Shown one piece after another: positions 1-64,000 of a DNA stretch of 64,000 bases. Source of the DNA: Serinibacter arcticus. GTDB taxonomy: Bacteria; Actinomycetota; Actinomycetes; Actinomycetales; Beutenbergiaceae. The stretch covers positions 3,038,001-3,102,000 of the forward strand of contig NZ_PYHR01000002.1 of assembly GCF_003121705.1 (NCBI RefSeq), read 5' to 3'. Within the stretch, counting starts at the first letter, position 1. Every line of letters starts with the position of its first letter. Position numbers and translations under genes: made by a program. Below the pieces are notes generated by a model, which saw only the letters and a list, made by a program, of their open reading frames with translations, searched no databases and was not told the DNA's origin.

Positions 1-821
1 CGACCGTCCTGGAGGTCAACGCCCCCCTGATCGACGAGCACGCCGCCCACCGCGGTCTCGTGCACGAGGCGGAGGCCCGCGAGGTGATGCGCCGCGCGGT
101 CACGGCCGCCGACGTCGTCACGTGCGTCTCCGAGCCCGTCGCCCGGTGGGTGGCCGCCCAGGTGCCCGGCGCGCGCACCGTCGTCGCCCCCAACGGGGTG
201 AACACCGACCGGATCCGGCCCCGGCCCGAGCGGTCGGAGGGTCCGGTCACGCTCGGGTTCGTCGGCACGCTGAAGCCGTGGCACGGCGTCGAGATCCTGC
301 TCGAGGCGGCCGCGCCCCTGGTGCGCGACGGCGTCGCGCGCCTCCTGCTCGTCGGTGACGGTCCGCAGGCCGCGGCGCTGGGCGAGCGGGCCGCCGCGCT
401 CGGGATCGCCGACGGCGTCGAGCGCACCGGGGCGCTGGACCCGCGGGACGTCCCCGCGCACCTGCACCGGATGGACGTCGGGGTCGCGCCCTACCCCGCC
501 GGCGCCGACGACTACTTCTCCCCGCTCAAGGTCTACGAGTACCTCGCGGCCGGGCTGCCGGTCGTGGCCAGCGCCGTCGGGCAGATCCCCGACGTCGTGC
601 GCGACGGGCTCACGGGGGTCCTCGTGCCGCCGTCGGACGTCGAGGCGCTCCGCGACGCGCTCGCGCTGCTGTGCGAGCACGCCCCCACGCGCGAGCGGAT
701 GGGGCGCGCGGCCCGCGCGGACGCCGTCGAGCTCCACGGCTGGGACCGGACCGTGGCGACGTCGCTGGGCGCGCTCCCGCTCGGGCGACCGCTCGGGCGC
801 CCGACGGCGGTGACCGCGTGA
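1..821 (+). CDS. Glycosyltransferase family 4, 5'-truncated by window edge
   Basis: This is the C-terminal about 270 residues of a GT4 (GT-B fold) glycosyltransferase. The open frame runs from base 3, and the residues TVLEVNAPLIDEH upstream of the first GTG are typical of the family, so the true start lies outside the window. The C-terminal donor-binding domain shows APNGVNTDRIRP, GFVGTLKPWHGVEILL and SPLKVYEYLAAGLPVVAS, which contains the E-x7-E nucleotide-sugar motif. Such enzymes act at the cytoplasmic membrane face in glycan assembly; the acceptor cannot be deduced. The stop TGA shares bases with the GTG of the ABC exporter (GTGA overlap), so the two are translationally coupled. This suggests a glycoconjugate synthesis and export unit together with the following phosphotransferase. 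Confidence 0.9.
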   Translation, partial: TVLEVNAPLIDEHAAHRGLVHEAEAREVMRRAVTAADVVTCVSEPVARWVAAQVPGARTVVAPNGVNTDRIRPRPERSEGPVTLGFVGTLKPWHGVEILLEAAAPLVRDGVARLLLVGDGPQAAALGERAAALGIADGVERTGALDPRDVPAHLHRMDVGVAPYPAGADDYFSPLKVYEYLAAGLPVVASAVGQIPDVVRDGLTGVLVPPSDVEALRDALALLCEHAPTRERMGRAARADAVELHGWDRTVATSLGALPLGRPLGRPTAVTA

Positions 822-2680
822 GCGCGACGAGCACCAGGACGTCCGCCAGGTCGTCCGCCAAGGCATCGGCCGGGACACCCACGACGCAGCTCGCCTCGGC
901 GATCCCCGGTCTGCGCCGGACCCTGGGTCACGTCCGCCCGCACCTGCGTCCGCACCGCAAGCTCGTCGTCGGCGGTTTCGTCGCGCTGTTCGCCGAGGTG
1001 GCGTTCCGGCTGCTCGAGCCGTGGCCGCTGAAGATCGTGCTCGACACCCTGATCGCCGCCGGCACGGTCTCGGCGATCACGAACCAGCAGCCCACCGGGG
1101 ACCCGGTGACCGACGTCGTGCGCGTCGTCGTCATCGCCTCGCTCGGCGTCGTGGCGCTCGCCGGGCTCCGCGCCGGGGCGTCCTACGTCATGACCGTGTG
1201 CTTCGCGCTGGCCGGCACCCGCGCCATGACCGGCGTGCGGGCGACGCTGTACGACCACCTCCAGTCGCTCTCGCTGCAGTTCCACCGCGGCTCGCGCTCG
1301 GGCGACCTGCTCAACCGGCTGATCGGCGACGTCGGCCGGGTGCAGGAGGTCGCCGTGACGGCCGGGCTCCCGCTGCTCGGCAACGTCGTCACCCTCGTCG
1401 GCATGCTCGTGGTGATGCTCGTGCTCGACCCGCTGCTCGCGCTGGTCGTCGTCGGCGCGCTGCTCCTCTTCGGTCTCGGCGTCGCGCGCCAGGGGCCCCG
1501 GATCACGACGGCGGCGCGGCGCCAGCGCGGTCGCGAGGGCGACCTCGCGGGGGCGGCGAACGAGACGCTCGGCGCGATGGTCCTCGTGCAGTCTTACGGG
1601 CTGCAGGGCGTGCTCTCCAAGCGGTTCGAGTCGTCCAACTCCGGGGCGCTGACCGAGGGCGTGCGCGCCTCGCGGATGTCGGCCGCCCTGGAGCGCGGGA
1701 CCGATGTCCTGGTCGGGCTCGCGGCCGGCGCCGTGCTGCTGCTCGGGGCGCGCCAGGTGATCGCCGGCACGCTCACGCCCGGCGAGCTCACGGTGTTCGT
1801 CTCCTACCTCAAGAGCGCGTTCAAGCCGATGCGCGACCTCGCCAAGTACACCGGCCGGATCGCCAAGGCGGCGGCGTCCGGCGAGCGGATCAGCGACCTG
1901 CTCGACACCGAGATCGACGTGCGGGACACGTCCTGGGCGCGCGAGCCGCGCCGGGTCGCCGGCGCGATCACGTTCGAGGGCGTCTCGACGTCCTACGGGG
2001 ACGGGCGCTACGCGCTGCGCGACGTCAGCTTCCACGTCCCGGCCGGGCGTCGCGTCGGGCTGCTCGGACCGTCGGGGGCCGGGAAGTCGACGCTCGTCTC
2101 GCTGCTGCCGCGGCTGCAGGACCCGGTCGCCGGCGTCGTCCGGCTGGACGGCTACGACCTGCGCGACCTCACGGTGTCCGGGGTGCGCGACCACGTCGCG
2201 ATCGTGCTGCAGGACTCCGTGCTGTTCGCCACCAGCATCGAGGAGAACATCTCCTACGGCCGCCCCGGCGCCACGCGGGAGGAGATCGAGGCGGCGGCGC
2301 GGGCGGCCGGGGCGCACGAGTTCGTCCTCGCCATGCCGCAGGGCTACGAGACGGTCGTGGGGGAGCGCGGCGGCACGCTGTCGGGCGGGCAGCGGCAGCG
2401 GATCGCTGTGGCGCGCGCGATGCTCAGGGACGCGCCCGTCGTCGTGCTCGACGAGGCGACGACGGGGCTGGACCGCGCGACGGCGGACGGCGTCCGCGAG
2501 GCGCTGCTCGATCTCACGGCCGGGCGGACGACGTTCGTCATCACCCACGACCCCGAGGACGTGCGCACGTGCGACCTCGTGCTGTGGATCGAGGACGGGC
2601 GGATCGCCGACCGCGGTACGCCCGAGGAGATCCTGGCGCGGCACGGCTCGCCGGGTGAGGAGCCGACGCGTGTCGGCTGA
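818..2680 (+). CDS. ABC exporter, fused membrane and ATPase domains
   Basis: A 620-residue half-transporter with the exporter arrangement (membrane domain, then nucleotide-binding domain), expected to act as a dimer in the inner membrane. The first 40 residues are a Ser/Thr/Ala-rich cytoplasmic tail, followed by about six membrane segments. The ATPase domain (from about residue 385) has Walker A GPSGAGKST, signature LSGGQRQR, Walker B VVVLDEAT and H-loop ITHD. The GTG at 818 overlaps the preceding stop; earlier in-frame starts lie in the glycosyltransferase gene. The neighbours (glycosyltransferase upstream, phosphotransferase downstream by overlap) suggest export of a glycolipid or glycan precursor; the substrate is inference. 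Similar proteins export lipids or peptides. Confidence 0.93.
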   Translation: MSATSTRTSARSSAKASAGTPTTQLASAIPGLRRTLGHVRPHLRPHRKLVVGGFVALFAEVAFRLLEPWPLKIVLDTLIAAGTVSAITNQQPTGDPVTDVVRVVVIASLGVVALAGLRAGASYVMTVCFALAGTRAMTGVRATLYDHLQSLSLQFHRGSRSGDLLNRLIGDVGRVQEVAVTAGLPLLGNVVTLVGMLVVMLVLDPLLALVVVGALLLFGLGVARQGPRITTAARRQRGREGDLAGAANETLGAMVLVQSYGLQGVLSKRFESSNSGALTEGVRASRMSAALERGTDVLVGLAAGAVLLLGARQVIAGTLTPGELTVFVSYLKSAFKPMRDLAKYTGRIAKAAASGERISDLLDTEIDVRDTSWAREPRRVAGAITFEGVSTSYGDGRYALRDVSFHVPAGRRVGLLGPSGAGKSTLVSLLPRLQDPVAGVVRLDGYDLRDLTVSGVRDHVAIVLQDSVLFATSIEENISYGRPGATREEIEAAARAAGAHEFVLAMPQGYETVVGERGGTLSGGQRQRIAVARAMLRDAPVVVLDEATTGLDRATADGVREALLDLTAGRTTFVITHDPEDVRTCDLVLWIEDGRIADRGTPEEILARHGSPGEEPTRVG

Positions 2681-4946
2681 GCGGGTGGGGTCTGCGGAGG
2701 GTGCGGACGCCGGCGACCCGCGGCTGCCCGGTCTCGCCGTCCTGCTCGACGACGACGCGACCACGTGGTGGCTGCGCGGGCACGGCGTGCCCGGCCGCGC
2801 GCGCGTGCGCTACCTCCGGCACAAGCCGGGCACGTCCGTGCAGGCCTGGGTCGAGATCGTCCGGCCGGACGGCGGCACCGAGCACGCGATCGCCCAGGCC
2901 ACGGCGCCCGACGACGCCGCGAAGCTGCGCAAGCTCGTCCGTTCGGCGCAGGCGCGTGGGACGTGGGCGGTCGCGGCGGGCTCGGTCGTCGTCGCGGGTC
3001 ACGCCGCCGACCGCCCGCTGCCGGCGCTCGCACCGGTGCTCGCCGCGGGCGGGACGACGCTGCGCCACAACCCCGGCCGCCGCTGGGTCGGGCGCTCCGC
3101 GGACGGCGACCTGGTCAAGGTCGGGCGGCCGGGGCGCGAGGCGGTCGCGGTGGCCGCCGCGCACGCGCTGGCCGAGCACGGCGTGGCCACGCCGCCGGTG
3201 CTCGAGCACGGCGGCGGGCTGCTGCGGCTGGGCTGGTGGTCCGGTCGGACGCTCGAGCACGAGCTGACCGCGGCGCTCGACGGCGGAGCCCTGGCCGGCG
3301 ACCGGCTCGCCGCCGTCGGGGCGCTGGTCGCGTCGTTGCACGCCGTGCGGCCGGTGGGCGACGACGACGGGGGCGTCGCCTCGCACGGCGACCTCTCGCC
3401 CGACCAGGTCCTCGTCCGCGACGACGGACGTCTCGCGCTGCTCGACCTCGACCGGTTCACGACGGCGCCGCCCGAGGCGGACCTGGGGAGCTTCCTCGGG
3501 GACCTGCTCGCGCGGGCGTGCTCGCGATGGGTCGAGCACGGTGCCGCCGACCCGCTCGACGAGGTCGCCCGGCGGGCGTGGGGCGTGCTCGCCCCCGTCC
3601 TGGTGGGCTACCGGGAGGCGGGCGGGACGGTCCTCGACGAGGCCGTGATCGATGCCGGCGTGGCGTCCCTGCGCTCGCGTGCGGACGAACCGTGGCGACG
3701 GCGCGAGCCCCGGGCCGCGCACGCCGTCGCGGCGAGGCACCGGCTGGTGCGCACGGCCGCGGACGTGCTCGGCCGCCACCCCGCGGCGCGCGCGACCGCC
3801 GCGCCGTCGCTCCGCCACCCACCCGAGGCGCCACGACCGCAGGGCTGGACCGACGCCGTCGTGCTCGCCGGGGTCCGGCACGAGGTGCTGCGCGGCTGGC
3901 CGCGCCCCGACGGCGTCGTGCTGCTCGAGCTCGGCGCGGCCGACGAGGTGCGCCGCGGCGCCGAGCTGCACCCCGACGAGGCATCGGCCCGGGCCCGGGC
4001 CGCCCGGTCACCCGGGGCCGAGATCGTGGCCACCGGGACGCCGGGCGGCGGCCGACTCCTGATGCACCCGATGGGGAGCGACGCGCGGCTGCCCGCACTC
4101 GCCGACCGCCTCGCGCGCGGTGAGCGGATCGTCGTGCACCGCCCCGGGCGGCGTGCCGTGCTGCGCGGCCCCGGGGCCGCCGACCCGTACGTCAAGGTGA
4201 CCCGGCGCGGGCGGGCGAGCGACGCCGTCGCGCGCCATCGCGTCCTCGCGGCGCATCTCGCGGGGACGGCGCGGGCCGCCGAGATCCGGGAGGCGGGCGG
4301 CGACGCCGTCGTGCTCGCGCCGCTCCCGGGAGCGTCGCTGCTGCGGCTCGGGGGCGACGCGGGGGTGCCGGTCGGGACGCTCGCCGCGGCGTGGGGCGGC
4401 GTCGGGAGGATGCTCCGGGCGCTGCGCCGGGCGCCGACCACGGGCGCCGTCGCCGGGCTGCCGGTGCACGACGCGGAGGCCGAGCGCCGGACCGCCCTGG
4501 CGTGGGTCGGACCGGCGCTGGAGCGGGGGCTGCTGCCGGCGGTCGACCGCCCGGAGGTGGAGGAGGCGCTCGCGGAGCTGACGCAGGGGACGCCCGCGGC
4601 CGAGGGGCTGCTGCACCGCGACCTGCACGACCAGCAGGTGCTCGTGGCCGACGACGGCGCCCTCGGGCTGCTCGACCTCGACACCGCCGCGCGGGGCGAG
4701 AGCGTGCTGGACCTGGCGAACCTGCTGGCGCACCTCGGGCTGCGGGAGCGTCAGGGGCTGCTCACGCCGGAGCGGCGCGAGGCCGCGGAGGCGGCGCTGC
4801 TCGACGCGCTCGACCCTGACGAGGTCGAGCTCGCGCGCACGGCGGCCTACGTCCGGTCGGCGCGGCTCCGGCTGGCGGGCGTCTACGCGCTGCGCCCGCG
4901 CTGGCGCGGTGTGGCGGAGGACCTGCTGAGGGAGGCTCTGCGCTGA
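2670..4946 (+). CDS. Tandem aminoglycoside-phosphotransferase-like kinase (two domains)
   Basis: A 758-residue protein containing two APH/choline-kinase-like catalytic cores. The first has HGDLSPDQVLV near residue 237 followed by LALLDLDRF; the second has HRDLHDQQVLV near residue 650 followed by LGLLDLDTA. These are the HxDxxxxx catalytic loop and the DxD metal site; the usual loop Asn is replaced by Gln in both (DQ in place of xN). Single-domain family members phosphorylate small-molecule or sugar hydroxyls. A tandem version beside a glycosyltransferase and an ABC exporter suggests phosphorylation of a sugar or polyol in that pathway (inference). GTG 2670 overlaps the ABC stop; GTG 2655 is an alternative. 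It runs convergently into the next gene with a 20-bp gap. Confidence 0.8.
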   Translation: MSAERVGSAEGADAGDPRLPGLAVLLDDDATTWWLRGHGVPGRARVRYLRHKPGTSVQAWVEIVRPDGGTEHAIAQATAPDDAAKLRKLVRSAQARGTWAVAAGSVVVAGHAADRPLPALAPVLAAGGTTLRHNPGRRWVGRSADGDLVKVGRPGREAVAVAAAHALAEHGVATPPVLEHGGGLLRLGWWSGRTLEHELTAALDGGALAGDRLAAVGALVASLHAVRPVGDDDGGVASHGDLSPDQVLVRDDGRLALLDLDRFTTAPPEADLGSFLGDLLARACSRWVEHGAADPLDEVARRAWGVLAPVLVGYREAGGTVLDEAVIDAGVASLRSRADEPWRRREPRAAHAVAARHRLVRTAADVLGRHPAARATAAPSLRHPPEAPRPQGWTDAVVLAGVRHEVLRGWPRPDGVVLLELGAADEVRRGAELHPDEASARARAARSPGAEIVATGTPGGGRLLMHPMGSDARLPALADRLARGERIVVHRPGRRAVLRGPGAADPYVKVTRRGRASDAVARHRVLAAHLAGTARAAEIREAGGDAVVLAPLPGASLLRLGGDAGVPVGTLAAAWGGVGRMLRALRRAPTTGAVAGLPVHDAEAERRTALAWVGPALERGLLPAVDRPEVEEALAELTQGTPAAEGLLHRDLHDQQVLVADDGALGLLDLDTAARGESVLDLANLLAHLGLRERQGLLTPERREAAEAALLDALDPDEVELARTAAYVRSARLRLAGVYALRPRWRGVAEDLLREALR

Positions 4947-4966
4947 CCGCCGCTCGTACGGCAGGT

Positions 4967-5908
4967 CTACTGCGTGTAGACGTCGTAGTGGTTGCCGACC
5001 GTGCCGCGGTCGTAGACCTTGCCCTGGTAGCCGAACGGGGTGTCGATGATCGTCCCCTTGGCCGAGCTGTTCGCGAGCACGATGTACCCGTCGGCGTCGG
5101 CCACGTAGCCGTCGGCGTTGATGTGGCGGCCGGGGATCGCGAGGCCGCCGCCGGGCAGGACGCTCTGGCTGTAGTACGTGAAGCGGTAGCCGCCCCAGTT
5201 CACGACGCCGGCGCTCATGAACTGGCGCAGCGTGTAGAGCTTGGTGGAGGTGGGCAGCTCGCGCGTGCCGACCTCGACGATCTCGGGGACGGACGCCGTC
5301 GCCTGCGCGGTGAGCACCGTCGTGCGCGCGACCTCCACCCCGTCCACGAGGCGCACCTCGCTCGTCACGGTGGCGTCGCCGTCGACCCCCTCCTGCACCA
5401 CGCGCGTCTCGCCGACGGCGAGCTCGTCGGTCTCGCGCTGCTCGACCGGGTGCGGGGTGAGGGACTGCTCGGTGACGTAGGTGGTCGCGGTGCGCGCGAT
5501 CGTGACCTGGGCGCCGGCCTCGGGGGCGGCGGTCAGGTCGGCCGACACCTCGTCCTCCCAGCCCAGCGCGATCCCGGCCTCGGCGAGGGCATCACCCAGG
5601 GTGGCGGCCGCCGTCGTGAGCTCGCGCGTCCCGCCGTCGACGACGACGGAGAACGTCACGCCCTCGCTCGCGAGCAGGGCCTCGCGCGCGGTGCTGCGGG
5701 AGGCGGGGGAGACGTGGACGAGGTCCTCGGCGTCGAGGGCGGGGTTGAGGAGCGGGACGTCCGCGGTCACGGTGGTGGCGGCCGCGTCGGCGGCGGCGGT
5801 GGCCTGCTGCTCGGCGAGACCGTGGGCGACGACGCCCCCGGTCGCGAGCGCGAGGACCGCGAGGACTCCCGTGCCGGCGACGGCCTTGACGGCGCGGCGA
5901 GAGCTCAT
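4967..5908 (-). CDS. Secreted wall protein: DUF348, G5 and 3D-like domains
   Basis: A 313-residue exported protein. Residues 1-32 form a signal peptide (RRAVKAV, then a hydrophobic stretch). It is followed by a DUF348/YabE ubiquitin-like segment (FSVVVDGGTRELTTAAATLG, about residues 80-135), a G5 domain (about 140-215, TEQSLTPHPVEQRETDEL) and a C-terminal module of about 75 residues ending GKVYDRGTVGNHYDVYT. The end of that module resembles the 3D/double-psi-barrel fold of RpfB/YabE-type peptidoglycan-active proteins, with the D-x-G and hyDvYt positions kept. A role in cell-wall remodelling is inferred; no RPF transglycosylase domain is present. ATG start at 5908. The upstream region carries a TIR-type hairpin repeat. 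Confidence 0.8.
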   Translation of the reverse strand: MSSRRAVKAVAGTGVLAVLALATGGVVAHGLAEQQATAAADAAATTVTADVPLLNPALDAEDLVHVSPASRSTAREALLASEGVTFSVVVDGGTRELTTAAATLGDALAEAGIALGWEDEVSADLTAAPEAGAQVTIARTATTYVTEQSLTPHPVEQRETDELAVGETRVVQEGVDGDATVTSEVRLVDGVEVARTTVLTAQATASVPEIVEVGTRELPTSTKLYTLRQFMSAGVVNWGGYRFTYYSQSVLPGGGLAIPGRHINADGYVADADGYIVLANSSAKGTIIDTPFGYQGKVYDRGTVGNHYDVYTQ

Positions 5909-6022
5909 GCGGGACCCCGATCAGGATGGCGGCCCACGGACGGCGGGCGACCGGTCGACGGTAACGGACGGATCACGGCGCTGGCGAGCGATCGTGACGG
6001 CCCGCACTCACGGCGCCCGCCG

Positions 6023-6171
6023 CCCTCGCTGTCTGCGGACGACCCTCGCTCACTGCGGACAGAACTCCGCACCCGGAACGGTCGACCGCATCGCCGCAGG
6101 TCACAGCCCCGGCTCGCGACGGCGGCCGAATCCGTCCGCAGTGAGCGAGGGCGGTCCGCAGTGAGCGAGGC
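6023..6171. repeat. TIR hairpin element, copy 1
   Basis: Lies in the 323-bp divergent gap 5909-6231. Inner arms CCCTCGCTCACTGCGGAC (6043-6060) and GTCCGCAGTGAGCGAGGG (6134-6151) are a perfect 18-bp inverted repeat around a 73-bp centre. A second, imperfect arm sits outside on each side (6023-6040 and 6154-6171), giving a 20-bp tandem of arms per side. A second copy lies at 15954-16083 with a similar centre. No reading frame is supported. Possibly a MITE-like or REP-like element or a structured RNA; function unknown. Confidence 0.75.
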
Positions 6172-6218
6172 GAGCCGCGGCGCCCACCGTCGGTCCCCCG
6201 CGCCGCCCCGACCCGACC

Positions 6219-6224
6219 TAGTCT
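6219..6224 (+). promoter_or_regulatory. Leaderless -10 element (TAGTCT)
   Basis: TAGTCT is followed by 7 nt and then GTG 6232. The spacing places transcription start at or next to the start codon, and no Shine-Dalgarno is present. The same TAnnnT-N6/7-GTG layout recurs at several genes in this window. Confidence 0.55.
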
Positions 6225-6231
6225 CGAGTGC

Positions 6232-7464
6232 GTGACCGATCCGAACGGAACCACCCAGCACTGGACCGAGGGCTTCCCGCACCTGACGGAGCGCGCCGCC
6301 GCCCTCCTGCGCATCGACCCGGCCGACGTCGCCCGGCACAGCCAGGTCGTGCCCGGCGCCTTCCACGTCTGGACCCCGGGACGCGGCGGACCGCACGCGA
6401 TCCTCGGCTTCGACGGCACCGCCCTCGTGCGCGAGTCCACCTTCACGCAGGCGCAGCTCCACGCGGCGTACACGGCCGGGCAGCGCAACGACGAGGCCGT
6501 CGCGCGCGAGCCGATCATGCACGCGGGCTCCGCCGTCGCGATCCTCACCGACGTCCTGGGAGGCCGCGAGCGGCGCACGATCTCCGCCGTCGGACCGACC
6601 GAGGACGAGCTCGCCGCCCTCGGGCACGGACCGTTCGCCCTGACCACGCCCGACGAGATCGCCACCCGGCTGCGGGGCCGGGGCGAGGGGTCCTGGACGA
6701 TCGTCGGGATCGATCGCGCCGCCGGGCCCGGCCACTGGCTGATCGCGCTGCACCAGGGCGACCAGATCCACACGTTCGACCCGGTCGCGAACGCGCGCGG
6801 CACCTGGCCGCCGGAGACCGGCGCGATCCGGTGGTGGGCCAACGGCCGGCCGGAGGCTCCGCCGTCGCGCGTCGTCGTGGACGCCCGGCACGGCAGCGGC
6901 CGCCGGATCTGGGTTGAGACCACGCCCGCGCTGGCCCCGACGGCGCAGCAGCTCGTCAGCTACTACGCCGGCGTCGACGGGCTCCGGAACGGGCTCGGTG
7001 TCTGGAACGGCTTCTGGTGGGCGGTCGCGCACGAGGATGGCCAGGACCTGCGCATCGCCGTCACGGACCTGACGAAGCCCGGGATCGCCGCGCTCACCTG
7101 GGACGCCGACCCGGCGTTCACGCTCCTCCAGGCCGAGCACGCCGTCGCGCACCGCTTCGGCGTCGATCGGGCGCCGGTCCGGTTCGTCAACGGCGTGCGG
7201 CTGCGCGAGGCGGCGATCGGCGCGGCCGAGACCCACCTCGTGCGGCGCACCCCCGCGCCCGGCACCGACGAGTCCGGCTGGCTCGTCACCACCGCGCCCG
7301 ACGACGACGGCGCGGACGCTCCAGTCGTCCCCGCCCACGAGCTGTGGCGGCGCGCCCCGCACCTGGTGCCGCTGCTGGCGCTGCCGGTCGGGTTCCACGT
7401 GGTCGCCGGCCCCGACGAGGGGGGCACCGTCGCCGTGCGCGTCGTGGAGCGACCCGCGACCTGA
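6232..7464 (+). CDS. Uncharacterised cytosolic protein, 410 aa
   Basis: No family recognised with confidence. It has no signal peptide or membrane segment, is rich in Trp, His and Ala, and contains no cysteine at all. The stretch GHWLIALHQGDQIHTFDPV (about residues 172-190) is reminiscent of the His-Asp half of papain-like (Tox-PL) folds, but the catalytic Cys is missing, so an active protease or deamidase is not supported. A later segment, GVWNGFWWAVAHEDGQDL, may begin a second domain. GTG 6232 is chosen because a -10 box lies 7 nt upstream (leaderless). It stands alone between a divergent wall protein and a GAF-ANTAR gene. An immunity or polymorphic-toxin-associated role is possible but unproven. 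Confidence 0.7.
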   Translation: MTDPNGTTQHWTEGFPHLTERAAALLRIDPADVARHSQVVPGAFHVWTPGRGGPHAILGFDGTALVRESTFTQAQLHAAYTAGQRNDEAVAREPIMHAGSAVAILTDVLGGRERRTISAVGPTEDELAALGHGPFALTTPDEIATRLRGRGEGSWTIVGIDRAAGPGHWLIALHQGDQIHTFDPVANARGTWPPETGAIRWWANGRPEAPPSRVVVDARHGSGRRIWVETTPALAPTAQQLVSYYAGVDGLRNGLGVWNGFWWAVAHEDGQDLRIAVTDLTKPGIAALTWDADPAFTLLQAEHAVAHRFGVDRAPVRFVNGVRLREAAIGAAETHLVRRTPAPGTDESGWLVTTAPDDDGADAPVVPAHELWRRAPHLVPLLALPVGFHVVAGPDEGGTVAVRVVERPAT

Positions 7465-7480
7465 CCCGGTCGGTCCCGGT

Positions 7481-7510
7481 TTGGCGTTCTCTCGTGACCT
7501 GGGGCAAAAT
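7481..7510 (+). promoter_or_regulatory. Promoter of first GAF-ANTAR gene
   Basis: TTGGCG (7481-7486) and CAAAAT (7505-7510) are separated by 18 bp. The -10 lies within a small dyad, GGCAA-AA-TTGCC (7503-7514), which could be a regulator site. The predicted 5' leader is about 75 nt. Confidence 0.45.
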
Positions 7511-7589
7511 TGCCTGGCACTTCCGCGCTCGTGACCAGTGGCGTCGGCTGTCCCTCGGCACACTGTCTGCCTCGGCACGGAAGAACGCC

Positions 7590-8333
7590 ATGTCCCGGCC
7601 CGAAGACCTCACCTCCGACCCGATGGCCCAGCTCGCGGCCTCGTTGGACGGGCTCCTCACGCTCGAGGAGACCGTCGCGGCCGTCGCGCAGACGGCCCTC
7701 GAGCTGATCCCCGGCTGCTACTCGGCCAGCATCACCGTGCGCCGCGCGTCCGGTCGGCTGGAGTCCTGCGCCGCGACGTCCGACGTCGCCAGGAACGCCG
7801 ACGACCTCCAGCACCCGTTCTCCGAGGGGCCCTGCTACGTGCTGCCGCTGGAGCAGGGCATCGTCGAGTCGGGCGACGTCGCCCGCGACGAGCGCTGGAC
7901 CTCCTGGGGGCCCAAGGTCCACGAGGCCGAGGGGGTCTCCTCCGTCCTCAGCGTCCGGCTGCTCAGCGCCCGCGGGGTCCAGGGCGCGCTCAACCTCTAC
8001 GCCCGTGAGGTCGACGCCTTCGGACGCGACGCCGTCGAGCTCGCCGCGACCCTGGGCATCCACGCCGCCGTCGCCGTGCGCGCCGCGCTGCTCGCCCAGG
8101 ACCTCGCCGAGGCGGTCCCGAGCTCGCGGCTCGTCGGCCAGGCCCAGGGCCTGCTGATGGAGCGGTTCTCGATGGATCCCGACACGGCGTTCGCGGTGCT
8201 GCGGCGGCTGTCCCAGACGAGCAACGTCAAGGTCGTCGAGATCGCGCGACGGATGGTCGACGAGCGGGCGGTCCGCGACGCGACGGTGCGCGACGCCGTC
8301 GCGCAGGCCGAGTCCGAGGTGCGCGAGGGCTGA
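7590..8333 (+). CDS. GAF-ANTAR RNA-binding antiterminator
   Basis: A 247-residue cytosolic regulator with an N-terminal GAF domain (about residues 20-165; SITVRRASGRLES, EGPCYVLPLEQG, VLSVRLLSARGVQGALNLYA) and a C-terminal ANTAR three-helix domain (about 175-230; SSRLVGQAQGLLMERFSMD, AFAVLRRLSQTSNVKVVEIA). ANTAR domains bind paired hexaloop hairpins in nascent mRNA and prevent termination; GAF domains sense small ligands. ATG 7590 is used; longer open frame upstream lacks coding character. A paralogue of the same design lies at 44022-44723. Monocistronic behind its own promoter and convergent with the VIT gene. Target transcripts are not identified. Confidence 0.88.
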   Translation: MSRPEDLTSDPMAQLAASLDGLLTLEETVAAVAQTALELIPGCYSASITVRRASGRLESCAATSDVARNADDLQHPFSEGPCYVLPLEQGIVESGDVARDERWTSWGPKVHEAEGVSSVLSVRLLSARGVQGALNLYAREVDAFGRDAVELAATLGIHAAVAVRAALLAQDLAEAVPSSRLVGQAQGLLMERFSMDPDTAFAVLRRLSQTSNVKVVEIARRMVDERAVRDATVRDAVAQAESEVREG

Positions 8334-8392
8334 GGACCGGTCGGCCGGGGTCGGCCCGGGTTCGGCGCGGGTTCGGCGCGGCCCGGCTCAGC

Positions 8393-9055
8393 TCAGGCGA
8401 TCGCGGTTCCGAACAGCGTCCCGACGGCGAAGGTCAGTCCCAGGGCGAGCCCGCCTCCCAGCACCACGCGCACGACGGCGCGGCGCACCGGGGCCTGGCC
8501 CAGCCGCGCGCCGAGGCCGCCGGTGAGCGCGAGCGCGAGCAGGGTGGCGGCGACGGTGGCCGGCACGCGCGCGGCGCCCGGCACCGCGACGACGGTGAGG
8601 AACGGCAGCAGCGCGCCGGCGACGAACGCCAGCGCCGAGGCCAGCGCGGCGTGCCAGGGGTTGGCGATCTCGTCGTCGTCCACCGGGGCGCCGCTCGCGA
8701 GCTGCGAGTCGCGCGCGGAGGAGACCGAGACGTACTCGCCGAGCGCCATCGAGAGCGCCCCGCCCACGAGCGCGGCGAGGCCGGCCATCACGACGACCGG
8801 GAGCGACGACGTCGCGCCCGCCACCCCGACGACGATCGCGGCGACGGAGACGATGCCGTCGTTCGCGCCGAGGACGCCCGCGCGCAGCCAGTTGAGGTGA
8901 GCGGCGGTGGGGGCGGAGGCGAGCGCGGGCGTGGTCGCGGAACCCTGGCCGTCGGGGGTGCCGGTGACGACCCGGGTGAGGCCGTGGAGTGCAGGGGACG
9001 TCGTGGTCATGCCCCGATGGAACGCCCATGCGAGAAACCTGTCCAGCAAGGACAT
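8393..9055 (-). CDS. VIT1/CCC1 family Fe/Mn membrane transporter
   Basis: A 220-residue integral membrane protein with five hydrophobic segments. The family signature LNWLRAGVLGANDGIVSVAA and GGALSMALGEYVSVSSARDS (first two helices) is intact, followed by three C-terminal helices. VIT1/CCC1 proteins exchange protons for Fe2+ or Mn2+; in bacteria they are thought to export or sequester metal. This is the short form without a ferritin domain. The ATG at 9055 has a Shine-Dalgarno (GAGGA) at good spacing; an internal ATG at 9010 (MTTTSPALHG) is an alternative with a weaker site. Convergent with the GAF-ANTAR gene. The 60-bp gap holds GGGTTCGGCGC direct repeats. Confidence 0.88.
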   Translation of the reverse strand: MSLLDRFLAWAFHRGMTTTSPALHGLTRVVTGTPDGQGSATTPALASAPTAAHLNWLRAGVLGANDGIVSVAAIVVGVAGATSSLPVVVMAGLAALVGGALSMALGEYVSVSSARDSQLASGAPVDDDEIANPWHAALASALAFVAGALLPFLTVVAVPGAARVPATVAATLLALALTGGLGARLGQAPVRRAVVRVVLGGGLALGLTFAVGTLFGTAIA

Positions 9056-9137
9056 CGTGTCCTCATCCCAGGTCAGGGGAGGCTCGCGAATGGCAGCCTC
9101 GCCTCATGTCAGGCCAGGCTTCTCTACGGTGGGGAGG

Positions 9138-10399
9138 GTGACGACGCCACCCGCGCCCCCGCCCGCCCCCGCCACGGCTCCCGCCGTTCGTGCGACGCCG
9201 ACCGGCCTGACCGGCCGCAGCCTCGCCCCGACCTGGCGCGCGGCGTGATGCTCCTGCTCATCGCCGCCGCCAACGCGCCCTGGTACCTGTGGGCGTCGCA
9301 GACGCGGGACCTCTCCCAGCACCCGGTCGACGCCTCGAGCCTCGACCGGGTGGTGCAGACCGTCATGCTCGTCGCCGTCGACGCGCGCTCGTACCCGATG
9401 TTCGCGATGCTCTTCGGCTACGGCATCTGGCAGCTCTACAGCCGCCAGGCCGCCGCCGGCGTGGAGCGCACGGAGGCGCGGGGCCTGCTGCGCCGTCGCC
9501 ACTGGTGGATGCTCGCGATCGGCGCGGTGCACGCCGCGCTGCTGTGGGCCGGCGACGTCGTGGGCGCCTACGGGCTCGCCGGGCTCGTGCTCGTGGCGCT
9601 GTTCATCGACCGGGCCGACCGGGTGCTGCGCGTGTGGGTGATCGTGCTGACCAGCCTCATCGCCGTCGCGGGCGTCTTCTCGCTCATCGGGGCGTTCGCG
9701 GTGCAGGCCAGCGGGGTCGACGCGGGCGCGACCGCGGCCGGCTTCGACATCGACGCCGGGGCGGGGGAGGCGAGCTACCCGGCGTCGGTCCTCGTCCGCT
9801 CGACCATGTGGCTCATCGCGACGCCGGCGCAGGCGTTCCTCTCGGTGACGATCCCGATCGCGATCCTCGGCGGCATCCTCGCGGCGCGGCACCGCCTGCT
9901 GGAGGACCCCGCGCGGCACCGCCGGCTGCTGCGGCGGCTCGCCGTCGTCGGGATCGGGGTCGGCTGGCTGGGCGGCGCCGTCGTCGCGGCCCAGAACCTC
10001 GGCCTGCTGGGCCTGTCGCCCGAGCTCGACTGGGGCTTCATCTACCTGCAGTCCACCACCGGCCTGTTCTGCGGCGTCGGGTACGTCGCCCTCTTCGGGC
10101 TGATCGCCGCCCGGCTCAGCGGCTCGACGGCGGAGCCCCGTCCCGTCGGGCGCGTCACCTGGGCGCTCGCGGCCGTGGGCAAGCGGTCGCTGACGAGCTA
10201 TCTCGCGCAGTCCGTGGTGATGGCGCCGCTGCTCGCCGCGTGGGGCCTGGGCCTCGGCGCGGATCTGGGCTCGTCGACGGTGCTGCTGGTCGCCGTCGGG
10301 ACCTGGCTGCTCACCGTGGCACTGGCCTGCTGGCTCGAGGCGACGGGACGGCGCGGGCCGGCGGAGTGGGCGCTGCGACGGCTGGCCTACCGGCGGTAA
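9138..10399 (+). CDS. DUF418 family membrane protein, probable 1-nt frameshift near start
   Basis: Polytopic inner-membrane protein (about 420 residues once repaired) of the DUF418/YeiB group, with roughly nine hydrophobic segments and the C-terminal signature GKRSLTSYLAQSVVMAPLL. Function is unknown; transport or acyl transfer has been proposed for relatives. The family N-terminus RSLAP-DLARGVMLLLIAAA is split between two frames: GTG 9138 encodes an Ala/Pro-rich start ending TGRSLAP, while DLARGVMLLL continues in the -1 frame. One base is apparently missing around 9226-9231 (CCCCGACC for CCCCGGACC). Without repair, translation could begin only at GTG 9245 or ATG 9248. A leaderless -10 (TACGGT 9125-9130, 7 nt before GTG) supports the 9138 start. 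Confidence 0.8.
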
Positions 10400-10463
10400 G
10401 TACCCCCTGGTAGGGCGGGAAGTACCCCCTGGTGGGGCGGGAACTACCCCCTCGTGGGGTGAG
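10398..10463 (+). repeat. 22-bp-period tandem array 1 (3 units)
   Basis: Three units of exactly 22 bp (10398-10419, 10420-10441, 10442-10463), based on AAGTACCCCCTGGTGGGGCG. The first unit includes the TAA of the DUF418 gene. Each unit holds a short dyad (CCCCCTGGTGGGG). It fills the gap between two convergent genes and may act as a bidirectional terminator or protein-binding boundary (inference). Confidence 0.8.
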
Positions 10464-10468
10464 GTGGG

Positions 10469-11866
10469 TCAGCGGCGGGGGCGGGTGTACGTCGCGCCGT
10501 CCCACCAGTGCGCCACGACCGAGAGCGCGACCTCCTCGCCCGCCGCGATGCGGCCGAGCGCCAGGCGTCGCAGGCGGACCAGCGAGATCAGCATCATCGA
10601 CGTCGAGAACAGCGAGATCGCGACCAGCGAGAGCAGCGCCCACCGGTAGTCGGCGAGCACGGGCGTGCCGTGGCGGGACAGCTGGTCGAGCACGATGCCG
10701 AACACCACCACCCCGACCATCGCCCCGGCGAAACCGCCCATGTTGACGAGGCCGGTCGCCGTCGAGATCCGCTCGCGGGGGTTGTAGTCGCGGGCGAGGT
10801 GGAAGCCGACCTGGGACGCGGGCCCGCCGACCGCCAGCATCAGGAACGCGACGGTGACGGCGACGGCGGGCGGCCCGCCCGGCCACCACGCGAGCATGCC
10901 CAGCGCCAGCATGCCGGCCAGGGACGCGCCGATCGCCAGCGGCATCCGCCAGCCGGGGCGGCGTCCGGCGAGCGGGCCGATGACGAGGTTGAACCCCAAC
11001 GTGCCCAGCACGAGCAGGGACAGCTGGGCGGCGGCGCGGTCACCGCTCCAACCCAGCCCCTCCGTCAGGTACGGGAAGCCCCACACCATCGCGATCACCG
11101 TGCCGCCCGCCATCGTCGCCTGGTGCGTCCAGAAGCCCACCTGCGTGCCCCGGCCGAGCTCGGTGCCGCGCCACGACGCGCGGACGTCGCCCAGCACGCC
11201 GGCCCAGCCGCGCGGCGTCGGCGCCTCGGCCTCGCGGTCGGCGACCTCGGCCAGGTGCGCGCGGGTGCTGCGGAACGGGGCGGTGACGGCGGGGCGCAGC
11301 AGCAGGACGGCGTAGATCAGGGACGTCGCACCGGTCACGAGGAACGTGCGCGTCCACCCGAACTCCCCGAGCGCCCACACCAGCGGCACGGTCGCGGCGA
11401 GGTTGCCCGCCATGCCGAACAGGCCCGAGAACATCGTCAGGACCGCGTAGCGGCTGCGCGGGAACCACTCCGCGGCCAGCCGCAGGCACGAGAGGTAGAC
11501 GGCGGAGTCGCCCAGCCCGAGCAGCGCGCGGGCGGCGAGGGCGAGCGGGTAGGAGCCCGCGAACGCGAAGGCGACCTGCGCCGTTCCCATGATCAGCGTG
11601 GCCAGCAGCAGCACCCGGCGCGGGCCGATGCGGTCGATCGCGAGGCCGGCGGGCACCTGCATCGCTGCGTAGACGGCCAGCTGCACCATCACGAACGTGC
11701 CGAGCTGGGCGGAGGAGATGTCGAGGCGGGCGACGGCGTCAGGCCCGGCCACGCCGAGCGAGGAGCGGTGCAGGACGGCGAGGAGGTAGACCACGCACCC
11801 GGTCACCCAGACGACCCACGGGTTGCGGCGAGCCGCTCGGTCGAGGCGGGGCAGGAGGGACGTCAC
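10469..11866 (-). CDS. MFS transporter
   Basis: A 465-residue major facilitator superfamily carrier with about 12 hydrophobic helices. The loop 2-3 motif appears as GLAIDRIGPRRVLLLA, and GLGDSAVYLSCLRLAAEWFP is a helix 4-5 signature like that of nitrate/nitrite and anion:cation-type permeases. The central loop (about residues 200-230) is charged. The substrate cannot be assigned. The start GTG 11866 has GACAAT 8 nt upstream, suggesting transcription starts at or very close to the start codon. It ends 5 bp from the 22-bp tandem array shared with the convergent DUF418 gene. Confidence 0.85.
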   Translation of the reverse strand: MTSLLPRLDRAARRNPWVVWVTGCVVYLLAVLHRSSLGVAGPDAVARLDISSAQLGTFVMVQLAVYAAMQVPAGLAIDRIGPRRVLLLATLIMGTAQVAFAFAGSYPLALAARALLGLGDSAVYLSCLRLAAEWFPRSRYAVLTMFSGLFGMAGNLAATVPLVWALGEFGWTRTFLVTGATSLIYAVLLLRPAVTAPFRSTRAHLAEVADREAEAPTPRGWAGVLGDVRASWRGTELGRGTQVGFWTHQATMAGGTVIAMVWGFPYLTEGLGWSGDRAAAQLSLLVLGTLGFNLVIGPLAGRRPGWRMPLAIGASLAGMLALGMLAWWPGGPPAVAVTVAFLMLAVGGPASQVGFHLARDYNPRERISTATGLVNMGGFAGAMVGVVVFGIVLDQLSRHGTPVLADYRWALLSLVAISLFSTSMMLISLVRLRRLALGRIAAGEEVALSVVAHWWDGATYTRPRR

Positions 11867-11892
11867 GGAAGGCCATTGTCCTCCCCCGGACG

Positions 11893-11935
11893 CCCGACCG
11901 CCCCGCCACGCGCGAGGCGTGACGGGGCGGTCGGG
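11893..11935 (-). terminator. Rho-independent-type hairpin after 11968 gene
   Basis: CCCGACCGCCCCG (11893-11905) pairs perfectly with CGGGGCGGTCGGG (11923-11935), and an inner CACGC/GCGTG extends the stem. It lies downstream of the gene ending at 11968 on the minus strand. No U tract, as is common in actinobacteria. Confidence 0.75.
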
Positions 11936-11967
11936 GTGGTGCGGTCGGACGGGGTGCGGTCAGGCGA

Positions 11968-13554
11968 TCAGTTCCACACGACCGTCTTGGGCTCCACCGA
12001 GAAGTCCACGGTGGGGGAGCCGAGGCTCGTCCCGCCGCCGAACCCGAAGATCGTGCCGCGGCCGGTCGTGCCGTTCTGCGTGACGTCGGCGGCCACGTCG
12101 ACGCTGCCGATGTAGTCGCCCTTGACGAAGAACGGGTTGCTGTAGTCCGGACGCGGGTTGAGGCCGCCGAGCTTGAGGCCCGTGTCGCCGGGGAGCGTGC
12201 GGGTGATCGTGCCGTCCACGATGGTCGAACCGTCGTTGAGCGTCGCCTGGAGCTCGAGGCCGCAGCCGGCCGCGAGCGTCGTCGAGGCGATGCACTCGTC
12301 CACGGCGGCCTTGACCGTGTCGTGGAAGATCTGCTGACCCTCGGCGTTCAGGGCGATCTCGACCCCCGAGAACGACGCGCTCTTGAAGGATTCGGTGATG
12401 GACTCGATCACCGGGCCGGTGAGCTCGTAGAGCGGTGTGCTCGTGGCGATCTGGTACGTGCCCAGGAAGGCGTCGTAGCTGCCCGGTGTCACCGTCACAC
12501 CGTTGACCGTGACGTCGAGACCCTTGTAGGAGTCCGCGATGTAGACGCTGCCACCGGTCGAGCCGACCGTGTAGCCGTCCTCCTCGTCGCCGTACACGGA
12601 GAAGGTGCTGGAGACCGGGGTGTCGCCGACGTTGAACGTGGCGTCGACGTCCCCGCCGTAGGTCATGTCGCCCGTCGGCGGGGTGACCTCGATGGCGGTG
12701 ATCGGCGAGATCGCGTTCGAGGCCGCGAGGACCTCGTCCGTCAGCAGCGACTTGTCGCCCGACGAGTAGTCGTCCACCAGGGCGAGCGCTGCCGCGGAGT
12801 CGCCGTCGGCCAGCGCGGTGAGGTAGGCCTCGACGGCGCCGTCGGGCGTGGAGGTCACGGCGTCGTCGGTCGGCGACGGCGAGTCGGTCTCGGTGGTGCC
12901 GCCACCGCCGTCGGTCGTCGGGTCGTCGGCGACGTCGTCGCCACCGCCGCGGGTGACGAGGAAGATCACCAGGGCGATGATCGCGATCACCGCGACCGCG
13001 CCGCCGATGATGAGGGCGAGCGGGGCCTTCTTCTTGGGGCCGCCGGGACCGCCAGGACCACCGGGAGCGCCGTAGCCGGGCTGACCGGGCTGGCCAGGGC
13101 CGCCGGGCTGACCCGGCTGGCCCCCGTAGGGCTGCTGGCCGTAGCCGGGCTGGCCGTAGCCGGGCTGACCGTAGCCGGGCTGACCGCCCGGCTGGCCGCC
13201 GTAGGGCTGCTGGCCGTAGCCCGGCTGGGCGCCGTAGCCGCCGGACTGGCCCTGGTCGCCGCCGGGCTGGGACTGGCCCCACTGCTGGGTGGGCTGGCCG
13301 CTCTGCTCGCCCCACTGCTGACCGGGCTGGCCGTGCTGACCGGGCTGCTCGCCGTAGCCGGGCTGGCCGGTCGGCTGGCCGCCGTACGGCTGACCGCCGT
13401 AGGAGGGCTGCTCGCCGCCGTAGGCGGGCTGGCCGCCCTGCTGCGGGTAGCCCTGCGAGCCGGACGGTGCACCGTACGGGTCCTGCGGAGGGGTGGGTCC
13501 ACCCTGCCCGTTGCTCGGGTTCTGGGGGAGCGGCGGCGTGCCGTCGTTGCTCAT
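11968..13554 (-). CDS. Membrane-anchored surface protein with G/P/Q/Y-rich N-terminus
   Basis: A 528-residue protein in three parts. Residues 1-175 are cytoplasmic low-complexity sequence built from [12 protein letters not shown]-like units; residues about 180-205 are one membrane helix preceded by GPKKKAP (positive-inside); residues about 215-528 are an Asp/Ser/Thr-rich linker followed by an extracellular domain. The external part has a DUF4878/NTF2-like beginning ([20 protein letters not shown]), then beta-rich sequence with two Cys. Such N-terminal tails occur in many actinobacterial membrane proteins and may drive clustering. Function unknown. A strong Shine-Dalgarno (CAGGAG, 6 nt spacing) supports ATG 13554. 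Transcribed alone, with hairpin terminators on both sides. Confidence 0.85.
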
Positions 13555-13640
13555 GTGGTTCTCCTGGTCGGCGCGAGTCCCCTGAGGCTAGCGGTTTCGG
13601 CCCCCGCACAAGGATGTGGGTTGCAGGGTGTCAGCGCGTG

Positions 13641-13667
13641 ACCCTCCCCGGCGCTGCCGGGGAGGGT
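13641..13667 (-). terminator. Hairpin terminator after FtsX-type permease
   Basis: ACCCTCCCCGGC (13641-13652), loop GCT, GCCGGGGAGGGT (13656-13667): a perfect 12-bp stem downstream of the permease stop at 13704 on the minus strand. Confidence 0.8.
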
Positions 13668-13703
13668 CGGGCGGAGGATCGCGGGCGGGCGTCCCGCGCC
13701 GGA

Positions 13704-15047
13704 TCAGGCCTCCTGGGCCACCATCCGGCGGGCGACCGGCGTGCTCGCGGCCGCGCCGAGCAGCACCAGCGCGCTCGCGCCGAGGATGCTCAGGACGTAC
13801 TGCACGAGCACGACGGGCTGCGCGAACGACCCGACCCCGATGAGCGGCACGATGATCACGAGCATCGCGACGGCGGCCGTGCCCACCGCGGCCAGCAGGG
13901 GGACGAGGGTCTCGCGGAACCGGGCGGCGTCGAGCGTCCGGGTCTCGGTGCCGGCCAGCACGAGGTTGCGGTACGCCTGACGCTGGTCGATGACCCGGCC
14001 GGCCTGCATGACACCGGTCGAGACGCCCGCGAGCAGCCCGGCGATCGCCAGCGTGAGCATGCCGCCGGTGGCGATGTCCTGCGAGATCAGCGCGTCGTCG
14101 GGCGAACCGCTGCCCGTCGCCCCGAACAGGGCCGCGACGGCGGTGATGCCGGCGATGAAGGTGGCCAGCGCGACCCCGCCGACGCTGCGCCAGGCCGTCT
14201 TGGGGTCGTCGACGATGCGGCGGCCGGCGAGCAGGGTCGCGGGGGTGCGGGCGCGGGCGACGGCGATGCGCCCGATGAGGCCGAGCACGAACGGGCCGAG
14301 CAGGTTGAGCGTCGCCATGCCCGCGGCGACCAGACCCATGAGCACGAAGATCACGACGACGCCGCCGGCCGAGCCGAGGGCGGCGTTGGCCGCCGTGACG
14401 GCACCGACCGCCACGACGAGCGAGACGAGCCGGAACCAGTGCAGGGCCGGCGGCGTGGTGCGAGCCGCGACGCCGAGCGGGGTGATCGCCACCCGGCCGA
14501 GGCTCGAGATCGAGGAGAACAGGGCGATCGCGAGGACGCCGCCGACCGCGGCGAGGACGCCGGGGACGCCGACCCACAGTTCCGCGAGGTCGAACGGCCG
14601 ACCCTGGAACCGCAGCTGCGCGACGGCGGGGAGCAGCGCCGCGTAGCCCGCGACGCCGATGACGGCGCCGAGCACGGCCTGCACCCCGGCGTCGAGCACC
14701 GTGAGCGTCGCGACCTGGCCGTTGGTGGCGCCGGCCAGACGCAGCGCGGCGAGCCGCGCGTCCCGACGGGCGACGGCGAGCCGGGCGGCCGCCCCGCCCA
14801 GCGTCGCGAGCGGGACCAGCAGCAGCATCGTGGCGAACGCCGCGAGGAAGATGTAGAGCGACTCGTCGTCGGAGGCCCCCACCGCGAGGGACCGCTGGAC
14901 GAACGCGGTCAGGCCGCCGACGACGACGAGCGAGATCGCCGTCGTGACCGCGAAGGCGATCACCGCGAGCACGCTCGTCAGGCCGGCGGGGTCGGAGGAG
15001 CCGCTGCTGCGACGACGCAGCAGGAGCCACAGGCGCAGGGTGGTCAT
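13704..15047 (-). CDS. FtsX-like ABC transporter permease
   Basis: A 447-residue integral membrane protein with about eight to ten helices and two FtsX/MacB-like halves: GGAAARLAVARRDARLAALR (about residues 82-101) sits after the second helix, and AGRRIVDDPKTAWRSVGGVA marks the second half. The family forms mechanotransmitting transporters for lipoproteins, peptides or antibiotics rather than classic channels. The ATG at 15047 overlaps the TGA of the ATPase gene by 4 nt (ATGA), so the two subunits are co-translated. No solute-binding partner is adjacent. Substrate unknown; self-resistance or envelope stress is the usual context. Confidence 0.88.
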   Translation of the reverse strand: MTTLRLWLLLRRRSSGSSDPAGLTSVLAVIAFAVTTAISLVVVGGLTAFVQRSLAVGASDDESLYIFLAAFATMLLLVPLATLGGAAARLAVARRDARLAALRLAGATNGQVATLTVLDAGVQAVLGAVIGVAGYAALLPAVAQLRFQGRPFDLAELWVGVPGVLAAVGGVLAIALFSSISSLGRVAITPLGVAARTTPPALHWFRLVSLVVAVGAVTAANAALGSAGGVVVIFVLMGLVAAGMATLNLLGPFVLGLIGRIAVARARTPATLLAGRRIVDDPKTAWRSVGGVALATFIAGITAVAALFGATGSGSPDDALISQDIATGGMLTLAIAGLLAGVSTGVMQAGRVIDQRQAYRNLVLAGTETRTLDAARFRETLVPLLAAVGTAAVAMLVIIVPLIGVGSFAQPVVLVQYVLSILGASALVLLGAAASTPVARRMVAQEA

Positions 15048-15847
15048 CGGGTCACCGCCTGGAACGAGGTGGGGACGGCGTGCGCCTGGGGCGGCTCGTG
15101 CGCCTGGGGCGCCTCGGGGGCGCCGGGCTGCGCCGTCGTCCCGCCGTCGCCCGCCGTCTGGCTCAGCTCGCGCACGATGCGTCCGTCGCGCATCTCCACG
15201 ATCCGCCGGCACCAGCGGGCGACCTCGAGGTCGTGCGTGACGACGACGAGGGACGCGCCCTGGGCGCGCGCCGCCGTCGTGAGCGCCTTCATGACCTCCC
15301 AGCCGGTGGTGCGGTCGAGGGCGCCGGTGGGCTCGTCGGCGAAGATGACGCCGGGGCTGCCGACCAGGGCGCGGGCGATCGCGACGCGCTGCGCCTGACC
15401 GCCGGAGAGCTCGCCAGGGCGGCGGGACTCCATGCCGCCCAGGCCGAGGTGGCTCAGCCACTGCCGGGCGCGAGCCGTCGCCTCGGGGCGAGCCACGCCG
15501 TCGAGCAGCAGCGGCAGCGCGGCGTTCTCGTCCGCGGGGAGCTCGGGCAGGAGCTGGCCGGACTGGAACACGAAGCCGAAGTCCTGGCGGCGCAGCGCGG
15601 TGCGCTCCTTGTCGCTCATCGAGCCGAGCGAGCGGCCGCCCCAGAGGGTGTCGCCCGCGGTCGGGGCGAGGACGCCGGCGAGCAGGTGGAGGAGGGTCGT
15701 CTTGCCGGAGCCGGACGGGCCCATGATCGCGACCGACTCACCCGTTCGGATCGTGAGGTCGACACCGAGCAGCGCGTGCGTCGCGCTGGTGGCGGTGCCG
15801 TAGGTCTTGGTGAGCGCGAGGGCCTCGAGGGAGCGGTTGCTGGTCAT
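15044..15847 (-). CDS. ABC transporter ATP-binding protein (LolD/MacB type)
   Basis: A 267-residue ATPase partner of the FtsX-like permease. Visible motifs are Walker A MGPSGSGKTT, Q-loop VFQSGQLLPEL, signature LSGGQAQRVAIARAL, Walker B VIFADEPTGALD and switch His VVVTHD. EPTGALD is typical of the LolD/MacB/FtsE class. The last 45 residues are a Pro/Ala/Gln-rich tail (APEAPQAHEPPQAHA) beyond the usual length. ATG 15847 gives MTSNRSLEALALTKTYG; an ATG slightly upstream is an alternative. The divergent upstream region holds the second TIR hairpin element and the large palindrome of the neighbouring membrane-protein gene. Confidence 0.92.
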   Translation of the reverse strand: MTSNRSLEALALTKTYGTATSATHALLGVDLTIRTGESVAIMGPSGSGKTTLLHLLAGVLAPTAGDTLWGGRSLGSMSDKERTALRRQDFGFVFQSGQLLPELPADENAALPLLLDGVARPEATARARQWLSHLGLGGMESRRPGELSGGQAQRVAIARALVGSPGVIFADEPTGALDRTTGWEVMKALTTAARAQGASLVVVTHDLEVARWCRRIVEMRDGRIVRELSQTAGDGGTTAQPGAPEAPQAHEPPQAHAVPTSFQAVTR

Positions 15848-15953
15848 GCCTCCGAGCATGCGTCGCGACGGCGGGCGCTCGCGTCCGGCCCCGGGCGTCA
15901 CCTCCGGGCGGGGTGTGCGCCCGCGGTCGGGGGCCGGCGTCATCCCGTGGGCG

Positions 15954-16083
15954 GCCTCGCTCCCGGCGGACGGCCCTCGCTCTCTGCGGACAGAACGCCG
16001 CCGCGCGGGGCGGCCACGGCGTCGTCGCAGGTCAGGGGCACGGCCTACCGACGGTGCCGGGATCCGTCCGCAGAGAGCGAGGG
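15954..16083. repeat. TIR hairpin element, copy 2
   Basis: Lies in the 354-bp divergent gap 15848-16201. Arms CCCTCGCTCTCTGCGGAC (15974-15991) and GTCCGCAGAGAGCGAGGG (16066-16083) are perfectly complementary around a 74-bp centre. A degenerate extra arm lies at 15954-15971. Compared with copy 1, the one differing arm base changes on both sides (A/T to T/A), which preserves pairing. The centre shares AGAAC, CGCAGGTCA and a terminal ATCC with copy 1. Confidence 0.75.
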
Positions 16084-16109
16084 TTCGACGACGTCCCGCC
16101 GCCTCGCAA

Positions 16110-16151
16110 CTACTTTGCAGAGAAAGAAGTACTTGCATGTCTGCCAAGTAG
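16110..16151. promoter_or_regulatory. 42-bp nested palindrome, probable operator
   Basis: CTACTTTGCAGA (16110-16121) and TCTGCCAAGTAG (16140-16151) are inverted with one mismatch. AAGTACTT (16127-16134) is a perfect palindrome on exactly the same axis (16130.5). The region is AT-rich against its surroundings and lies 50-90 bp before ATG 16202. It is a likely autoregulatory site for the winged-helix protein encoded second in the operon (inference). Confidence 0.65.
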
Positions 16152-16201
16152 ATGGCAGTCTGAAACCACACCGACGCACCACCGAACGAGGAGTCGACAC
16201 C

Positions 16202-16642
16202 ATGAGCGAGCCCCGCACCGCAGCGACCACCGGACCGGCCTCCGCCGCCGACGCCCTCGCGAAGGCCGACGCACTCGCCGCCGGTATGAACAAGCAGGTC
16301 ATCGGCGTGCAGGTGGCCGTCGGCGGATTCGCCCTCGCCTCCGTGGCGGGCCTCGCGATCATGGGCCTCGCTCCGGCGCCCGGCGGCATCATCGGCGGCA
16401 CGTTCTTCATCGTCGGCGCGGCCATCATGCTCAGCGTGATCGGCGCCTCGGCGAAGGCCCGCCCGGCCGCCTTCAAGCGCCGCTACGGCCTGATGATCGC
16501 CACCTGGGCGCTCGTCTACGTAGCCGTGGTGGCCCTCGGGATGACGGTGCTCCTGGGCAACGAGGCGTTCTGGATCGTCGGGGCCGTGGCCAGCGCGATC
16601 CCGGGCCTGTGGTTCCTCCTCCAGACGCGGAGCGCGAAGTGA
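16202..16642 (+). CDS. Small four-helix membrane protein
   Basis: A 146-residue protein with a hydrophilic Ala-rich N-terminus of about 35 residues followed by four hydrophobic helices (about 40-60, 63-85, 98-118, 122-140). No catalytic motif is recognised. Its TGA overlaps the GTG of a winged-helix regulator (GTGA), a two-gene layout common in actinobacteria in which the regulator controls its own membrane-protein partner. The promoter region contains a 42-bp palindrome. ATG 16202 follows GAGGAGTCGACACC, a Shine-Dalgarno at slightly long spacing. Function unknown. Confidence 0.8.
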   Translation: MSEPRTAATTGPASAADALAKADALAAGMNKQVIGVQVAVGGFALASVAGLAIMGLAPAPGGIIGGTFFIVGAAIMLSVIGASAKARPAAFKRRYGLMIATWALVYVAVVALGMTVLLGNEAFWIVGAVASAIPGLWFLLQTRSAK

Positions 16643-16977
16643 CCGACCGGGACGCCGGGCCGGCGACCGCCCTCGACGCCACGCCGGCACCGCATCCCCG
16701 CACCGAGCTCGACGCCGAGCTCAGCGCCCCGCTCCGGCTCTCCATCGTCGCCGCCCTCTCCCGGGTCGGCGAGGCCGAGTTCGCCGCCGTCCGCGACGCC
16801 GTCGAGACGAACGACGCCGAGCTCTCCCGCCAGGTCTCCCGGCTCGAGAAGGCCGGCTACCTCGAGGTCTCCAAGCAGCGCTCGGGCCGCTATGCCAAGA
16901 CCTGGCTGTCGCTCACGGCCGAGGGGCTCGCGGTGTTCCGGGGGCACGTCGACGCCCTGCGCCGCATCACCGGCTGA
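16639..16977 (+). CDS. Winged-helix transcriptional regulator (HTH_27/MarR-like)
   Basis: A 112-residue DNA-binding protein. The core is a winged helix (about residues 28-105): LRLSIVAALSRVGEAEFAAV, the recognition segment ETNDAELSRQVSRLEKAGYL, and the wing KQRSGRYAKTWLSLTAEG. This pattern is typical of small dimeric regulators paired with membrane proteins. GTG 16639 overlaps the preceding stop by 4 nt. The probable target is the nested palindrome at 16110-16151 upstream of the operon, giving autoregulation. Inducer unknown. Confidence 0.85.
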   Translation: MTDRDAGPATALDATPAPHPRTELDAELSAPLRLSIVAALSRVGEAEFAAVRDAVETNDAELSRQVSRLEKAGYLEVSKQRSGRYAKTWLSLTAEGLAVFRGHVDALRRITG

Positions 16978-17010
16978 GGCGACCGAGCGGGGCGACGGCG
17001 GACGCCATCC

Positions 17011-17039
17011 TTCACTCGGGCGTCACGGCTTGGTAAAAT
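17011..17039 (+). promoter_or_regulatory. Consensus-like promoter
   Basis: TTCACT (17011-17016) and TAAAAT (17034-17039) are separated by 17 bp, about 40 bp before ATG 17079. This is one of the best housekeeping-sigma promoters in the window and suggests strong expression of the small protein. Confidence 0.65.
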
Positions 17040-17078
17040 CGGATCCCCTGAACATCGGCTCCACCGTAGGAGGTCAGC

Positions 17079-17270
17079 ATGTCCAGCACGCCGTTCCAGC
17101 CGGTCACACCGGTCATCGTTCCCGCAGCCGCGGGACGCGAACCCGAGGACGAGACTCGCGACGGCGAGGTGCCCCAGTCCGAGGTCGAGGAGGAGGTCGA
17201 GGTCGTGAGCAAGATCAACGACCCGGCCAACGACGACGTCTTCGAGCACCTCCGGCCGTCGAAGGACTGA
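17079..17270 (+). CDS. Small acidic protein, 63 aa
   Basis: Not assigned to a known family. The N-terminal half is Pro/Val-rich and the C-terminal half strongly acidic (SEVEEEVEVVSKINDPANDD), ending VFEHLRPSKD; probably soluble and partly disordered. The gene looks real despite its length: it has a good promoter (TTCACT-17-TAAAAT), a near-perfect Shine-Dalgarno (TAGGAGG, 5 nt before ATG), G/C-biased third positions and a strong downstream hairpin. A cytosolic accessory or regulatory role is possible, but nothing in the neighbourhood indicates which. Confidence 0.7.
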   Translation: MSSTPFQPVTPVIVPAAAGREPEDETRDGEVPQSEVEEEVEVVSKINDPANDDVFEHLRPSKD

Positions 17271-17288
17271 CGCCCCGCCCCGACCGTG

Positions 17289-17331
17289 ACGGCCCCGGTC
17301 CCCGCCCTCCGAGGCCGGGGACCGGGGCCGT
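17289..17331 (+). terminator. Hairpin terminator after small acidic protein
   Basis: ACGGCCCCGGTCCCCG (17289-17304) pairs perfectly with CGGGGACCGGGGCCGT (17316-17331), loop 11 nt. A 16-bp GC stem. Confidence 0.85.
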
Positions 17332-17386
17332 CGTCGCGATCGCTGGTCCCCAGGACGGGCGTCACCGCCTCGCCTAGGGTGGGGAG

Positions 17387-18649
17387 GTGCCGCCCGATCC
17401 CGTTGTCGCGACGATCCCCAGCGGCGGCGACCCGGTCCACCCCGGATCCTCGCCCGCGCGCACCGCAGCCCCCTGGCGACGTCTCGCGTGGCTCACCCTG
17501 CCCGTCCTCACCGCCGCGGCGGTCCTGCTCGCCGACGCCCTTCGCACGTGGGCGGCCGGCTCCCTCGTCGCTGCGTCCTGGCACAGCCTCGATCCGTGGT
17601 TGCCGACCGTGCTGCCGGCGCGGGTGGGTTGGGCCGTGGCGCCGTGGCCGGCCCTGCTGACGACGGCGACCCTCGCCACCGTCGTCCTCGTCACCGCGGC
17701 GCTCGCGCTCGTCGTGCTCCGGGCCGTGGCCGAGCGCCGTCGCGTCCTCCGGTTCCTCCTGCTGTGGCTCGCCGCCGTGGTGGGCGGCGTGGTGGCGGTC
17801 GGGGCGACGCAGCTCGGGGACGTGCTGCACGTCATCGACCTGTTCGGCGGGCGAGGCGGGTCGTGGATACGGACCTTCACGCTCCCGGCGCTCGTCGCGG
17901 CGGTGCGGTGGGGACTGGTCTGGGGGCTCGTCCCGGCGCTGCTGACGACGCTGCTGGTTCCGGCGCGGGTGCCGCCCGACGTTCTCGGGCCGTGGTCGAG
18001 GCGGGCGCCCGTGCTGCTCCTGCTCGCCGCCGTGGTCGCCGGGCTCTGGCTGACGAGCACGGCGCGTTCCGCGAGCGTCTCGACCATGACGGAGGTGGCC
18101 ACCCCCGAGCCCACCGCCGACCCCGGGCCCAGCGATCCGCCGCCCACGGTCGCGCCGGGCGACGGGTCCGCAGCGGCGAACGCTCTCCCCGGTCGCTGCG
18201 ACGAGGCCGACCTCGTCACCACCGCCGCGCACACCGATGCCGCGACGGGGAGGCGGTTCGGCGTCGCGACGACGACCAACACGGGAGACGCCACGTGCTT
18301 GGTGGTCGGACTGCCCGACCTCGCGTTCGCGGACGAGGACGGCGACGCCGTCGTCCCGGTGGTCGAGCCGTGGGGCGGGTTCTCCGACGGCGGCGTCCCC
18401 GGCGACGGCGTGCTCGAGCAGGTCGACCTCGGCGTCCCGGTGACGCTCGAGCCCGGAGCGAGCGCGACGGCGGAGCTCACCTGGCGGGGGAGCGGCGCCG
18501 GTGCGATCACGGTCGAGAAGGTGCTGGTCGCGCCTTGGCCGGGCGCACAGCGCACGGTCGTCGACGAGTGGATGGACCTGGAGACGGGCGCGATCCTCGG
18601 CGTCGCCCCGTGGCGCGCCGCGCCCGACCCTGCCTCCGCCGTCGACTGA
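17387..18649 (+). CDS. Membrane protein with DUF4232-like extracellular domain
   Basis: A 420-residue protein. Residues 1-30 are cytoplasmic; about six hydrophobic helices follow (about 32-52, 68-82, 85-110, 118-140, 162-190, 203-222). After a Pro/Thr linker (about 225-265), an extracellular domain of about 150 residues has RCDEADLVTTAAHTD and GDATCLVVGLPDLAFADEDG. The Cys pair and spacing resemble DUF4232, a common actinobacterial surface module of unknown role. GTG 17387 lies 6 nt after a TAGGGT box, so a leaderless transcript is likely (GGGGAG directly before the GTG is too close for a ribosome site). The stop overlaps the first unit of a 22-bp tandem array. Confidence 0.8.
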   Translation: MPPDPVVATIPSGGDPVHPGSSPARTAAPWRRLAWLTLPVLTAAAVLLADALRTWAAGSLVAASWHSLDPWLPTVLPARVGWAVAPWPALLTTATLATVVLVTAALALVVLRAVAERRRVLRFLLLWLAAVVGGVVAVGATQLGDVLHVIDLFGGRGGSWIRTFTLPALVAAVRWGLVWGLVPALLTTLLVPARVPPDVLGPWSRRAPVLLLLAAVVAGLWLTSTARSASVSTMTEVATPEPTADPGPSDPPPTVAPGDGSAAANALPGRCDEADLVTTAAHTDAATGRRFGVATTTNTGDATCLVVGLPDLAFADEDGDAVVPVVEPWGGFSDGGVPGDGVLEQVDLGVPVTLEPGASATAELTWRGSGAGAITVEKVLVAPWPGAQRTVVDEWMDLETGAILGVAPWRAAPDPASAVD

Positions 18650-18714
18650 CCACCGGCGAGGGGCTTACGCACCACCGGCGAGGGGGTTGCGCACCACCGG
18701 CGAGGGGTTTCCGG
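18649..18714 (-). repeat. 22-bp-period tandem array 2 (3 units)
   Basis: Three 22-bp units (18649-18670, 18671-18692, 18693-18714) of ACCACCGGCGAGGGGCTTAC type. The first contains the last base of the preceding TGA, and the last ends 5 bp before the TetR stop. Read on the minus strand, the unit matches array 3 (GTGCGCAAGCCCCTCGCCGG). It separates two convergent genes. Confidence 0.8.
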
Positions 18715-18719
18715 CGCCC

Positions 18720-19307
18720 TCAGCCCCGCACGACCGCCAGCGCGCCCTCGGCGGCGTCGCGGAACGCGACCTCCAGCGAGGTCCACGCCTCATCGGGCGA
18801 CGGCGCCGTCGCCACGATCCCGAACGCCATCCGCCACGCGAGCAGCACCCCTGAGACGTCGAGCTGATCCGTGACCGCCCCGGCGGCCTGCGCCCGCTCC
18901 AGCGCGGAGGCGAGCGCGACGCGGAGGCGCGTCTCGCCGTCGTACTCCGAGCGCGCGAGCCGCGCCTCGAGCATCATCTCCACGAACGCGGCCTCGCGGA
19001 CCGTCTGCTCCAGGAGCAGGTTCCACAGTCGCCCGAAGGTCGACGGTGACGGGTCGCCGGCGAGCGTCTCGAAGGTCGCGAGGTTGTCCTCGAAGGCGGC
19101 GAACGCGAGGCCGAGGCGGTGGGGGAAGTGCCGGTACAGCACGCCCTGGCCGACTCCGGCCTCCTTCGCGATCGCGTTGAGCGGCACGTGGAAGCCACGC
19201 TCGGCGAACAGCCGGCGGGCCGCCTCGAGGATCGCGCTCCGATTCTCGACGGCGGCGGCCGGGCCCCGGTTGGGGACCCTGTTGACGGGCGAGGCGGAGG
19301 TGGGCAC
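18720..19307 (-). CDS. TetR family repressor
   Basis: A 195-residue regulator. The N-terminal HTH (about residues 25-70) has AILEAARRLFAERGFHVPLN and AIAKEAGVGQGVLYRHFPHR, and the ligand/dimerisation domain is helical. It is divergent from the KstD-like flavoprotein with only 52 bp between them. A perfect 7-4-7 palindrome (CCGGACA-CCGA-TGTCCGG) in that gap is the obvious operator, so it most likely represses both itself and the oxidoreductase. GTG start at 19307 (MPTSASPVNR). The inducer may be the flavoprotein substrate or a related hydrophobic compound (inference). Confidence 0.92.
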   Translation of the reverse strand: MPTSASPVNRVPNRGPAAAVENRSAILEAARRLFAERGFHVPLNAIAKEAGVGQGVLYRHFPHRLGLAFAAFEDNLATFETLAGDPSPSTFGRLWNLLLEQTVREAAFVEMMLEARLARSEYDGETRLRVALASALERAQAAGAVTDQLDVSGVLLAWRMAFGIVATAPSPDEAWTSLEVAFRDAAEGALAVVRG

Positions 19308-19322
19308 GATGTGATCCTAGAT

Positions 19323-19340
19323 CCGGACACCGATGTCCGG
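19323..19340. promoter_or_regulatory. TetR operator palindrome
   Basis: CCGGACA (19323-19329), spacer CCGA, TGTCCGG (19334-19340): perfect dyad in the 52-bp divergent gap between the TetR and flavoprotein genes. Confidence 0.75.
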
Positions 19341-19359
19341 TTGAGTCGAGGGAGTTGCG

Positions 19360-21000
19360 ATGAGCACCGAGGACCACACCTACGACGTCGTGGTGGTGGG
19401 CTCGGGCAGCGCCGGGTTCGCGACCGCCATGGGCGCGGTCGACGAGGGCCTGTCCGTCCTGATCGTCGAGTCCACCGACAAGTGGGGCGGGAGCACGGCG
19501 ATGTCCGGCGGCGGGATGTGGCTCCCGAACAACCCGCTCATGCGTCGCGACGACGTCGGCGACTCCCGCGAGGAGGCGCTCACCTACCTGGAGGCGACCG
19601 TGGGGGAGACCGGCGCCGCCACCTCGCGGGCGCGCAAGGAGGCGTTCGTCGACGGCGTGGACGACTTCGTCACGACGGCGGAGCGGTTCGGCGTGGTCTT
19701 CGCCCGCGCCACCGACTACCCCGACTACTACCCGGAGCTGCCGGGCGGGAAGATCGGTCGCTCGATCGAGGTGAAGCCGCTCGACTCCAAGATCCTCGGC
19801 GACCGGTGGAACACGCTGCGCGGCGCGATCCCGCTGCCGGCGATGACCAACGACGTCTGGCTGCTCGGACGCGCGTGGTCGACGGTCTCCGGCATGGTGC
19901 GCGGTGCGCAGGTCGTGGGTCGCATCGCGGGCGGGCTCGTCACCGGCAAGCGGCTCGTCGGCATCGGAAACGCGTGGGCGGCGGCGTTCTGCAAGGCCGT
20001 CGTGATCGATCGCGGGGTGCCGCTCTGGTTGAACGCGCCGCTCGAGGAGCTCGTGGTCGAGGACGGTCGCGTCGTCGGCATCCGGGTGGAGCACCAGGGC
20101 CGGAGCGTCACTGTCCGGGCGACGCGCGGCGTCATGATCGCCGGCGGCGGCTTCGAGTCGAACCCCGACCTGCGGCAGAAGCACCACGGGATCGACGGGG
20201 CGCCGTCGGGCAACCCGGGCAACGTCGGGGTGCCGATCGCGGTCGCGCAGGAGGCGGGCGCCGCCGTCGAGCTGATGGACGACGCCTGGTGGGGCGGCTC
20301 GGTCGCCGCACCGCCCGGGGGCCACCCGTCCTTCATCGTGGGGGAGCGGTCGATGCCGTTCTCGATCATGGTCGACTCGACCGGGAAGCGGTTCGCCAAC
20401 GAGTCGGAGTCCTACGTCGACCTGGGCCACCACATGCTCGAGAACGACGAGGGCCGCGGGCCGTACTGGTTGATCCTGGACGCTCGCTACGCGCTCCGGT
20501 ACTTCCGCACCTTCGCGATGGACCCGCGCGCCACGAAGGCGATGAAGGAGTCGGGGATCCAGGTCTCCGCGCGGACGCTCGAGGAGCTCGCCGGGAAGAT
20601 CGAGGTCGACCCGACCACCTTCCGCCGCACGATCGCGCGCTTCAACGGCTTCGCGCGCTCCGGCGTCGACGGCGACTTCGGCCGCGGCAACTCCGCCTAC
20701 GACCGCTACTACGGCGACCCGACCGTGCACCCGAACAACAACCTCGGGCCGATCGAGCGCGGCCCGTTCACCGCCTACCGCGTGGTGCTCGGCGACCTCG
20801 GCACGAAGGGCGGCGTGGTGACGGACGCCGACGGTCGCGCGCTGCGCGAGGACGGTTCGGTGATCGATGGCCTGTTCGCGGCCGGCAACAGCTCGGCGTC
20901 GGTGATGGGGCGGACCTACCCCGGTCCGGGGTCGACGATCGGACCGGCCGCGGTCTTCGGGCTGCGGGCCGCGCGGTTCATGGCGCGCCACGGGGGCTGA
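19360..21000 (+). CDS. FAD-dependent oxidoreductase, 3-ketosteroid delta-1-dehydrogenase-like
   Basis: A 546-residue cytosolic flavoprotein of the FAD_binding_2/KstD group. The Rossmann motif is VVVVGSGSAGFATAMGAVDE (about residues 10-29), with STDKWGGSTAMSGGGMW following. The C-terminal FAD and active-site region shows YDRYYGDPTVHPN, DLGTKGGVVTDADGRA and LFAAGNSSASVMGRTYPGPG. Length and motifs fit KstD/3-oxosteroid dehydrogenases, which insert a 1,2 double bond into ring A. No other steroid genes are nearby, so the physiological substrate is uncertain. A TetR repressor is divergent across one palindrome. 22-bp tandem arrays lie beyond both ends of the pair. Confidence 0.88.
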   Translation: MSTEDHTYDVVVVGSGSAGFATAMGAVDEGLSVLIVESTDKWGGSTAMSGGGMWLPNNPLMRRDDVGDSREEALTYLEATVGETGAATSRARKEAFVDGVDDFVTTAERFGVVFARATDYPDYYPELPGGKIGRSIEVKPLDSKILGDRWNTLRGAIPLPAMTNDVWLLGRAWSTVSGMVRGAQVVGRIAGGLVTGKRLVGIGNAWAAAFCKAVVIDRGVPLWLNAPLEELVVEDGRVVGIRVEHQGRSVTVRATRGVMIAGGGFESNPDLRQKHHGIDGAPSGNPGNVGVPIAVAQEAGAAVELMDDAWWGGSVAAPPGGHPSFIVGERSMPFSIMVDSTGKRFANESESYVDLGHHMLENDEGRGPYWLILDARYALRYFRTFAMDPRATKAMKESGIQVSARTLEELAGKIEVDPTTFRRTIARFNGFARSGVDGDFGRGNSAYDRYYGDPTVHPNNNLGPIERGPFTAYRVVLGDLGTKGGVVTDADGRALREDGSVIDGLFAAGNSSASVMGRTYPGPGSTIGPAAVFGLRAARFMARHGG

Positions 21001-21016
21001 CGACGGCGGGGGGCGG

Positions 21017-21082
21017 GGTGTGCGCAAGCCCCTCGCGGGTGGTGCAGAAGCCCCCCGCGGGGTGTGCGCAAGCCCCTCGTCG
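21017..21082 (+). repeat. 22-bp-period tandem array 3 (3 units)
   Basis: Units at 21017-21038, 21039-21060 and 21061-21082, consensus GTGCGCAAGCCCCTCGCGG, each exactly 22 bp. It lies between the convergent flavoprotein and GNAT-like genes. Sequence-related to array 2, in the opposite orientation. Confidence 0.8.
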
Positions 21083-21093
21083 GTGGGGGCGGC

Positions 21094-21648
21094 CTACGTG
21101 AACGTCGCCGCGTAGTACGTCTGGACGTCGATCTCCTGGGCGGTGAGGTCGGTGACCCGTCGCGCCCGCTCGAACAGGTGGGCCGCGAACCGCCGCGAGG
21201 TGTCGTTGAAGTGGGAGACGTCGTAGCCCACCGTCACCCGGTTCTCCCGCAGCAGGTCGATGAGGGTGTCGAGCATGTCCACGAACGCCGACGTCCGGCG
21301 GGCCGCGGGGTGGGCCAGCGTGTAGCCGACGTACCAGAGCGCGTCGCGCTCGAGCGCCTCGCGGTATCGCTCCCGGTAGAACGCCGGGCTGATCCAGGCG
21401 ACGGCATCGAGGTCGGTCGCCACGGTCGTCATGGCGACCGCGTTGCCGTCGAGATCGCTCGCGAGGAGCTTGAGGATCCGCGGGTCGGCCATCTCCTCGG
21501 CGAACTCCTGCCGCTCCAGCAGGTGCCGCGCGGCCGCCCGCGTCTTCATCGGGGTGAAGGCAGCCTCGTAGACGGGCCACCACTCGTCGATCTCGGACGG
21601 CCCCAGCGTGCGCACCGAGGTGATGCGGGTGGGGATCGTCGTCGTCAT
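21094..21648 (-). CDS. GNAT-like protein coupled to arginine decarboxylase
   Basis: A 184-residue soluble protein. Predicted alternating helix/strand order and the segment LWYVGYTLAHPAARRTSAFV followed by a helix resemble a GCN5-related N-acyltransferase, but the acetyl-CoA loop (Q/RxxGxG/A) is not clear, so assignment is tentative. Its ATG (21648) overlaps the stop of the pyruvoyl-dependent arginine decarboxylase by 4 nt, indicating a common step. Acylation of agmatine or a derived polyamine would be consistent (inference). A paired Asp/His-rich segment (GYDVSHFNDTSRRF) is notable. Ends next to a 22-bp tandem array. Confidence 0.65.
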   Translation of the reverse strand: MTTTIPTRITSVRTLGPSEIDEWWPVYEAAFTPMKTRAAARHLLERQEFAEEMADPRILKLLASDLDGNAVAMTTVATDLDAVAWISPAFYRERYREALERDALWYVGYTLAHPAARRTSAFVDMLDTLIDLLRENRVTVGYDVSHFNDTSRRFAAHLFERARRVTDLTAQEIDVQTYYAATFT

Positions 21649-22147
21649 GACCAGCCCTGGGTCCGGTAGGACGCGATGACCAGCGCGCACACGGGCTCGG
21701 TCTCGCACGTCGCGCTCGTGACGAGGCGTCCGGCGGGCTGGTAGCCGCCCCCGCGCCCGATGATCAGGTCGTCGAGGCTGACCTGGAGGTCCCGCTCGAC
21801 CTGGTCGCGCGAGGGCCCCTCGTGCTCGACGAACAGCCCGGCTCCGGAGCCGTCGTCGGCCAGTGCCCACGCGACGCCCGCCCAGGCCTCGTGCAGCGGG
21901 AGCTCGGCGTGCGCCTCCGCGTAGACGCAGAACAGGAGGTCGCCGTGACCGCCGGCGATCTGCTCGGTGCCCGGGACCACCGTGACCCGTGCACCCGGGG
22001 GATGACGGAGCTCAGACGGACGAGGTTGAAGTCCGCCGTGCCGGCCTCGCGGAGGGCGGCGTCGAAAGCACTCAGAGGTGTACGACCGGAGCCGGAGCCC
22101 GCGCTGACCGAGATGAGAGGGGTGGGTGGGGGCGGGTCGCTGTGCAC
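21645..22147 (-). pseudogene. Pyruvoyl-dependent arginine decarboxylase, single-base frameshift
   Basis: PvlArgDC converts arginine to agmatine using a pyruvoyl group made by self-cleavage. The first frame gives LISVSAGSGSGRTPLSAFDA and FNLVRLSSVIP, which contains the Ser-Ser processing site, then breaks. The next frame continues VTVVPGTEQIAGGHGDLLFC to SDDLIIGRGG-like family sequence and the true stop. Adding one C to the run at 21997-22001 (five G on the plus strand) restores PPGARVTVVPG and an enzyme of about 167 residues, the normal family size. GTG 22147 is preceded by TAGTAT at 7 nt (leaderless). Either a sequencing error or a recent inactivation. The downstream overlapping GNAT-like gene is intact. 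Confidence 0.75.
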
Positions 22148-22179
22148 GCTTTCGATACTAGGCTCCGGGCCCGAATCTC

Positions 22180-24303
22180 TCACCTCGACCTCACGTGAAA
22201 CTCACGCGTCTGCGACGACGAGTCCGACGCCGCGTCCGCCGTCGGAAGCGTGAACCGGAAGGTGGAGCCGACCCCTGGGCTCGACTCCGCCCAGATGCGG
22301 CCGCCGTGCCGCCCGACGATCCCGCGGGATATCGCCAGCCCGAGCCCCGTCCCGCCCTTCTCGCGGGCGTCGGAGGAGTCGACCTGCTCGAAGCGACCGA
22401 AGATCGCCTCGAGCTGTCCGGCGGGGATGCCCCGGCCGGTGTCGGCGACGGCGATCTCGGCGAACGTGCCGGTCGTGGTCCCGGACACCGTGATGTGGCC
22501 GCCGGACTCCGTGAACTTGACCGCGTTGCCGAGCAGGTTGACGAGCGTCTGCACGATGCGGTCGGCGTCGGCGCGCACGGTCCCCGGCGCGTCGCGGACA
22601 TCGACGGTGACCCCCGCCTGCGCCGCCAGCGTCTCGATCTGCTCGACGGCGATCCGCACGAGCTCGTCGACCCGCACGTCGACGAGGTTGAGGGGATCGC
22701 TGCCGCTGCTCAGGCGCTCCACCTCGAGGATGTCGTTGATCAGCCGGGTCAGTCGGTCGACGCTGCTTCCCGCGATCGCCAGGAGCCGCCGCGCCTCGGG
22801 GCTGATCACGCCGGTCGCGCCGCCCTCGACGAGCCCGATCGAGCCCTTGATGGAGGTCAGCGGGGTGCGCAGCTCGTGGCTGATGACGGCGATGAACTCG
22901 TTCTTGAGGCGCTCGACCTCACGCCGCTGCGCCACGTCACGGAAGACGACGACGGCACCGGTGACCTCGCCGTCGTCGAGCACGGGACTGGCCGTCACCT
23001 CCACGGGCACGGCTTTGCCGTCCGCCCGGCGGTAGACGTCCTCCTCGGAGTTCACGGTGACGCCCTTGGTGATCGCCTCCGAGATGTAGCAGCCCTCGTA
23101 GGGGAAGGGGGTGTCGTCGTCGCGGAACGCGTGGAGGTGGTCGTGGGCGTGGACCCCGACGAGGTCCTCGGCCCAGTACCCGAGGGTCCGCGCTCCGGCC
23201 GGGTTGACGAAGGTGACGACGCCGTTGCGGTCGACGCCGTAGATGCCCTCGCCCACCGAGGAGAGCGTCAGCTCGGTGGTGTGGGTGGCGGCGGCGAGCT
23301 CGGCCGTGCGCTCGATGACCCGCTTCTCGAGGGTGCGCCGCAGCCGCTCGTTCGCTGCGACGAGCGCGATCTGCCGGGCGGCCACGGCGGTGATGACCAG
23401 GAACCAGAGGGAGACGGCGAGCGTCGGGACCTGCGCGAGACTGCCCTGGACCTGGAAGACGGCGGCGCCGATGAACAGCGCGAACGTCACCACCGTCCCC
23501 ACGACGGGGGAGCCCTCGCGCACCTCCCCGTCGTCGTCGCCGCAGCTTCCGCCGGAGCCGGCCGGGTGGCACGCGGCGACACCGCCGAGCGCATAGCCGA
23601 CGACCCAGCCGAGGTCCGCCAGGGTGCCGAACTGGAAGCCGCTGGTCGAGTCGACGACGGCGTAGGCGAGGTCGGCGACCGCGTACATCGTGAAGCTGAT
23701 GCCCACCAGGGCGAGGGGGGTGCGGTCGGATCCCACGCTCCGGAGGATGAGGAGCACCGCGAGCGTCGCGAGCACGGCGTCGACGATGGGGAGCGAGAGG
23801 GAGGCGACCCGACCGATGTCGAGGCCGTCCGAGCCGACTCCGAAGCCGAGCTCGGGGAAGACCACGAGCGCCGAGACGAAGAGGACCGAGCCGCCCACCA
23901 CGATCCCGTCGAGGATCGCCCGGACGAGCTCCGCCCGCCGCAGCGCGCGCGTCGGGAAGGACAGCAGTGCGGCAATCCCCGTGAGGAGGGCGATCAGGAG
24001 GACGACGTCGTCGAGGCCGGCGGTGTCGGTCAGGGCCGCGAGCGCGTTGCCGAAGAGGCCGACGAAGCCGGCAGCGGCGAACAGCGACCAGGCCTGGCGT
24101 CGGCGCCCAGCGCTGCGACGGGCACGCCACCAGCACAGGAGCGAGGAGACGAACGCCGTCGCCATGATGGCGACCTGCGAGACGAGGGCGCGGGTCTCCT
24201 GCTCGAGACCGGAGGCGAGCACGACGACGAGGACCAGCACCCACGCGACCGCGACGACCGTCGCGATCGTCAGCGACCCCTTCAGACTTCGTGTGGTTCT
24301 CAC
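22180..24303 (-). CDS. Membrane PAS sensor histidine kinase
   Basis: A 707-residue kinase. About nine or ten N-terminal membrane segments (to about residue 320) form a possible integral sensor. They are followed by a coiled linker (NERLRRTLEKRVIERTAELA), a PAS domain (LSSVGEGIYGVDRNGVVTFV), HisKA with phospho-acceptor FIAVISHELRTPLTSIKGS, and HATPase_c with N-box LGNAVKF, G1 VADTGRGIP and G2 GGTGLGLAIS. The start is set at GTG 24303 because TACTCT lies 6 nt upstream; the longer frame to 24351 would place that promoter inside the gene. The receiver and phosphotransfer partners are encoded separately by the divergent 24415 and 24832 genes, suggesting a split phosphorelay. The signal is unknown. 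Confidence 0.9.
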   Translation of the reverse strand: MRTTRSLKGSLTIATVVAVAWVLVLVVVLASGLEQETRALVSQVAIMATAFVSSLLCWWRARRSAGRRRQAWSLFAAAGFVGLFGNALAALTDTAGLDDVVLLIALLTGIAALLSFPTRALRRAELVRAILDGIVVGGSVLFVSALVVFPELGFGVGSDGLDIGRVASLSLPIVDAVLATLAVLLILRSVGSDRTPLALVGISFTMYAVADLAYAVVDSTSGFQFGTLADLGWVVGYALGGVAACHPAGSGGSCGDDDGEVREGSPVVGTVVTFALFIGAAVFQVQGSLAQVPTLAVSLWFLVITAVAARQIALVAANERLRRTLEKRVIERTAELAAATHTTELTLSSVGEGIYGVDRNGVVTFVNPAGARTLGYWAEDLVGVHAHDHLHAFRDDDTPFPYEGCYISEAITKGVTVNSEEDVYRRADGKAVPVEVTASPVLDDGEVTGAVVVFRDVAQRREVERLKNEFIAVISHELRTPLTSIKGSIGLVEGGATGVISPEARRLLAIAGSSVDRLTRLINDILEVERLSSGSDPLNLVDVRVDELVRIAVEQIETLAAQAGVTVDVRDAPGTVRADADRIVQTLVNLLGNAVKFTESGGHITVSGTTTGTFAEIAVADTGRGIPAGQLEAIFGRFEQVDSSDAREKGGTGLGLAISRGIVGRHGGRIWAESSPGVGSTFRFTLPTADAASDSSSQTREFHVRSR

Positions 24304-24304
24304 G

Positions 24305-24325
24305 TTTCGAGAGTAGTTCTCGAAA
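24305..24325 (-). promoter_or_regulatory. Palindrome over kinase -10 element
   Basis: TTTCGAGA (24305-24312) and TCTCGAAA (24318-24325) form a perfect 8-5-8 dyad. On the minus strand it includes TACTCT, which lies 6 nt before GTG 24303. A repressor at this site would block the kinase promoter directly (inference). Confidence 0.5.
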
Positions 24326-24414
24326 GCGTTTACGTCGCGAGATGCCGACACCCCCCTGTCGGGTCTAGCGTTGTCTCGTCAACGTCCGGGGGACGAGGGT
24401 GGAAGGGATACGCC

Positions 24415-24810
24415 ATGACCGTCTCACCGGGCCACGTGCTGGTCGTCGACGACGACGACTCGATACGCGAGGTCTCGACGCTCGCCCTGCAGCTGGTCGG
24501 CGGCTGGCAGGTCACGACCGCGTCGGACGGCCTGTCCGCGCTCGCCCTCGCCGCCGAGAACCAGCCGGACGTCATCCTGCTCGACGTCATGATGCCCGGT
24601 ATCGACGGACTCGAGACGCTCGCGCGACTGCGTTCCGAGCCCACGACCTCCGGCATCCCCGTGGTGCTCATGACGGCGAAAGCCTCCACCGGGGACGAGG
24701 CCGAGTGGCGCGGGCTGGGGGTGCTGGGAGTCATCGCGAAGCCGTTCGACCCCATGACGCTCGGCGCACGACTCCGGGACGCCCTCGAGAAGCCGTCGAG
24801 CCTTGGTTAA
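24415..24810 (+). CDS. Single-domain response regulator (CheY-like)
   Basis: A 131-residue receiver domain with no output domain. Acidic pocket VVDDDD near residue 13, phospho-acceptor Asp in VILLDVMMPGIDGLE (about residue 57), Thr of LMTAKA and Lys of IAKPFDP are all present. Divergent from the histidine kinase and followed 21 bp later by an Hpt gene, so it probably carries phosphate between the two or acts on a protein partner. Shine-Dalgarno GGAAGGG precedes ATG 24415. Its TAA stop is embedded in an AT-rich direct repeat that probably belongs to the Hpt gene promoter. Confidence 0.92.
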   Translation: MTVSPGHVLVVDDDDSIREVSTLALQLVGGWQVTTASDGLSALALAAENQPDVILLDVMMPGIDGLETLARLRSEPTTSGIPVVLMTAKASTGDEAEWRGLGVLGVIAKPFDPMTLGARLRDALEKPSSLG

Positions 24811-24827
24811 CTTTACGTTAGTTTACG
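24807..24827 (+). promoter_or_regulatory. AT-rich direct repeat before Hpt gene
   Basis: TTAACTTTACG (24807-24817) and TTAGTTTACG (24818-24827) are adjacent direct repeats with 10-11 bp phasing, just before ATG 24832 and overlapping the upstream stop. The composition is exceptional for this region and suggests a regulator site or extended promoter. Confidence 0.45.
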
Positions 24828-24831
24828 ACCT

Positions 24832-25131
24832 ATGAGTACGGCCGGCCCCGACGAGGACGCGCAGTTCGCGGAGATCGCCGCGCGCGCCCACGAGCGCAAT
24901 CGTGACCGCGCGACCCGCCTGCTCGAGATCGTCGCGGGGCCTGTGCCCCTGCTGCCGGGCGACCGGCGAGAGGCGCGGCTGCTGGCCCACACGGTGGCCG
25001 GGTCGGCCGGGACCTTCGGCAAGGACGAGGCCTCCGTCGTCGCGCGCAGAGTCGTGCGCGCGGTGGACGACGGCGCCGAGTCGGACGAGCTTCGCACGCT
25101 GGTCGAGGAGCTGCTGAGCGCGCTGGCGTGA
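24832..25131 (+). CDS. Hpt domain phosphotransfer protein
   Basis: A 99-residue helical protein with the histidine-phosphotransfer signature RLLAHTVAGSAGTFGKDEAS (about residues 48-67); the His in AHTVAGSAG is the phospho-acceptor. Free Hpt proteins shuttle phosphate between receivers in multistep phosphorelays. With the neighbouring kinase (no receiver) and stand-alone receiver, it completes a relay lacking only a terminal output regulator in this window. The giant adhesin gene follows after about 390 bp, which makes surface attachment a candidate output (inference). The stop is overlapped by the first unit of a 22-bp tandem array. Confidence 0.85.
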   Translation: MSTAGPDEDAQFAEIAARAHERNRDRATRLLEIVAGPVPLLPGDRREARLLAHTVAGSAGTFGKDEASVVARRVVRAVDDGAESDELRTLVEELLSALA

Positions 25132-25238
25132 CCGAAAGGCCTCGCGAGTGGACCCGAAGGGCCTCGCGAGGGGACACGAAGGGCCTCGCGAGTGGACCCG
25201 AAGGGCCTCGCGAGTGGATCCGAAGGGCCTCGCGATAG
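25131..25238 (+). repeat. 22-bp-period tandem array 4 (5 units)
   Basis: Units 25131-25151 (21 bp), 25152-25173, 25174-25195, 25196-25217 and 25218-about 25238, consensus ACCCGAAGGGCCTCGCGAGTGG without spacers. Contains the dyad CTCGCGAG. It begins at the Hpt stop codon. Aligns with array 3 (shared AAG..CCTCGCG.GTGG). Here the next gene is co-directional. Confidence 0.85.
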
Positions 25239-25521
25239 CTCGAGCGGCCGAGCCGTCGGCGCGTCCTCGATGGAGTTTGCTCACGGTCGGGGGCTCGCGC
25301 GAACCGTTACCCGTTTGTGATACGGAGCGGTTGCAGGGCTCCGAGAACGACGGTTCACTACCAGCGTTGCGTGCAACGGTCGTAGCGCGATCTGGCGTTG
25401 CGACCGAGAGCTCGAGGGGGCGCGCAGCAAAAGGTGGCGGTGTCAGAGGGGCACTCCCGCCAGGTGACGACCATCGTGCCGTGCGCGGTGGTGGTGACCG
25501 GACTCTGAGGGGAGTCTGGAC
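25239..25521 (+). promoter_or_regulatory. Long upstream region of the giant adhesin
   Basis: 283 bp with no supported gene. Contains the 14-bp palindrome CGTTGCGTGCAACG (25365-25378) and several CCGTT/AACGG motifs (around 25308, 25327, 25350, 25375), which look like clustered regulator sites. GAGGGGAG before ATG 25522 is the ribosome site. No clear -35/-10 pair could be fixed. Confidence 0.4.
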
Positions 25522-28500
25522 ATGAAGGACAAGGCTGAGTCTCTGGCGACCCGTCGCCGCCGCCCGTGGATCGTCGCGGGCGTGGTGCTGGCGCTGCTGC
25601 TGCAGATGGTCCCGGCGTTCGCGTTCCGGTTCGCCACCGTCGGCGTCCCGAACGCGAACTCGCAGACGTTCACCCAGGCGAACACGCCGAACGTCGTGGC
25701 GACCTACTCGGCCAGCGGTGGCAACACCGTGATGGCCCCCGCGCTCGACACCTGGCCGTGGACCGGGGCCGCCTCCACAACCTTCACCCCGAACCTCACG
25801 ACGAATCCGTCCGCGAAGCAGTTCGAGGTCGCGCCCACCGGGTGCCCCGGTCGCCTGCGTTCGTCGAGTGCGACAACCGGGGCACCATCACCATCTCGTT
25901 CTCGAGTCCGGTGACCAATCCGGTACTGAACGTCGCCGGCTTCGGTGCCAACTCGAGTACCGGCAGCGCGCAGTTCGGCAGCACCCTCACGATCGCCACG
26001 CCCGGAATCACGTTCGGGGCTCCTTCCGCAGGCGCCACCAACCTCACGATCGACACCTCCGACACCCGGCTCCGCACCACGACCGCTCGCCCCAGCACCG
26101 AGTGCAACGTCTTCGACGGCAACTCGGTCGACGGATTCGCCGGGTGCGGCTCCGTCCAGCTCAACGGCACCTTCAGCACGGTGACCTTCAACCTCGGTCA
26201 GCGAATCTCGCAGACGGCGGGGAGTGGTACCTGGTCCGCCGGCTCCGAGGACACGATCCGGCTCCACGTCACCCTCCAGGACCAGCCGATGCCGGTGGCC
26301 AACCCCGACGTGGCGACGATCAACGCCGGCCAGGTGGCCACCACGAACGTCCTGACCAACGACACCCCGGCGACGGGGCTCCCCCTGACGGCCGGCTCGA
26401 CGACGCTGCTGAACGCTGCCGGGAACCCGACCTCCTCCGTCACGAACACCGCCGGCACCTACACGATGTCGAACGGCGTGGTGACGTTCACCCCCGCAGC
26501 AGGCTTCGTCGGTGTCGCTCCACCGGTCTCCTACCGGATCACCGACTCGGCCGGGAGCACCGCCACCTCGACGTACATCGTCACCGTCCTGGGGGGCGTC
26601 TTCCAGTGCAACGACACCTTCTACCGCTCCGACGACGGCAGCATCATCGTCTCGGTCGCGGCCTCGGCTGTCGGTGCGGGTGCCACGAACACGACCTTCG
26701 CCAACTTCCCGGCTGCCGTGACGTCCGCGAACGCCTTCGGTGTATCCCCGGACGGTACGAAGGGCTACTGGGCGGGGACCGTCACCGGGGTGACCGGGAC
26801 GGCGATCATCACCTACACCGCCGGCTCGGCGACCCCCTTCACCTACGCCCCGGCGGGCGTGTCCCCGGCCAGCAGGGTTGCCGGAGCCGTGAACCCGGTC
26901 AACGGCTACTACTACTTCGGTGGCGTCAGCAGCGGCAGCGCTCTCTACATGTACAACCCGACCACGGGCACGACGATCCAGATCGGCACCTCACCAGGAT
27001 CGGCGGGAGCGAACGGCGACATCACGTTCACCGGCAACGGCGACATGGTCATCCTGAGCAACACGACGTTGACGATCGTCCCCGCCGGCAACGTCCGCAC
27101 CACGGCCTCCACCGCCCAGCTCACGGGCTCCAGCGTGATCAGCGCCAGCACCATCGGCACCAGCGACGGCATCGCCTTCGCGAGCGACGGCTTCCTCTAC
27201 ACGAACAGCGGCAGCCAGATCGTCCGCAACAACCCGCTCTCGGGCGCGACGGCCGGGACGAACACGCCGGGTGGGACGTTCAACGACCTCGGCTCGTGCG
27301 CCAAGTCACCCACGGTCGGCGTCTCCAAGGTGGTGACGGGACGCACGCTTCCCACCGACCAGTTCACGCTCTCGCTCAGCGCGACCGGTGTCACCTCGCC
27401 CCCCACCGGTTCCACCTCGGGGACGGCAACCGGTGTCCAGACCCTGAGCACCGGCGCCACGGTCCTGGGGCCGCTGCCGGGTCTCCCCGGAGCGACCTAC
27501 ACGTTCGCCGAGACCTCGAGCGCGGGTGTTCTGGCCCGCTACGCCACCACGTACCAGTGTGTCGACACGGCCAACGGCAACGCCGTGGTCGCCTCCGGCA
27601 ACGGCACCAGCTTCACCTGGCCGTTCCCGGCGACCGCGAGCGGTCAGCAGATCGTCTGCTCCTTCACCAACGGTCCCAACGCCCCGAACCTCACCCTGGC
27701 CAAGACCGCGCCGACGAGCCTGCTCGTCAACGCGCCGGCGACGTACGGCCTCACGGTCACCAACAGTGGGCAGCAGCCCGCGTCGGCGGTCCAGGTGCGT
27801 GACCAGCTCCCGCCGAACGTGGCCTACACGTCTGCCACCGGTGCGACCTGCACCGCCTCCGGAACGGTGGCGGCGGGCCAGCTGGTCACCTGCACGGTGG
27901 CCGGACCGATCGCTGCGAACGGTGGCACCGCGAACATCGGTCTCGTCGTGACCCCCAACCAGGCGGCGGTCGGCACCTCCGTGGTCAACCGCGCCGTGGT
28001 CGACGTCCTCGGCGGCACGACGTCGCTCCCCAGCGCCTGCACCGCGAACGGCGCCCCTTCCGCGGGCTGTGCGGTGACGGAGGCTGTCACGGTGATCGGT
28101 GAGCCGCTCCAGTGCAGCGCGACGCTCTACCAGATCAGCACGACGGACATCCGCTCCTACGCCACCTCGACGATCGGCACGACGGCCAGCCAGGCCGGCA
28201 CGCTGGTCGACACGCTGCCGGCGTTGTACGCGGGTACCACGGCCCTCGCGAACAGCCTCGCGATCACGTCTGGCGGCGGAGCCGCCTACTTCACCACCGT
28301 CACCGGCGCGACCGGCACGGTGAGAGTCACGAGGTACGACCCCGTGACCGACACCTACACGGACTACGCGACGACGCTCCCCGCCAGCGCCGCCCGGACC
28401 AGCGGTGCCATCAACCCGCTCGACGGCTCCTTCTACTTCGGCGGAGTCGGTGCCGGGCAGGGGCTCTACCGTTTCGACCCGGCGACGTCCACGACGGTCC

Positions 28501-31500
28501 AGGTCGGTGTGGTCTCGGCTCCCGCGGGCAACGCCAACGGTGACTACGCGTTCACCGCCGGCGGCGACCTCGTGCTGCTGCGCAACACCGACATCACCAT
28601 GGTGCCGGCGGCGTCCGTGCCGACGACGGCCGGCACCGGGGCCGTGGCCTCGACGACGCTGGCCGTGATCCAGGCCCACGCTCTCGCTTCCTACAACGGC
28701 ATCGCCTTCGGCGAGGACGGCTTCTTCTACGTCCAGTCGACGGTCCAGACCGGCGCGGGGCAGTCCTACCTCTGGAAGTTCAACCCGGTGACGGGTGCGC
28801 TGGTCGGGACGCAGACGCTCGGCGCCACCGTGGTCGGCACCGACCTGAGCTCCTGCTCCTACCCGACCACGATCTCGCTGCAGAAGAACATCCCCGCCCG
28901 GGTTCTCGCCGGCGACCAGTTCGGTCTCTCGATCGCGGCCACCGGTGCCACGACGCAGACGGTCACGACCTCGGGCGGAGCCACCGGTGTCCAGCCGGTG
29001 GTCGCCGGTCCCGTGCTCGTCCTCCCCGGTGCCACCAAGACGCTGTCGGAGACGGCGGCGGGCACGACGGTGCTCGGCAACTACGCCAGCAGCTACCAGT
29101 GCATCGACCGCGCCAACGGCAACGCGCCGGTGCTCGGAGGCACCGGAACCTCGTTCACGTTCACAGGCCCGGCCACGACCGGGCAGGACGTGCTCTGCAC
29201 GTTCACCAACGCGCCATCGGTCCCGAACCTGGGTCTGGCCAAGACAGGTCCCCCCACGCTCGCCGTGGGTACACCGGCGACCTACAACCTCACGGTCACC
29301 AACGCCGGGACAGGTCCGTCGCCGGCCAGCGTCACGGTCGTCGACCAGCTTCCGGCAGGCGCCGCCTTCAGCTCGGCGTCGGGTGCGACCTGCGTCCCCA
29401 CGGGCACGGTCGCCGCGGGCCAGGTCGTGACCTGCCTCGTGCCCGGTCCGATCGCCGCCGGTGGGGGGACTGCGAGCTTCTCGATCACCGCGACCCCCAC
29501 CGCGGCCTCGTCCGGCACCTCCGTGATCAACCGGGCGTCGGTCTCCCCGACAGGTGGCACGCCGGTCGCCCCCAGCACGTGCACGGCCAACGGCACGCCC
29601 GCCGGCTGCGCGATCACGCCCGCCGTCGTCGTCGCCCCGAACGTCGTCCTCGGCCTGGCCAAGACGAACCCGGCCAGCCTGCAGGTCGGCGTGGCCTCGA
29701 ACTACTCGTTCACCGTCACCAACACGGGCCTCAACGCCTCGCCGAACGCGACCGTCGTGGACGTCCTCCCGCCGAACATCGCCTTCAACTCCGCCGCCGG
29801 TGCGACCTGCTCGGTGACGGGCGGGACCCTCGCGACCGGCCTCGTCGTCTCGTGCACCGTGCCCGGTCCGATCGCCGCGAGCGGTGGGACGGCGTCGTTC
29901 ACGATGAACGTCACGCCGCAGCTCGCCTCGGGCGGGACGATCGCGTCCAACCGCGCCGCAGTCGACCCGACCGGTGGCACCACGCCGCCGAACCCGGCCA
30001 CCTGCTCCGCCACCGGCACCCCCGCCGGCTGCGCCGTCACCCCGGGCATCACGGTCCTGGCCTTCCCGAACCTGTCGCTGACCAAGTCGAACCCGGCCCA
30101 GCTCATCGTCGGTCAGACCGCGACCTACTCGCTCACGGTCGCCAACACCGGCACCGCAGCCTCGCCGTCGGCCACCGTCTCCGACGTTCTCCCGGCCGGC
30201 CTGACCTACGCCTCGGCGACCGGCGCCACGTGCACCGCGACCGGCCAGACCGTCACGTGCGCCGTGCCCGGTCCGATCGCCGTCGGGGCCTCCGTCCCGC
30301 TCACGCTCACCGTGAACGTCACGGCGGCCGCGGGCGGCACGACCGTCCAGAACAAGGCGGCCGTCGACCCGACGGGCGGCACCACCCCGCCGAACCCGGC
30401 CACGTGCACCGCGACCGGGACGCCCGCGGGCTGCGCCGTCGCCCCGCTGCAGCCGGTCGTCGTCGTCACCGCGAACGACGACGTCACGACCACGCCGCCG
30501 GCCACGCCGACGACCACGACCGTGCTCGCCAACGACACCGTCAGCCCGGTCGGCTCGCTGAACCCCGCCTCGGTCGCGATCACGACCGCGCCGCTCAACG
30601 GCACGGCCACGGCGAACCCGGACGGGACGATCACCTACACCCCCAACGCGGGCTTCTCGGGCACGGACTCCTACACCTACTCGGTGTGCGACTCCTCGGC
30701 CCCGACGCCGATCTGCGACACCGCGACCGTCACCATCACGGTGCCGAGCACGGTGACGGCGGTCGACGACGAGGCCTCGACGCCGCAGAACACCCCGGCC
30801 GAGATCCCGATCCTGTCCAACGACACGATCACGGCCGGCGGCTCGCCGCTGGACCCGGCCTCGGTCACGATCACCGACGGCCCCGACAACGGCACCGTGA
30901 CCTTCGACCCGACGACGGGTCTGGCGACCTACGTCCCGAACCCCGGTTTCTCCGGCACGGACACGTTCGTCTACTCGGTGTGCGACTCCTCGCTCCCGAC
31001 GCCCGTGTGCGACACCGGAGTCGTCACGGTCACGGTCGGCGCGAACACGGTGACGGCGGCCGACGACTCCGCCACCACGGCGCCGGCGACCCCCGTCACC
31101 ACGACCGTGCTCGAGAACGACTCCTCGAGCACCGGCCAGCCGTTCGCGCCGATCACGATCGCGACGCCGCCGGCGAACGGCACCGTCGTCGTGAACGACG
31201 ACCAGACGATCACCTACACGCCCGACCCGGGCTTCTCCGGGGTGGACACGTACGTCTACCAGCTCTGCGACACCTCGACCCCGACCCCGGTGTGCGACAC
31301 CGCCACGGTGACGGTCACGGTGCCCAACGCCGTCGAGGCGTTCCCGGACGTCGACACCACCACGCCGGCGACGCCGGTGACGGTCGACGTGCTCGGCAAC
31401 GACACGGTGACGCCGGACGGCTCGCCCCTGGACCCGGCCTCGGTCGCGGTCACGACGCAGCCGGCCAACGGCACGACCCTGGTCAACCCGGACGGCTCGA

Positions 31501-34500
31501 TCACGTACACGCCCGAGCCGGGCTTCTCGGGTCAGGACACGTTCACCTACCAGGTGTGCGACAGCTCGACGCCGGACCCGGTGTGCGACTCCGCGACGGT
31601 GACGGTCACGATCGTCAGCGTGGTCGACGCCCCGGACGCCACGGAGACGACGCCGCAGAACACGCCGGTCACCACCAGCCCGGTCGACCTCGCGACGACC
31701 TCGCCGAACGGCGCCCCGCTGGACCCGGCGTCGGTGACGGTCCCGACCGGTCCGGCCAACGGCACGGTCGACATCGACCCGCTCACGGGTGAGATCACCT
31801 ACACGCCGGACCCGAACTTCTCCGGCACGGACACCTACACCTACTCGATCTGCGACACCTCGACCCCGACCCCGGTGTGCGACACCGGCGTCGTGACGGT
31901 CACGGTGGAGCCGAACGCGGTCACGGCCGAGCCGGACGCCGCCACCACGCCGGCGGGCACGCCCGTCGACATCGCCGTCGTCGACAACGACACGGTGCTG
32001 CCGAACGGCGCCCCGCTGGACCCGGCGTCCGTGGCCGTCACCGCCCCGCCGGCCGGCGGCACGGTGACGATCGTGGACGGTGTGATCACCTACCTGCCCA
32101 ACCCGGGCTTCTCGGGCACCGACACCTTCACCTACCAGGTGTGCGACACCTCGACCCCGACGCCCGTGTGCGACACGGCCGTCGTCACGGTCGCGGTGGA
32201 GGGCGCGGTGACCGCCGAGGACGACGACGCGACCACGGCGCAGAACACCCCGGTGACGATCGACGTCCCCGCGAACGACAGCTCGGCCGGCGCCCCCCTC
32301 GACCTGGGCTCGGTGACGATCGTCGACGCCCCGGCGAACGGCACGGTCGACATCGACCCGGTCACGGGTGAGATCACCTACACGCCGGCGCTCAACTTCT
32401 CCGGTACGGACACCTTCACCTATTCCATCTGCGACACCTCCGACCCGACGCCGCTGTGCGACACGGCGACGGTCACCGTGACGGTGCCCGCGAACACGGT
32501 CGACGCCGTCGACGACTCGGCGACGACCGGCCCGGTCACGCCGGTCGACATCGACCTGCTGGACAACGACACGGTGTCGCCGACGGGCGCGCCGCTGGAC
32601 CCGGCCTCGGTCGAGCTCGTGACGGCCCCGGCCAACGGCACCCTCGTGATCGACCCGGCCACGGGCGTCGCGACCTACACGCCGCTCCCCGGCTTCTCCG
32701 GCACCGACTCGTTCGTCTACTCCGTCTGCGACCTCTCGGTGCCCACGCCGGTCTGCGACACCGCCACCGTCACCATCACGGTGGACAACATCATCCAGGT
32801 GAACGACGACACCGCGACCGTCCCGCAGAACACCGCGACCGACATCCCGGTGCTCGCCAACGACACCACCACCGGCGTCGGGTTCGACCCCGCGACGGTC
32901 GCGATCGGCACCGGCCCGGCCAACGGCACGGTCACGATCGACCCGGCGACCGGGATCATCACGTACACCCCGAACGCCAACTACTCGGGTCCGGACACGT
33001 TCACCTACACGGTCTGCGACACGAGCCCGACGCCGCTGTGCGACGAGGCGACGGTCACGGTGACCGTCTCCCCGAACGTGGTGACGGCGGACGACGAGAC
33101 CGCCACGACGCCGCAGAACACGCCCGTCACCACGGAGGTGCTCGACGGCGACACCGTGCTGCCGAACGGCGCGCCGCTCGACCCGGCGTCGGTCACGGTC
33201 ACGACGCCCGCTGCGAACGGGACGACCTCGGTCGACCCGGCCACGGGCGCCATCACCTACACCCCGAACGCGGGCTTCTCGGGCACGGACACCTACAGCT
33301 ACACGGTGTGCGACGTCTCGGTCCCGACGCCGGTGTGCGACACGGCGACCGTCACGGTCACCGTCCCGGCGAACGTCGTCACGGCGAACCCGGACACGGC
33401 GCTCACGACGCCGGTCACCCCGGTCACGACGACGGTGCTCGACAACGACACGGTCTCCCCGACGGGTGCTCCGCTGGACCCGGCCTCGGTCGCGGTCACG
33501 ACGCCCCCGGCTGGCGGCACGACGGTGGTCAACCCGGACGGGTCGATCACGTACACGCCGAACCCCGGCTTCGCCGGGACGGACACCTACACCTACACGG
33601 TGTGCGACACCTCCAACCCGACCCCGGTGTGCGACACGACCGTGGTGACGGTGACGGTGACCAACGCCGTCGTCGCGAACGACGACGCCGACTCGACGCC
33701 GCAGAACACCCCGGTGGACGTGGCGGTGCTCGGCAACGACACCGTCAGCACCGGGGGACCGGCGCTGGACCCGGCCTCGATCACCACGACCGCTCCGGCC
33801 AACGGCACGGTCACGGTCGACGATGACGGCCTCATCACCTACACCCCGAACACGAACTTCTCAGGCACGGAGACCTTCACCTACACGGTCTGCGACCTCT
33901 CGACGCCGACCCCGACCTGCGACACGGCCACGGTGACGATCACGGTCGAGCCCAACGAGCTGACCGTGGCCGACGATGCCGCGACGACCCCGCCGGCGAC
34001 CCCGGTCGAGATCGACGTGCTCGAGAACGACTCCGCCACGGGCGCGCCGCTGGACGCGACGTCGGTGACGATCACGACGCAGCCGGCCAACGGCACGGTC
34101 GACGTGGACCCGGTCTCGGGCCTGGTCACCTACACGCCGAACGACGGGTTCGCGGGGGTGGACACCTTCGTCTACTCCGTCTGCGACATCTCGACCCCGA
34201 CGCCGGTCTGCCTCACGGCGACCGTCACGGTCACGGTCCTGAACGAGGTCGACGCGGTGGACGACACGGCGACGACCGAGCAGAACACCCCGGTCTCGGT
34301 CCCGGTGCTGGGCAACGACACCCAGCTCGACGGCGGTCCGGGTCTCGATCCGGCCTCGGTCACCGTGACCACCCCGCCGGCGAACGGCAGCACGCTGGTC
34401 GACCCGACCACGGGGGCCGTCACGTACACGCCGAACCCGGGCTTCTCGGGCGAGGACACGTTCACCTACCAGGTGTGCGACCTCTCGACGCCGACCCCGG

Positions 34501-37500
34501 TGTGCGACTCCGCGACGGTGACGGTGACGATCGGTGAGAACGTCGTCACCGCCGTCGACGACGCCGACACCACGACGCCGCAGACCCCGGTCACGACCGC
34601 GGTCTGGACCAACGACACGGTCACGCCGGGCGGAGCCCCGCTCGACCTGGCCTCCGTCGTCGTCGCGACGCAGCCCGCCAACGGGACGGTCGTCGCCAAC
34701 GGCGACGGCACGATCACCTACACGCCGGACGCCGGCTTCTCCGGCACCGACAGCTACACGTACACCATCTGCGACACCTCGACCCCGGACCCGGTCTGCG
34801 ACACCGCGACGGTGACGATCGACGTCGTCAACGTCGTCGTCGCGACCGACGACACCGCGACGGTGGAGCAGAACGGCAGCGTCACCACGCCGGTGATCCT
34901 CAACGACACGGTCCTCCCCGGTGGCGCGCCGCTCGACCCGGCCTCGGTCACGATCACCACGGACCCGGAGAACGGGACCGTGACGGTCAACCCGGACGGG
35001 TCGATCACCTACACCCCGACCCCGGGCTTCACGGGCACGGACACCTACTCCTACGAGGTGTGCGACACGTCCGACCCGACGCCTGTATGCGACACGGCCA
35101 CGGCCACGGTCACGGTCGAGGTGGGCGCCAACATCGTGGTCGCCGACGACGACTCCGCGACGACCCAGCCCGTCACCCCGGTGACGATCCCGGTGCTCGA
35201 GAACGACTCGAGCTCCACCGGGACGCCGCTGACGACGGTCACGATCGTCGACGCCCCGGCCGGTGGCACCGCCGTCGTCAAACCCGACGGCACCATCACC
35301 TACACGCCGGACGAGGGCTTCTCGGGCACGGACACCTTCACCTACTCCGTGTGCGACGCCTCGACGCCGACCCCGGTCTGTGACGAGGCCACCGTGACCG
35401 TCACGGTCCCGAACGTGGTCACGGCCGTCCCGGACAGCGCGACGACGCCGCAGAACACGCCGTCGGCCCCGATCGACGTGCTCGGCAACGACACGGTCAC
35501 CCCGGGGGCGGCTCCGCTGGACCCGACCTCGGTGACGATCCCGACCGCGCCGGCCAACGGCACGGTCGAGGTCGACCCGGTGACGGGTGAGATCGTCTAC
35601 ACCCCGAACCAGGACTTCTCGGGCACGGACAGCTTCACCTACTCCGTCTGCGACACCTCCACGCCGGATCCGGTGTGCGTGACCGCCACGGTCACGATCA
35701 CGGTCCCGGCCAACGTGGTGACCGCGGTGCCGGACACCGACACGACGACACCGGGCACCCCGGTGACGACGCCGGTGCTCGCCAACGACACCGTGACCAC
35801 TGACGGCGCCCCGCTGGACCCGGCCTCGGTCACCGCGACCGCCCCGCCGGCCAGGGGCACGGTGACGGTCGACCCGGCCACGGGCGACATCACCTACACG
35901 CCGAACCCGGGCACCTCCGGAACGGACACGTACACCTACCAGGTGTGCGACACCTCGGTCCCGACGCCGGTGTGCGCGAGCACCACCGTCACGATCGAGG
36001 TGGTCAGCACGGTCGTCGCCGAGGACGACTCGGCCAGCACGCCGCAGAACACGGCGGTCGTGATCGACGTGCCGGGGAACGACTCGGTCGCCGACGGCGG
36101 CGCTCCGCTCGACCTGACCTCGGTCGAGGTCACCACGGCGCCGGCCAACGGCACCACGACGGTCAACCCGCTCACGGGTGAGATCACGTACGCGCCGAAC
36201 CCGGGCTTCTCGGGGACGGACACCTTCGAGTACACGATCTGCGACACCTCGACGCCGACCCCGGTCTGCGACACGGCGACGGTCACGGTGACGATCGAGC
36301 CCAACCAGCTCACCCTCACGCCCGACGTGGACACCACGGCGCCTGCCACCTCGGTGACCACGCCGGTCCTGGCCAACGACTCCACGACGGGGGCCCCGCT
36401 GGACCCGGCCACCGTCACGGTGACGATCCTGCCTGCGAACGGGTCGACCGCGGTCGACCCGGCCACCGGCACGGTGACCTACACGCCGAACCCGGGCTTC
36501 TCGGGCGAGGACGTCTACACCTACTCCGTCTGCGACACCTCGACGCCGACCCCGGTCTGCGACGAGTCCACGGTGACGATCACGGTCGTCAACGAGATCG
36601 TCGCTCCGGACCTGACCGAGACGACGCCGCAGAACACCCCGGTGACCACGGACGTCGTCACCCCGACGACCGTCCTGCCGGGCGGCTCGCTGCCCGACCC
36701 GGCCTCGGTCGCCGTCACGACGCAGCCGGCCAACGGCACCACCACGGTGGACCCGGCCACGGGTGCCATCACCTACGTCCCGAACCCCGGCTTCTCGGGC
36801 GAGGACACCTACTCGTTCCAGATCTGCGACGGCTCGACGCCGACGCCGGTCTGCGACACGGGCACGGTGACGGTCACGGTCGCGCCGAACACGGTCACGG
36901 CCAACCCCGACACCGCCACCACCACGCCGGGCGCCCCGGTCACCACGCCGGTGCTGGGCAACGACACCACGACGCCGGGCGGGGCCCCGCTGGACCCGGC
37001 CACGGTTGAGGTGACCGTCCCGCCGACGAAGGGCACGGTCACGGTCGACCCGGTCACGGGCGACATCACCTACACCCCGAACCCGGGCACGTCGGGCACC
37101 GACACGTACACCTACCAGGTGTGCGACACCTCGACGCCCGACCCGGTCTGCGCCACCGCCGTCGTGACGGTCACCGTCGTGAACACGGTCACGGCCGTGG
37201 ACGACGGGGCGATCACGCCGCAGAACACCCCGGTCACGGTCGGTGTGCTGGGCAACGACACGGTCGCCACGGACGGCGCCCCGCTCGACCCGAGCTCGGT
37301 GACGGTCACGGTCGACCCGGCCAACGGCACCGTGACGATCGACCCGGCCACGGGCGAGATCACCTACACGCCGGCGGAGAACTTCTCCGGAACCGACACC
37401 TTCACGTACTCCGTGTGCGACACCTCGACGCCGACCCCGGTCTGCGACACGGCGACGGTGACGATCAAGGTGCCGCCGAACACGGTCACGGCCGTGCCGG

Positions 37501-40500
37501 ACACCGACACCACGACGCCGGGCACGCCGGTCACCACGCCGGTCCTCGGCAACGACACGGTCACCCCGGGCGGAGCTCCGCTCGACCCGGAGAGCGTGAC
37601 GATCACGACGTCGCCGACCAAGGGCACGGTGACGGTCGACCCCGAGACGGGCGACATCACCTACACGCCGACGCCGGGCACCTCGGGGACGGACACGTAC
37701 ACCTACCAGGTGTGCGACACCTCGACCCCGGAGCCGGTCTGCGCGACGGCGACGGTCACGATCGAGGTGGCGAACACGGTCACCGCGATCGACGACTCGG
37801 TCACGACGCCGCAGAACACCGCGGTGCCGATCGCGGTCACGGCGAACGACACCGTCGCCACCGGCGGGGCTCCGCTGGACCCGGCCTCGGTCGCGGTCAC
37901 CGCGCCGCCGGCCAACGGGACGGTGACGATCGACCCGGCCACCGGAGTCATCACCTACACGCCGGACCTGAACTTCTCAGGCACGGACACCTTCAGCTAC
38001 CAGGTGTGCGACACCTCGACGCCGACGCCGGTCTGCGACACCGCCGTCGTCACGGTCACGGTGCCGCCGAACACGGTGACGGCGCTGCCGGACGCGTCCG
38101 ACACGACGCCGGGCGTCCCGGTCACGACCCCGGTCCTGGGCAACGACACGATCACCCCGGGCGGGGCCCCGCTGGACCCGGCCTCGGTCACGGTCACCGC
38201 GGGGCCGACCAAGGGCACGGTGACGGTCGACCCGGAGACGGGCGACATCACGTACACGCCGAACCCGGGCACCTCGGGCACGGACACGTACACCTACCAG
38301 GTCTGCGACACCTCGGTGCCGACGCCGGTGTGCTCGACGGCGGTCGTCACGATCGACGTGATCACCACGGTGACCGCGGTGGACGACGCCGCGACCACGC
38401 CGCAGAACACCCCGGTCGCCGTCGACGTGCTCGACAACGACACGGTCGCCGACGGCGGGGCCCCGCTGGACCCGGCCTCGGTGGAGGTGACGGTCGCCCC
38501 GGCGAACGGCACCACCGCCGTCGACCCGGTCACCGGTTTCATCACGTACACGCCGGCGGAGAACTTCTCCGGCACGGACGTCTTCACCTACCAGGTGTGC
38601 GACACCTCGAGCCCGGACCCGGTCTGCGCGACGGCGACGGTGACGATCACGGTGCCGCCGAACACGGTCACGGCCGTGCCGGACGAGGCCTCGACCACCC
38701 CGGCCACCCCGGTCACGACCCCGGTGCTGGACAACGACACGGTCACCCCGGGTGGCGCTCCGCTCGACCCGGCGACCGTGACGATCACGACGCCGCCGAC
38801 GAAGGGCACGGTGACGGTCGACCCCGGGACGGGCGACATCACCTACACCCCGAACCCGGGCACGTCGGGCGAGGACAGCTACAGCTACACCGTCTGCGAC
38901 ACCTCGGTGCCGACGCCGGTCTGCTCGACTGCGACCGTCACCGTCCAGGTGATCAGCACGGTCACCGCCGTGGACGACGAGGCCACCACGCCGCAGAACA
39001 CCCCGGTGGGCATCACGGTCCTGGGCAACGACACCGTCTCCGCCGGTGGCGCCCCGCTCGACCCGGCCTCGGTCGCGGTCACGACGGCTCCGGCCAACGG
39101 GACGGTGACGGTCGACCCGGCCACCGGAGTCATCACCTACACGCCGAACCTGAACTTCTCAGGCACGGACACCTTCAGCTACCAGGTGTGCGACACCTCG
39201 ACCCCGACGCCGGTCTGCGACACGGCCGTCGTCACGGTCACGGTGCCGGCGAACACGGTGACGGCGCTGCCGGACGCGTCCGACACGACGCCGGGCGTCC
39301 CGGTCACGACCCCGGTCCTGGGCAACGACACGATCACCCCGGGTGGAGCTCCGCTGGACCCGGCCACGGTCGCGGTCACCGCGGGGCCGACCAAGGGCAC
39401 GGTGACGGTCGACCCGGTCACGGGCGACATCACCTACACGCCGAACCCGGGCACGTCGGGCACGGACACCTTCACCTACCAGGTGTGCGACACCTCGGTC
39501 CCGACGCCGGTGTGCGCGAGCACCACGGTGACGGTCGAGGTCGTCAGCACGGTGACCGCGGTGGACGACGTCGCGACCACGCCGCAGAACACCCCCGTGG
39601 TGATCCCGGTCGTGGGGAACGACTCGGTCGCCGACGGCGGCGCTCCGCTGAACCCGGCCTCGGTGTCGGTGACGACGCCGCCGGCCGACGGGACGGTCAC
39701 GATCGACCCGGTCACGGGCGACGTCACCTACACGCCGGGGGCGAACTTCTCCGGCGAGGACACGTTCAGCTACCAGGTGTGCGACACCTCGACGCCGACG
39801 CCCGTGTGCGACACGGCCACGGTCACGGTGACCGTGCCGCCGAACACGCTGACTCTGACGCCGGACGAGGCCGCGACCACGCCGGGCACCCCGGTGGCGA
39901 TCCCGGTCCTGACCAACGACACCGTCACCCCGGGTGGAGCGCCGCTCGACCCGAGCTCGGTCGAGGTCACGACCCCGCCGACCAAGGGCACCGTCGCGGT
40001 CGACCCGGTCACCGGAGTCGTCACCTACACGCCGACGCCCGGCACCTCGGGGACGGACACGTTCACGTACACCGTCTGCGACACCTCGGTGCCGACCCCC
40101 GTGTGCGCGAGCACCACGGTCACGGTCACGGTGCCCAGCACGGTGACCGCGGTCGACGACGTCGCCTCGGTGCCGCAGAACGGCAGCGTGCCGATCCCGG
40201 TGATCGGCAACGACACCGTCAGCCTCGGCGGCGCCCCGCTGGACCCGACCTCGGTGACGATCACGGCCGAGCCGGCCAACGGGACGGTCACGGTCGACCC
40301 GGTCACCGGCGTCGTGACCTACACCCCGACCCCGGGCTTCTCGGGTGAGGACGTCTTCAGCTACCAGGTGTGCGACACCTCGACGCCGGAGCCCGTCTGC
40401 GACATCGCGACCGTCACGGTCACGGTGGGTCAGAACGCCGTCTCGGCCAACCCGGACTCCGCCACGACGCCCCCGGGCACCGCGGTCGAGATCCCGGTGG

Positions 40501-41939
40501 GGGACAACGACACCTCGGGCACGGGCACGCCGCTCGACCCGACCTCCGTCGAGATCGTCACGCCGCCCACCAAGGGCACGGTGACGGTCGACCCCGAGAC
40601 CGGTGTGGTGACCTACACCCCGACCCCGGGCACCTCGGGGACGGACACGTTCACCTACACGATCTGCGACACCTCGTCGCCGACCCCGGTCTGCGCGACC
40701 GGGACCGTGACGGTGACCGTGCCGAACGTGGTCGTGGCCAACCCGAACACGGCGACGACGGTCCAGGACTACGGCGTGACGATCCCGGTGATCGGGAACG
40801 ACACGACCAGCCCCGACGGCGCCCCGCTCGACCCGTCCTCGGTCGTGGTCACGGACGGGCCGGCGAACGGCACGACGACCGTCAACCCGGACGGCTCGAT
40901 CGACTACACCCCGAACCCGGGCTTCACGGGCACGGACACGTTCACCTACCAGGTGTGCGACACCTCGACCCCGGAGCCGGTGTGCGCGAGCACCACGGTG
41001 ACGGTCACGGTGGCGCCGACCGGGATCGAGGTCGTCAAGACCGCGGTGCCGATCGACGTGGACGGTGACGGGATCCTCGGGATCGGCGACCAGATCGGCT
41101 ACACGTTCACGGTGACCAACACCGGTGCGGTCGAGCTGCTCGACGTCGCGGTGAACGACCCGATGATCGGTGCGGTGACCTGCGAGGCCACCACGCTGAT
41201 GGCCGGCGAGTCCACGACCTGCACCGCGGACGTGCCGCACACCATCACCGCGGCCGACGCCGAGGTGGGTGGCGTGACCAACGCGGCGTCCGCCGTCGGG
41301 ACCCCGCAGTGCACGGGCCCGATGGAGGGCGACGGCGACCGGGCGGGCCTGTTCGCGATCGTCGCGCCGCTGTTCGTCGACCCGACGGCCTGCCCGCCGA
41401 TCACGTCGGAGACGGTCACGATCACGACGCCGGTGACGCCGGACGACGCGCTCACGGTGGCGAAGTCGGGTGTGTACCGCGACGCGAACGGCAACGGCCG
41501 TACGGACGCCGGGGACACCGTCACGTGGACCATCACGGTGACCAACCCGGGCCGCAGCACGATCTCCGACATCGCGGTGAGCGACCCGACGGCCGGTGTG
41601 GTGACCTGCCCGACCACCGAGCTGGCGGCCGGCGCGTCGATGACGTGCACGGCTCCGGTGACGGTGCTGACGGCGGCGCAGGCAGCGGCGGGGTCGATCG
41701 TGAACGTGGCCACGGCCTCGGGCACGACGACCACGGGCACCCCGACGACGTCGCTCCCGGCGACGGCGACGGTGACCTTCACGACGACGCCGCCGGTCCC
41801 GCCGGTCACGCCGCCGAAGCCGAAGCCGCCGCTGCCCTCCACGGGTGCCGACACCTGGCCGCTCACCGGCCTGGCCGCGGCCCTGCTGGTGACCGGGGCG
41901 GTCACGCTGATCACGCGTCGCCGCCGCGACGAGGCCTGA
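25522..41939 (+). CDS. Giant LPxTG surface adhesin with 36 Ig/cadherin-like repeats
   Basis: About 5,472 residues after repair of one missing base near 25845-25848. Signal peptide at residues 1-36 (RRRRPWIVAGVVLALLLQMV). Residues about 37-1640 hold two copies of a module (beta-rich propeller-like region, prealbumin-like domain, DUF11) and two further DUF11 domains (AKT/TKS starts near 723, 1235, 1375, 1516). Residues about 1650-5165 are 36 tandem Ig/cadherin-like repeats of about 98 residues (LGNDTVTPGGAPLDPASV, NGTV, FSGTDTFTYQVCDTSTPTPV). Two DUF11/DUF7507-like domains (about 5168, 5310) follow, then LPSTG (nt 41832-41846), a membrane helix and RRRRDEA for sortase anchoring. A cell-wall stalk for attachment or cell contact is inferred. 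The frame change lies at TGCCCCGG. Confidence 0.9.
30467..41012 (+). repeat. 36 tandem repeats of about 294 bp within the adhesin
   Basis: Counted from successive PQNTPV/PGTPV-type unit starts. Average period is 293 bp (97-99 codons). From about the nineteenth unit on, two types alternate: one with TTPGTPV, PTKGTV and NPGTSGTDT, the other with TPQNTPV, PANGTV and NFSGTDTF. Blocks 1,182 bp apart (for example 38041-38160 and 39223-39342) are nearly identical. Nearly every unit ends with VCDTSxPxPVC. Confidence 0.9.
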
Positions 41940-41953
41940 CGGACGGACGACCC

Positions 41954-41992
41954 ACGGTGCCGCGGCCACCCTCGGGGTGGTCGCGGCACCGT
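41954..41992 (+). terminator. Hairpin terminator after adhesin
   Basis: ACGGTGCCGCG (41954-41964) pairs with CGCGGCACCGT (41982-41992); inner CCACC/GGTGG extends it. It begins 14 bp after the adhesin stop. Confidence 0.8.
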
Positions 41993-42057
41993 CGCCTCGC
42001 CGGTCCCGGCAGGGCGTGCGAGGGTGGAACGTCGGACGATATGAGGGAGTGACGACG

Positions 42058-42564
42058 ATGCACAGATCGACGATGAGCACGATGACGGTGGCGGGGCTGG
42101 TGGCTGTCGCCGTCCTGGCGGGCTGCTCGAACGGGGACGATCCGGCCCCGGAGCCGACCGACTCCGAGAGCACCGAGGCGCCGACCGAGGACGGGACCGA
42201 CGAGGCGCCCGAGGACGGTGGGGCGACCGAGGCCCCGACGGCGCTCCCGCCGGCCGAGGTCCAGAACGAGCTGCCCACCGACCTGCCCGACGACCCGGCG
42301 CTGCGGACCTCGGTCCTGCTGACCGGGTGCGGCGAGGCCGAGGGTGGCTGGCAGGGGACCGGGACCGCGGCGAACCCCGGCGGCGAGGACCTCGGCTACC
42401 AGATCATCGTCTTCTTCACCGATGCCTACTCCCGCGCCGTCGACTCCTCCACCATCACCGTCGAGGTGCCGGCGGGCGAGACCGTCGAGTGGTCGGCCGC
42501 GAAGGAGTTCGCCCCGCCCGAGGGCACGCAGTGCGTGCTGCGGGCGGTCGCCCAGCTCGAGTGA
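42058..42564 (+). CDS. Lipoprotein with acidic Glu/Thr/Pro linker
   Basis: A 168-residue exported lipoprotein. The signal sequence ends with lipobox VLAGC (Cys about residue 23). A disordered acidic linker follows (PEPTDSESTEAPTEDGTDEA, to about residue 70), then a domain of about 95 residues with two Cys (LLTGCGE, GTQCVLR) and the pattern WQGTGTAANPGGEDLGYQII. The latter resembles small actinobacterial FxLYD/DUF-type beta-sandwich modules found on lipoproteins. ATG 42058 has GAGGGA upstream; GTG 42049 is possible. Function unknown. Co-directional with the adhesin but separated by its terminator, and convergent with the next gene. Confidence 0.85.
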   Translation: MHRSTMSTMTVAGLVAVAVLAGCSNGDDPAPEPTDSESTEAPTEDGTDEAPEDGGATEAPTALPPAEVQNELPTDLPDDPALRTSVLLTGCGEAEGGWQGTGTAANPGGEDLGYQIIVFFTDAYSRAVDSSTITVEVPAGETVEWSAAKEFAPPEGTQCVLRAVAQLE

Positions 42565-42580
42565 GCTGCGGCCCGGCCGC

Positions 42581-42635
42581 CGAGAACGGCCGGGGCGGCC
42601 CGAGGACGATCCTCGAGCCGCCCCGGCCGTTCTCG
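42581..42635. terminator. Strong bidirectional terminator
   Basis: CGAGAACGGCCGGGGCGGC (42581-42599) pairs perfectly with 42617-42635; inner CGAGGA/TCCTCG adds 6 bp. Total 25 paired bases between convergent genes ending at 42564 and 42659. Confidence 0.9.
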
Positions 42636-42658
42636 CGTCCCGCCCGTGCGGGGCGGGC

Positions 42659-43213
42659 TCAGTCCTTCGTCTGGGTCGGCTTCCGGAACGCGAGGTCCGT
42701 GGCGACGGCGTGGGCCCGCGCCAGCGTCTCGGACTGCTCGTCGGACTGCTCGATCAGTCGCGTGAAGACGGCCTTCGGCAGCCCGAGGTCGTCGGCGTAG
42801 TGCTGCAGGACCTCCCACCCCGCGCCCTTGCCGTTGACGGCCGCGCGCACGAGGTCGAGCTCCAGGACCGGCGTCATCGGCGACTCCCCGATCAGGCGGC
42901 CGTTCGGCTTGAGCGACCCGACGCGCTCGCCCACCTTCGCCACGACCCGGCGGACGGGGTGGGTGCTGAGGTCCAGCGCCCGGATCACGGCCTCGAGGGT
43001 GGCGCACTCGCGTTCGACCTCTCCGGCGATGCGCGCGAGGTCGGGGCCGTAGGGCTCGTCGGCGTGCCGCTCGGCCATGTCGGAGATGCGGGAGCTGCCC
43101 GCGGTGGCCCCCGTCAGGTGGTCGCCGAGGTAGATGCCCAGCAGGTCGCCGTCGACGTCGGGGCCGATCTCGGCGGCGGACAGCTCGGCGTCGGACAGGT
43201 AGGTCGTCGTCAT
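42659..43213 (-). CDS. Conserved helical protein, ferritin-like bundle (unknown function)
   Basis: A 184-residue, strongly helical soluble protein. LGIYLGDHLTGATAGSSRIS (about residues 25-44), ECATLEAVIRAL and GSLKPNGRLIGESPMTPVLE match a widespread uncharacterised actinobacterial family whose members look like four-helix ferritin-like bundles with conserved His/Glu; metal binding is a guess. ATG 43213 is preceded by CTGGAGGAACC, an excellent Shine-Dalgarno; the longer frame to 43249 is less likely. A GACAAT -10 element lies further upstream. Neighbours are another orphan gene and a GAF-ANTAR regulator, consistent with a stress-response setting. Confidence 0.8.
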   Translation of the reverse strand: MTTTYLSDAELSAAEIGPDVDGDLLGIYLGDHLTGATAGSSRISDMAERHADEPYGPDLARIAGEVERECATLEAVIRALDLSTHPVRRVVAKVGERVGSLKPNGRLIGESPMTPVLELDLVRAAVNGKGAGWEVLQHYADDLGLPKAVFTRLIEQSDEQSETLARAHAVATDLAFRKPTQTKD

Positions 43214-43273
43214 GGTTCCTCCAGCGTGTGGTGGAGCGGGGTCTGACATGCCATTGTCTCGCGCACGTCCGAC

Positions 43274-43312
43274 ACGAACGCCCGGTGGCCGGGCCGGCCA
43301 CCGGGCGTTCGT
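43274..43312 (-). terminator. Hairpin terminator after 43322 gene
   Basis: ACGAACGCCCGGTGGCC (43274-43290), loop GGGCC, GGCCACCGGGCGTTCGT (43296-43312): perfect 17-bp stem. Confidence 0.88.
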
Positions 43313-43321
43313 CGAGCGTGA

Positions 43322-43822
43322 TCAGGCGATCTCGTCCTCCTCGTAGACGCCCGCGAGCACCCACGTGGCAAGCGTGCGACCAAGGCGGACCGGGGCGGCG
43401 TCGACCTTGAGCCGCACCTGACCGTTGTCGGCCGTCAGACGCATGGCGAACGCGGCCCGCTGGGCGTCGAGTCGGAGGATCGGCTCGTGCGAGGCGACGC
43501 CGCCGCTCCAGCCGTGCTTGGTGAGACGTCGGACGATGAGGGCAATGACCTCCTCGGTCGGGACGCCCCCCTGGACGACGACGCGGAACGTGGGCACGAG
43601 GACGTCGGGCGTGGGCCCGGCCTCCCAGCGGGCGTTGCCCCACGTGCTGGTCATGCCCATGAGGTGGCAGAGGTCCTTGCCGGTGGAGTCGACGCGGTCC
43701 AGCTCGCCCTGGAGCTCCTCGCGGACCTCCTCCGACGACGGCGGGGGAGGGGTCTCGAGGACGTGGGCGCGGAGCTGGCGAGCAGTGAGGTGGGGGAGCT
43801 CGGAGAGATAGGACAGGGGCAT
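43322..43822 (-). CDS. Uncharacterised soluble protein, 166 aa
   Basis: Family not recognised. The N-terminal half is helical and charged (SSEEVREELQGELDRVDSTG, about residues 29-48). The C-terminal half is beta-rich, with PTFRVVVQGGVPTEEVIALI and LRLTADNGQVRLKVDAAPVR-like strands. No signal peptide or membrane helix. A single Cys sits in KDLCHLMGM. ATG 43822 has AAGAAGGG upstream. The promoter is probably TTCGAC-18-CACAAT read on the minus strand near 43900-43930. Flanked by a strong terminator, so it is transcribed alone. Divergent from the second GAF-ANTAR gene. Confidence 0.7.
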   Translation of the reverse strand: MPLSYLSELPHLTARQLRAHVLETPPPPSSEEVREELQGELDRVDSTGKDLCHLMGMTSTWGNARWEAGPTPDVLVPTFRVVVQGGVPTEEVIALIVRRLTKHGWSGGVASHEPILRLDAQRAAFAMRLTADNGQVRLKVDAAPVRLGRTLATWVLAGVYEEDEIA

Positions 43823-44021
43823 CGTGTGCACCCTTCTTGGGCGGAAGGCCCGGAGAAGCGGCCGCGCCACGGTTCTCGAGCGCAGGACTTGACGCCATTG
43901 TGCCCCGCTTTTGACCAGGCGTCGAACACCGATGCCGAGATCACACCTCTCGCGGTTGAGCGGGGCCACATGAGGTGCCACTCTTGGCCCACCACACCCG
44001 GTGCACCTGTTCGGAGGTCCC

Positions 44022-44723
44022 ATGCCCGAGGAACGGATCTCGCTCGAGATGCGCATGGCGGCGCTCGCCGCCACCCTGGACGAACTCGGCACGTTGGAGG
44101 AGACCCTCACGGCCGTCACCCACGCCGCGCTCGAGCTGATCCCGGCTGCCACGGCGGTCAGCATCACGCTGCGGCGCGGCAGCGGCAGGGTCGAGTCGAT
44201 CGGGATGGCCTCGGAGATCGCCCGCAACGTCGTCGCCCTCCAGTACTCCCTCAACGAGGGGCCGTGCCTCGACGCGGCGCGCGAGGTGCCGCTGTGCCAG
44301 TCCCCGGACATCCGTGTCGACACCCGGTGGCCGGTCTGGGGCCCGGCCGCCCACGCCGCCGAGGGGATCGTCTCGATCCTCAGCATCCAGCTCCTCAGCG
44401 CCCGCGGGGTTCACGGCGCCCTGAACATCTTCGGCCGTCGCCCGAACGGCTTCGACAGCGACGACGTCGCGCAGGCGTCGGTCCTCACGGTGCACGCCGG
44501 CATCGCCCTGCGGACGACCCTGCTCGAGGAGGACCTCAGGGCGGCGATCACCAGTCGTCACCTCATCGGTCAGGCCCAGGGCCTGCTGATGGAGCGCTAC
44601 CAGCTGGACGCCGAGTCCGCGTTCGCCCTGCTCAAGCGGCTCTCGTCGACGAGCAACACCAAGGTCGTGGAGATCGCGCGTCGACTGGTCGAGGAGCGAG
44701 GGGCGGTCGTCCCGACGGCCTGA
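44022..44723 (+). CDS. GAF-ANTAR RNA-binding antiterminator, second copy
   Basis: A 233-residue paralogue of the 7590 protein. GAF domain at about residues 20-155 (SITLRRGSGRVESIGMASE, LNEGPCLDAAREVPLCQSPD, SIQLLSARGVHGALNIFG); ANTAR at about 165-222 (SRHLIGQAQGLLMERYQLD, AFALLKRLSSTSNTKVVEIA). The ANTAR part is close to the first copy while the GAF part differs more, which fits different ligands acting on overlapping RNA targets (inference). ATG 44022 follows TCGGAGGTCCC. A long imperfect inverted repeat that may be structured RNA or a terminator follows the gene. Confidence 0.88.
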   Translation: MPEERISLEMRMAALAATLDELGTLEETLTAVTHAALELIPAATAVSITLRRGSGRVESIGMASEIARNVVALQYSLNEGPCLDAAREVPLCQSPDIRVDTRWPVWGPAAHAAEGIVSILSIQLLSARGVHGALNIFGRRPNGFDSDDVAQASVLTVHAGIALRTTLLEEDLRAAITSRHLIGQAQGLLMERYQLDAESAFALLKRLSSTSNTKVVEIARRLVEERGAVVPTA

Positions 44724-44752
44724 GGCGGGGCCTCGCCGTCGGGGATCAAGCG

Positions 44753-44848
44753 CCGAGAGGGTGGCTGGTCGAACGGCTCACCCGCACAAGGTGTCCCGTC
44801 CGTTTCCGTGGTGCCGGCTCTCGCACGGCACCGCCAGCCACCTCTCGG
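44753..44848. ncRNA. Candidate structured RNA or complex terminator
   Basis: Outer stem: CCGAGAGGGTGGCTGG (44753-44768) with CCAGCCACCTCTCGG (44834-44848), one bulge. Inside, AACGG/CCGTT (44772-44776, 44800-44804) encloses CACC/GGTG (44779-44782, 44790-44793), and GGTGCCG/CGGCACC (44810-44816, 44826-44832) forms a second arm, giving a three-way junction. It lies between convergent genes. CCTTTCC after the plus-strand stem hints at termination. Confidence 0.4.
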
Positions 44849-44894
44849 CCTTTCCTCCGGTCCTGGCGGCCTCGCCCGGTCCGGGAGCTCTGTC

Positions 44895-45071
44895 TCAGCG
44901 TGGCGTCGAGGGGGTCGGGGGCTCCCGATCCTCCTCGCGCGTGGTGTCCGTGCCCGGTGCCTGCTCCACGGGCGCACCCTCGATCCGCACCGTGGGCTCC
45001 TCGGCCGCGACGGCCGGCAGGGGCAGGGTGTCCTCGAGGTCGTCCGCGGGTCCGGTCACGTCGTCGTGCAT
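44895..45071 (-). CDS. Small acidic Pro/Glu-rich protein, 58 aa
   Basis: A short open frame starting at ATG 45071 (MHDDVTGPADDLEDTLPLPA) and ending EEDREPPTPSTPR; acidic, disordered-looking and without Cys. GCGGAAG upstream is a fair ribosome site and third positions are G/C-biased. An in-frame extension to 45158 would give 87 residues but weaker coding character. No family recognised. It may be a genuine small protein, or a chance frame in the gap between the candidate RNA and the glycosyltransferase operon. Confidence 0.4.
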   Translation of the reverse strand: MHDDVTGPADDLEDTLPLPAVAAEEPTVRIEGAPVEQAPGTDTTREEDREPPTPSTPR

Positions 45072-45174
45072 CGTCAACTTCCGCTGGATACCGAACCCGG
45101 CCACGCTTCTCGAGCCGGGTGGTCCTCCCAGTGTGACCCGCGCGGGCCGAGAAGTCACGATCCGGTCTCGGCGA

Positions 45175-45894
45175 TCAGCCGGCGACGAGGTCCTCGCGCA
45201 GGTAGCCGGCGTAGCCGCCGTCCGTCCGCCCGACCAGCCGGCCCGAGGTCAGCACGTCGCACCGCTGGGTCGCGACGATCCGCGCCCCCGCCCCCCGCGC
45301 CCGCTCGACCACGTCGACGTCCTCGTGCAGCCCGAGCGGTGCGATCCCCCCGACGAGCGCGTCGGTGCTCGCCCGCATCCCGAGGTTGGCACCGTGCACG
45401 TGGCCGTTGGCGACCGCCGTCCGGGTGAGCCGCCACGCGGCCAGCCGGGCGGCGTCGAGGTCGGCGGGATCGGGTCGCACGGTCCCCACCAGCACGTCCG
45501 CACCGGCCTCCGCCGTCGCCACGTGCTCGACGAGCCAGTCGGCCGGCACCCGGCTGTCCCCGTCGGTGTGGGCGAGCCACGCCGTCGCGCCCCAGTCCGC
45601 ACCGGCCAGCCCCGCGGCGTGCGCGACGCCGAGCGCCCGCGCCGCGCCGACGTTCCCGGCATCGGTGAGCAGCACGACGTCGGCCCGGCCGGCCGCCACG
45701 GCGGCGGAGCCGTCGTGGCAGTCGTCGAGCACGACGACGACGGCGGTGCGCACGTCGGGGCGGTCGGCCGCGAGTCGTGCCCGGGCCGCCTCGAGAGCGT
45801 CCAGGCACGCCGGGAGCAGCAGCTCCTCGTCTCGCGCCGGGACGACCACGGCGACGAACGTGATCCGGTCGCTCGCAGCAGCCCTCTCGCTCAC
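45175..45894 (-). CDS. Glycosyltransferase family 2-like protein
   Basis: A 239-residue GT-A-type enzyme: VAVVVPARDEELLLPACLDA (residues about 12-31) and the metal-binding TAWLAHTDGDSRVPADWL (about 108-125), with GANLGMRASTDALVGGIAPL and LHEDVDVVERARGAGARI as acceptor and catalytic-loop regions. No membrane helix. GTG 45894 overlaps the upstream TGA by 4 nt. It is the last gene of a tightly coupled operon: acyl-CoA dehydrogenase, PIG-L deacetylase/NodS-like methyltransferase, glycosyltransferase. Sugar donor and acceptor are unknown; together the enzymes suggest synthesis of a decorated glycolipid or amino-sugar product (inference). Confidence 0.88.
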   Translation of the reverse strand: MSERAAASDRITFVAVVVPARDEELLLPACLDALEAARARLAADRPDVRTAVVVVLDDCHDGSAAVAAGRADVVLLTDAGNVGAARALGVAHAAGLAGADWGATAWLAHTDGDSRVPADWLVEHVATAEAGADVLVGTVRPDPADLDAARLAAWRLTRTAVANGHVHGANLGMRASTDALVGGIAPLGLHEDVDVVERARGAGARIVATQRCDVLTSGRLVGRTDGGYAGYLREDLVAG

Positions 45895-47300
45895 AGCAGC
45901 CCGTCCCTGTCCGCGACCGACCGGCCGTCCAGCGACAGCACCTCGAGCACGACGTCCTCGTCCTCGTACCGCCCGGTGACCACCGCACCGCGCGAGGCGG
46001 CCAGCGCCGTCCGCAGCTCGCGCTGCGCCTCGTCGCCGCCGAGCGCGTAGCCCGTCACGGGGTGGCGCCAGTGGCAGCCGACGACGACCGCCCGGTCCGC
46101 CAGCGCGGGCGCGAGCCGCTCGAGGAAGCGTCGCAGCGTGGGCAGCGAGAAGTAGTACAGGACCTCCGACAGCACGACGAGGTCGAACGGCCCGGCGGGC
46201 ACGTCCGCGGTGACGTCGGCGACCTCGACGCTCAGCCCGTCCCGCTCGCCCAGCCGCTCGCGGGCGCTGGTGACGGCGGCCGGGGCGACATCGACGGCGA
46301 GCAGGTTCTCGCAGCGCTCCGCCAGCTCGGCCGTCAGCACGCCGATCGAGCAGCCGACCTCCCAGGCGCGGGCGAACCGGCGCCGGGGCAGCGCCGCGAG
46401 CGTGAGGGCGCGCTTGCGCTCCTCGTACCAGCGGCTGGTGAAGCCCCACGGGTCGTCGCGGCGCTCGTAGGTGGCGTCGAAGAACGCGGCGGTGACGTCG
46501 GCGCCGTCGCGCGCGTCGTCGCGGTCACGGGCGCCGTCCTCGTCGCGGACCTCGACGGGCGGCTCCGTCACCACGAAGGTGTCGACGCCGCGGCCGGTGA
46601 TGCGCCGCAGGTCGTGCGGTACGAGCGCGTCCGGGCCGGCCACCTGCGACGCGTGCGCGTCCAGGGCCCGCGACCGTCGCGCGGCCGCCTCCGGTCCGCC
46701 CGCGAAGGTCCGCAGCGTCTCCCAGGGCACCTCCGCCGTCGTCGGGTCGGCCCAGTGCCACATCCAGATCGGGTACTCCCACAGGGTCAGCCCGTGCCGG
46801 CGCGCGACCTCGCCCGCGATCTCGCCGAGCACGCGGTGGTCGCGGTGCCCGTCGCCGGACCACGGCGCCACGAGCGTGGTGACGGGCGTCCCCGCGACGT
46901 CGCGGTCGCGGACCAGCCGCTCCAGCCAGGTCCGGACGGCGTCGCGGTCCTCGCGCAGGCCGCCGTCGGGGAAGCGCAGGGTCACCAGGTCGGCACCGGG
47001 GGCGAGCTCCGCCACCGCCTCCCGCAGCTCGGCGGCCCGCCGCGAGGCGAGGCCGGGGTCGCGGGTGCCGTCCGCGCCGGGGGCGGCCGCACCGTCGGTG
47101 ACGACGACGACCGTCGGGGCCCGCCCGCGCAGCGCGAGCTCGGCGACGAGGTTGCCGGCGCCGAGGGTCTCGTCGTCGGGATGGGCCGCGAGCACGACGA
47201 CGCCACGGCCGGGCAGACCGAGCTCGGGCAGCGCGGCGAGCCGGGGGTCGCGGAGCCAGGTGCGCGCGGGGGTGCCCGGCTCCCGGGCGTCGAACGTCAC
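45891..47300 (-). CDS. Fusion: PIG-L N-deacetylase and NodS-like SAM methyltransferase
   Basis: A 469-residue bifunctional protein. The N-terminal LmbE/PIG-L domain (about residues 30-240) has the zinc motif VVVLAAHPDDETLGAG and SGDGHRDHRVLG. After an Asp/Arg-rich linker (about 250-275), the C-terminal methyltransferase (about 280-440) has the SAM motif WEVGCSIGVLTAELAERC and VVLSEVLYYFS, matching the NodS family. PIG-L enzymes remove N-acetyl groups from GlcNAc conjugates; NodS N-methylates the freed amine of Nod-factor precursors. Fusion implies consecutive deacetylation and methylation of one substrate (inference). GTG 47300 overlaps the upstream stop by 4 nt. High-GC codon use like its neighbours. 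Confidence 0.88.
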   Translation of the reverse strand: MTFDAREPGTPARTWLRDPRLAALPELGLPGRGVVVLAAHPDDETLGAGNLVAELALRGRAPTVVVVTDGAAAPGADGTRDPGLASRRAAELREAVAELAPGADLVTLRFPDGGLREDRDAVRTWLERLVRDRDVAGTPVTTLVAPWSGDGHRDHRVLGEIAGEVARRHGLTLWEYPIWMWHWADPTTAEVPWETLRTFAGGPEAAARRSRALDAHASQVAGPDALVPHDLRRITGRGVDTFVVTEPPVEVRDEDGARDRDDARDGADVTAAFFDATYERRDDPWGFTSRWYEERKRALTLAALPRRRFARAWEVGCSIGVLTAELAERCENLLAVDVAPAAVTSARERLGERDGLSVEVADVTADVPAGPFDLVVLSEVLYYFSLPTLRRFLERLAPALADRAVVVGCHWRHPVTGYALGGDEAQRELRTALAASRGAVVTGRYEDEDVVLEVLSLDGRSVADRDGLL

Positions 47301-48409
47301 CACGCCGACCCCTCCTGCCCGACGACGGCGGTGCCGAGCGAGACGGCCTCACGCCACGGGTGGTGCTGGCGCACGTAGATCGCGAGATCGGCGACGCGCT
47401 TGGCGTGCGCCTCCTCCTGGGTCAACGGCGCGGGGCCGAGCGCGTCGGCCGCCTCGCGCAGCACGACGTCGCAGGCGCGCGCCACGGTGGCGCGCACGCG
47501 CTTGGCCAGCACCCGGCCCTCGCCGGGCTCCGGCGGGGCGTCATCGCCGTCCACGTCGACGCCGTCCACGGCCGCGGCCCCCGCGGCGAGGGCGCGGCGG
47601 GCGTCGGCGAGCTGCTCGTCCAGGAGCCCGACGACGCCGATCAGTCGCTCGGCCCGCGCCTCAGGGGCCTGCCGCGCAGCCTCGAGCACGCGCCGGGCGA
47701 CACCGACGGCCCCGCCGTACCAGCACGCGGCGACGCCGATCCCGCCCCACCAGAAGCCCGGACGACCGAGGTACCAGCCGGGGGCGCCGACCGCGGCGGC
47801 CGGCGCGTCGTCGAACGCCACGGGCGTCGAGGGGATCTCGGCGAGCCCGCGGGAGACCCAGCCCTCACCCGCCACCGCGACCCCCGTCCCGCGCAGGTCG
47901 ACGGCGAACAGGCCCCGCTCGCCGTCGGGCAGGTGGGCGGTCACGAGGCCGCCCTCGAGGCTGCCGGCGAGCGAGCACCACGGCTTCACCCCCGTGAGGC
48001 GCCAGCCGCCGTCGCGCGGTGAGGCGGCCAGCCGCGTGCCGGGGGCCTCCGCGGCGTACACGCCCCACGTGCTCGCGGCGTCGAGGCCGGCGGGCAGGTC
48101 GACGGCGGGCCCCGGGGCGCCGTCTGCCGTCGGCGTGCGGGCCTGGTCGAGGATCGAGCGCGCGTCCAGCGTCGGCTCGAGGGCGCGGGCGACGGCGACG
48201 TCGCCGGCCGCGGTCGTGGCCAGCAGCTCCCACAGGGCGAGCGTCGAGCCGCCCCCGGTGAGGAAGCGGGGGCCGGTCCAGGTGCGGGCGACCTCGAGGG
48301 CGGCGGCCACGTCGAGCGGCGGCAGGTCGGAGGAGCCGAAGGGCGCGGGGGCGCCGAGGTGGACCCAGGCGGGGTCGGCGGGCGGGACGGGGGGATCGGG
48401 GTGCTGCAC
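47297..48409 (-). CDS. Acyl-CoA dehydrogenase family protein
   Basis: A 370-residue flavoenzyme of the acyl-CoA dehydrogenase fold: helical N-terminus, FAD-binding middle beta domain (GGWRLTGVKPWCSLAGSLEG, about residues 135-154; WVSRGLAEIPSTPVAFDDA) and a C-terminal helical bundle. It is slightly short, and the usual catalytic Glu region is not obvious, so oxidase, N-hydroxylase or modifying activities are possible. GTG 48409 has a strong Shine-Dalgarno (AAGGAG, 8 nt). First gene of the operon and divergent from a P450. In this setting it may prepare or modify an acyl chain for the amino-sugar product (inference). Confidence 0.85.
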   Translation of the reverse strand: MQHPDPPVPPADPAWVHLGAPAPFGSSDLPPLDVAAALEVARTWTGPRFLTGGGSTLALWELLATTAAGDVAVARALEPTLDARSILDQARTPTADGAPGPAVDLPAGLDAASTWGVYAAEAPGTRLAASPRDGGWRLTGVKPWCSLAGSLEGGLVTAHLPDGERGLFAVDLRGTGVAVAGEGWVSRGLAEIPSTPVAFDDAPAAAVGAPGWYLGRPGFWWGGIGVAACWYGGAVGVARRVLEAARQAPEARAERLIGVVGLLDEQLADARRALAAGAAAVDGVDVDGDDAPPEPGEGRVLAKRVRATVARACDVVLREAADALGPAPLTQEEAHAKRVADLAIYVRQHHPWREAVSLGTAVVGQEGSAW

Positions 48410-48587
48410 GGTCGGGCTCCTTCTGACGAGGACCGGGCGCGGTCCCGTCCGGCCCGCCCTGCCGTGGGACCGACGCGGAGGTGCTCCGGTCGTCCTTCGA
48501 TCTTGCGGGACGACCCGCCGCAGGGGAAGGACGGCGTCCCGGTGGGCCGATCTGGCCGACGGGGCCGCGACGTGCGACCGTGGTCGG

Positions 48588-49901
48588 ATGACCGCCACTC
48601 CCGCCGTCCTCGGTCCGATCGACACCGCCCGCGCGCTGTCGGTCCTCGCCCCGCTCGTCGCGCAGGGCGCGATCGTGCGTCGCCCCGCCGTCACGGCCTG
48701 GGCCGAACGCCACCAGGTGGACCGCAGGGGCGCGGCCACGCTGGCGGGGCTGCGCCGTCGGACCGGCGGTGGCCCCGCCGTCGTGCGGCTGCCCGGCCTG
48801 AGCCTCGCCGTCCTGCTCGACCCCGAGCACGTGGTGCGGGTCCTGGACGAGACGCCCTCGCCGTTCCGCGCCGACTCCCGCGAGAAGCGGGCGGCGCTGC
48901 ACAAGTTCCAGCCCGAGGCGGTGCTGGTGACCGAGCCCGCCGGGCGGGCCCCGAAGCGGGCCGCGAACGTCACGGCCCTCCAGCCGGGTCGCCCCCAGCA
49001 CGAGCTGGGGGCGGTGTTCGACGCGGCCGTGGACCGGGCGGTGGATCGGATGGCCACCCGGGCGCTCGCCGTCGGGCGCCTGGAGTGGGAGCCCTTCACG
49101 CAGGCGTTCGACAGCGCGGTGCGCGAGGTGGTGCTCGGTCCGGGCGCGGTCGACGACGTCGACCTCACCACCCGGTTGACCGACCTGCGCGCGGCCGCCA
49201 ACTGGGCCTTCCTCCTCCCCGATCGGCCCGTCGAGCGCGAGGAGTTCACCGCGCACCTGCGCTCCCGGGTCGAGGCGGCGCCGGCGGACGCCAGCCTCGC
49301 GGGGTTCTTCGGCGCGCGGACCGACGGTGATGCCACCGGCCAGGTGCCGCACTGGCTGTTCGCGTTCGACGCCGCCGGGGCCGCGGTCTTCCGCGCCCTC
49401 GCCGTCGCCGCGGCCCGTCCCGACCTGACGGCGGAGCTCGCCGCCGAGGCGCACCTGCCCGCCCCCGAGCGGCTCGTGGCGCGCGGGAGCGTGCTCGAGT
49501 CGGTGCGGCTCTGGCCGACGACGCTGGTCGTGCTGCGCGAGTCCGACTCGGCCACGACCTGGGGTGACGGCGAGCTGCCCGCCGGGACCGCCGTCGTCAT
49601 CGTGTCCTCGTTCTTCCACCGGGACTCGGGCCGGGTGCCGTTCGCGCACTCCTTCTCACCCCAGGTGTGGAACGACGGCCGGGCCGAGGCCGACCGGGCG
49701 CTCATCCCGTTCAGCACCGGGCCGGCGGGGTGCCCGGGTCGCGACGTCGTGGCCGCCGTCGCCGGGCGGTTCCTCGCCCGCAGCGTCGCCGAGCTGCGGC
49801 TCTCCTCGCCGCGATCGGTGCACCTGGCGCAGGACCCGTTGCCGTGGACGGTCGACCACTCCGGGCTGACGTTCGCCGCCGAGCGACGGAACGCCGCGTG
49901 A
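48588..49901 (+). CDS. Cytochrome P450
   Basis: A 437-residue soluble P450. The heme-thiolate loop is FSTGPAGCPGRDVV (Cys about residue 385) and the K-helix ExxR is ESVRLWP. The I-helix segment LFAFDAAGAAVFRAL lacks the usual (A/G)Gx(D/E)T acid-alcohol pair, which suggests peroxygenase-like or unusual oxygen activation. It needs redox partners that are not encoded nearby. Substrate unknown. ATG 48588 gives MTATPAVLGP. The stop overlaps the GTG of an SDR gene, so both probably act on one compound. Divergent from the acyl-CoA dehydrogenase operon across 178 bp with no recognised repeat. Confidence 0.92.
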   Translation: MTATPAVLGPIDTARALSVLAPLVAQGAIVRRPAVTAWAERHQVDRRGAATLAGLRRRTGGGPAVVRLPGLSLAVLLDPEHVVRVLDETPSPFRADSREKRAALHKFQPEAVLVTEPAGRAPKRAANVTALQPGRPQHELGAVFDAAVDRAVDRMATRALAVGRLEWEPFTQAFDSAVREVVLGPGAVDDVDLTTRLTDLRAAANWAFLLPDRPVEREEFTAHLRSRVEAAPADASLAGFFGARTDGDATGQVPHWLFAFDAAGAAVFRALAVAAARPDLTAELAAEAHLPAPERLVARGSVLESVRLWPTTLVVLRESDSATTWGDGELPAGTAVVIVSSFFHRDSGRVPFAHSFSPQVWNDGRAEADRALIPFSTGPAGCPGRDVVAAVAGRFLARSVAELRLSSPRSVHLAQDPLPWTVDHSGLTFAAERRNAA

Positions 49902-50740
49902 GCGCCGCCGGACGCCGGACCGTCGTCATCACCGGCGCCTCCGACGGGATCGGGGCCGCCGCCGCGCGGACCCGGGTCGCCGCGGGCGACCGCGTGCTGA
50001 TCGTGGGTCGCTCGCCCGGGAAGACGGCCGCCGTCGCCGCCGAGACGGGCGCCGAGGCGTTCGTCGCCGACTTCGCCCGCTTCGAGGACGTCCGACGGGT
50101 GGCGAGCGAGATCGCCGCCCGGGTCGAGTCGATCGACGTGCTCGCCAACAACGCCGGGGGAGTGTTCGGCGACCGCGAACCCACGGTGGACGGTCACGAG
50201 CGCACCTTCCAGGTGAACCACCTCTCCCCGTTCCTCCTGACGGAGCTGCTGCACGAGCAGCTCGTCGCGGGCGGCGCGAGCGTCGTGAACACCTCGAGCG
50301 TGGCGGCCGTGCGTTTCGGGGCCATCGACACGACCGACCTCGAGAACTCCCGCGGCTTCACCGCGACCCGGGCCTACGGCGACTCCAAGCTCGCCAACAT
50401 CCTCCACGTGCGCGGGTTGCACCACCGCTACGGCGGGAGGGGGATCTCCGCCGTCGCGTTCCATCCCGGGATGGTCGGCACGAGCTTCGCCGCGGGGTCG
50501 AAGAGCTGGTTCCGGCTGGTCTACCGGACGCCGCTGCGGCGGCTGTTCCTGATCAGCGCCGCCCAGGGCGGGACGACGCTGGACCACTTCATCGCCGGAC
50601 GGCCCGGCGTCGACTGGCAGTCCGGGGCCTACTACGACGAGCGGACGCTGGTGGCCCAGCCGCACCCGCAGGTGCGCGACGACGAGCTGGTCGAGGAGCT
50701 GTGGCGTCGCAGCGCGGCGATGGTGGGGCTGCCGGGCTGA
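49898..50740 (+). CDS. Short-chain dehydrogenase/reductase
   Basis: A 280-residue NAD(P)-dependent oxidoreductase. Cofactor motif TGASDGIG (about residues 12-19), NNAGG, NTSSVAA with catalytic Ser, and YGDSK (Y-x3-K) are intact. The overall pattern (retinol dehydrogenase/WW-oxidoreductase-like, with FHPGMVGTSFA) fits the classical/extended SDR group acting on hydrophobic alcohols or ketones. GTG 49898 overlaps the P450 stop by 4 nt (GTGA), so hydroxylation followed by oxidation is plausible (inference). Followed by a bulged hairpin terminator. Confidence 0.92.
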   Translation: MSAAGRRTVVITGASDGIGAAAARTRVAAGDRVLIVGRSPGKTAAVAAETGAEAFVADFARFEDVRRVASEIAARVESIDVLANNAGGVFGDREPTVDGHERTFQVNHLSPFLLTELLHEQLVAGGASVVNTSSVAAVRFGAIDTTDLENSRGFTATRAYGDSKLANILHVRGLHHRYGGRGISAVAFHPGMVGTSFAAGSKSWFRLVYRTPLRRLFLISAAQGGTTLDHFIAGRPGVDWQSGAYYDERTLVAQPHPQVRDDELVEELWRRSAAMVGLPG

Positions 50741-50760
50741 GGCCCGGAACCGACGGGCCT

Positions 50761-50788
50761 TGACTTCCCCGTCGGGGGCGGGGAGTCA
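50761..50788 (+). terminator. Hairpin terminator after SDR
   Basis: TGACTTCCCC (50761-50770) pairs with GGGGAGTCA (50780-50788) with one bulged T; located 20 bp after the stop. Confidence 0.55.
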
Positions 50789-51073
50789 TCTGGGAACTGC
50801 TCGATCACGGAGTGCGCGGTCGTCGTCGGGCGCGCGCACACTGGGGCCAACGGTCGGCTCGAGAAACGTGGTCGACCGCGCGGGACCGCGGCAGCAGCAG
50901 CAGCCGCGTTCACCGGTCGACGGGTGCGGTGCGCGCGCCGTCTCCGTTCGACAGGGTCCGGACGTCCCCGACGAGGTCGCCTCCCGCGACGTCACCATCC
51001 GTGACGACGACGCCTCGACGACGACCTCAGGGTCGATCTCGGCGTGCTCGGCGTACCGAGCAAGGAGAAACCC
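50789..51073 (+). promoter_or_regulatory. Non-coding leader of the 51-53 kb operon with hairpin at ribosome site
   Basis: No gene is supported in this gap. Its end has GCTCGG (51046-51051), loop CGTA, CCGAGC (51056-51061), a perfect stem abutting the Shine-Dalgarno AAGGAG (51062-51067) of ATG 51074. Stacking or melting of this hairpin could affect translation. No clear promoter could be fixed. Confidence 0.4.
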
Positions 51074-51811
51074 ATGAGCGATCCGTCCATCACACCTCCG
51101 CCCACCTACGGCAGCGTCCCGACGCCCGTGACCGGCCACGAGCCGGTCGCCCCCGGCGCCGTGCCGAGCACCACACCCATCCCCGTCGCCCCGTCGACGG
51201 GTCACCCCGGGTCGTCCGACTCCGGCGCCGGCGCAGCGGCCTCGGCCGCGAAGCAGGCCGCCTCCACGGTCAAGGACGAGGTCACCTCCGTGGCCTCCGA
51301 CGCCGCCGCGTCGGCCGGTGACGTCCTCGGCACCGCCAGGGACGAGGCCGCAAAGGTCGCCTCCGAGGCCAAGGACCAGGTCTCGACCCTGCTGCACGAG
51401 GCCACGGGCCAGCTCCGCTCGCAGAGCACCGCCGGCAAGGAGCGCGCGACGGTCGGTCTGCGCGGTGTCTCGGGCGAGCTCGCCTCGCTCGCCGACGCCA
51501 GCGAGGACCAGGGCATGGTCTCCGACCTCGCCCGCCAGGCGTCGCAGCGCCTCGACGGCGCTGCCGGGTGGCTCGAGGACCGCGACCTCGACGGCGTTCT
51601 CACGGACGTGCAGCGCTTCGCGCGTCGTCGCCCGTTCGCGTTCCTCGCGATCGCCGTCGGCGCCGGCGTCGTCGTGGGTCGCCTCACCCGCGCCCTCAAG
51701 GACGCACCGTCCGGTACGACGTCGGCGCACCGCACCCACGACGACGACGGCGCGAGCCTCGACGAGGCGTCCGTCACCCGCCTCGATCACGGGCGGCCGC
51801 CACACCGCTGA
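51074..51811 (+). CDS. Ala/Ser-rich membrane-associated protein, probable C-terminal frameshift
   Basis: A 245-residue protein. The N-terminus (1-55) is Pro/Thr-rich; about residues 60-150 are an amphipathic Ala/Lys/Asp repeat region (SAAKQAASTVKDEVTSVASD) resembling LEA/apolipoprotein-like helices; one membrane helix follows (FAFLAIAVGAGVVVGRLTRA, about 193-212). It ends at 51811, but the next 115 bp in the +1 frame are clearly coding (DEAFASPAFEPGAPAVPVT to PVRS) and stop exactly at the ATG of the next gene. A frameshift around 51790-51800 is therefore likely and the full protein would end at 51926. Operon with holin-X and DUF3618 genes. Probably envelope stress-related. Confidence 0.78.
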   Translation: MSDPSITPPPTYGSVPTPVTGHEPVAPGAVPSTTPIPVAPSTGHPGSSDSGAGAAASAAKQAASTVKDEVTSVASDAAASAGDVLGTARDEAAKVASEAKDQVSTLLHEATGQLRSQSTAGKERATVGLRGVSGELASLADASEDQGMVSDLARQASQRLDGAAGWLEDRDLDGVLTDVQRFARRRPFAFLAIAVGAGVVVGRLTRALKDAPSGTTSAHRTHDDDGASLDEASVTRLDHGRPPHR

Positions 51812-51925
51812 CGAGGCGTTCGCGTCCCCGGCGTTCGAGCCCGGCGCCCCGGCCGTCCCCGTGACCGACGGCGGCGAGCACGCCTGGGGCACGCCGGACG
51901 CCGGCACCGCGCCGGTGCGTTCCTG

Positions 51926-52393
51926 ATGACCGGGACCCCCGGCGCCCCTGGGGCACCCGGCCCGCTGCGGTCGCGATCGACGGCACCCGGGACCCCGGTG
52001 ACCCCCGTGTCGCCGGAGGACTCGCTCGGCACGATCGTCGGTCGTCTCACCGGTGACCTCTCGCAGCTCGTGCGCCAGGAGATCGCCCTGGCCAAGGCCG
52101 AGGTCACGCAGGACGTCACGCAGGCGGGGAAGGGTGCCGGCCTGCTCGCCGGTGCCGGCGTCGCCGGCCACTTCGTCCTGCTGTTCGTCTCGATCGCCGC
52201 CTGGTGGGGGCTGGGGTACGTCCTCGGCCACGCCTGGTCGGCCCTCGTCGTCGCGCTCGTCTGGGCGATCATCGCCGCCGTCCTGTACCAGCGCGGCCGC
52301 AAGGAGCTCGCCCGGACCCCGGGCCTGCCCCGCACCACGGAGACGGTGGCGAAGATCCCCGCCGCCCTCAAGGGACACCAGGAGACCTCATGA
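51926..52393 (+). CDS. Actinobacterial Holin-X (phage holin family) membrane protein
   Basis: A 155-residue protein with a Pro/Gly-rich N-terminus, the conserved amphipathic segment LSQLVRQEIALAKAEVTQDV (about residues 45-64), and two membrane helices (about 75-97 and 102-122). It belongs to the Holin_3_6 family, which despite its name is encoded in most actinobacterial chromosomes with DUF3618 genes and is not linked to phage here. Its role is unknown; membrane homeostasis under stress is suspected. ATG 51926 overlaps the upstream stop (TGATG), and its own stop overlaps the DUF3618 start. Confidence 0.9.
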   Translation: MTGTPGAPGAPGPLRSRSTAPGTPVTPVSPEDSLGTIVGRLTGDLSQLVRQEIALAKAEVTQDVTQAGKGAGLLAGAGVAGHFVLLFVSIAAWWGLGYVLGHAWSALVVALVWAIIAAVLYQRGRKELARTPGLPRTTETVAKIPAALKGHQETS

Positions 52394-52968
52394 CCACGAA
52401 CGACCCCGACCAGATCCGCGCCGACATCGACCGCACGCGCGAGCGGGTGGCCGCCGACGTCGACGTGCTCGGCGAGAAGGTCAGCCCGAGCGCGATCGCC
52501 TCGCGCCAGGGCGACAAGCTCCGCGGCCTCGCCTCCGGGGCGAAGGACGCCGTCTTCGGCACCGCGTCGGACGCCGGTGACGCGGTCGGCTCGGCCGCCT
52601 CGTCGGCGAAGCAGTCGCTGGGGGACACCCCCGGTGCCGTGAGGTCGACGGTCCAGGGCAACGCCCTCGCCGTCGGCGTCGTCGGGTTCGGTGTCGGGCT
52701 GCTGCTCGCGGCACTCGTCCCGGCCAGCCGCAAGGAGCAGGAGCTCGCCACCCGCCTCAAGGACAGCGATCAGCTGGACGAGGTCAAGGAGGGCGCCACG
52801 TCGGCGGCCCACGAGCTGCTCGACGTCGCGAAGACGTCGGCCCAGCACGTCGCCGAGAAGGCGAAGGAGGGTGCCGCCGTCGTCAAGGACGAGGGCGCGG
52901 GTGCCGCCGAGGACGTCGCCGCCAGCGCGCACGACTCGGCCGACGCCACACGGAGCTCGCTCTCCTAG
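52390..52968 (+). CDS. DUF3618 domain protein
   Basis: A 192-residue protein. The N-terminal DUF3618 signature DQIRADIDRTRERVAADVDV (about residues 7-26) is followed by LGEKVSPSAIASRQ, one membrane helix (LAVGVVGFGVGLLLAALVP, about 95-113) and an Ala/Lys/Glu-rich amphipathic tail (TSAQHVAEKAKEGAAVVKDE). The family is paired with holin-X throughout actinobacteria; function unknown. ATG 52390 overlaps the preceding TGA by 4 nt. A perfect 12-bp hairpin terminates the operon. Confidence 0.92.
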   Translation: MTTNDPDQIRADIDRTRERVAADVDVLGEKVSPSAIASRQGDKLRGLASGAKDAVFGTASDAGDAVGSAASSAKQSLGDTPGAVRSTVQGNALAVGVVGFGVGLLLAALVPASRKEQELATRLKDSDQLDEVKEGATSAAHELLDVAKTSAQHVAEKAKEGAAVVKDEGAGAAEDVAASAHDSADATRSSLS

Positions 52969-52979
52969 AGCTTCCGGAC

Positions 52980-53009
52980 GCGGCCCGCGTCGATCAGGAC
53001 GCGGGCCGC
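52980..53009 (+). terminator. Hairpin terminator after DUF3618 operon
   Basis: GCGGCCCGCGTC (52980-52991), loop GATCAG, GACGCGGGCCGC (52998-53009): perfect 12-bp stem, 11 bp after the stop. Confidence 0.88.
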
Positions 53010-53060
53010 AGCGCGGGGGCGATCAGCGGGGGGGCATCCGCCACGGACGAGAGGCCCGAC

Positions 53061-54026
53061 ATGTACCTGCACGTGCAACGACTCATCCACGACATCGTCT
53101 CCGACGAGCCCGATCCCGCAGCGGCCAACGCCCTCCAGGAGGGACTCGGCGGCCAGTTCGGCGAGATGCGGACGATGATGCAGTACCTGTTCCAGAGCAT
53201 GAACTTCCGCGGTGCCGCGGCCAAGCCGTACCGCGACCTGCTGCAGGGCATCGGCACCGAGGAGATCAGCCACGTCGAGCTCATCGGGACGACCATCTCG
53301 CGGCTGCTCGACGGCTCGCCGCGCTACAACGGCAAGAAGACCGATCCGCTGGACACCCCGGGTGCCGGTGGCGACGTCCCGCTCGCCCTGGCGCTCGACC
53401 AGGGCAACATCCACCACTACCTGGTGGCGGCCCAGGGCGCGCTGCCCGTCGACTCGGCGGGCAACCCGTGGAGCGGCAGCTACGTCTACAACTCGGGCAA
53501 CCTCGTGCTCGACCTGCTCTACAACCTCATGCTGGAGTCGACAGGTCGCCTGCAGAAGTGCCGGATCTACGAGATGACCGACAACAAGACGGCGCGCTCG
53601 ACGCTGGCCTACCTGATCGTCCGCGACCAGGCGCACGAGAACGCCTACGCCAAGGCGCTGGAGTCGCTCGGGGTCGACTGGGGCACGCTGCTGCCGATCC
53701 CGAAGACCAACGCGGAGAAGTTTCCCGAGGTGAAGAAGCTCGTCGACCTCGGGCTGCAGAGCAAGCAGTACACGTTCGACCTCACCGGGGCGTCCGAGGC
53801 CGGGAAGATCTTCCGCGGCATGTCGCCCTCCAACGACGGCACCGAGCTCGACGCCTCCGAGCAGGTGCCGGCCGGGGTGCCCATGACGATCGCCGACGAG
53901 CGCTACGAGGAGTTCGCCCCGGGTCTCGACCCGGAGCTGCTCGCGCTGATCCAGGCGACGGCGGACATCGAGCTCGCCGAGGCCGAGATGGTCTACGCAC
54001 CGGTGGCTCCGGCGTCGAAGAAGTAG
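53061..54026 (+). CDS. Manganese catalase
   Basis: A 321-residue non-heme catalase that dismutates H2O2 at a dimanganese centre inside a ferritin-like bundle. Metal ligands are visible in family positions: Glu of GGQFGEMRTMMQYLF (about residue 35), Glu and His of GTEEISHVELIG (about 70-76), Glu of NLMLESTGRLQKCRIYE and His of VRDQAHENAYAKAL. The C-terminal tail from about residue 260 is typical. It follows the membrane-stress operon after a terminator, so it has its own promoter in the short gap 53010-53060 or is read through. The protein is cytosolic. Ends with a strong hairpin. Confidence 0.95.
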   Translation: MYLHVQRLIHDIVSDEPDPAAANALQEGLGGQFGEMRTMMQYLFQSMNFRGAAAKPYRDLLQGIGTEEISHVELIGTTISRLLDGSPRYNGKKTDPLDTPGAGGDVPLALALDQGNIHHYLVAAQGALPVDSAGNPWSGSYVYNSGNLVLDLLYNLMLESTGRLQKCRIYEMTDNKTARSTLAYLIVRDQAHENAYAKALESLGVDWGTLLPIPKTNAEKFPEVKKLVDLGLQSKQYTFDLTGASEAGKIFRGMSPSNDGTELDASEQVPAGVPMTIADERYEEFAPGLDPELLALIQATADIELAEAEMVYAPVAPASKK

Positions 54027-54031
54027 CGGTC

Positions 54032-54067
54032 GAGGAGGGCCCGGGCCATCAGGTCCGGGCCCTCCTC
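54032..54067 (+). terminator. Hairpin terminator after Mn-catalase
   Basis: GAGGAGGGCCCGG (54032-54044) pairs perfectly with CCGGGCCCTCCTC (54055-54067), loop 10 nt. Confidence 0.88.
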
Positions 54068-54130
54068 CACGCCACCCTGGTCAGTCGCGCTCCGATCTTG
54101 CAGAGTGGAGGGACCGACCCGAGGAGAATC

Positions 54131-54625
54131 GTGACCACGCCCGTAGTGACCACCGAGCCCACCGAGCCCGACCCGATCGTCCCGATCACAGCGACGACGG
54201 CCGATCCGCACCACCCCACGGTCCTGTTCGTCTGCGTGCGCAACGGCGGGAAGTCGCAGATGGCTGCCGCCCTGACGCGGCTGCACGCGGGGGAGAGCCT
54301 CACCGTCCGCTCGGCGGGTACGGACCCGGGCGAGCGGCTGAGCGCCGAGGCCGCCGCGAGCGTCGAGCAGGTCGGCGCCACGTTCCGGGGCGAGTACCCG
54401 AAGGCCATCACCGAGGGGCTGCTCGACGGCGTCGACCGCATCGTCGTCATCGGCGAGGCCGAGATCGACCCGGCGCTGCTGGACGGCGACGACGCTCCCA
54501 CCGTCGAGCGCTGGCAGACGGACGAGCCGTCGGAGCGCGGCATCGAGGGCCAGGAGCGCCTCGCGATCATCCGCGACGATCTCGACACCCGCGTCCGGGC
54601 GCTGGTGCAGGAACTGCTGGTCTGA
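54131..54625 (+). CDS. Low-molecular-weight phosphatase/arsenate reductase family protein
   Basis: A 164-residue cytosolic protein. After a Thr/Pro-rich N-terminal extension of about 30 residues, the P-loop is VLFVCVRNGGKSQMAAAL (Cys about residue 36); the canonical CX5R arginine is Lys, as in an actinobacterial subgroup often placed with mycothiol-dependent arsenate reductases. The C-terminal region WQTDEPSERGIEGQERLAII supplies the Asp-Pro-like general-acid loop in altered form (TDEPS). Activity as a phosphatase or arsenate reductase is uncertain. GTG 54131 has GAGGAG 4 nt upstream. Convergent with the MATE gene. Confidence 0.85.
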   Translation: MTTPVVTTEPTEPDPIVPITATTADPHHPTVLFVCVRNGGKSQMAAALTRLHAGESLTVRSAGTDPGERLSAEAAASVEQVGATFRGEYPKAITEGLLDGVDRIVVIGEAEIDPALLDGDDAPTVERWQTDEPSERGIEGQERLAIIRDDLDTRVRALVQELLV

Positions 54626-54653
54626 CGCACACCGTGGCGTGCGCGGGCCGGCG

Positions 54654-56069
54654 TCAGGAGCGGGTCTGGTCCGACTCCGCGAGCTCGGCCGGCGTCACCC
54701 CACCGGGGAACGCCCCGAGCGGGGGCTCGTCGGGCAGGGGGGTGAGCGCCCGCCGTCGCGCCTCCCACGAGATCCACAGAGGCACGAGCGCGCCGACCCA
54801 CGCCAGCGGCGCGGCCAGCACCGCCCCGAGGAAGCCCAGCGGCGTGACGAGCACGAGCGCAGCGGCGGACCGCAGCACGAGCTCGACGACGCCCGAGAAC
54901 GTCGGGATGCCCGCGTGCCCCAGGCCCTGGAGCGCGCTGCGGAAGACGAACAGCAGGCCGAGCGTGAAGTAGAGCAGGCCGTTGACGAGCAGCAGGGTGT
55001 GGGCGTCGGCGAGGATCGCCTCGGCGTGGGCGTCGTGCCCCGCGAAGACCCGCACCATCGAGGTGCCCCACAGGATGCACGCGAGCCCGACGGCGAGGGC
55101 GACCCCGACCGACAGCCACGCCGTCTGTGTCACCCCCTGACGGATGCGCGACCACTGACCGGCACCGCGGTTCTGGGCGACGTAGGTCGCGATCGCCATG
55201 CCGAAGGCCTGGTACGGCGTCATCGCGAGCGCGTCGACGCGTGACGCGGCCGCGAAGGCGGCGACGGCGTCGGGCCCGAGCCGGTTGATCGCGTACTGCA
55301 GCACCAGGGTGCCGATCGCGATGATCGACATCTGGAAGCCCATCGGCAGCCCGAGGCGCAGCGACTCGACGACGTCGGCCCGGCGCAGCCGCCAGTCAGC
55401 GCGGCGGGGCCGCAGCAGCGGCATGCGACGCGCGATGAGCGCCAGGCAGGCGACGACGGTCGCGAGCTGGGCCAGGACGGTCGCGAGCGCGGCGCCCGCG
55501 ATCCCCATCGACGTGCCGCCGACGAGCAGGAGCACGAGGCCGACGTTCAGCACGCTCGAGACGGCGAGGAACATCAGCGGCGTTCGGCTGTCTCCCAGCG
55601 CGCGGATGATCCCGGAGAGGTAGTTGAACGCGATGCCGGCCGAGCAGCCGGCGAAGGTGACGGCCATGAAGATCGTCGCGCCGTCGAGCAGCTCCGCCGG
55701 GGTGGCCATCCAGATCAGGAGCTGACGCGAGAGCGGGATGCCGACCAGGGTCAGCCCCGCGGCGACGATCGCCGACAGCACGGCGCCGACGGCGACGGAG
55801 CGGCGGACGGCGTCGGCGTCGCCCGCCCCGAACGCGCGGGCGACGGGGATGGCGAAGCCGTTCGTCATGCCCATGGTGAAGCCGAGCAGCAGGAACGCGA
55901 TGGACCCCGTCGCCCCGACCGCGGCGAGCGCCTGGATGCCGAGGGTGCGACCCACGACGACGGCGTCGGCCAGGTGGTACAGCTGCTGCAGCACGAGGCC
56001 CGCCAGCAGCGGGAGGGTGAAGGTGAGGATGAGCCGGAGCGGCTTGCCGGTGGTCAGGTCAGTGGTCAC
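54654..56069 (-). CDS. MATE family efflux transporter
   Basis: A 471-residue carrier with 12 predicted helices in two six-helix halves. The family start DLTTGKPLRLILTFTLPLLA, ADAVVVGRTLGIQALAAVGA and NYLSGIIRALGDSRTPL are typical of the DinF/MATE branch, which exports cationic drugs or metabolites by Na+ or H+ antiport. GTG 56069 matches family starts; an in-frame GTG at 56108 would add 13 residues. It is divergent from a PadR regulator, and CGAATCGAT palindromes lie upstream of both genes, so PadR control of the exporter is likely (inference). Confidence 0.9.
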   Translation of the reverse strand: MTTDLTTGKPLRLILTFTLPLLAGLVLQQLYHLADAVVVGRTLGIQALAAVGATGSIAFLLLGFTMGMTNGFAIPVARAFGAGDADAVRRSVAVGAVLSAIVAAGLTLVGIPLSRQLLIWMATPAELLDGATIFMAVTFAGCSAGIAFNYLSGIIRALGDSRTPLMFLAVSSVLNVGLVLLLVGGTSMGIAGAALATVLAQLATVVACLALIARRMPLLRPRRADWRLRRADVVESLRLGLPMGFQMSIIAIGTLVLQYAINRLGPDAVAAFAAASRVDALAMTPYQAFGMAIATYVAQNRGAGQWSRIRQGVTQTAWLSVGVALAVGLACILWGTSMVRVFAGHDAHAEAILADAHTLLLVNGLLYFTLGLLFVFRSALQGLGHAGIPTFSGVVELVLRSAAALVLVTPLGFLGAVLAAPLAWVGALVPLWISWEARRRALTPLPDEPPLGAFPGGVTPAELAESDQTRS

Positions 56070-56169
56070 GTGGAGTCCGAAGGTGGTGCGTGGGCGGGCG
56101 CGGCACACCCTCGCGGTGAGCGCGAAAGGTGGGGGAGGGGTGGTGCGGTGGACGCTGCGGCGTCGAGGT

Positions 56170-56178
56170 CGAATCGAT
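56170..56178. promoter_or_regulatory. PadR-type half-site/operator 1
   Basis: CGAATCGAT, within palindrome GAATCGATTC (56171-56180), located on the MATE side of the divergent region. Shares its 9-bp core with operator 2, 76 bp away. Confidence 0.45.
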
Positions 56179-56239
56179 TCTATGACCGTTCCGGGCGGGC
56201 GCGCGAGGGGTGGGCCGTGATCTGGGCAACGCGCCTGTT

Positions 56240-56256
56240 TACATCGAATCGATGTA
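56240..56256. promoter_or_regulatory. PadR operator 2
   Basis: TACATCGA-A-TCGATGTA: perfect 17-bp dyad, 22 bp before the PadR GTG. The -10 box TACGGT (56266-56271) follows, so binding would block initiation of the PadR operon. Confidence 0.65.
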
Positions 56257-56277
56257 TAGCAGTGCTACGGTGCGGTG

Positions 56278-56838
56278 GTGATCGAGCTGATGATCCTGGG
56301 ATTTCTCGTCGACGGACCGGTGCACGGCTACGACCTCCGTCGGCGCATGGAGCAGCTCCACGGCTACGCCCGCCCGCTCAGCGACGGAACGATCTACCCC
56401 GCGATCGCGCGTCTGGCGGCTGCCGGCCTGGTCACCCGGTCCGAGGAGCCGGGGAGCCGTGCCGCCGTCCGCCGGACGCTGCAGCTCACCGAGGCGGGCC
56501 GGGCCGAGCTGGTCCGTCGGCTGCGGGACGCCGACGGTCACGCGATCACCGATCACGCGCGATTCGCCGTCATCCTCGCGTTCCTCTCGCTCGTCCCGGA
56601 GCGGGCGGCGCGCGACGCCGTCCTCCGTCGACGTCTCGACTTCCTCGACCAGCCAGCCAGCTTCTTCTACGACGGTGAGCGGGGGGACCGTCCCGTCCGC
56701 GCCGAGGAGGTCGAGGATCCCTACCGTCGCGGTCTCCTCCTGTCCGCGAGATCGCTCAGCAGGGCGGAACGCGCCTGGATCCGCGACGTGCTCGCCGACG
56801 ACCCCGACTCCCTGCCCCCCGACCTGGAGACCTCATGA
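56278..56838 (+). CDS. PadR family transcriptional regulator
   Basis: A 186-residue repressor. The N-terminal winged helix (about residues 1-80) shows ELMILGFLVDGPVHGYDLRR, LSDGTIYPAIARLAAAGLVT and the wing EEPGSRAAVRRTLQLTEAGR; the C-terminal helical dimerisation domain (about 95-180) is Vir_act_alpha_C-like. GTG 56278 lies 6 nt after TACGGT (leaderless); the adjacent GTG 56275 is an alternative. The gene is autoregulated in all likelihood through the TACATCGA dyad, with quinone oxidoreductase downstream (ATGA overlap) and divergent MATE as targets. PadR proteins commonly respond to phenolics or drugs. Confidence 0.9.
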   Translation: MIELMILGFLVDGPVHGYDLRRRMEQLHGYARPLSDGTIYPAIARLAAAGLVTRSEEPGSRAAVRRTLQLTEAGRAELVRRLRDADGHAITDHARFAVILAFLSLVPERAARDAVLRRRLDFLDQPASFFYDGERGDRPVRAEEVEDPYRRGLLLSARSLSRAERAWIRDVLADDPDSLPPDLETS

Positions 56839-57818
56839 CCGAGACCATGCGCGCCGTCGTGCTCGACGAGCCCGGCCCCGCCACGAACCTGCACGTGCGA
56901 AGGGTTCCTCTCCCACGTCCCGCCCCCGGCTGGGTACGGATCCGGGTGAAGGCCTTCGGGCTCAACCGCTCCGAGGTCATGACGCGGGTCGGCCACTCGG
57001 GTGCCGCCGTCATCTATCCCCGCATCCTGGGGATCGAGGCGGTCGGCGTCGTCGACCTCGACCTCACCGGGACGTTCCGGGAGGGGCAGCAGGTCGCCAC
57101 CCTGATGGGCGACATGGGTCGCGCGTTCGACGGCGGCTACGCAGAGTTCACCTGCGTGCCGGTCGCCCAGGTGATCCCGTTCTCCTCCGATCTCGACTGG
57201 TCGCTGATCGGCGCGGTGCCCGAGATGCTGCAGACGGCGCACGGCTCCCTGACCGTGGGACTGGACGCACGACCCGGGCAGACGCTGCTCGTGCGCGGCG
57301 GAACCTCGTCGGTCGGGATGGCGACGGCGGTGCTCGCCAAGCGCCTCGGCCTCACCGTCCTGTCGACCACGCGTTCCCCGGCGAAGGCTGAGGCGCTGAC
57401 GGCGATCGGCGTCGACCACGTGATCGTGGACGACGGTGACATCGCCGCCCGTGTGCGGGCGATCGTTCCCGGAGGGGTCGACGCAGCACTCGAGCTGGTC
57501 GGGACTCCGACGCTCCACGACACGCTGCGGGCCACCCGGGTGCACGGCACGGTCTGCTTCACGGGGATGCTGTCGGAGCAGTGGACCGTGACGGACTTCT
57601 ACCCGATCGACTACCTGCCCGCGGGGGTGCGTCTGACGGCCTACACGGGCGGCGCGGCCGATCTCCTGCCGGAGGTGCTGCAGACCTTCCTCGACGAGGC
57701 GGCCGCGGGCCACGTCACCATCCCCTTGGACCGGACGTTCCCGCTCGCACGCACCCCGGAGGCGCACCTGTACCTGGAGTCGGGGCAGACGCGGGGGAAG
57801 GTGGTCGTGCTGCCGTAG
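56835..57818 (+). CDS. Medium-chain reductase, zinc-independent quinone oxidoreductase-like
   Basis: A 327-residue MDR enzyme. GroES-like N-terminal fold (VRIRVKAFGLNRSEVMTRVG) and Rossmann cofactor motif LLVRGGTSSVGMATAVLAKR (about residues 153-172), the AGSSVG-type loop of QOR. No Zn-binding Cys/His cluster is seen, so NADPH-dependent reduction of quinones or enones is expected. ATG 56835 overlaps the PadR TGA by 4 nt. Regulation by PadR together with the MATE exporter fits a detoxification module for quinone- or drug-like compounds (inference). Confidence 0.9.
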   Translation: MTETMRAVVLDEPGPATNLHVRRVPLPRPAPGWVRIRVKAFGLNRSEVMTRVGHSGAAVIYPRILGIEAVGVVDLDLTGTFREGQQVATLMGDMGRAFDGGYAEFTCVPVAQVIPFSSDLDWSLIGAVPEMLQTAHGSLTVGLDARPGQTLLVRGGTSSVGMATAVLAKRLGLTVLSTTRSPAKAEALTAIGVDHVIVDDGDIAARVRAIVPGGVDAALELVGTPTLHDTLRATRVHGTVCFTGMLSEQWTVTDFYPIDYLPAGVRLTAYTGGAADLLPEVLQTFLDEAAAGHVTIPLDRTFPLARTPEAHLYLESGQTRGKVVVLP

Positions 57819-57903
57819 GCGACCACGGCTCGTCCGTCCGGACGACCGAGGTCTGGACCCCGGTCGGTGGTGGCGGCGGGGTGGTGACGGGAGGATCGAC
57901 GGC

Positions 57904-59211
57904 ATGGTCCTCTCCAGCGCCGCCCTCGCCGATGCCGATGCGCTCGACCCCGAGCCGCGTTCCAGCTCCTGGCGGCAGGTGTCGCCCGGTGTTCTCCGCA
58001 CCTTCTCGTGGGCGCTCGCCGGGGTGGGGGCTGCCCTGGTGCTGCTGGCGCAGTGGAGCCCCGTGGCCTACGCGCTCGAGTCGGCCCTGCTCGGCCTGCC
58101 CCTCGGGACCCTGACGCCCGGAGGTTATCTGGGTCCGGTGCTCCTGACGGGACCGGCCGGCGGGTACTGGGTCGCCGCGGCGGCCCTCGCGGGGACGGTG
58201 GGCGTCCTGCTCGCACCCCGCACCGTCTACTCCGCGACCGCGCTCGCCGTCCTGCCCTACCTCTCGGTCCTGCTGGTCGGGCAGCACCAGCTCGCCTGGC
58301 TGCTCGGCCTCGGGCTCGTGACGGCGATCATCGCCCTGCGCTCGCCGCTCGCCGGCGCCCTGCCGGGGCTGCTGGCGCTCGCCGCCATCTGGCTCGTCCT
58401 CCCGTTCGTCTTCTCCTTCGACCGCTGGGGCGGGTACACCCTCTGGTCGGTGGGGCAGTGCGCCGCGGCAACGGCGATCCTCGCCGCCGCGTACCTGGCC
58501 GCCGCCGGCCTCGGCGTCTGGGTCCGCGGCCGCCGCAGCGCCCGCGAGGCCCTGCTGGCCGAGCGCCGCGCCGCCGTCGTGGAGGCCCAGGCCGCCGAGC
58601 GGGCGGCGATCTCGCGCGACCTGCACGACGTCGTCGCGCACCACGTCTCGCTGGTGGCCGTCCGCGCGGAGAGCGCCCCCTACCAGCACGACCTCGAACC
58701 GGCCGCCCGCGAGGTGCTCGCGGACATCGCGTCCGACGCCCGGGCGGCGCTCGGCGAGCTGCGCCACGTGCTGAGCGTGCTGCAGCGCAGCGAGGTGACC
58801 GAGCTCGCGCCGCAGCCGCTGGCGGACGACGTCGACGAGCTCGTCGCCGTCGCCGTCGCGGCCGGTCAGGACGTCGTGGTGACGGGGGAGTGGGGCGAGG
58901 TCCCGCCCGCCGTCGGCTACATGCTGTACCGGGCCACGCAGGAGGTGCTGACGAACGCGCGGCGCCATGCGCCCGGGGCCCGCGTCCATCTCGTCCGCGA
59001 GGCGACGGCGGGGGCGGTGACGCTGCGAGCCTCCAGCGCGGGGGGTGCTCGAGGCGCCTCGGGCGAGGTGCGGCCGGGCCGTGGTCTGATCGGGATGCGG
59101 GAGCGGGTGGAGTCGGTCGGCGGGGAGCTCGAGGTCGCGCTGCTCGCCGGGGTGTTCACCCTGGCGGTCTCGATCCCGCTCGACGCGGAGCAGCAGGAGG
59201 AGGACGAGTGA
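57904..59211 (+). CDS. NarL-type sensor histidine kinase
   Basis: A 435-residue membrane kinase. An N-terminal cytoplasmic stretch is followed by about six hydrophobic helices (about residues 38-220, including LLVGQHQLAWLLGLGLVTAI), then HisKA_3 with phospho-acceptor AISRDLHDVVAHHVSLVAVR (His about residue 240), and an HATPase_c with N-box EVLTNARRHAPGA and GLIGMRERVESVGG. The N-terminal membrane domain is of the compact actinobacterial type, probably sensing the membrane itself. Shine-Dalgarno GGGAGG precedes ATG 57904. The stop overlaps the response-regulator GTG, so they form one two-component system. Target genes unknown. Confidence 0.93.
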   Translation: MVLSSAALADADALDPEPRSSSWRQVSPGVLRTFSWALAGVGAALVLLAQWSPVAYALESALLGLPLGTLTPGGYLGPVLLTGPAGGYWVAAAALAGTVGVLLAPRTVYSATALAVLPYLSVLLVGQHQLAWLLGLGLVTAIIALRSPLAGALPGLLALAAIWLVLPFVFSFDRWGGYTLWSVGQCAAATAILAAAYLAAAGLGVWVRGRRSAREALLAERRAAVVEAQAAERAAISRDLHDVVAHHVSLVAVRAESAPYQHDLEPAAREVLADIASDARAALGELRHVLSVLQRSEVTELAPQPLADDVDELVAVAVAAGQDVVVTGEWGEVPPAVGYMLYRATQEVLTNARRHAPGARVHLVREATAGAVTLRASSAGGARGASGEVRPGRGLIGMRERVESVGGELEVALLAGVFTLAVSIPLDAEQQEEDE

Positions 59212-59855
59212 GCGGGACGACGACGGTCGTCGTGGCCGACGACCAACCGGTGGTGCTCGCGGGCTTCAGCGCGATGATCGGCTCGGCGCCCGACCTCGAG
59301 GTGGTCGCGACGGCGGCCGACGGCGTGGAGCTCGTCGCCGCGGTGGCGCGGCTGCGGCCGGACGTCGCCGTCGTGGACGTCCGCATGCCGCGGCTGGACG
59401 GGATCGCGGCGACGCGACGAATCGCCGTCGAGAACCCCGGCACCCGGGTGCTCGTCCTGACGACGTTCGACCTCGACTCCTACGTCTACGACGCGCTCCA
59501 CGCCGGCGCGAGCGGGTTCCTGCTGAAGGACACGACGGCGGAGCGGCTCGTGGAGGCGGTGCGGCTGGTGGCCGACGGCTCGATGCTCCTCGGGCCGAGC
59601 GCCACGCGTCGGCTGGTGACCGACCTCGCCGAGCGCGGGTCGCGGCAGCCGAACCCGGGCATCGCCGACCTCAGCGAGCGTGAGCGCGAGGTGATGCTCG
59701 CGATCGCCCAGGGACGCTCCAACATCGAGATCGCGAGCGACATGGTCGTCTCGGAGAGCACGGTGAAGTCGCACGTCTCGCAGATCCTGCGGAAGCTCGG
59801 CGCGCGCGACCGGGTGCAGGTGGTGATCGCCGCCTACGAGGCGGGGCTGGTGTGA
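59208..59855 (+). CDS. NarL/FixJ response regulator
   Basis: A 215-residue regulator with an N-terminal receiver (VVVADDQPVVLAGFSAMI, phospho-Asp in VAVVDVRMPRLDG about residue 56, Thr of VLTTFD, Lys of LLKDTT) and a C-terminal LuxR HTH (LSEREREVMLAIAQGRSNIE, SESTVKSHVSQILRKLGARD). GTG 59208 overlaps the kinase stop (GTGA). Partner of the preceding kinase. The gap to the tRNA contains no further gene. Confidence 0.95.
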   Translation: MSGTTTVVVADDQPVVLAGFSAMIGSAPDLEVVATAADGVELVAAVARLRPDVAVVDVRMPRLDGIAATRRIAVENPGTRVLVLTTFDLDSYVYDALHAGASGFLLKDTTAERLVEAVRLVADGSMLLGPSATRRLVTDLAERGSRQPNPGIADLSEREREVMLAIAQGRSNIEIASDMVVSESTVKSHVSQILRKLGARDRVQVVIAAYEAGLV

Positions 59856-59913
59856 GTCCGGGGCGGCCGGACGGGGCGGTCCGGGGCGGCCCCAGCCGCA
59901 GCACCGCGCCGAT

Positions 59914-59943
59914 TTCGTGGTTCGGCCGGGGACGGGGTATGCT
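59914..59943 (+). promoter_or_regulatory. tRNA-Arg promoter
   Basis: TTCGTG (59914-59919) and TATGCT (59938-59943) with 18-bp spacing, 21 bp before the mature tRNA 5' end. Confidence 0.55.
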
Positions 59944-59964
59944 CTTTTCCGGCCTCAGGGCCAC

Positions 59965-60037
59965 GCGCCCGTAGCTCAATGGATAGAGCATCTGACTACG
60001 GATCAGAAGGTTGGGGGTTCGAGTCCCTCCGGGCGCG
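59965..60037 (+). tRNA. tRNA-Arg (anticodon ACG)
   Basis: 73 nt with acceptor stem GCGCCCG/CGGGCGC, D-arm AGCTCAATGGATAGAGC, anticodon ACG at 59998-60000 within CTGACTACGGATCAG, and T-arm GGGGGTTCGAGTCCCTC. Discriminator G; CCA is not encoded. The ACG anticodon (A34 read as inosine) decodes CGU/CGC/CGA arginine codons. Confidence 0.95.
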
Positions 60038-60056
60038 CTCGTTGAGACAGCGACGT

Positions 60057-60092
60057 CAGAAGGCCCTCCCGGGAGACCGGGAGGGCCTTCTG
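60057..60092 (+). terminator. Hairpin terminator after tRNA-Arg
   Basis: CAGAAGGCCCTCCCGG (60057-60072), loop GAGA, CCGGGAGGGCCTTCTG (60077-60092): perfect 16-bp stem with GNRA tetraloop. Confidence 0.92.
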
Positions 60093-60131
60093 CGTTGTCG
60101 GGCGGACGCGGTGGGGGCGTCCGGACGACGG

Positions 60132-60863
60132 TCAGTCCGTCGCCGCGTCTCCGGCCGCGTCGTCGACCCCGACCACGGCCACGGTGACGGTGTCCGTCGC
60201 CGTCTGCTTGGAGAACGTCTCGGCGTCGTCGTCCGTGGCCACGAGGACCTCGTAGGAGAACGTCAGCTGGACCGACCGGGCCTCGGCGGGCAGGGCGGGG
60301 ACCAGCACGGTGGTGGAGTAGCTGTACGGGTCCTCGATCGTGTACCCGGGGGAGACGGTGGCGTCGTCGACCAGGTCGGGGAGCGACTCCACGAGCTCAC
60401 CGGCGCCGTCGCGGGCGCTGGAGACCACCTGCAGTCGCGAGAGGAACAGCGGGTTCCCCTCGGCGCTGGTCGCGGTGAGCGAGAGGCTGACCGGCTTGGA
60501 CGCGTCCGGCGTCCACTGCGACATGTCGAGCTCCGACCAGTACGTGACGGTCAGCGTGGCGGACCCGGCCGTGAGCGTGCGCTCCGTGCTGCCCGAGGCC
60601 AGGTCGTTCACGATCTGCGTCAACGTCGGGGTGGGAGTGGGCGTCGGAGAGGGGGTCGGGCTGCTGGAGGTCGACGTCTCCTCGGGAGCCGAGGACGTCT
60701 CCGACGCCGACGGCTCGTCGGTGGTCGAGGTCTCGGAGGTCTCCGGGGGCGTCTCCCAGGGCGGGGTTCCGCAGGCTCCGAGAAGTCCGACGGCGAGCGC
60801 GCACGTGATCGCGGTCACACCGGCGGTGCGAAGGCTGCGGTGGGGCTGACGCTTCTGTGACAT
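60132..60863 (-). CDS. Lipoprotein with Ser/Thr/Pro-rich linker
   Basis: A 243-residue exported lipoprotein. Signal with lipobox LLGAC (Cys about residue 32), a long disordered stretch (SETSTTDEPSASETSSAPEE; SPTPSPTPTPTPTL), and a C-terminal beta-rich domain of about 150 residues (TLTVTYWSELDMSQWTPDAS) without Cys, probably an immunoglobulin-like sandwich. No known family assigned. ATG 60863 has CCGGAG upstream. Divergent from the processive glycosyltransferase gene at 60997, which may share its surface-polysaccharide context (inference). Confidence 0.82.
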   Translation of the reverse strand: MSQKRQPHRSLRTAGVTAITCALAVGLLGACGTPPWETPPETSETSTTDEPSASETSSAPEETSTSSSPTPSPTPTPTPTLTQIVNDLASGSTERTLTAGSATLTVTYWSELDMSQWTPDASKPVSLSLTATSAEGNPLFLSRLQVVSSARDGAGELVESLPDLVDDATVSPGYTIEDPYSYSTTVLVPALPAEARSVQLTFSYEVLVATDDDAETFSKQTATDTVTVAVVGVDDAAGDAATD

Positions 60864-60996
60864 GTGCGCTCCGGTGTCGGTTCCCTTAGGGGAACGGTAG
60901 GTCAAGACGTGGTTCACGCTCGGGTCGCGCCAGGGTTCCGCGAGCAGGATCATTCTCGTCCGGAACACCCCGGACCACCAGCAGCAGGAGCACGAG

Positions 60997-62454
60997 ATGG
61001 TCGGTACGGCGATGACGGTACGTGAGGACCAGGCGAGCGGGGCCGAGGCTCCGGGCGTCGAGCTCGAGGTCTTCGAGTTCACCCCCGAGGAGCTCGTGAT
61101 CATCGAGCCGACCCGGCGGGCGACCATCGCCTGCATCATCCCGGCCTACAACGAGGCGGAGACGATCGAGCAGGTGCTCGACGGGCTGCTCGCCCAGACC
61201 CGACTCCCCGATGCCATCCACGTGATCATCAACAACACCTCCGACGCGAGCTTCGAGCTCGCCCGCGCCTACGCCGGCGAGTACAGCGTTCAGCGACTGG
61301 GCCTCGTGCAGCAGACCACCATCTACGTGCACGACATGGGCAAGGTCGCCGAGAAGAAGGTGGGCGCGCTCAACTACGGCTTCCGTCTCGCCCAGGGCGC
61401 GGACCTGCTCCTCGGGGTCGACGGCGACACGGTCGTGGCGCCGGACGCCGTGGAGCGGCTCGAGGAGGAGATGGTCTCCGACCCGCGGATCGGCGGGATC
61501 TCGGCCATCTACACGATCGACAACACCGCGCGGCACCCGATGGCCTCGCTCCTGCTGTCCGGCCAGCGGGCCCAGTTCGCCGCGTTCAACCTGCAGAACC
61601 TGCTGCGTGGTCGCAACATGGCGGTGCTCGGCGGGCAGGCCTCGCTGTTCCGCATGTCAGCGCTCGAGGAGGTCATGGCGCAGTACCACCAGAGCACGCC
61701 CTGGGTCAGCGACTCCGAGGTCGAGGACTCGCTCCTGAGCCTGCAGATCAAGAACCTGGGCTACTCCACCAAGATCAGCGCGACGGCACGGGCGACCGTG
61801 GGAGGCATGGAGAACCTGCGGGCCCTGGACGGTCAGCAGGTGAAGTGGAACTACGGCGCGATCGACCTCATGTGGCCCGGGCAGCGCGGCGGCACCAGCG
61901 GTCAGCCGTTCCACCCGAACCTGCGCCTGCGCTGGCTCGAGAACGCGGGGATGCTCGTCAACGTCTTCTCCCGCGTCTCGTTCCTGCTGCTCCTGCTCGG
62001 CGCTCTGTCCATCGACGCGCTGGTGTTCTCCCCGATCTGGCTCATCCCGCCGCTCGTGGCGATGGCGCTGAACGTGCGCATCGCGATGTCGATCCAGGGC
62101 CGCACGTGGAAGGACATCCTGTTCGCCGCGACGATGATTCCCGCGGAGATCTACATGTGGGTCCGCATCGGACACTTCTTCCGGGCGTGGACCAAGTTCC
62201 TCTCGAAGGTCCGCACCGACAACTGGGCGGCCCAGGCTCGGGCGGAGCGAGGCGCCGGCTGGGCGCACCTGACGCCCCTGGTCGTGGCTCTCGCCGGCTT
62301 CGGTGCGCTGGTCTACGGCTGGTCGACGCTGCCGATCATCGCCCAGGCCTCGATCCTGTGGGTCGGCTGGCCGATGCTCGCCGTCCTCACCACGCTGCAG
62401 ACGCTCTCGATGCTCCGTCAGCTCCTGCGTCGCCAGTACGGCTACCGGGCCTGA
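60997..62454 (+). CDS. Processive glycosyltransferase family 2, PgaC/IcaA-like
   Basis: A 485-residue membrane enzyme. Cytoplasmic GT-A domain at about residues 45-330: IACIIPAYNEAETIEQVLDG, metal-binding GVDGDTVVA (DGD about 148), the acceptor loop SDSEVEDSLLSLQIKNLGY (ED) and QQVKWNYG, a variant of the QxxRW product-binding motif with Lys for Arg. C-terminal membrane helices lie at about residues 335-385 and 430-470. The arrangement is that of poly-N-acetylglucosamine or cellulose-like synthases that polymerise and extrude a glycan. ATG 60997 has CAGGAG; ATG 61012 is possible. No deacetylase is adjacent. A biofilm polysaccharide role is inferred. Confidence 0.88.
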   Translation: MVGTAMTVREDQASGAEAPGVELEVFEFTPEELVIIEPTRRATIACIIPAYNEAETIEQVLDGLLAQTRLPDAIHVIINNTSDASFELARAYAGEYSVQRLGLVQQTTIYVHDMGKVAEKKVGALNYGFRLAQGADLLLGVDGDTVVAPDAVERLEEEMVSDPRIGGISAIYTIDNTARHPMASLLLSGQRAQFAAFNLQNLLRGRNMAVLGGQASLFRMSALEEVMAQYHQSTPWVSDSEVEDSLLSLQIKNLGYSTKISATARATVGGMENLRALDGQQVKWNYGAIDLMWPGQRGGTSGQPFHPNLRLRWLENAGMLVNVFSRVSFLLLLLGALSIDALVFSPIWLIPPLVAMALNVRIAMSIQGRTWKDILFAATMIPAEIYMWVRIGHFFRAWTKFLSKVRTDNWAAQARAERGAGWAHLTPLVVALAGFGALVYGWSTLPIIAQASILWVGWPMLAVLTTLQTLSMLRQLLRRQYGYRA

Positions 62455-62517
62455 CGGTCGGTCGGCGAACGGTCGGACGCGGAGGCGCCAGGCGCTGAGG
62501 TGCCAGACGCGGGGGTG

Positions 62518-63429
62518 TCAGGCGCGGGGGGCGTTCAGCCGGTAGCCGACACCGCGCACGGTGTCGATCCAGCGCGGGTTGCTGATGTCCTCGCCCAGCT
62601 TGCGGCGCAGGTTCACCATGTGGACCTCGACGCTGCGGTGGTCGGCGGGCGTGATGAGCGTGCCGACGTCGTACTCCTCGCCCCAGACGGCGCGCACGAG
62701 GTCGTGCTTGGTGACGACCTTGCCGATGGAGACCCACAGGGCGGCGAGGATGTCGAACTCGCTGCGGGTGAGCGCGATCGTCGCTCCGTCGACCTCCACG
62801 ATGCGGGCGTCGCGGTCCACGCGAAGCCCGTCGACGGTGCCGGCGACCGGCGCGGCGGTGGCCGCAGCGGGCGTCGCCACCGGGGCGGGAGCGGTTGCGG
62901 TGTCCTCGGTCGTGACCGGGACGGGGTGGGGACGGACCTCCGCCGGAGCGACCGCGGCGACCTGGGGTGCGGGGGCTGCGGGGGGCGCTTCCGGAGCGGG
63001 GCTCGCGGGCGCGGCGTGTCGTGCCGTGGCTGCGGCCGAACCGTGGGGCGGCGAGACGCGAGGGCGGCGCAGCATCGCCTCGACCCGGGCGCGCAGCTCG
63101 CGGGGGCGGAACGGCTTCGTGATGTAGTCGTCCGCCCCGACGTCGAGCCCCGAGAGGGTGTCGATCTCGTCGTCCCGCGCGGTGAGCATCACGATGTACG
63201 CATCGCTGGCCGCACGAACGCGCCGCGCGACCTCGAACCCGTCGATGTCGGGAAGGTTCACGTCGAGCGTGATGATCAGCGGATCGACCTGGTGGGCCAG
63301 CTTGACGCCGGCGCTCCCGGTACCTGCCGAGTGCACCATGAATCCGGCCTTCTCGAGGACCGATTCGAGCAGCAGGCGAATGTCGGGGTCATCCTCGATG
63401 ACGAGGGCAACTCTCTCGGTGAATTCCAC
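62518..63429 (-). CDS. OmpR-type response regulator with long Ala/Pro linker
   Basis: A 303-residue regulator. Receiver at residues 1-122 (VALVIEDDPDIRLLLESVLE, phospho-Asp in IITLDVNLPDIDGFE about residue 56, Lys of YITKPF); a winged-helix trans_reg_C domain at about 205-303 (EFDILAALWVSIGKVVTKHD, SVEVHMVNLRRKLGEDISNP, VRGVGYRLN). They are joined by about 80 residues of Ala/Pro-rich sequence (ASPAPEAPPAAPAPQVAAVA) instead of the usual short linker. GTG 63429 is 6 nt after TAGGAT, a leaderless start. No cognate kinase gene is adjacent in the window. May govern the neighbouring polysaccharide synthase (inference). Confidence 0.92.
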   Translation of the reverse strand: MEFTERVALVIEDDPDIRLLLESVLEKAGFMVHSAGTGSAGVKLAHQVDPLIITLDVNLPDIDGFEVARRVRAASDAYIVMLTARDDEIDTLSGLDVGADDYITKPFRPRELRARVEAMLRRPRVSPPHGSAAATARHAAPASPAPEAPPAAPAPQVAAVAPAEVRPHPVPVTTEDTATAPAPVATPAAATAAPVAGTVDGLRVDRDARIVEVDGATIALTRSEFDILAALWVSIGKVVTKHDLVRAVWGEEYDVGTLITPADHRSVEVHMVNLRRKLGEDISNPRWIDTVRGVGYRLNAPRA

Positions 63430-63435
63430 GCTCCG

Positions 63436-63441
63436 ATCCTA
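63436..63441 (-). promoter_or_regulatory. Leaderless -10 element of OmpR-type regulator
   Basis: TAGGAT on the minus strand, 6 nt before GTG 63429. No separate ribosome-binding site is present. Confidence 0.55.
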
Positions 63442-63620
63442 CGGTCGCCCCTGAGGATCTGGCCTTGCGAGATGTGAGGTTCTACGCAGGTAGTGGGTGT
63501 GGGGGTCGTGCCCCGGGACGGTCGGTCAGGGTCGTCGTGACGACCGCGACGTAGTGTGAATGCGGGCGACGCCGCCGGGGGTGGTTCTCCGGTCGAGCTC
63601 GTGCGAGCGACAGGAGAGAG

Positions 63621-64000
63621 ATGCGCACCCTTCGATCCTTCACGTCACGGCCGGACTCCGGCGGACCCCGCGCCCACGCCTCTCCCGGCCCGACCTGGTC
63701 GCGTCGGCTGACCCCGCTCGTCGCCGGCGTTCTCGTCCTCGCCGGCTGCGCCGGTCCGGGTGACGAGCCCGCGCCCGGATCAGGGTCTCCGACACCGATC
63801 CCGAGCGAGCCGGCCACGAGCGAGCCGAGCTCGAGCACGTCCTCCCCGGGCGGCAGCGACCCGTCGTCGTCGCCAACCGGGTCGAGCACCGACACCGGGA
63901 CGGCCGGCAGCGGCTGCCCCGCGACGAACGACGGCCCTCCGCCCGGCGCCGCCGTCGCGGAGATCGTCGACGTCGACGGCGACGGTCGCCCCGACAGCGC
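63621..64000 (+). CDS. Lipoprotein, 3'-truncated by window edge
   Basis: ATG 63621 with Shine-Dalgarno CAGGAG 4 nt upstream (CAGGAGAGAG). The signal region RRLTPLVAGVLVLAGC ends in a lipobox with Cys about residue 43. It is followed by a Pro/Ser/Thr-rich linker (SEPATSEPSSSTSSPGGSDP) and VDVDGDGRPDSA, which looks like the start of a calcium-binding FG-GAP/VCBS-type repeat (DxDGDGxxD). The window ends inside the gene. Divergent from the OmpR-type regulator across 191 bp. Function unknown. Confidence 0.8.
   Translation, partial: MRTLRSFTSRPDSGGPRAHASPGPTWSRRLTPLVAGVLVLAGCAGPGDEPAPGSGSPTPIPSEPATSEPSSSTSSPGGSDPSSSPTGSSTDTGTAGSGCPATNDGPPPGAAVAEIVDVDGDGRPDS

Follow-up and report, generated by a model that had tools for sequence, protein, structure and literature searches.

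The dispersed intergenic palindromes of Serinibacter arcticus described here are probably sites of action of a protein in which an AbiEi-like DNA-binding part is joined to a nuclease of the Vsr/EDxHD type. Two of these elements lie in the window, the stretch of 64,000 nucleotides that was analyzed, and the gene for the protein lies elsewhere in the same genome. Sequence comparison by itself establishes the repeat family and how its elements are built. It also establishes that all 13 close genes of this kind have inverted repeats next to them, that paralogues within a genome have different arms, and that the arms of dispersed elements follow the gene found in the same genome. Beyond this, we infer arm binding, action at the core and spread by break repair. 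We found no description of such a pairing of gene and element in the open-access literature. Genomes other than that of S. arcticus (G000) are referred to by number where they have to be told apart.

Both elements in the window follow one plan, in which inverted arms of about 20 bp, often doubled at a 20-bp step, surround a core like CATCGYCGCAGGTCAGRG (Table 1). The inner arms described in the sequence-only reading that singled them out are exact, and the arm coordinates agree with its centres of 73 bp in element 1 and 74 bp in element 2. It had also noticed a single base that differs between the arms of the two elements and is changed on both sides with pairing kept; this base is arm position 10. 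Extra arms at a 20-bp step are indeed present, on both sides of element 1 and, with two mismatches, only on the left side of element 2. The placement of both elements in divergent promoter gaps looks right when the sequence is read by eye. For the 13 full copies in the genome, a crude gene caller placed 8 in tandem gaps, 3 in convergent ones and 1 in a divergent one and left 1 unassigned, a result to which we give no weight because the caller mis-called copy 2. Nine arm matches with up to three mismatches were found in the window, compared with a mean of 1.78 and a maximum of 5 in 100 shuffles.

Table 1. Parts of the two elements, in positions of the window
Feature	Sequence	Position	Strand	Remark
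Element 1 outer left arm	CCCTCGCTGTCTGCGGAC	6023..6040	+	20-bp step from inner arm
Element 1 inner left arm	CCCTCGCTCACTGCGGAC	6043..6060	+	
Element 1 central core	CATCGCCGCAGGTCACAG	6089..6106	+	core type also in elements of other genera
Element 1 inner right arm	CCCTCGCTCACTGCGGAC	6134..6151	-	
Element 1 outer right arm		6154..6171	-	
Element 2 degenerate outer left arm		15954..15971	+	2 mismatches
Element 2 inner left arm	CCCTCGCTCTCTGCGGAC	15974..15991	+	
Element 2 central core	CGTCGTCGCAGGTCAGGG	16020..16037	+	
Element 2 inner right arm	CCCTCGCTCTCTGCGGAC	16066..16083	-	

The two elements do not stand alone, and the suggestion that they belong to a repeat family is borne out by 13 full copies and one solo arm in the 4.06-Mb genome. 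A 16-base arm pattern matched the whole genome 40 times with at most one mismatch, compared with 2 matches for the reversed control. Read by eye, a further arm stands 20 bp outside on the left in 9 of the 13 copies and on the right in 7, some of these being degenerate. A directional central core close to GCATCGCCGCAGGTCAGGG is common to 12 copies; the thirteenth, e1805, which was reversed for the alignment, has a more divergent core. A covariance model of the copies found matches at an E-value of 0.01 in 16 of 99 genomes including its own, several of the 16 resting on one hit near the limit. In these relatives the core and the layout are kept and the arms are again doubled at a step of about 20 bp, with a different arm sequence, and several arm families coexist in some genomes.

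The alternative in the sequence-only reading, a regulatory RNA under structural selection, takes the elements to be transcribed hairpins with compensatory arm changes. Their predicted folds are strong (z of -4.3 to -9.7), but good folding of inverted repeats follows by construction. The double change at position 10 occurs in only 1 of the 13 full copies; the pair there is U-A in the other 12 and A-U in this one, and no copy breaks it. At position 9, seven copies have C-G, two have G-C and four do not pair, and two copies do not pair at position 11; the two compensated and four broken changes at position 9 thus tell in part against structural selection and leave the repeat family standing. When the arm helix was imposed on the 13 copies (273 pair cells) and compared with 500 shuffles, pairing reached 91.6% of the cells, a level attained by 98 shuffles, and changes on both sides occurred in 3 cells, attained by 89. 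The covariation score, reached by 33 of the 500, was the sole measure near the tail, and the other four of the five measures were ordinary. Arms are constant as a sequence within a genome, and between genomes it is the arms that are replaced and the unpaired centre that is kept. No Rfam family matched at the elements in the window, and the core is displaced from the symmetry axis in helical steps, as described below. With covariation this weak and no Rfam match at the window's elements, we set the RNA hairpin aside as very improbable.

The gene that we associate with the family lies outside the window at G000:C2:2101627-2102610, between two direct element copies. These near-identical elements, at 2101383 and 2102609, flank this single gene, and its stop codon falls within the outer arm of the second. 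The gene is related to genes found between or beside elements in other genomes. Together with 12 close homologues in five related genomes, it encodes an AbiEi-antitoxin-like part fused to a nuclease resembling Vsr and homing endonucleases. Pfam gave matches to AbiEi_4 and to DUF559/MTES_1575 (PF04480, PF18741), most of them below the curated cut-offs and all PF18741 matches under theirs, and the PADLOC AbiEi models matched all five proteins tested. For the Miniimonas arenae member, structure prediction (pLDDT 91.5) gave an AbiEi-like N-terminal fold, with 6y8q as a Foldseek match (E 4.8e-6). Its C-terminal part matched the EDxHD endonuclease I-Bth0305I (3r3p; E 0.13, probability 0.99, TM 0.73 by target). 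The relationship of the nuclease part is clearer by sequence profile than by fold (3hrl, E 2.1e-8; 3r3p, E 5.3e-5), and on the profile matches, with a Foldseek E-value of only 0.13, we assign it a predicted Vsr-like catalytic fold. E181, D208, E218, D220, H225 and D234 are invariant in 23 proteins; two of them, D220 and H225, stand opposite N and A when aligned with 3r3p, so the catalytic match to that enzyme is not clean. VIA-align gave Z values of 7.7 or less and added no family to which we give weight. An in-frame TGA is present in two of the 13 close genes.

Profile A3 was built from five of the 13 close genes, which had been noticed because they are located between elements. Among 297 genomes of the order, it retrieved 13 proteins above 300 bits and the next at 213 bits, the 300-bit line having been set once this gap had been seen. 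The 13 genes sit in six genomes, all of which have element hits. Every one of the 13 carries an inverted repeat scoring at least 13 on at least one flank, and 21 of the 26 flanks reach this score compared with 3.3% of 150 random windows. Among the eight genes outside the building set of A3, all have a flanking repeat (11 of 16 flanks). An element is present on both sides of 10 of the 13 genes, two of these sides scoring only 10 and 11. Where both flanks are marked, the distances from gene to element are too short for a second gene such as an AbiEii/DUF1814 toxin. The exact CAGGTCA core occurs in 16 of the 21 gene-flanking inverted repeats; it is absent on the only repeat-bearing flank of G001c and of G002b. 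Action at the core should be viewed with caution, because the exact core is missing from five gene flanks.

Arms and genes are matched in finer detail. The three genes of G006 carry three different arm families, all of which are present at dispersed elements. Those of G007 also have different arms each, two of the three families being present at dispersed elements and the arms of G007b at none of the 75 compared. Among these 75 (one G002 site counted twice, as L136 and L546), 64 dispersed arms best match a gene-flanking arm of their own genome with ties shared, compared with 14.5 expected. The G000 part of this comparison is circular, its copies having been collected by their arms; without G000, 54 of 63 match their own genome. 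Ten of the 75 lack a best match in their own genome, of which 8 fit the sister species and the remaining 2 match a family of arms for which no gene is known. Similarity of arms also goes with similarity of proteins (Mantel Spearman 0.37, p 0.005) for arms that were not hand-phased, and we use this value rather than the 0.56 obtained with hand-phased arms.

This matching bears on the possibility that an unrelated enzyme moves the elements, as a family of the MITE-like or REP-like kind, and that the AbiEi-nuclease gene is a passenger or lies at a hot spot of insertion. Such a family would be expected to consist of short palindromes that are scattered through intergenic DNA and differ in presence and absence, as these do, and one element pair in G007 (L156) encloses a gene that, read by eye, is unrelated. 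However, paralogues within a genome have different arms that the dispersed arms track. A REP-associated transposase, for which the sequence-only reading had suggested looking, did not turn up among seven proteins scanned from between or beside elements; all were of the AbiEi and DUF559/MTES_1575 type. We consider movement by an unrelated enzyme improbable. The L156 pair combines two arm families around the unrelated gene, and we take the two elements to be chance neighbors.

REP sequences and their RAYT genes form 'REPtrons', in which intergenic palindromes are dispersed, the enzyme gene is flanked by copies and the repeat is genome-specific. RAYTs are HUH tyrosine transposases. The gene and elements described here resemble a REP/RAYT system in all three of these traits but not in the enzyme. 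The flanked gene encodes an AbiEi and Vsr-like nuclease fusion, with AbiEi/DUF559 matches in the seven scanned proteins and none of the HUH (Y1) type, and the elements differ further in their doubled arms and common inner core. On the kind of gene found in these seven proteins, we reject a REP/RAYT system.

The main rival is regulation, in which the elements are operators of an autoregulating AbiEi-like protein, the dispersed copies are a regulon or idle, and the nuclease serves, for example, phage defence. AbiEi and Rv2827c are described as binding paired 23-bp inverted repeats, separated by 3 or 13 bp, in their own promoters (PMC7319586). The N-terminal part of our protein resembles these type IV antitoxins (6y8q, Rv2827c) both by fold and by the PADLOC models, which is in favor of an operator. 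Unlike in those antitoxins, a nuclease domain follows, and the repeats, usually with a core, are found downstream of genes as well as upstream and are dispersed. In addition, sister species differ in their element-bearing sites, and a shared inner core would be superfluous for an operator. Overall, we judge operator regulation unlikely, though less so than movement by an unrelated enzyme.

The position of the core within the elements points to a protein on DNA. Its offset from the symmetry axis falls into four classes about 10 bp apart that hold 97 of 102 elements, although most of these loci come from model R1, in which spacing is built in, and one site was entered twice (L168 and L516). There are 54 elements at +2 to +5, 34 at -8 to -5, 6 at +23 or +24 and 3 at -19 to -17, with 5 elsewhere. 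With shuffled cores the hits averaged 5.5, did not exceed 16 and were widely spread. The offsets of the 12 gene-side elements (L507-L517) are 5, -7, 3, 3, 3, 5, -18, 3, 4, 0, -7 and -7. R1 had already hit three of these (L509, the left one of L512, and L516); of the nine that it missed, eight lie inside the offset classes (5, 3, 3, 3, 5, 4, -18, -7). The ninth, L514 at offset 0, is a weak match with a score of 11, away from the gene's own repeat. Spacing by whole turns would be required of a protein complex on DNA.

We propose that the AbiEi part would bind along one face of the helix, on arms that are inverted and often doubled. Bound in this way, paired protomers would place their two tethered nuclease domains on the intervening DNA, where these may come together at the central core and cleave or nick it. 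If the break were then repaired with another copy as template, elements and gene units would spread, and the arms of one genome would stay alike. Such an AbiEi-nuclease model would account for the variable arms, the recurring core, the doubled arms and the helical phasing. I-Bth0305I is described as dimerizing on a target of nearly 60 bp (PMC3943268). The nuclease domain studied here is related to this EDxHD enzyme by profile and, with a weak E-value, by fold, but its DNA-binding part is AbiEi-like and D220 and H225 differ as noted above. Unlike the gene of an EDxHD homing endonuclease, our gene leaves its target intact, the cores being whole on both sides in G000, G006a, G006b, G006c and G007a; as the units retain cores on both sides, they would themselves be cut. 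The gene with its elements does not form a usual AbiE operon and, as far as seen here, does not represent intron homing. MTES_1575 has been named a Vsr-family restriction endonuclease, and our protein shares PF04480 and PF18741 matches with DUF559/REase_MTES_1575; in contrast, the known one is part of giant HEPN-helicase proteins, and dispersed palindromes are not mentioned in the available part of that source (PMC3710099).

The core is also found without arms, in chromosomes and in actinophages. Matches with at most one mismatch occur in 154 of the 297 genomes, and the exact core in at least 120 stretches of viral contigs compared with 8 for the reversed pattern. Gordonia phage Daredevil carries 12 copies in both orientations in one noncoding end, and a phiJoe primer listed in the primer table of PMC5311408 contains the core. 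G167 has 17 core hits, yet no A3 match, close or distant, at 1e-10. The nuclease system may have adopted the core as an already existing, older signal.

As far as can be read from sequence, the plan of a gene with dispersed arms is repeated in distant homologues. A scan of named genomes found a core-bearing element near only 6 of 73 loci with a homologue, which speaks against the proposed role, namely two in Miniimonas, three in Actinomyces oris and one in a Bifidobacteriaceae MAG. Of 24 other distant homologues, 11 carry an inverted repeat with a score of 13 or higher on one side or both (16 of 48 flanks), and in Actinomyces several genes are bracketed by inverted repeats whose inner core is different. 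The gene-flanking arm of Actinomyces israelii occurs 37 times in its genome (control 0), with 15 distinct elements that have common arms and a partly conserved centre. Likewise, the gene-flanking arm of G171 occurs 21 times (control 0), and three A. oris genomes gave 8, 21 and 15 arm hits (control 0 in each). Two A. oris sites, both fully read, contain the core CGCAGGTCA.

Differences between related genomes give indirect evidence of movement. Eight G001 loci are covered by G002 stretches, and of the seven that could be resolved (L135 is outside these), the element is absent from G002 at five (L112, L113, L132, L133, L134) and present in both genomes at L114 and L131. At two A. oris sites, strains differ by whole intergenic blocks. 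No target-site duplication was readable between G001 and G002 or at the two A. oris sites, and no insertion site could be read to the base, because the intergenic DNA is too divergent or the whole block differs. The gene unit lies beside a sugar-kinase gene in G000, G001 and G007, which represent two genera, and is reversed in one of them. No gene unit was found within 1.5 kb of the kinase in G002, G004, G006, G009 and G011, and G010 gave no kinase match.

In its widest form, which we put forward tentatively and with less confidence than the assignment of the elements to the AbiEi-nuclease protein, the sequence comparisons may reflect a new class of selfish or domesticated systems in bacteria. 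AbiEi-EDxHD fusions in such systems would recognize variable arms and act at a common core. Gene units and solo elements would spread by break repair, and as the binding specificity of the fusions changes, arms would turn over across the genome, with the core swapped in some lineages. A single protein and one DNA of about 150 bp would be enough for a test. If true, REP-like palindromes would arise via an enzyme unrelated to the REP transposases, and there would be a natural set of proteins, each paired with its DNA sites, to show bound arms and central core evolving separately. The findings would then explain a class of intergenic palindromes in Actinobacteria and give a role to genes that are usually labelled merely as AbiEi-domain or DUF559 proteins.

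Around the same CAGGTCA-type core as the main elements, the window's genome (G000) holds a second arm family, of the CAGCGGCACCCCGAACCG type, for which no matching nuclease gene was found. Three further cores stand in this genome without strong arms. Within the window, weak false matches of the core search came from a recurring stretch, CGACGCCGCAGAACAC, whose recurrences are perhaps repeats inside a large protein. An Rfam search of the 64-kb window at the gathering threshold returned nothing besides one tRNA gene.

A search of viral contigs for the core showed that its armless form is common across the noncoding DNA of actinophages, some of which carry several copies, in both orientations, within a single genome. 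In the related genome G001, ~20-bp repeats form tandem arrays adjoining or past the elements at four loci (L112, L132, L133 and L134, around 3100-3800).

Coordinates of cores, second-family elements and other features
Feature	Locus or source	Position	Remark
Second-arm-family element (CAGCGGCACCCCGAACCG type)	L275	G000:C2:3400936	
Second-arm-family element (CAGCGGCACCCCGAACCG type)	L279	G000:C2:2516533	
Core without strong arms	L276	G000:C2:441418	
Core without strong arms	L277	G000:C2:1213487	
Core without strong arms	L278	G000:C2:1866460	
Armless core(s)	L475, Gordonia phage Daredevil	29554-30364	
Armless core	L476, Mycobacterium phage Sheen	7377-7418	
Recurring stretch CGACGCCGCAGAACAC	Window	31567-31733, 33027-33192, 37782-37837	Weak false matches, core search
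tRNA gene	Window	59965-60037	Rfam match at gathering threshold

The unit of AbiEi-nuclease fusion gene and flanking elements adjoins a sugar-kinase gene at one position shared by three genomes of two genera (L064, L128, L512), and in the related genome G007 the nuclease gene of this unit lies in reversed orientation. Its recurrence beside the sugar-kinase gene, with this reversal, may reflect a hot spot or an inversion between the arms.
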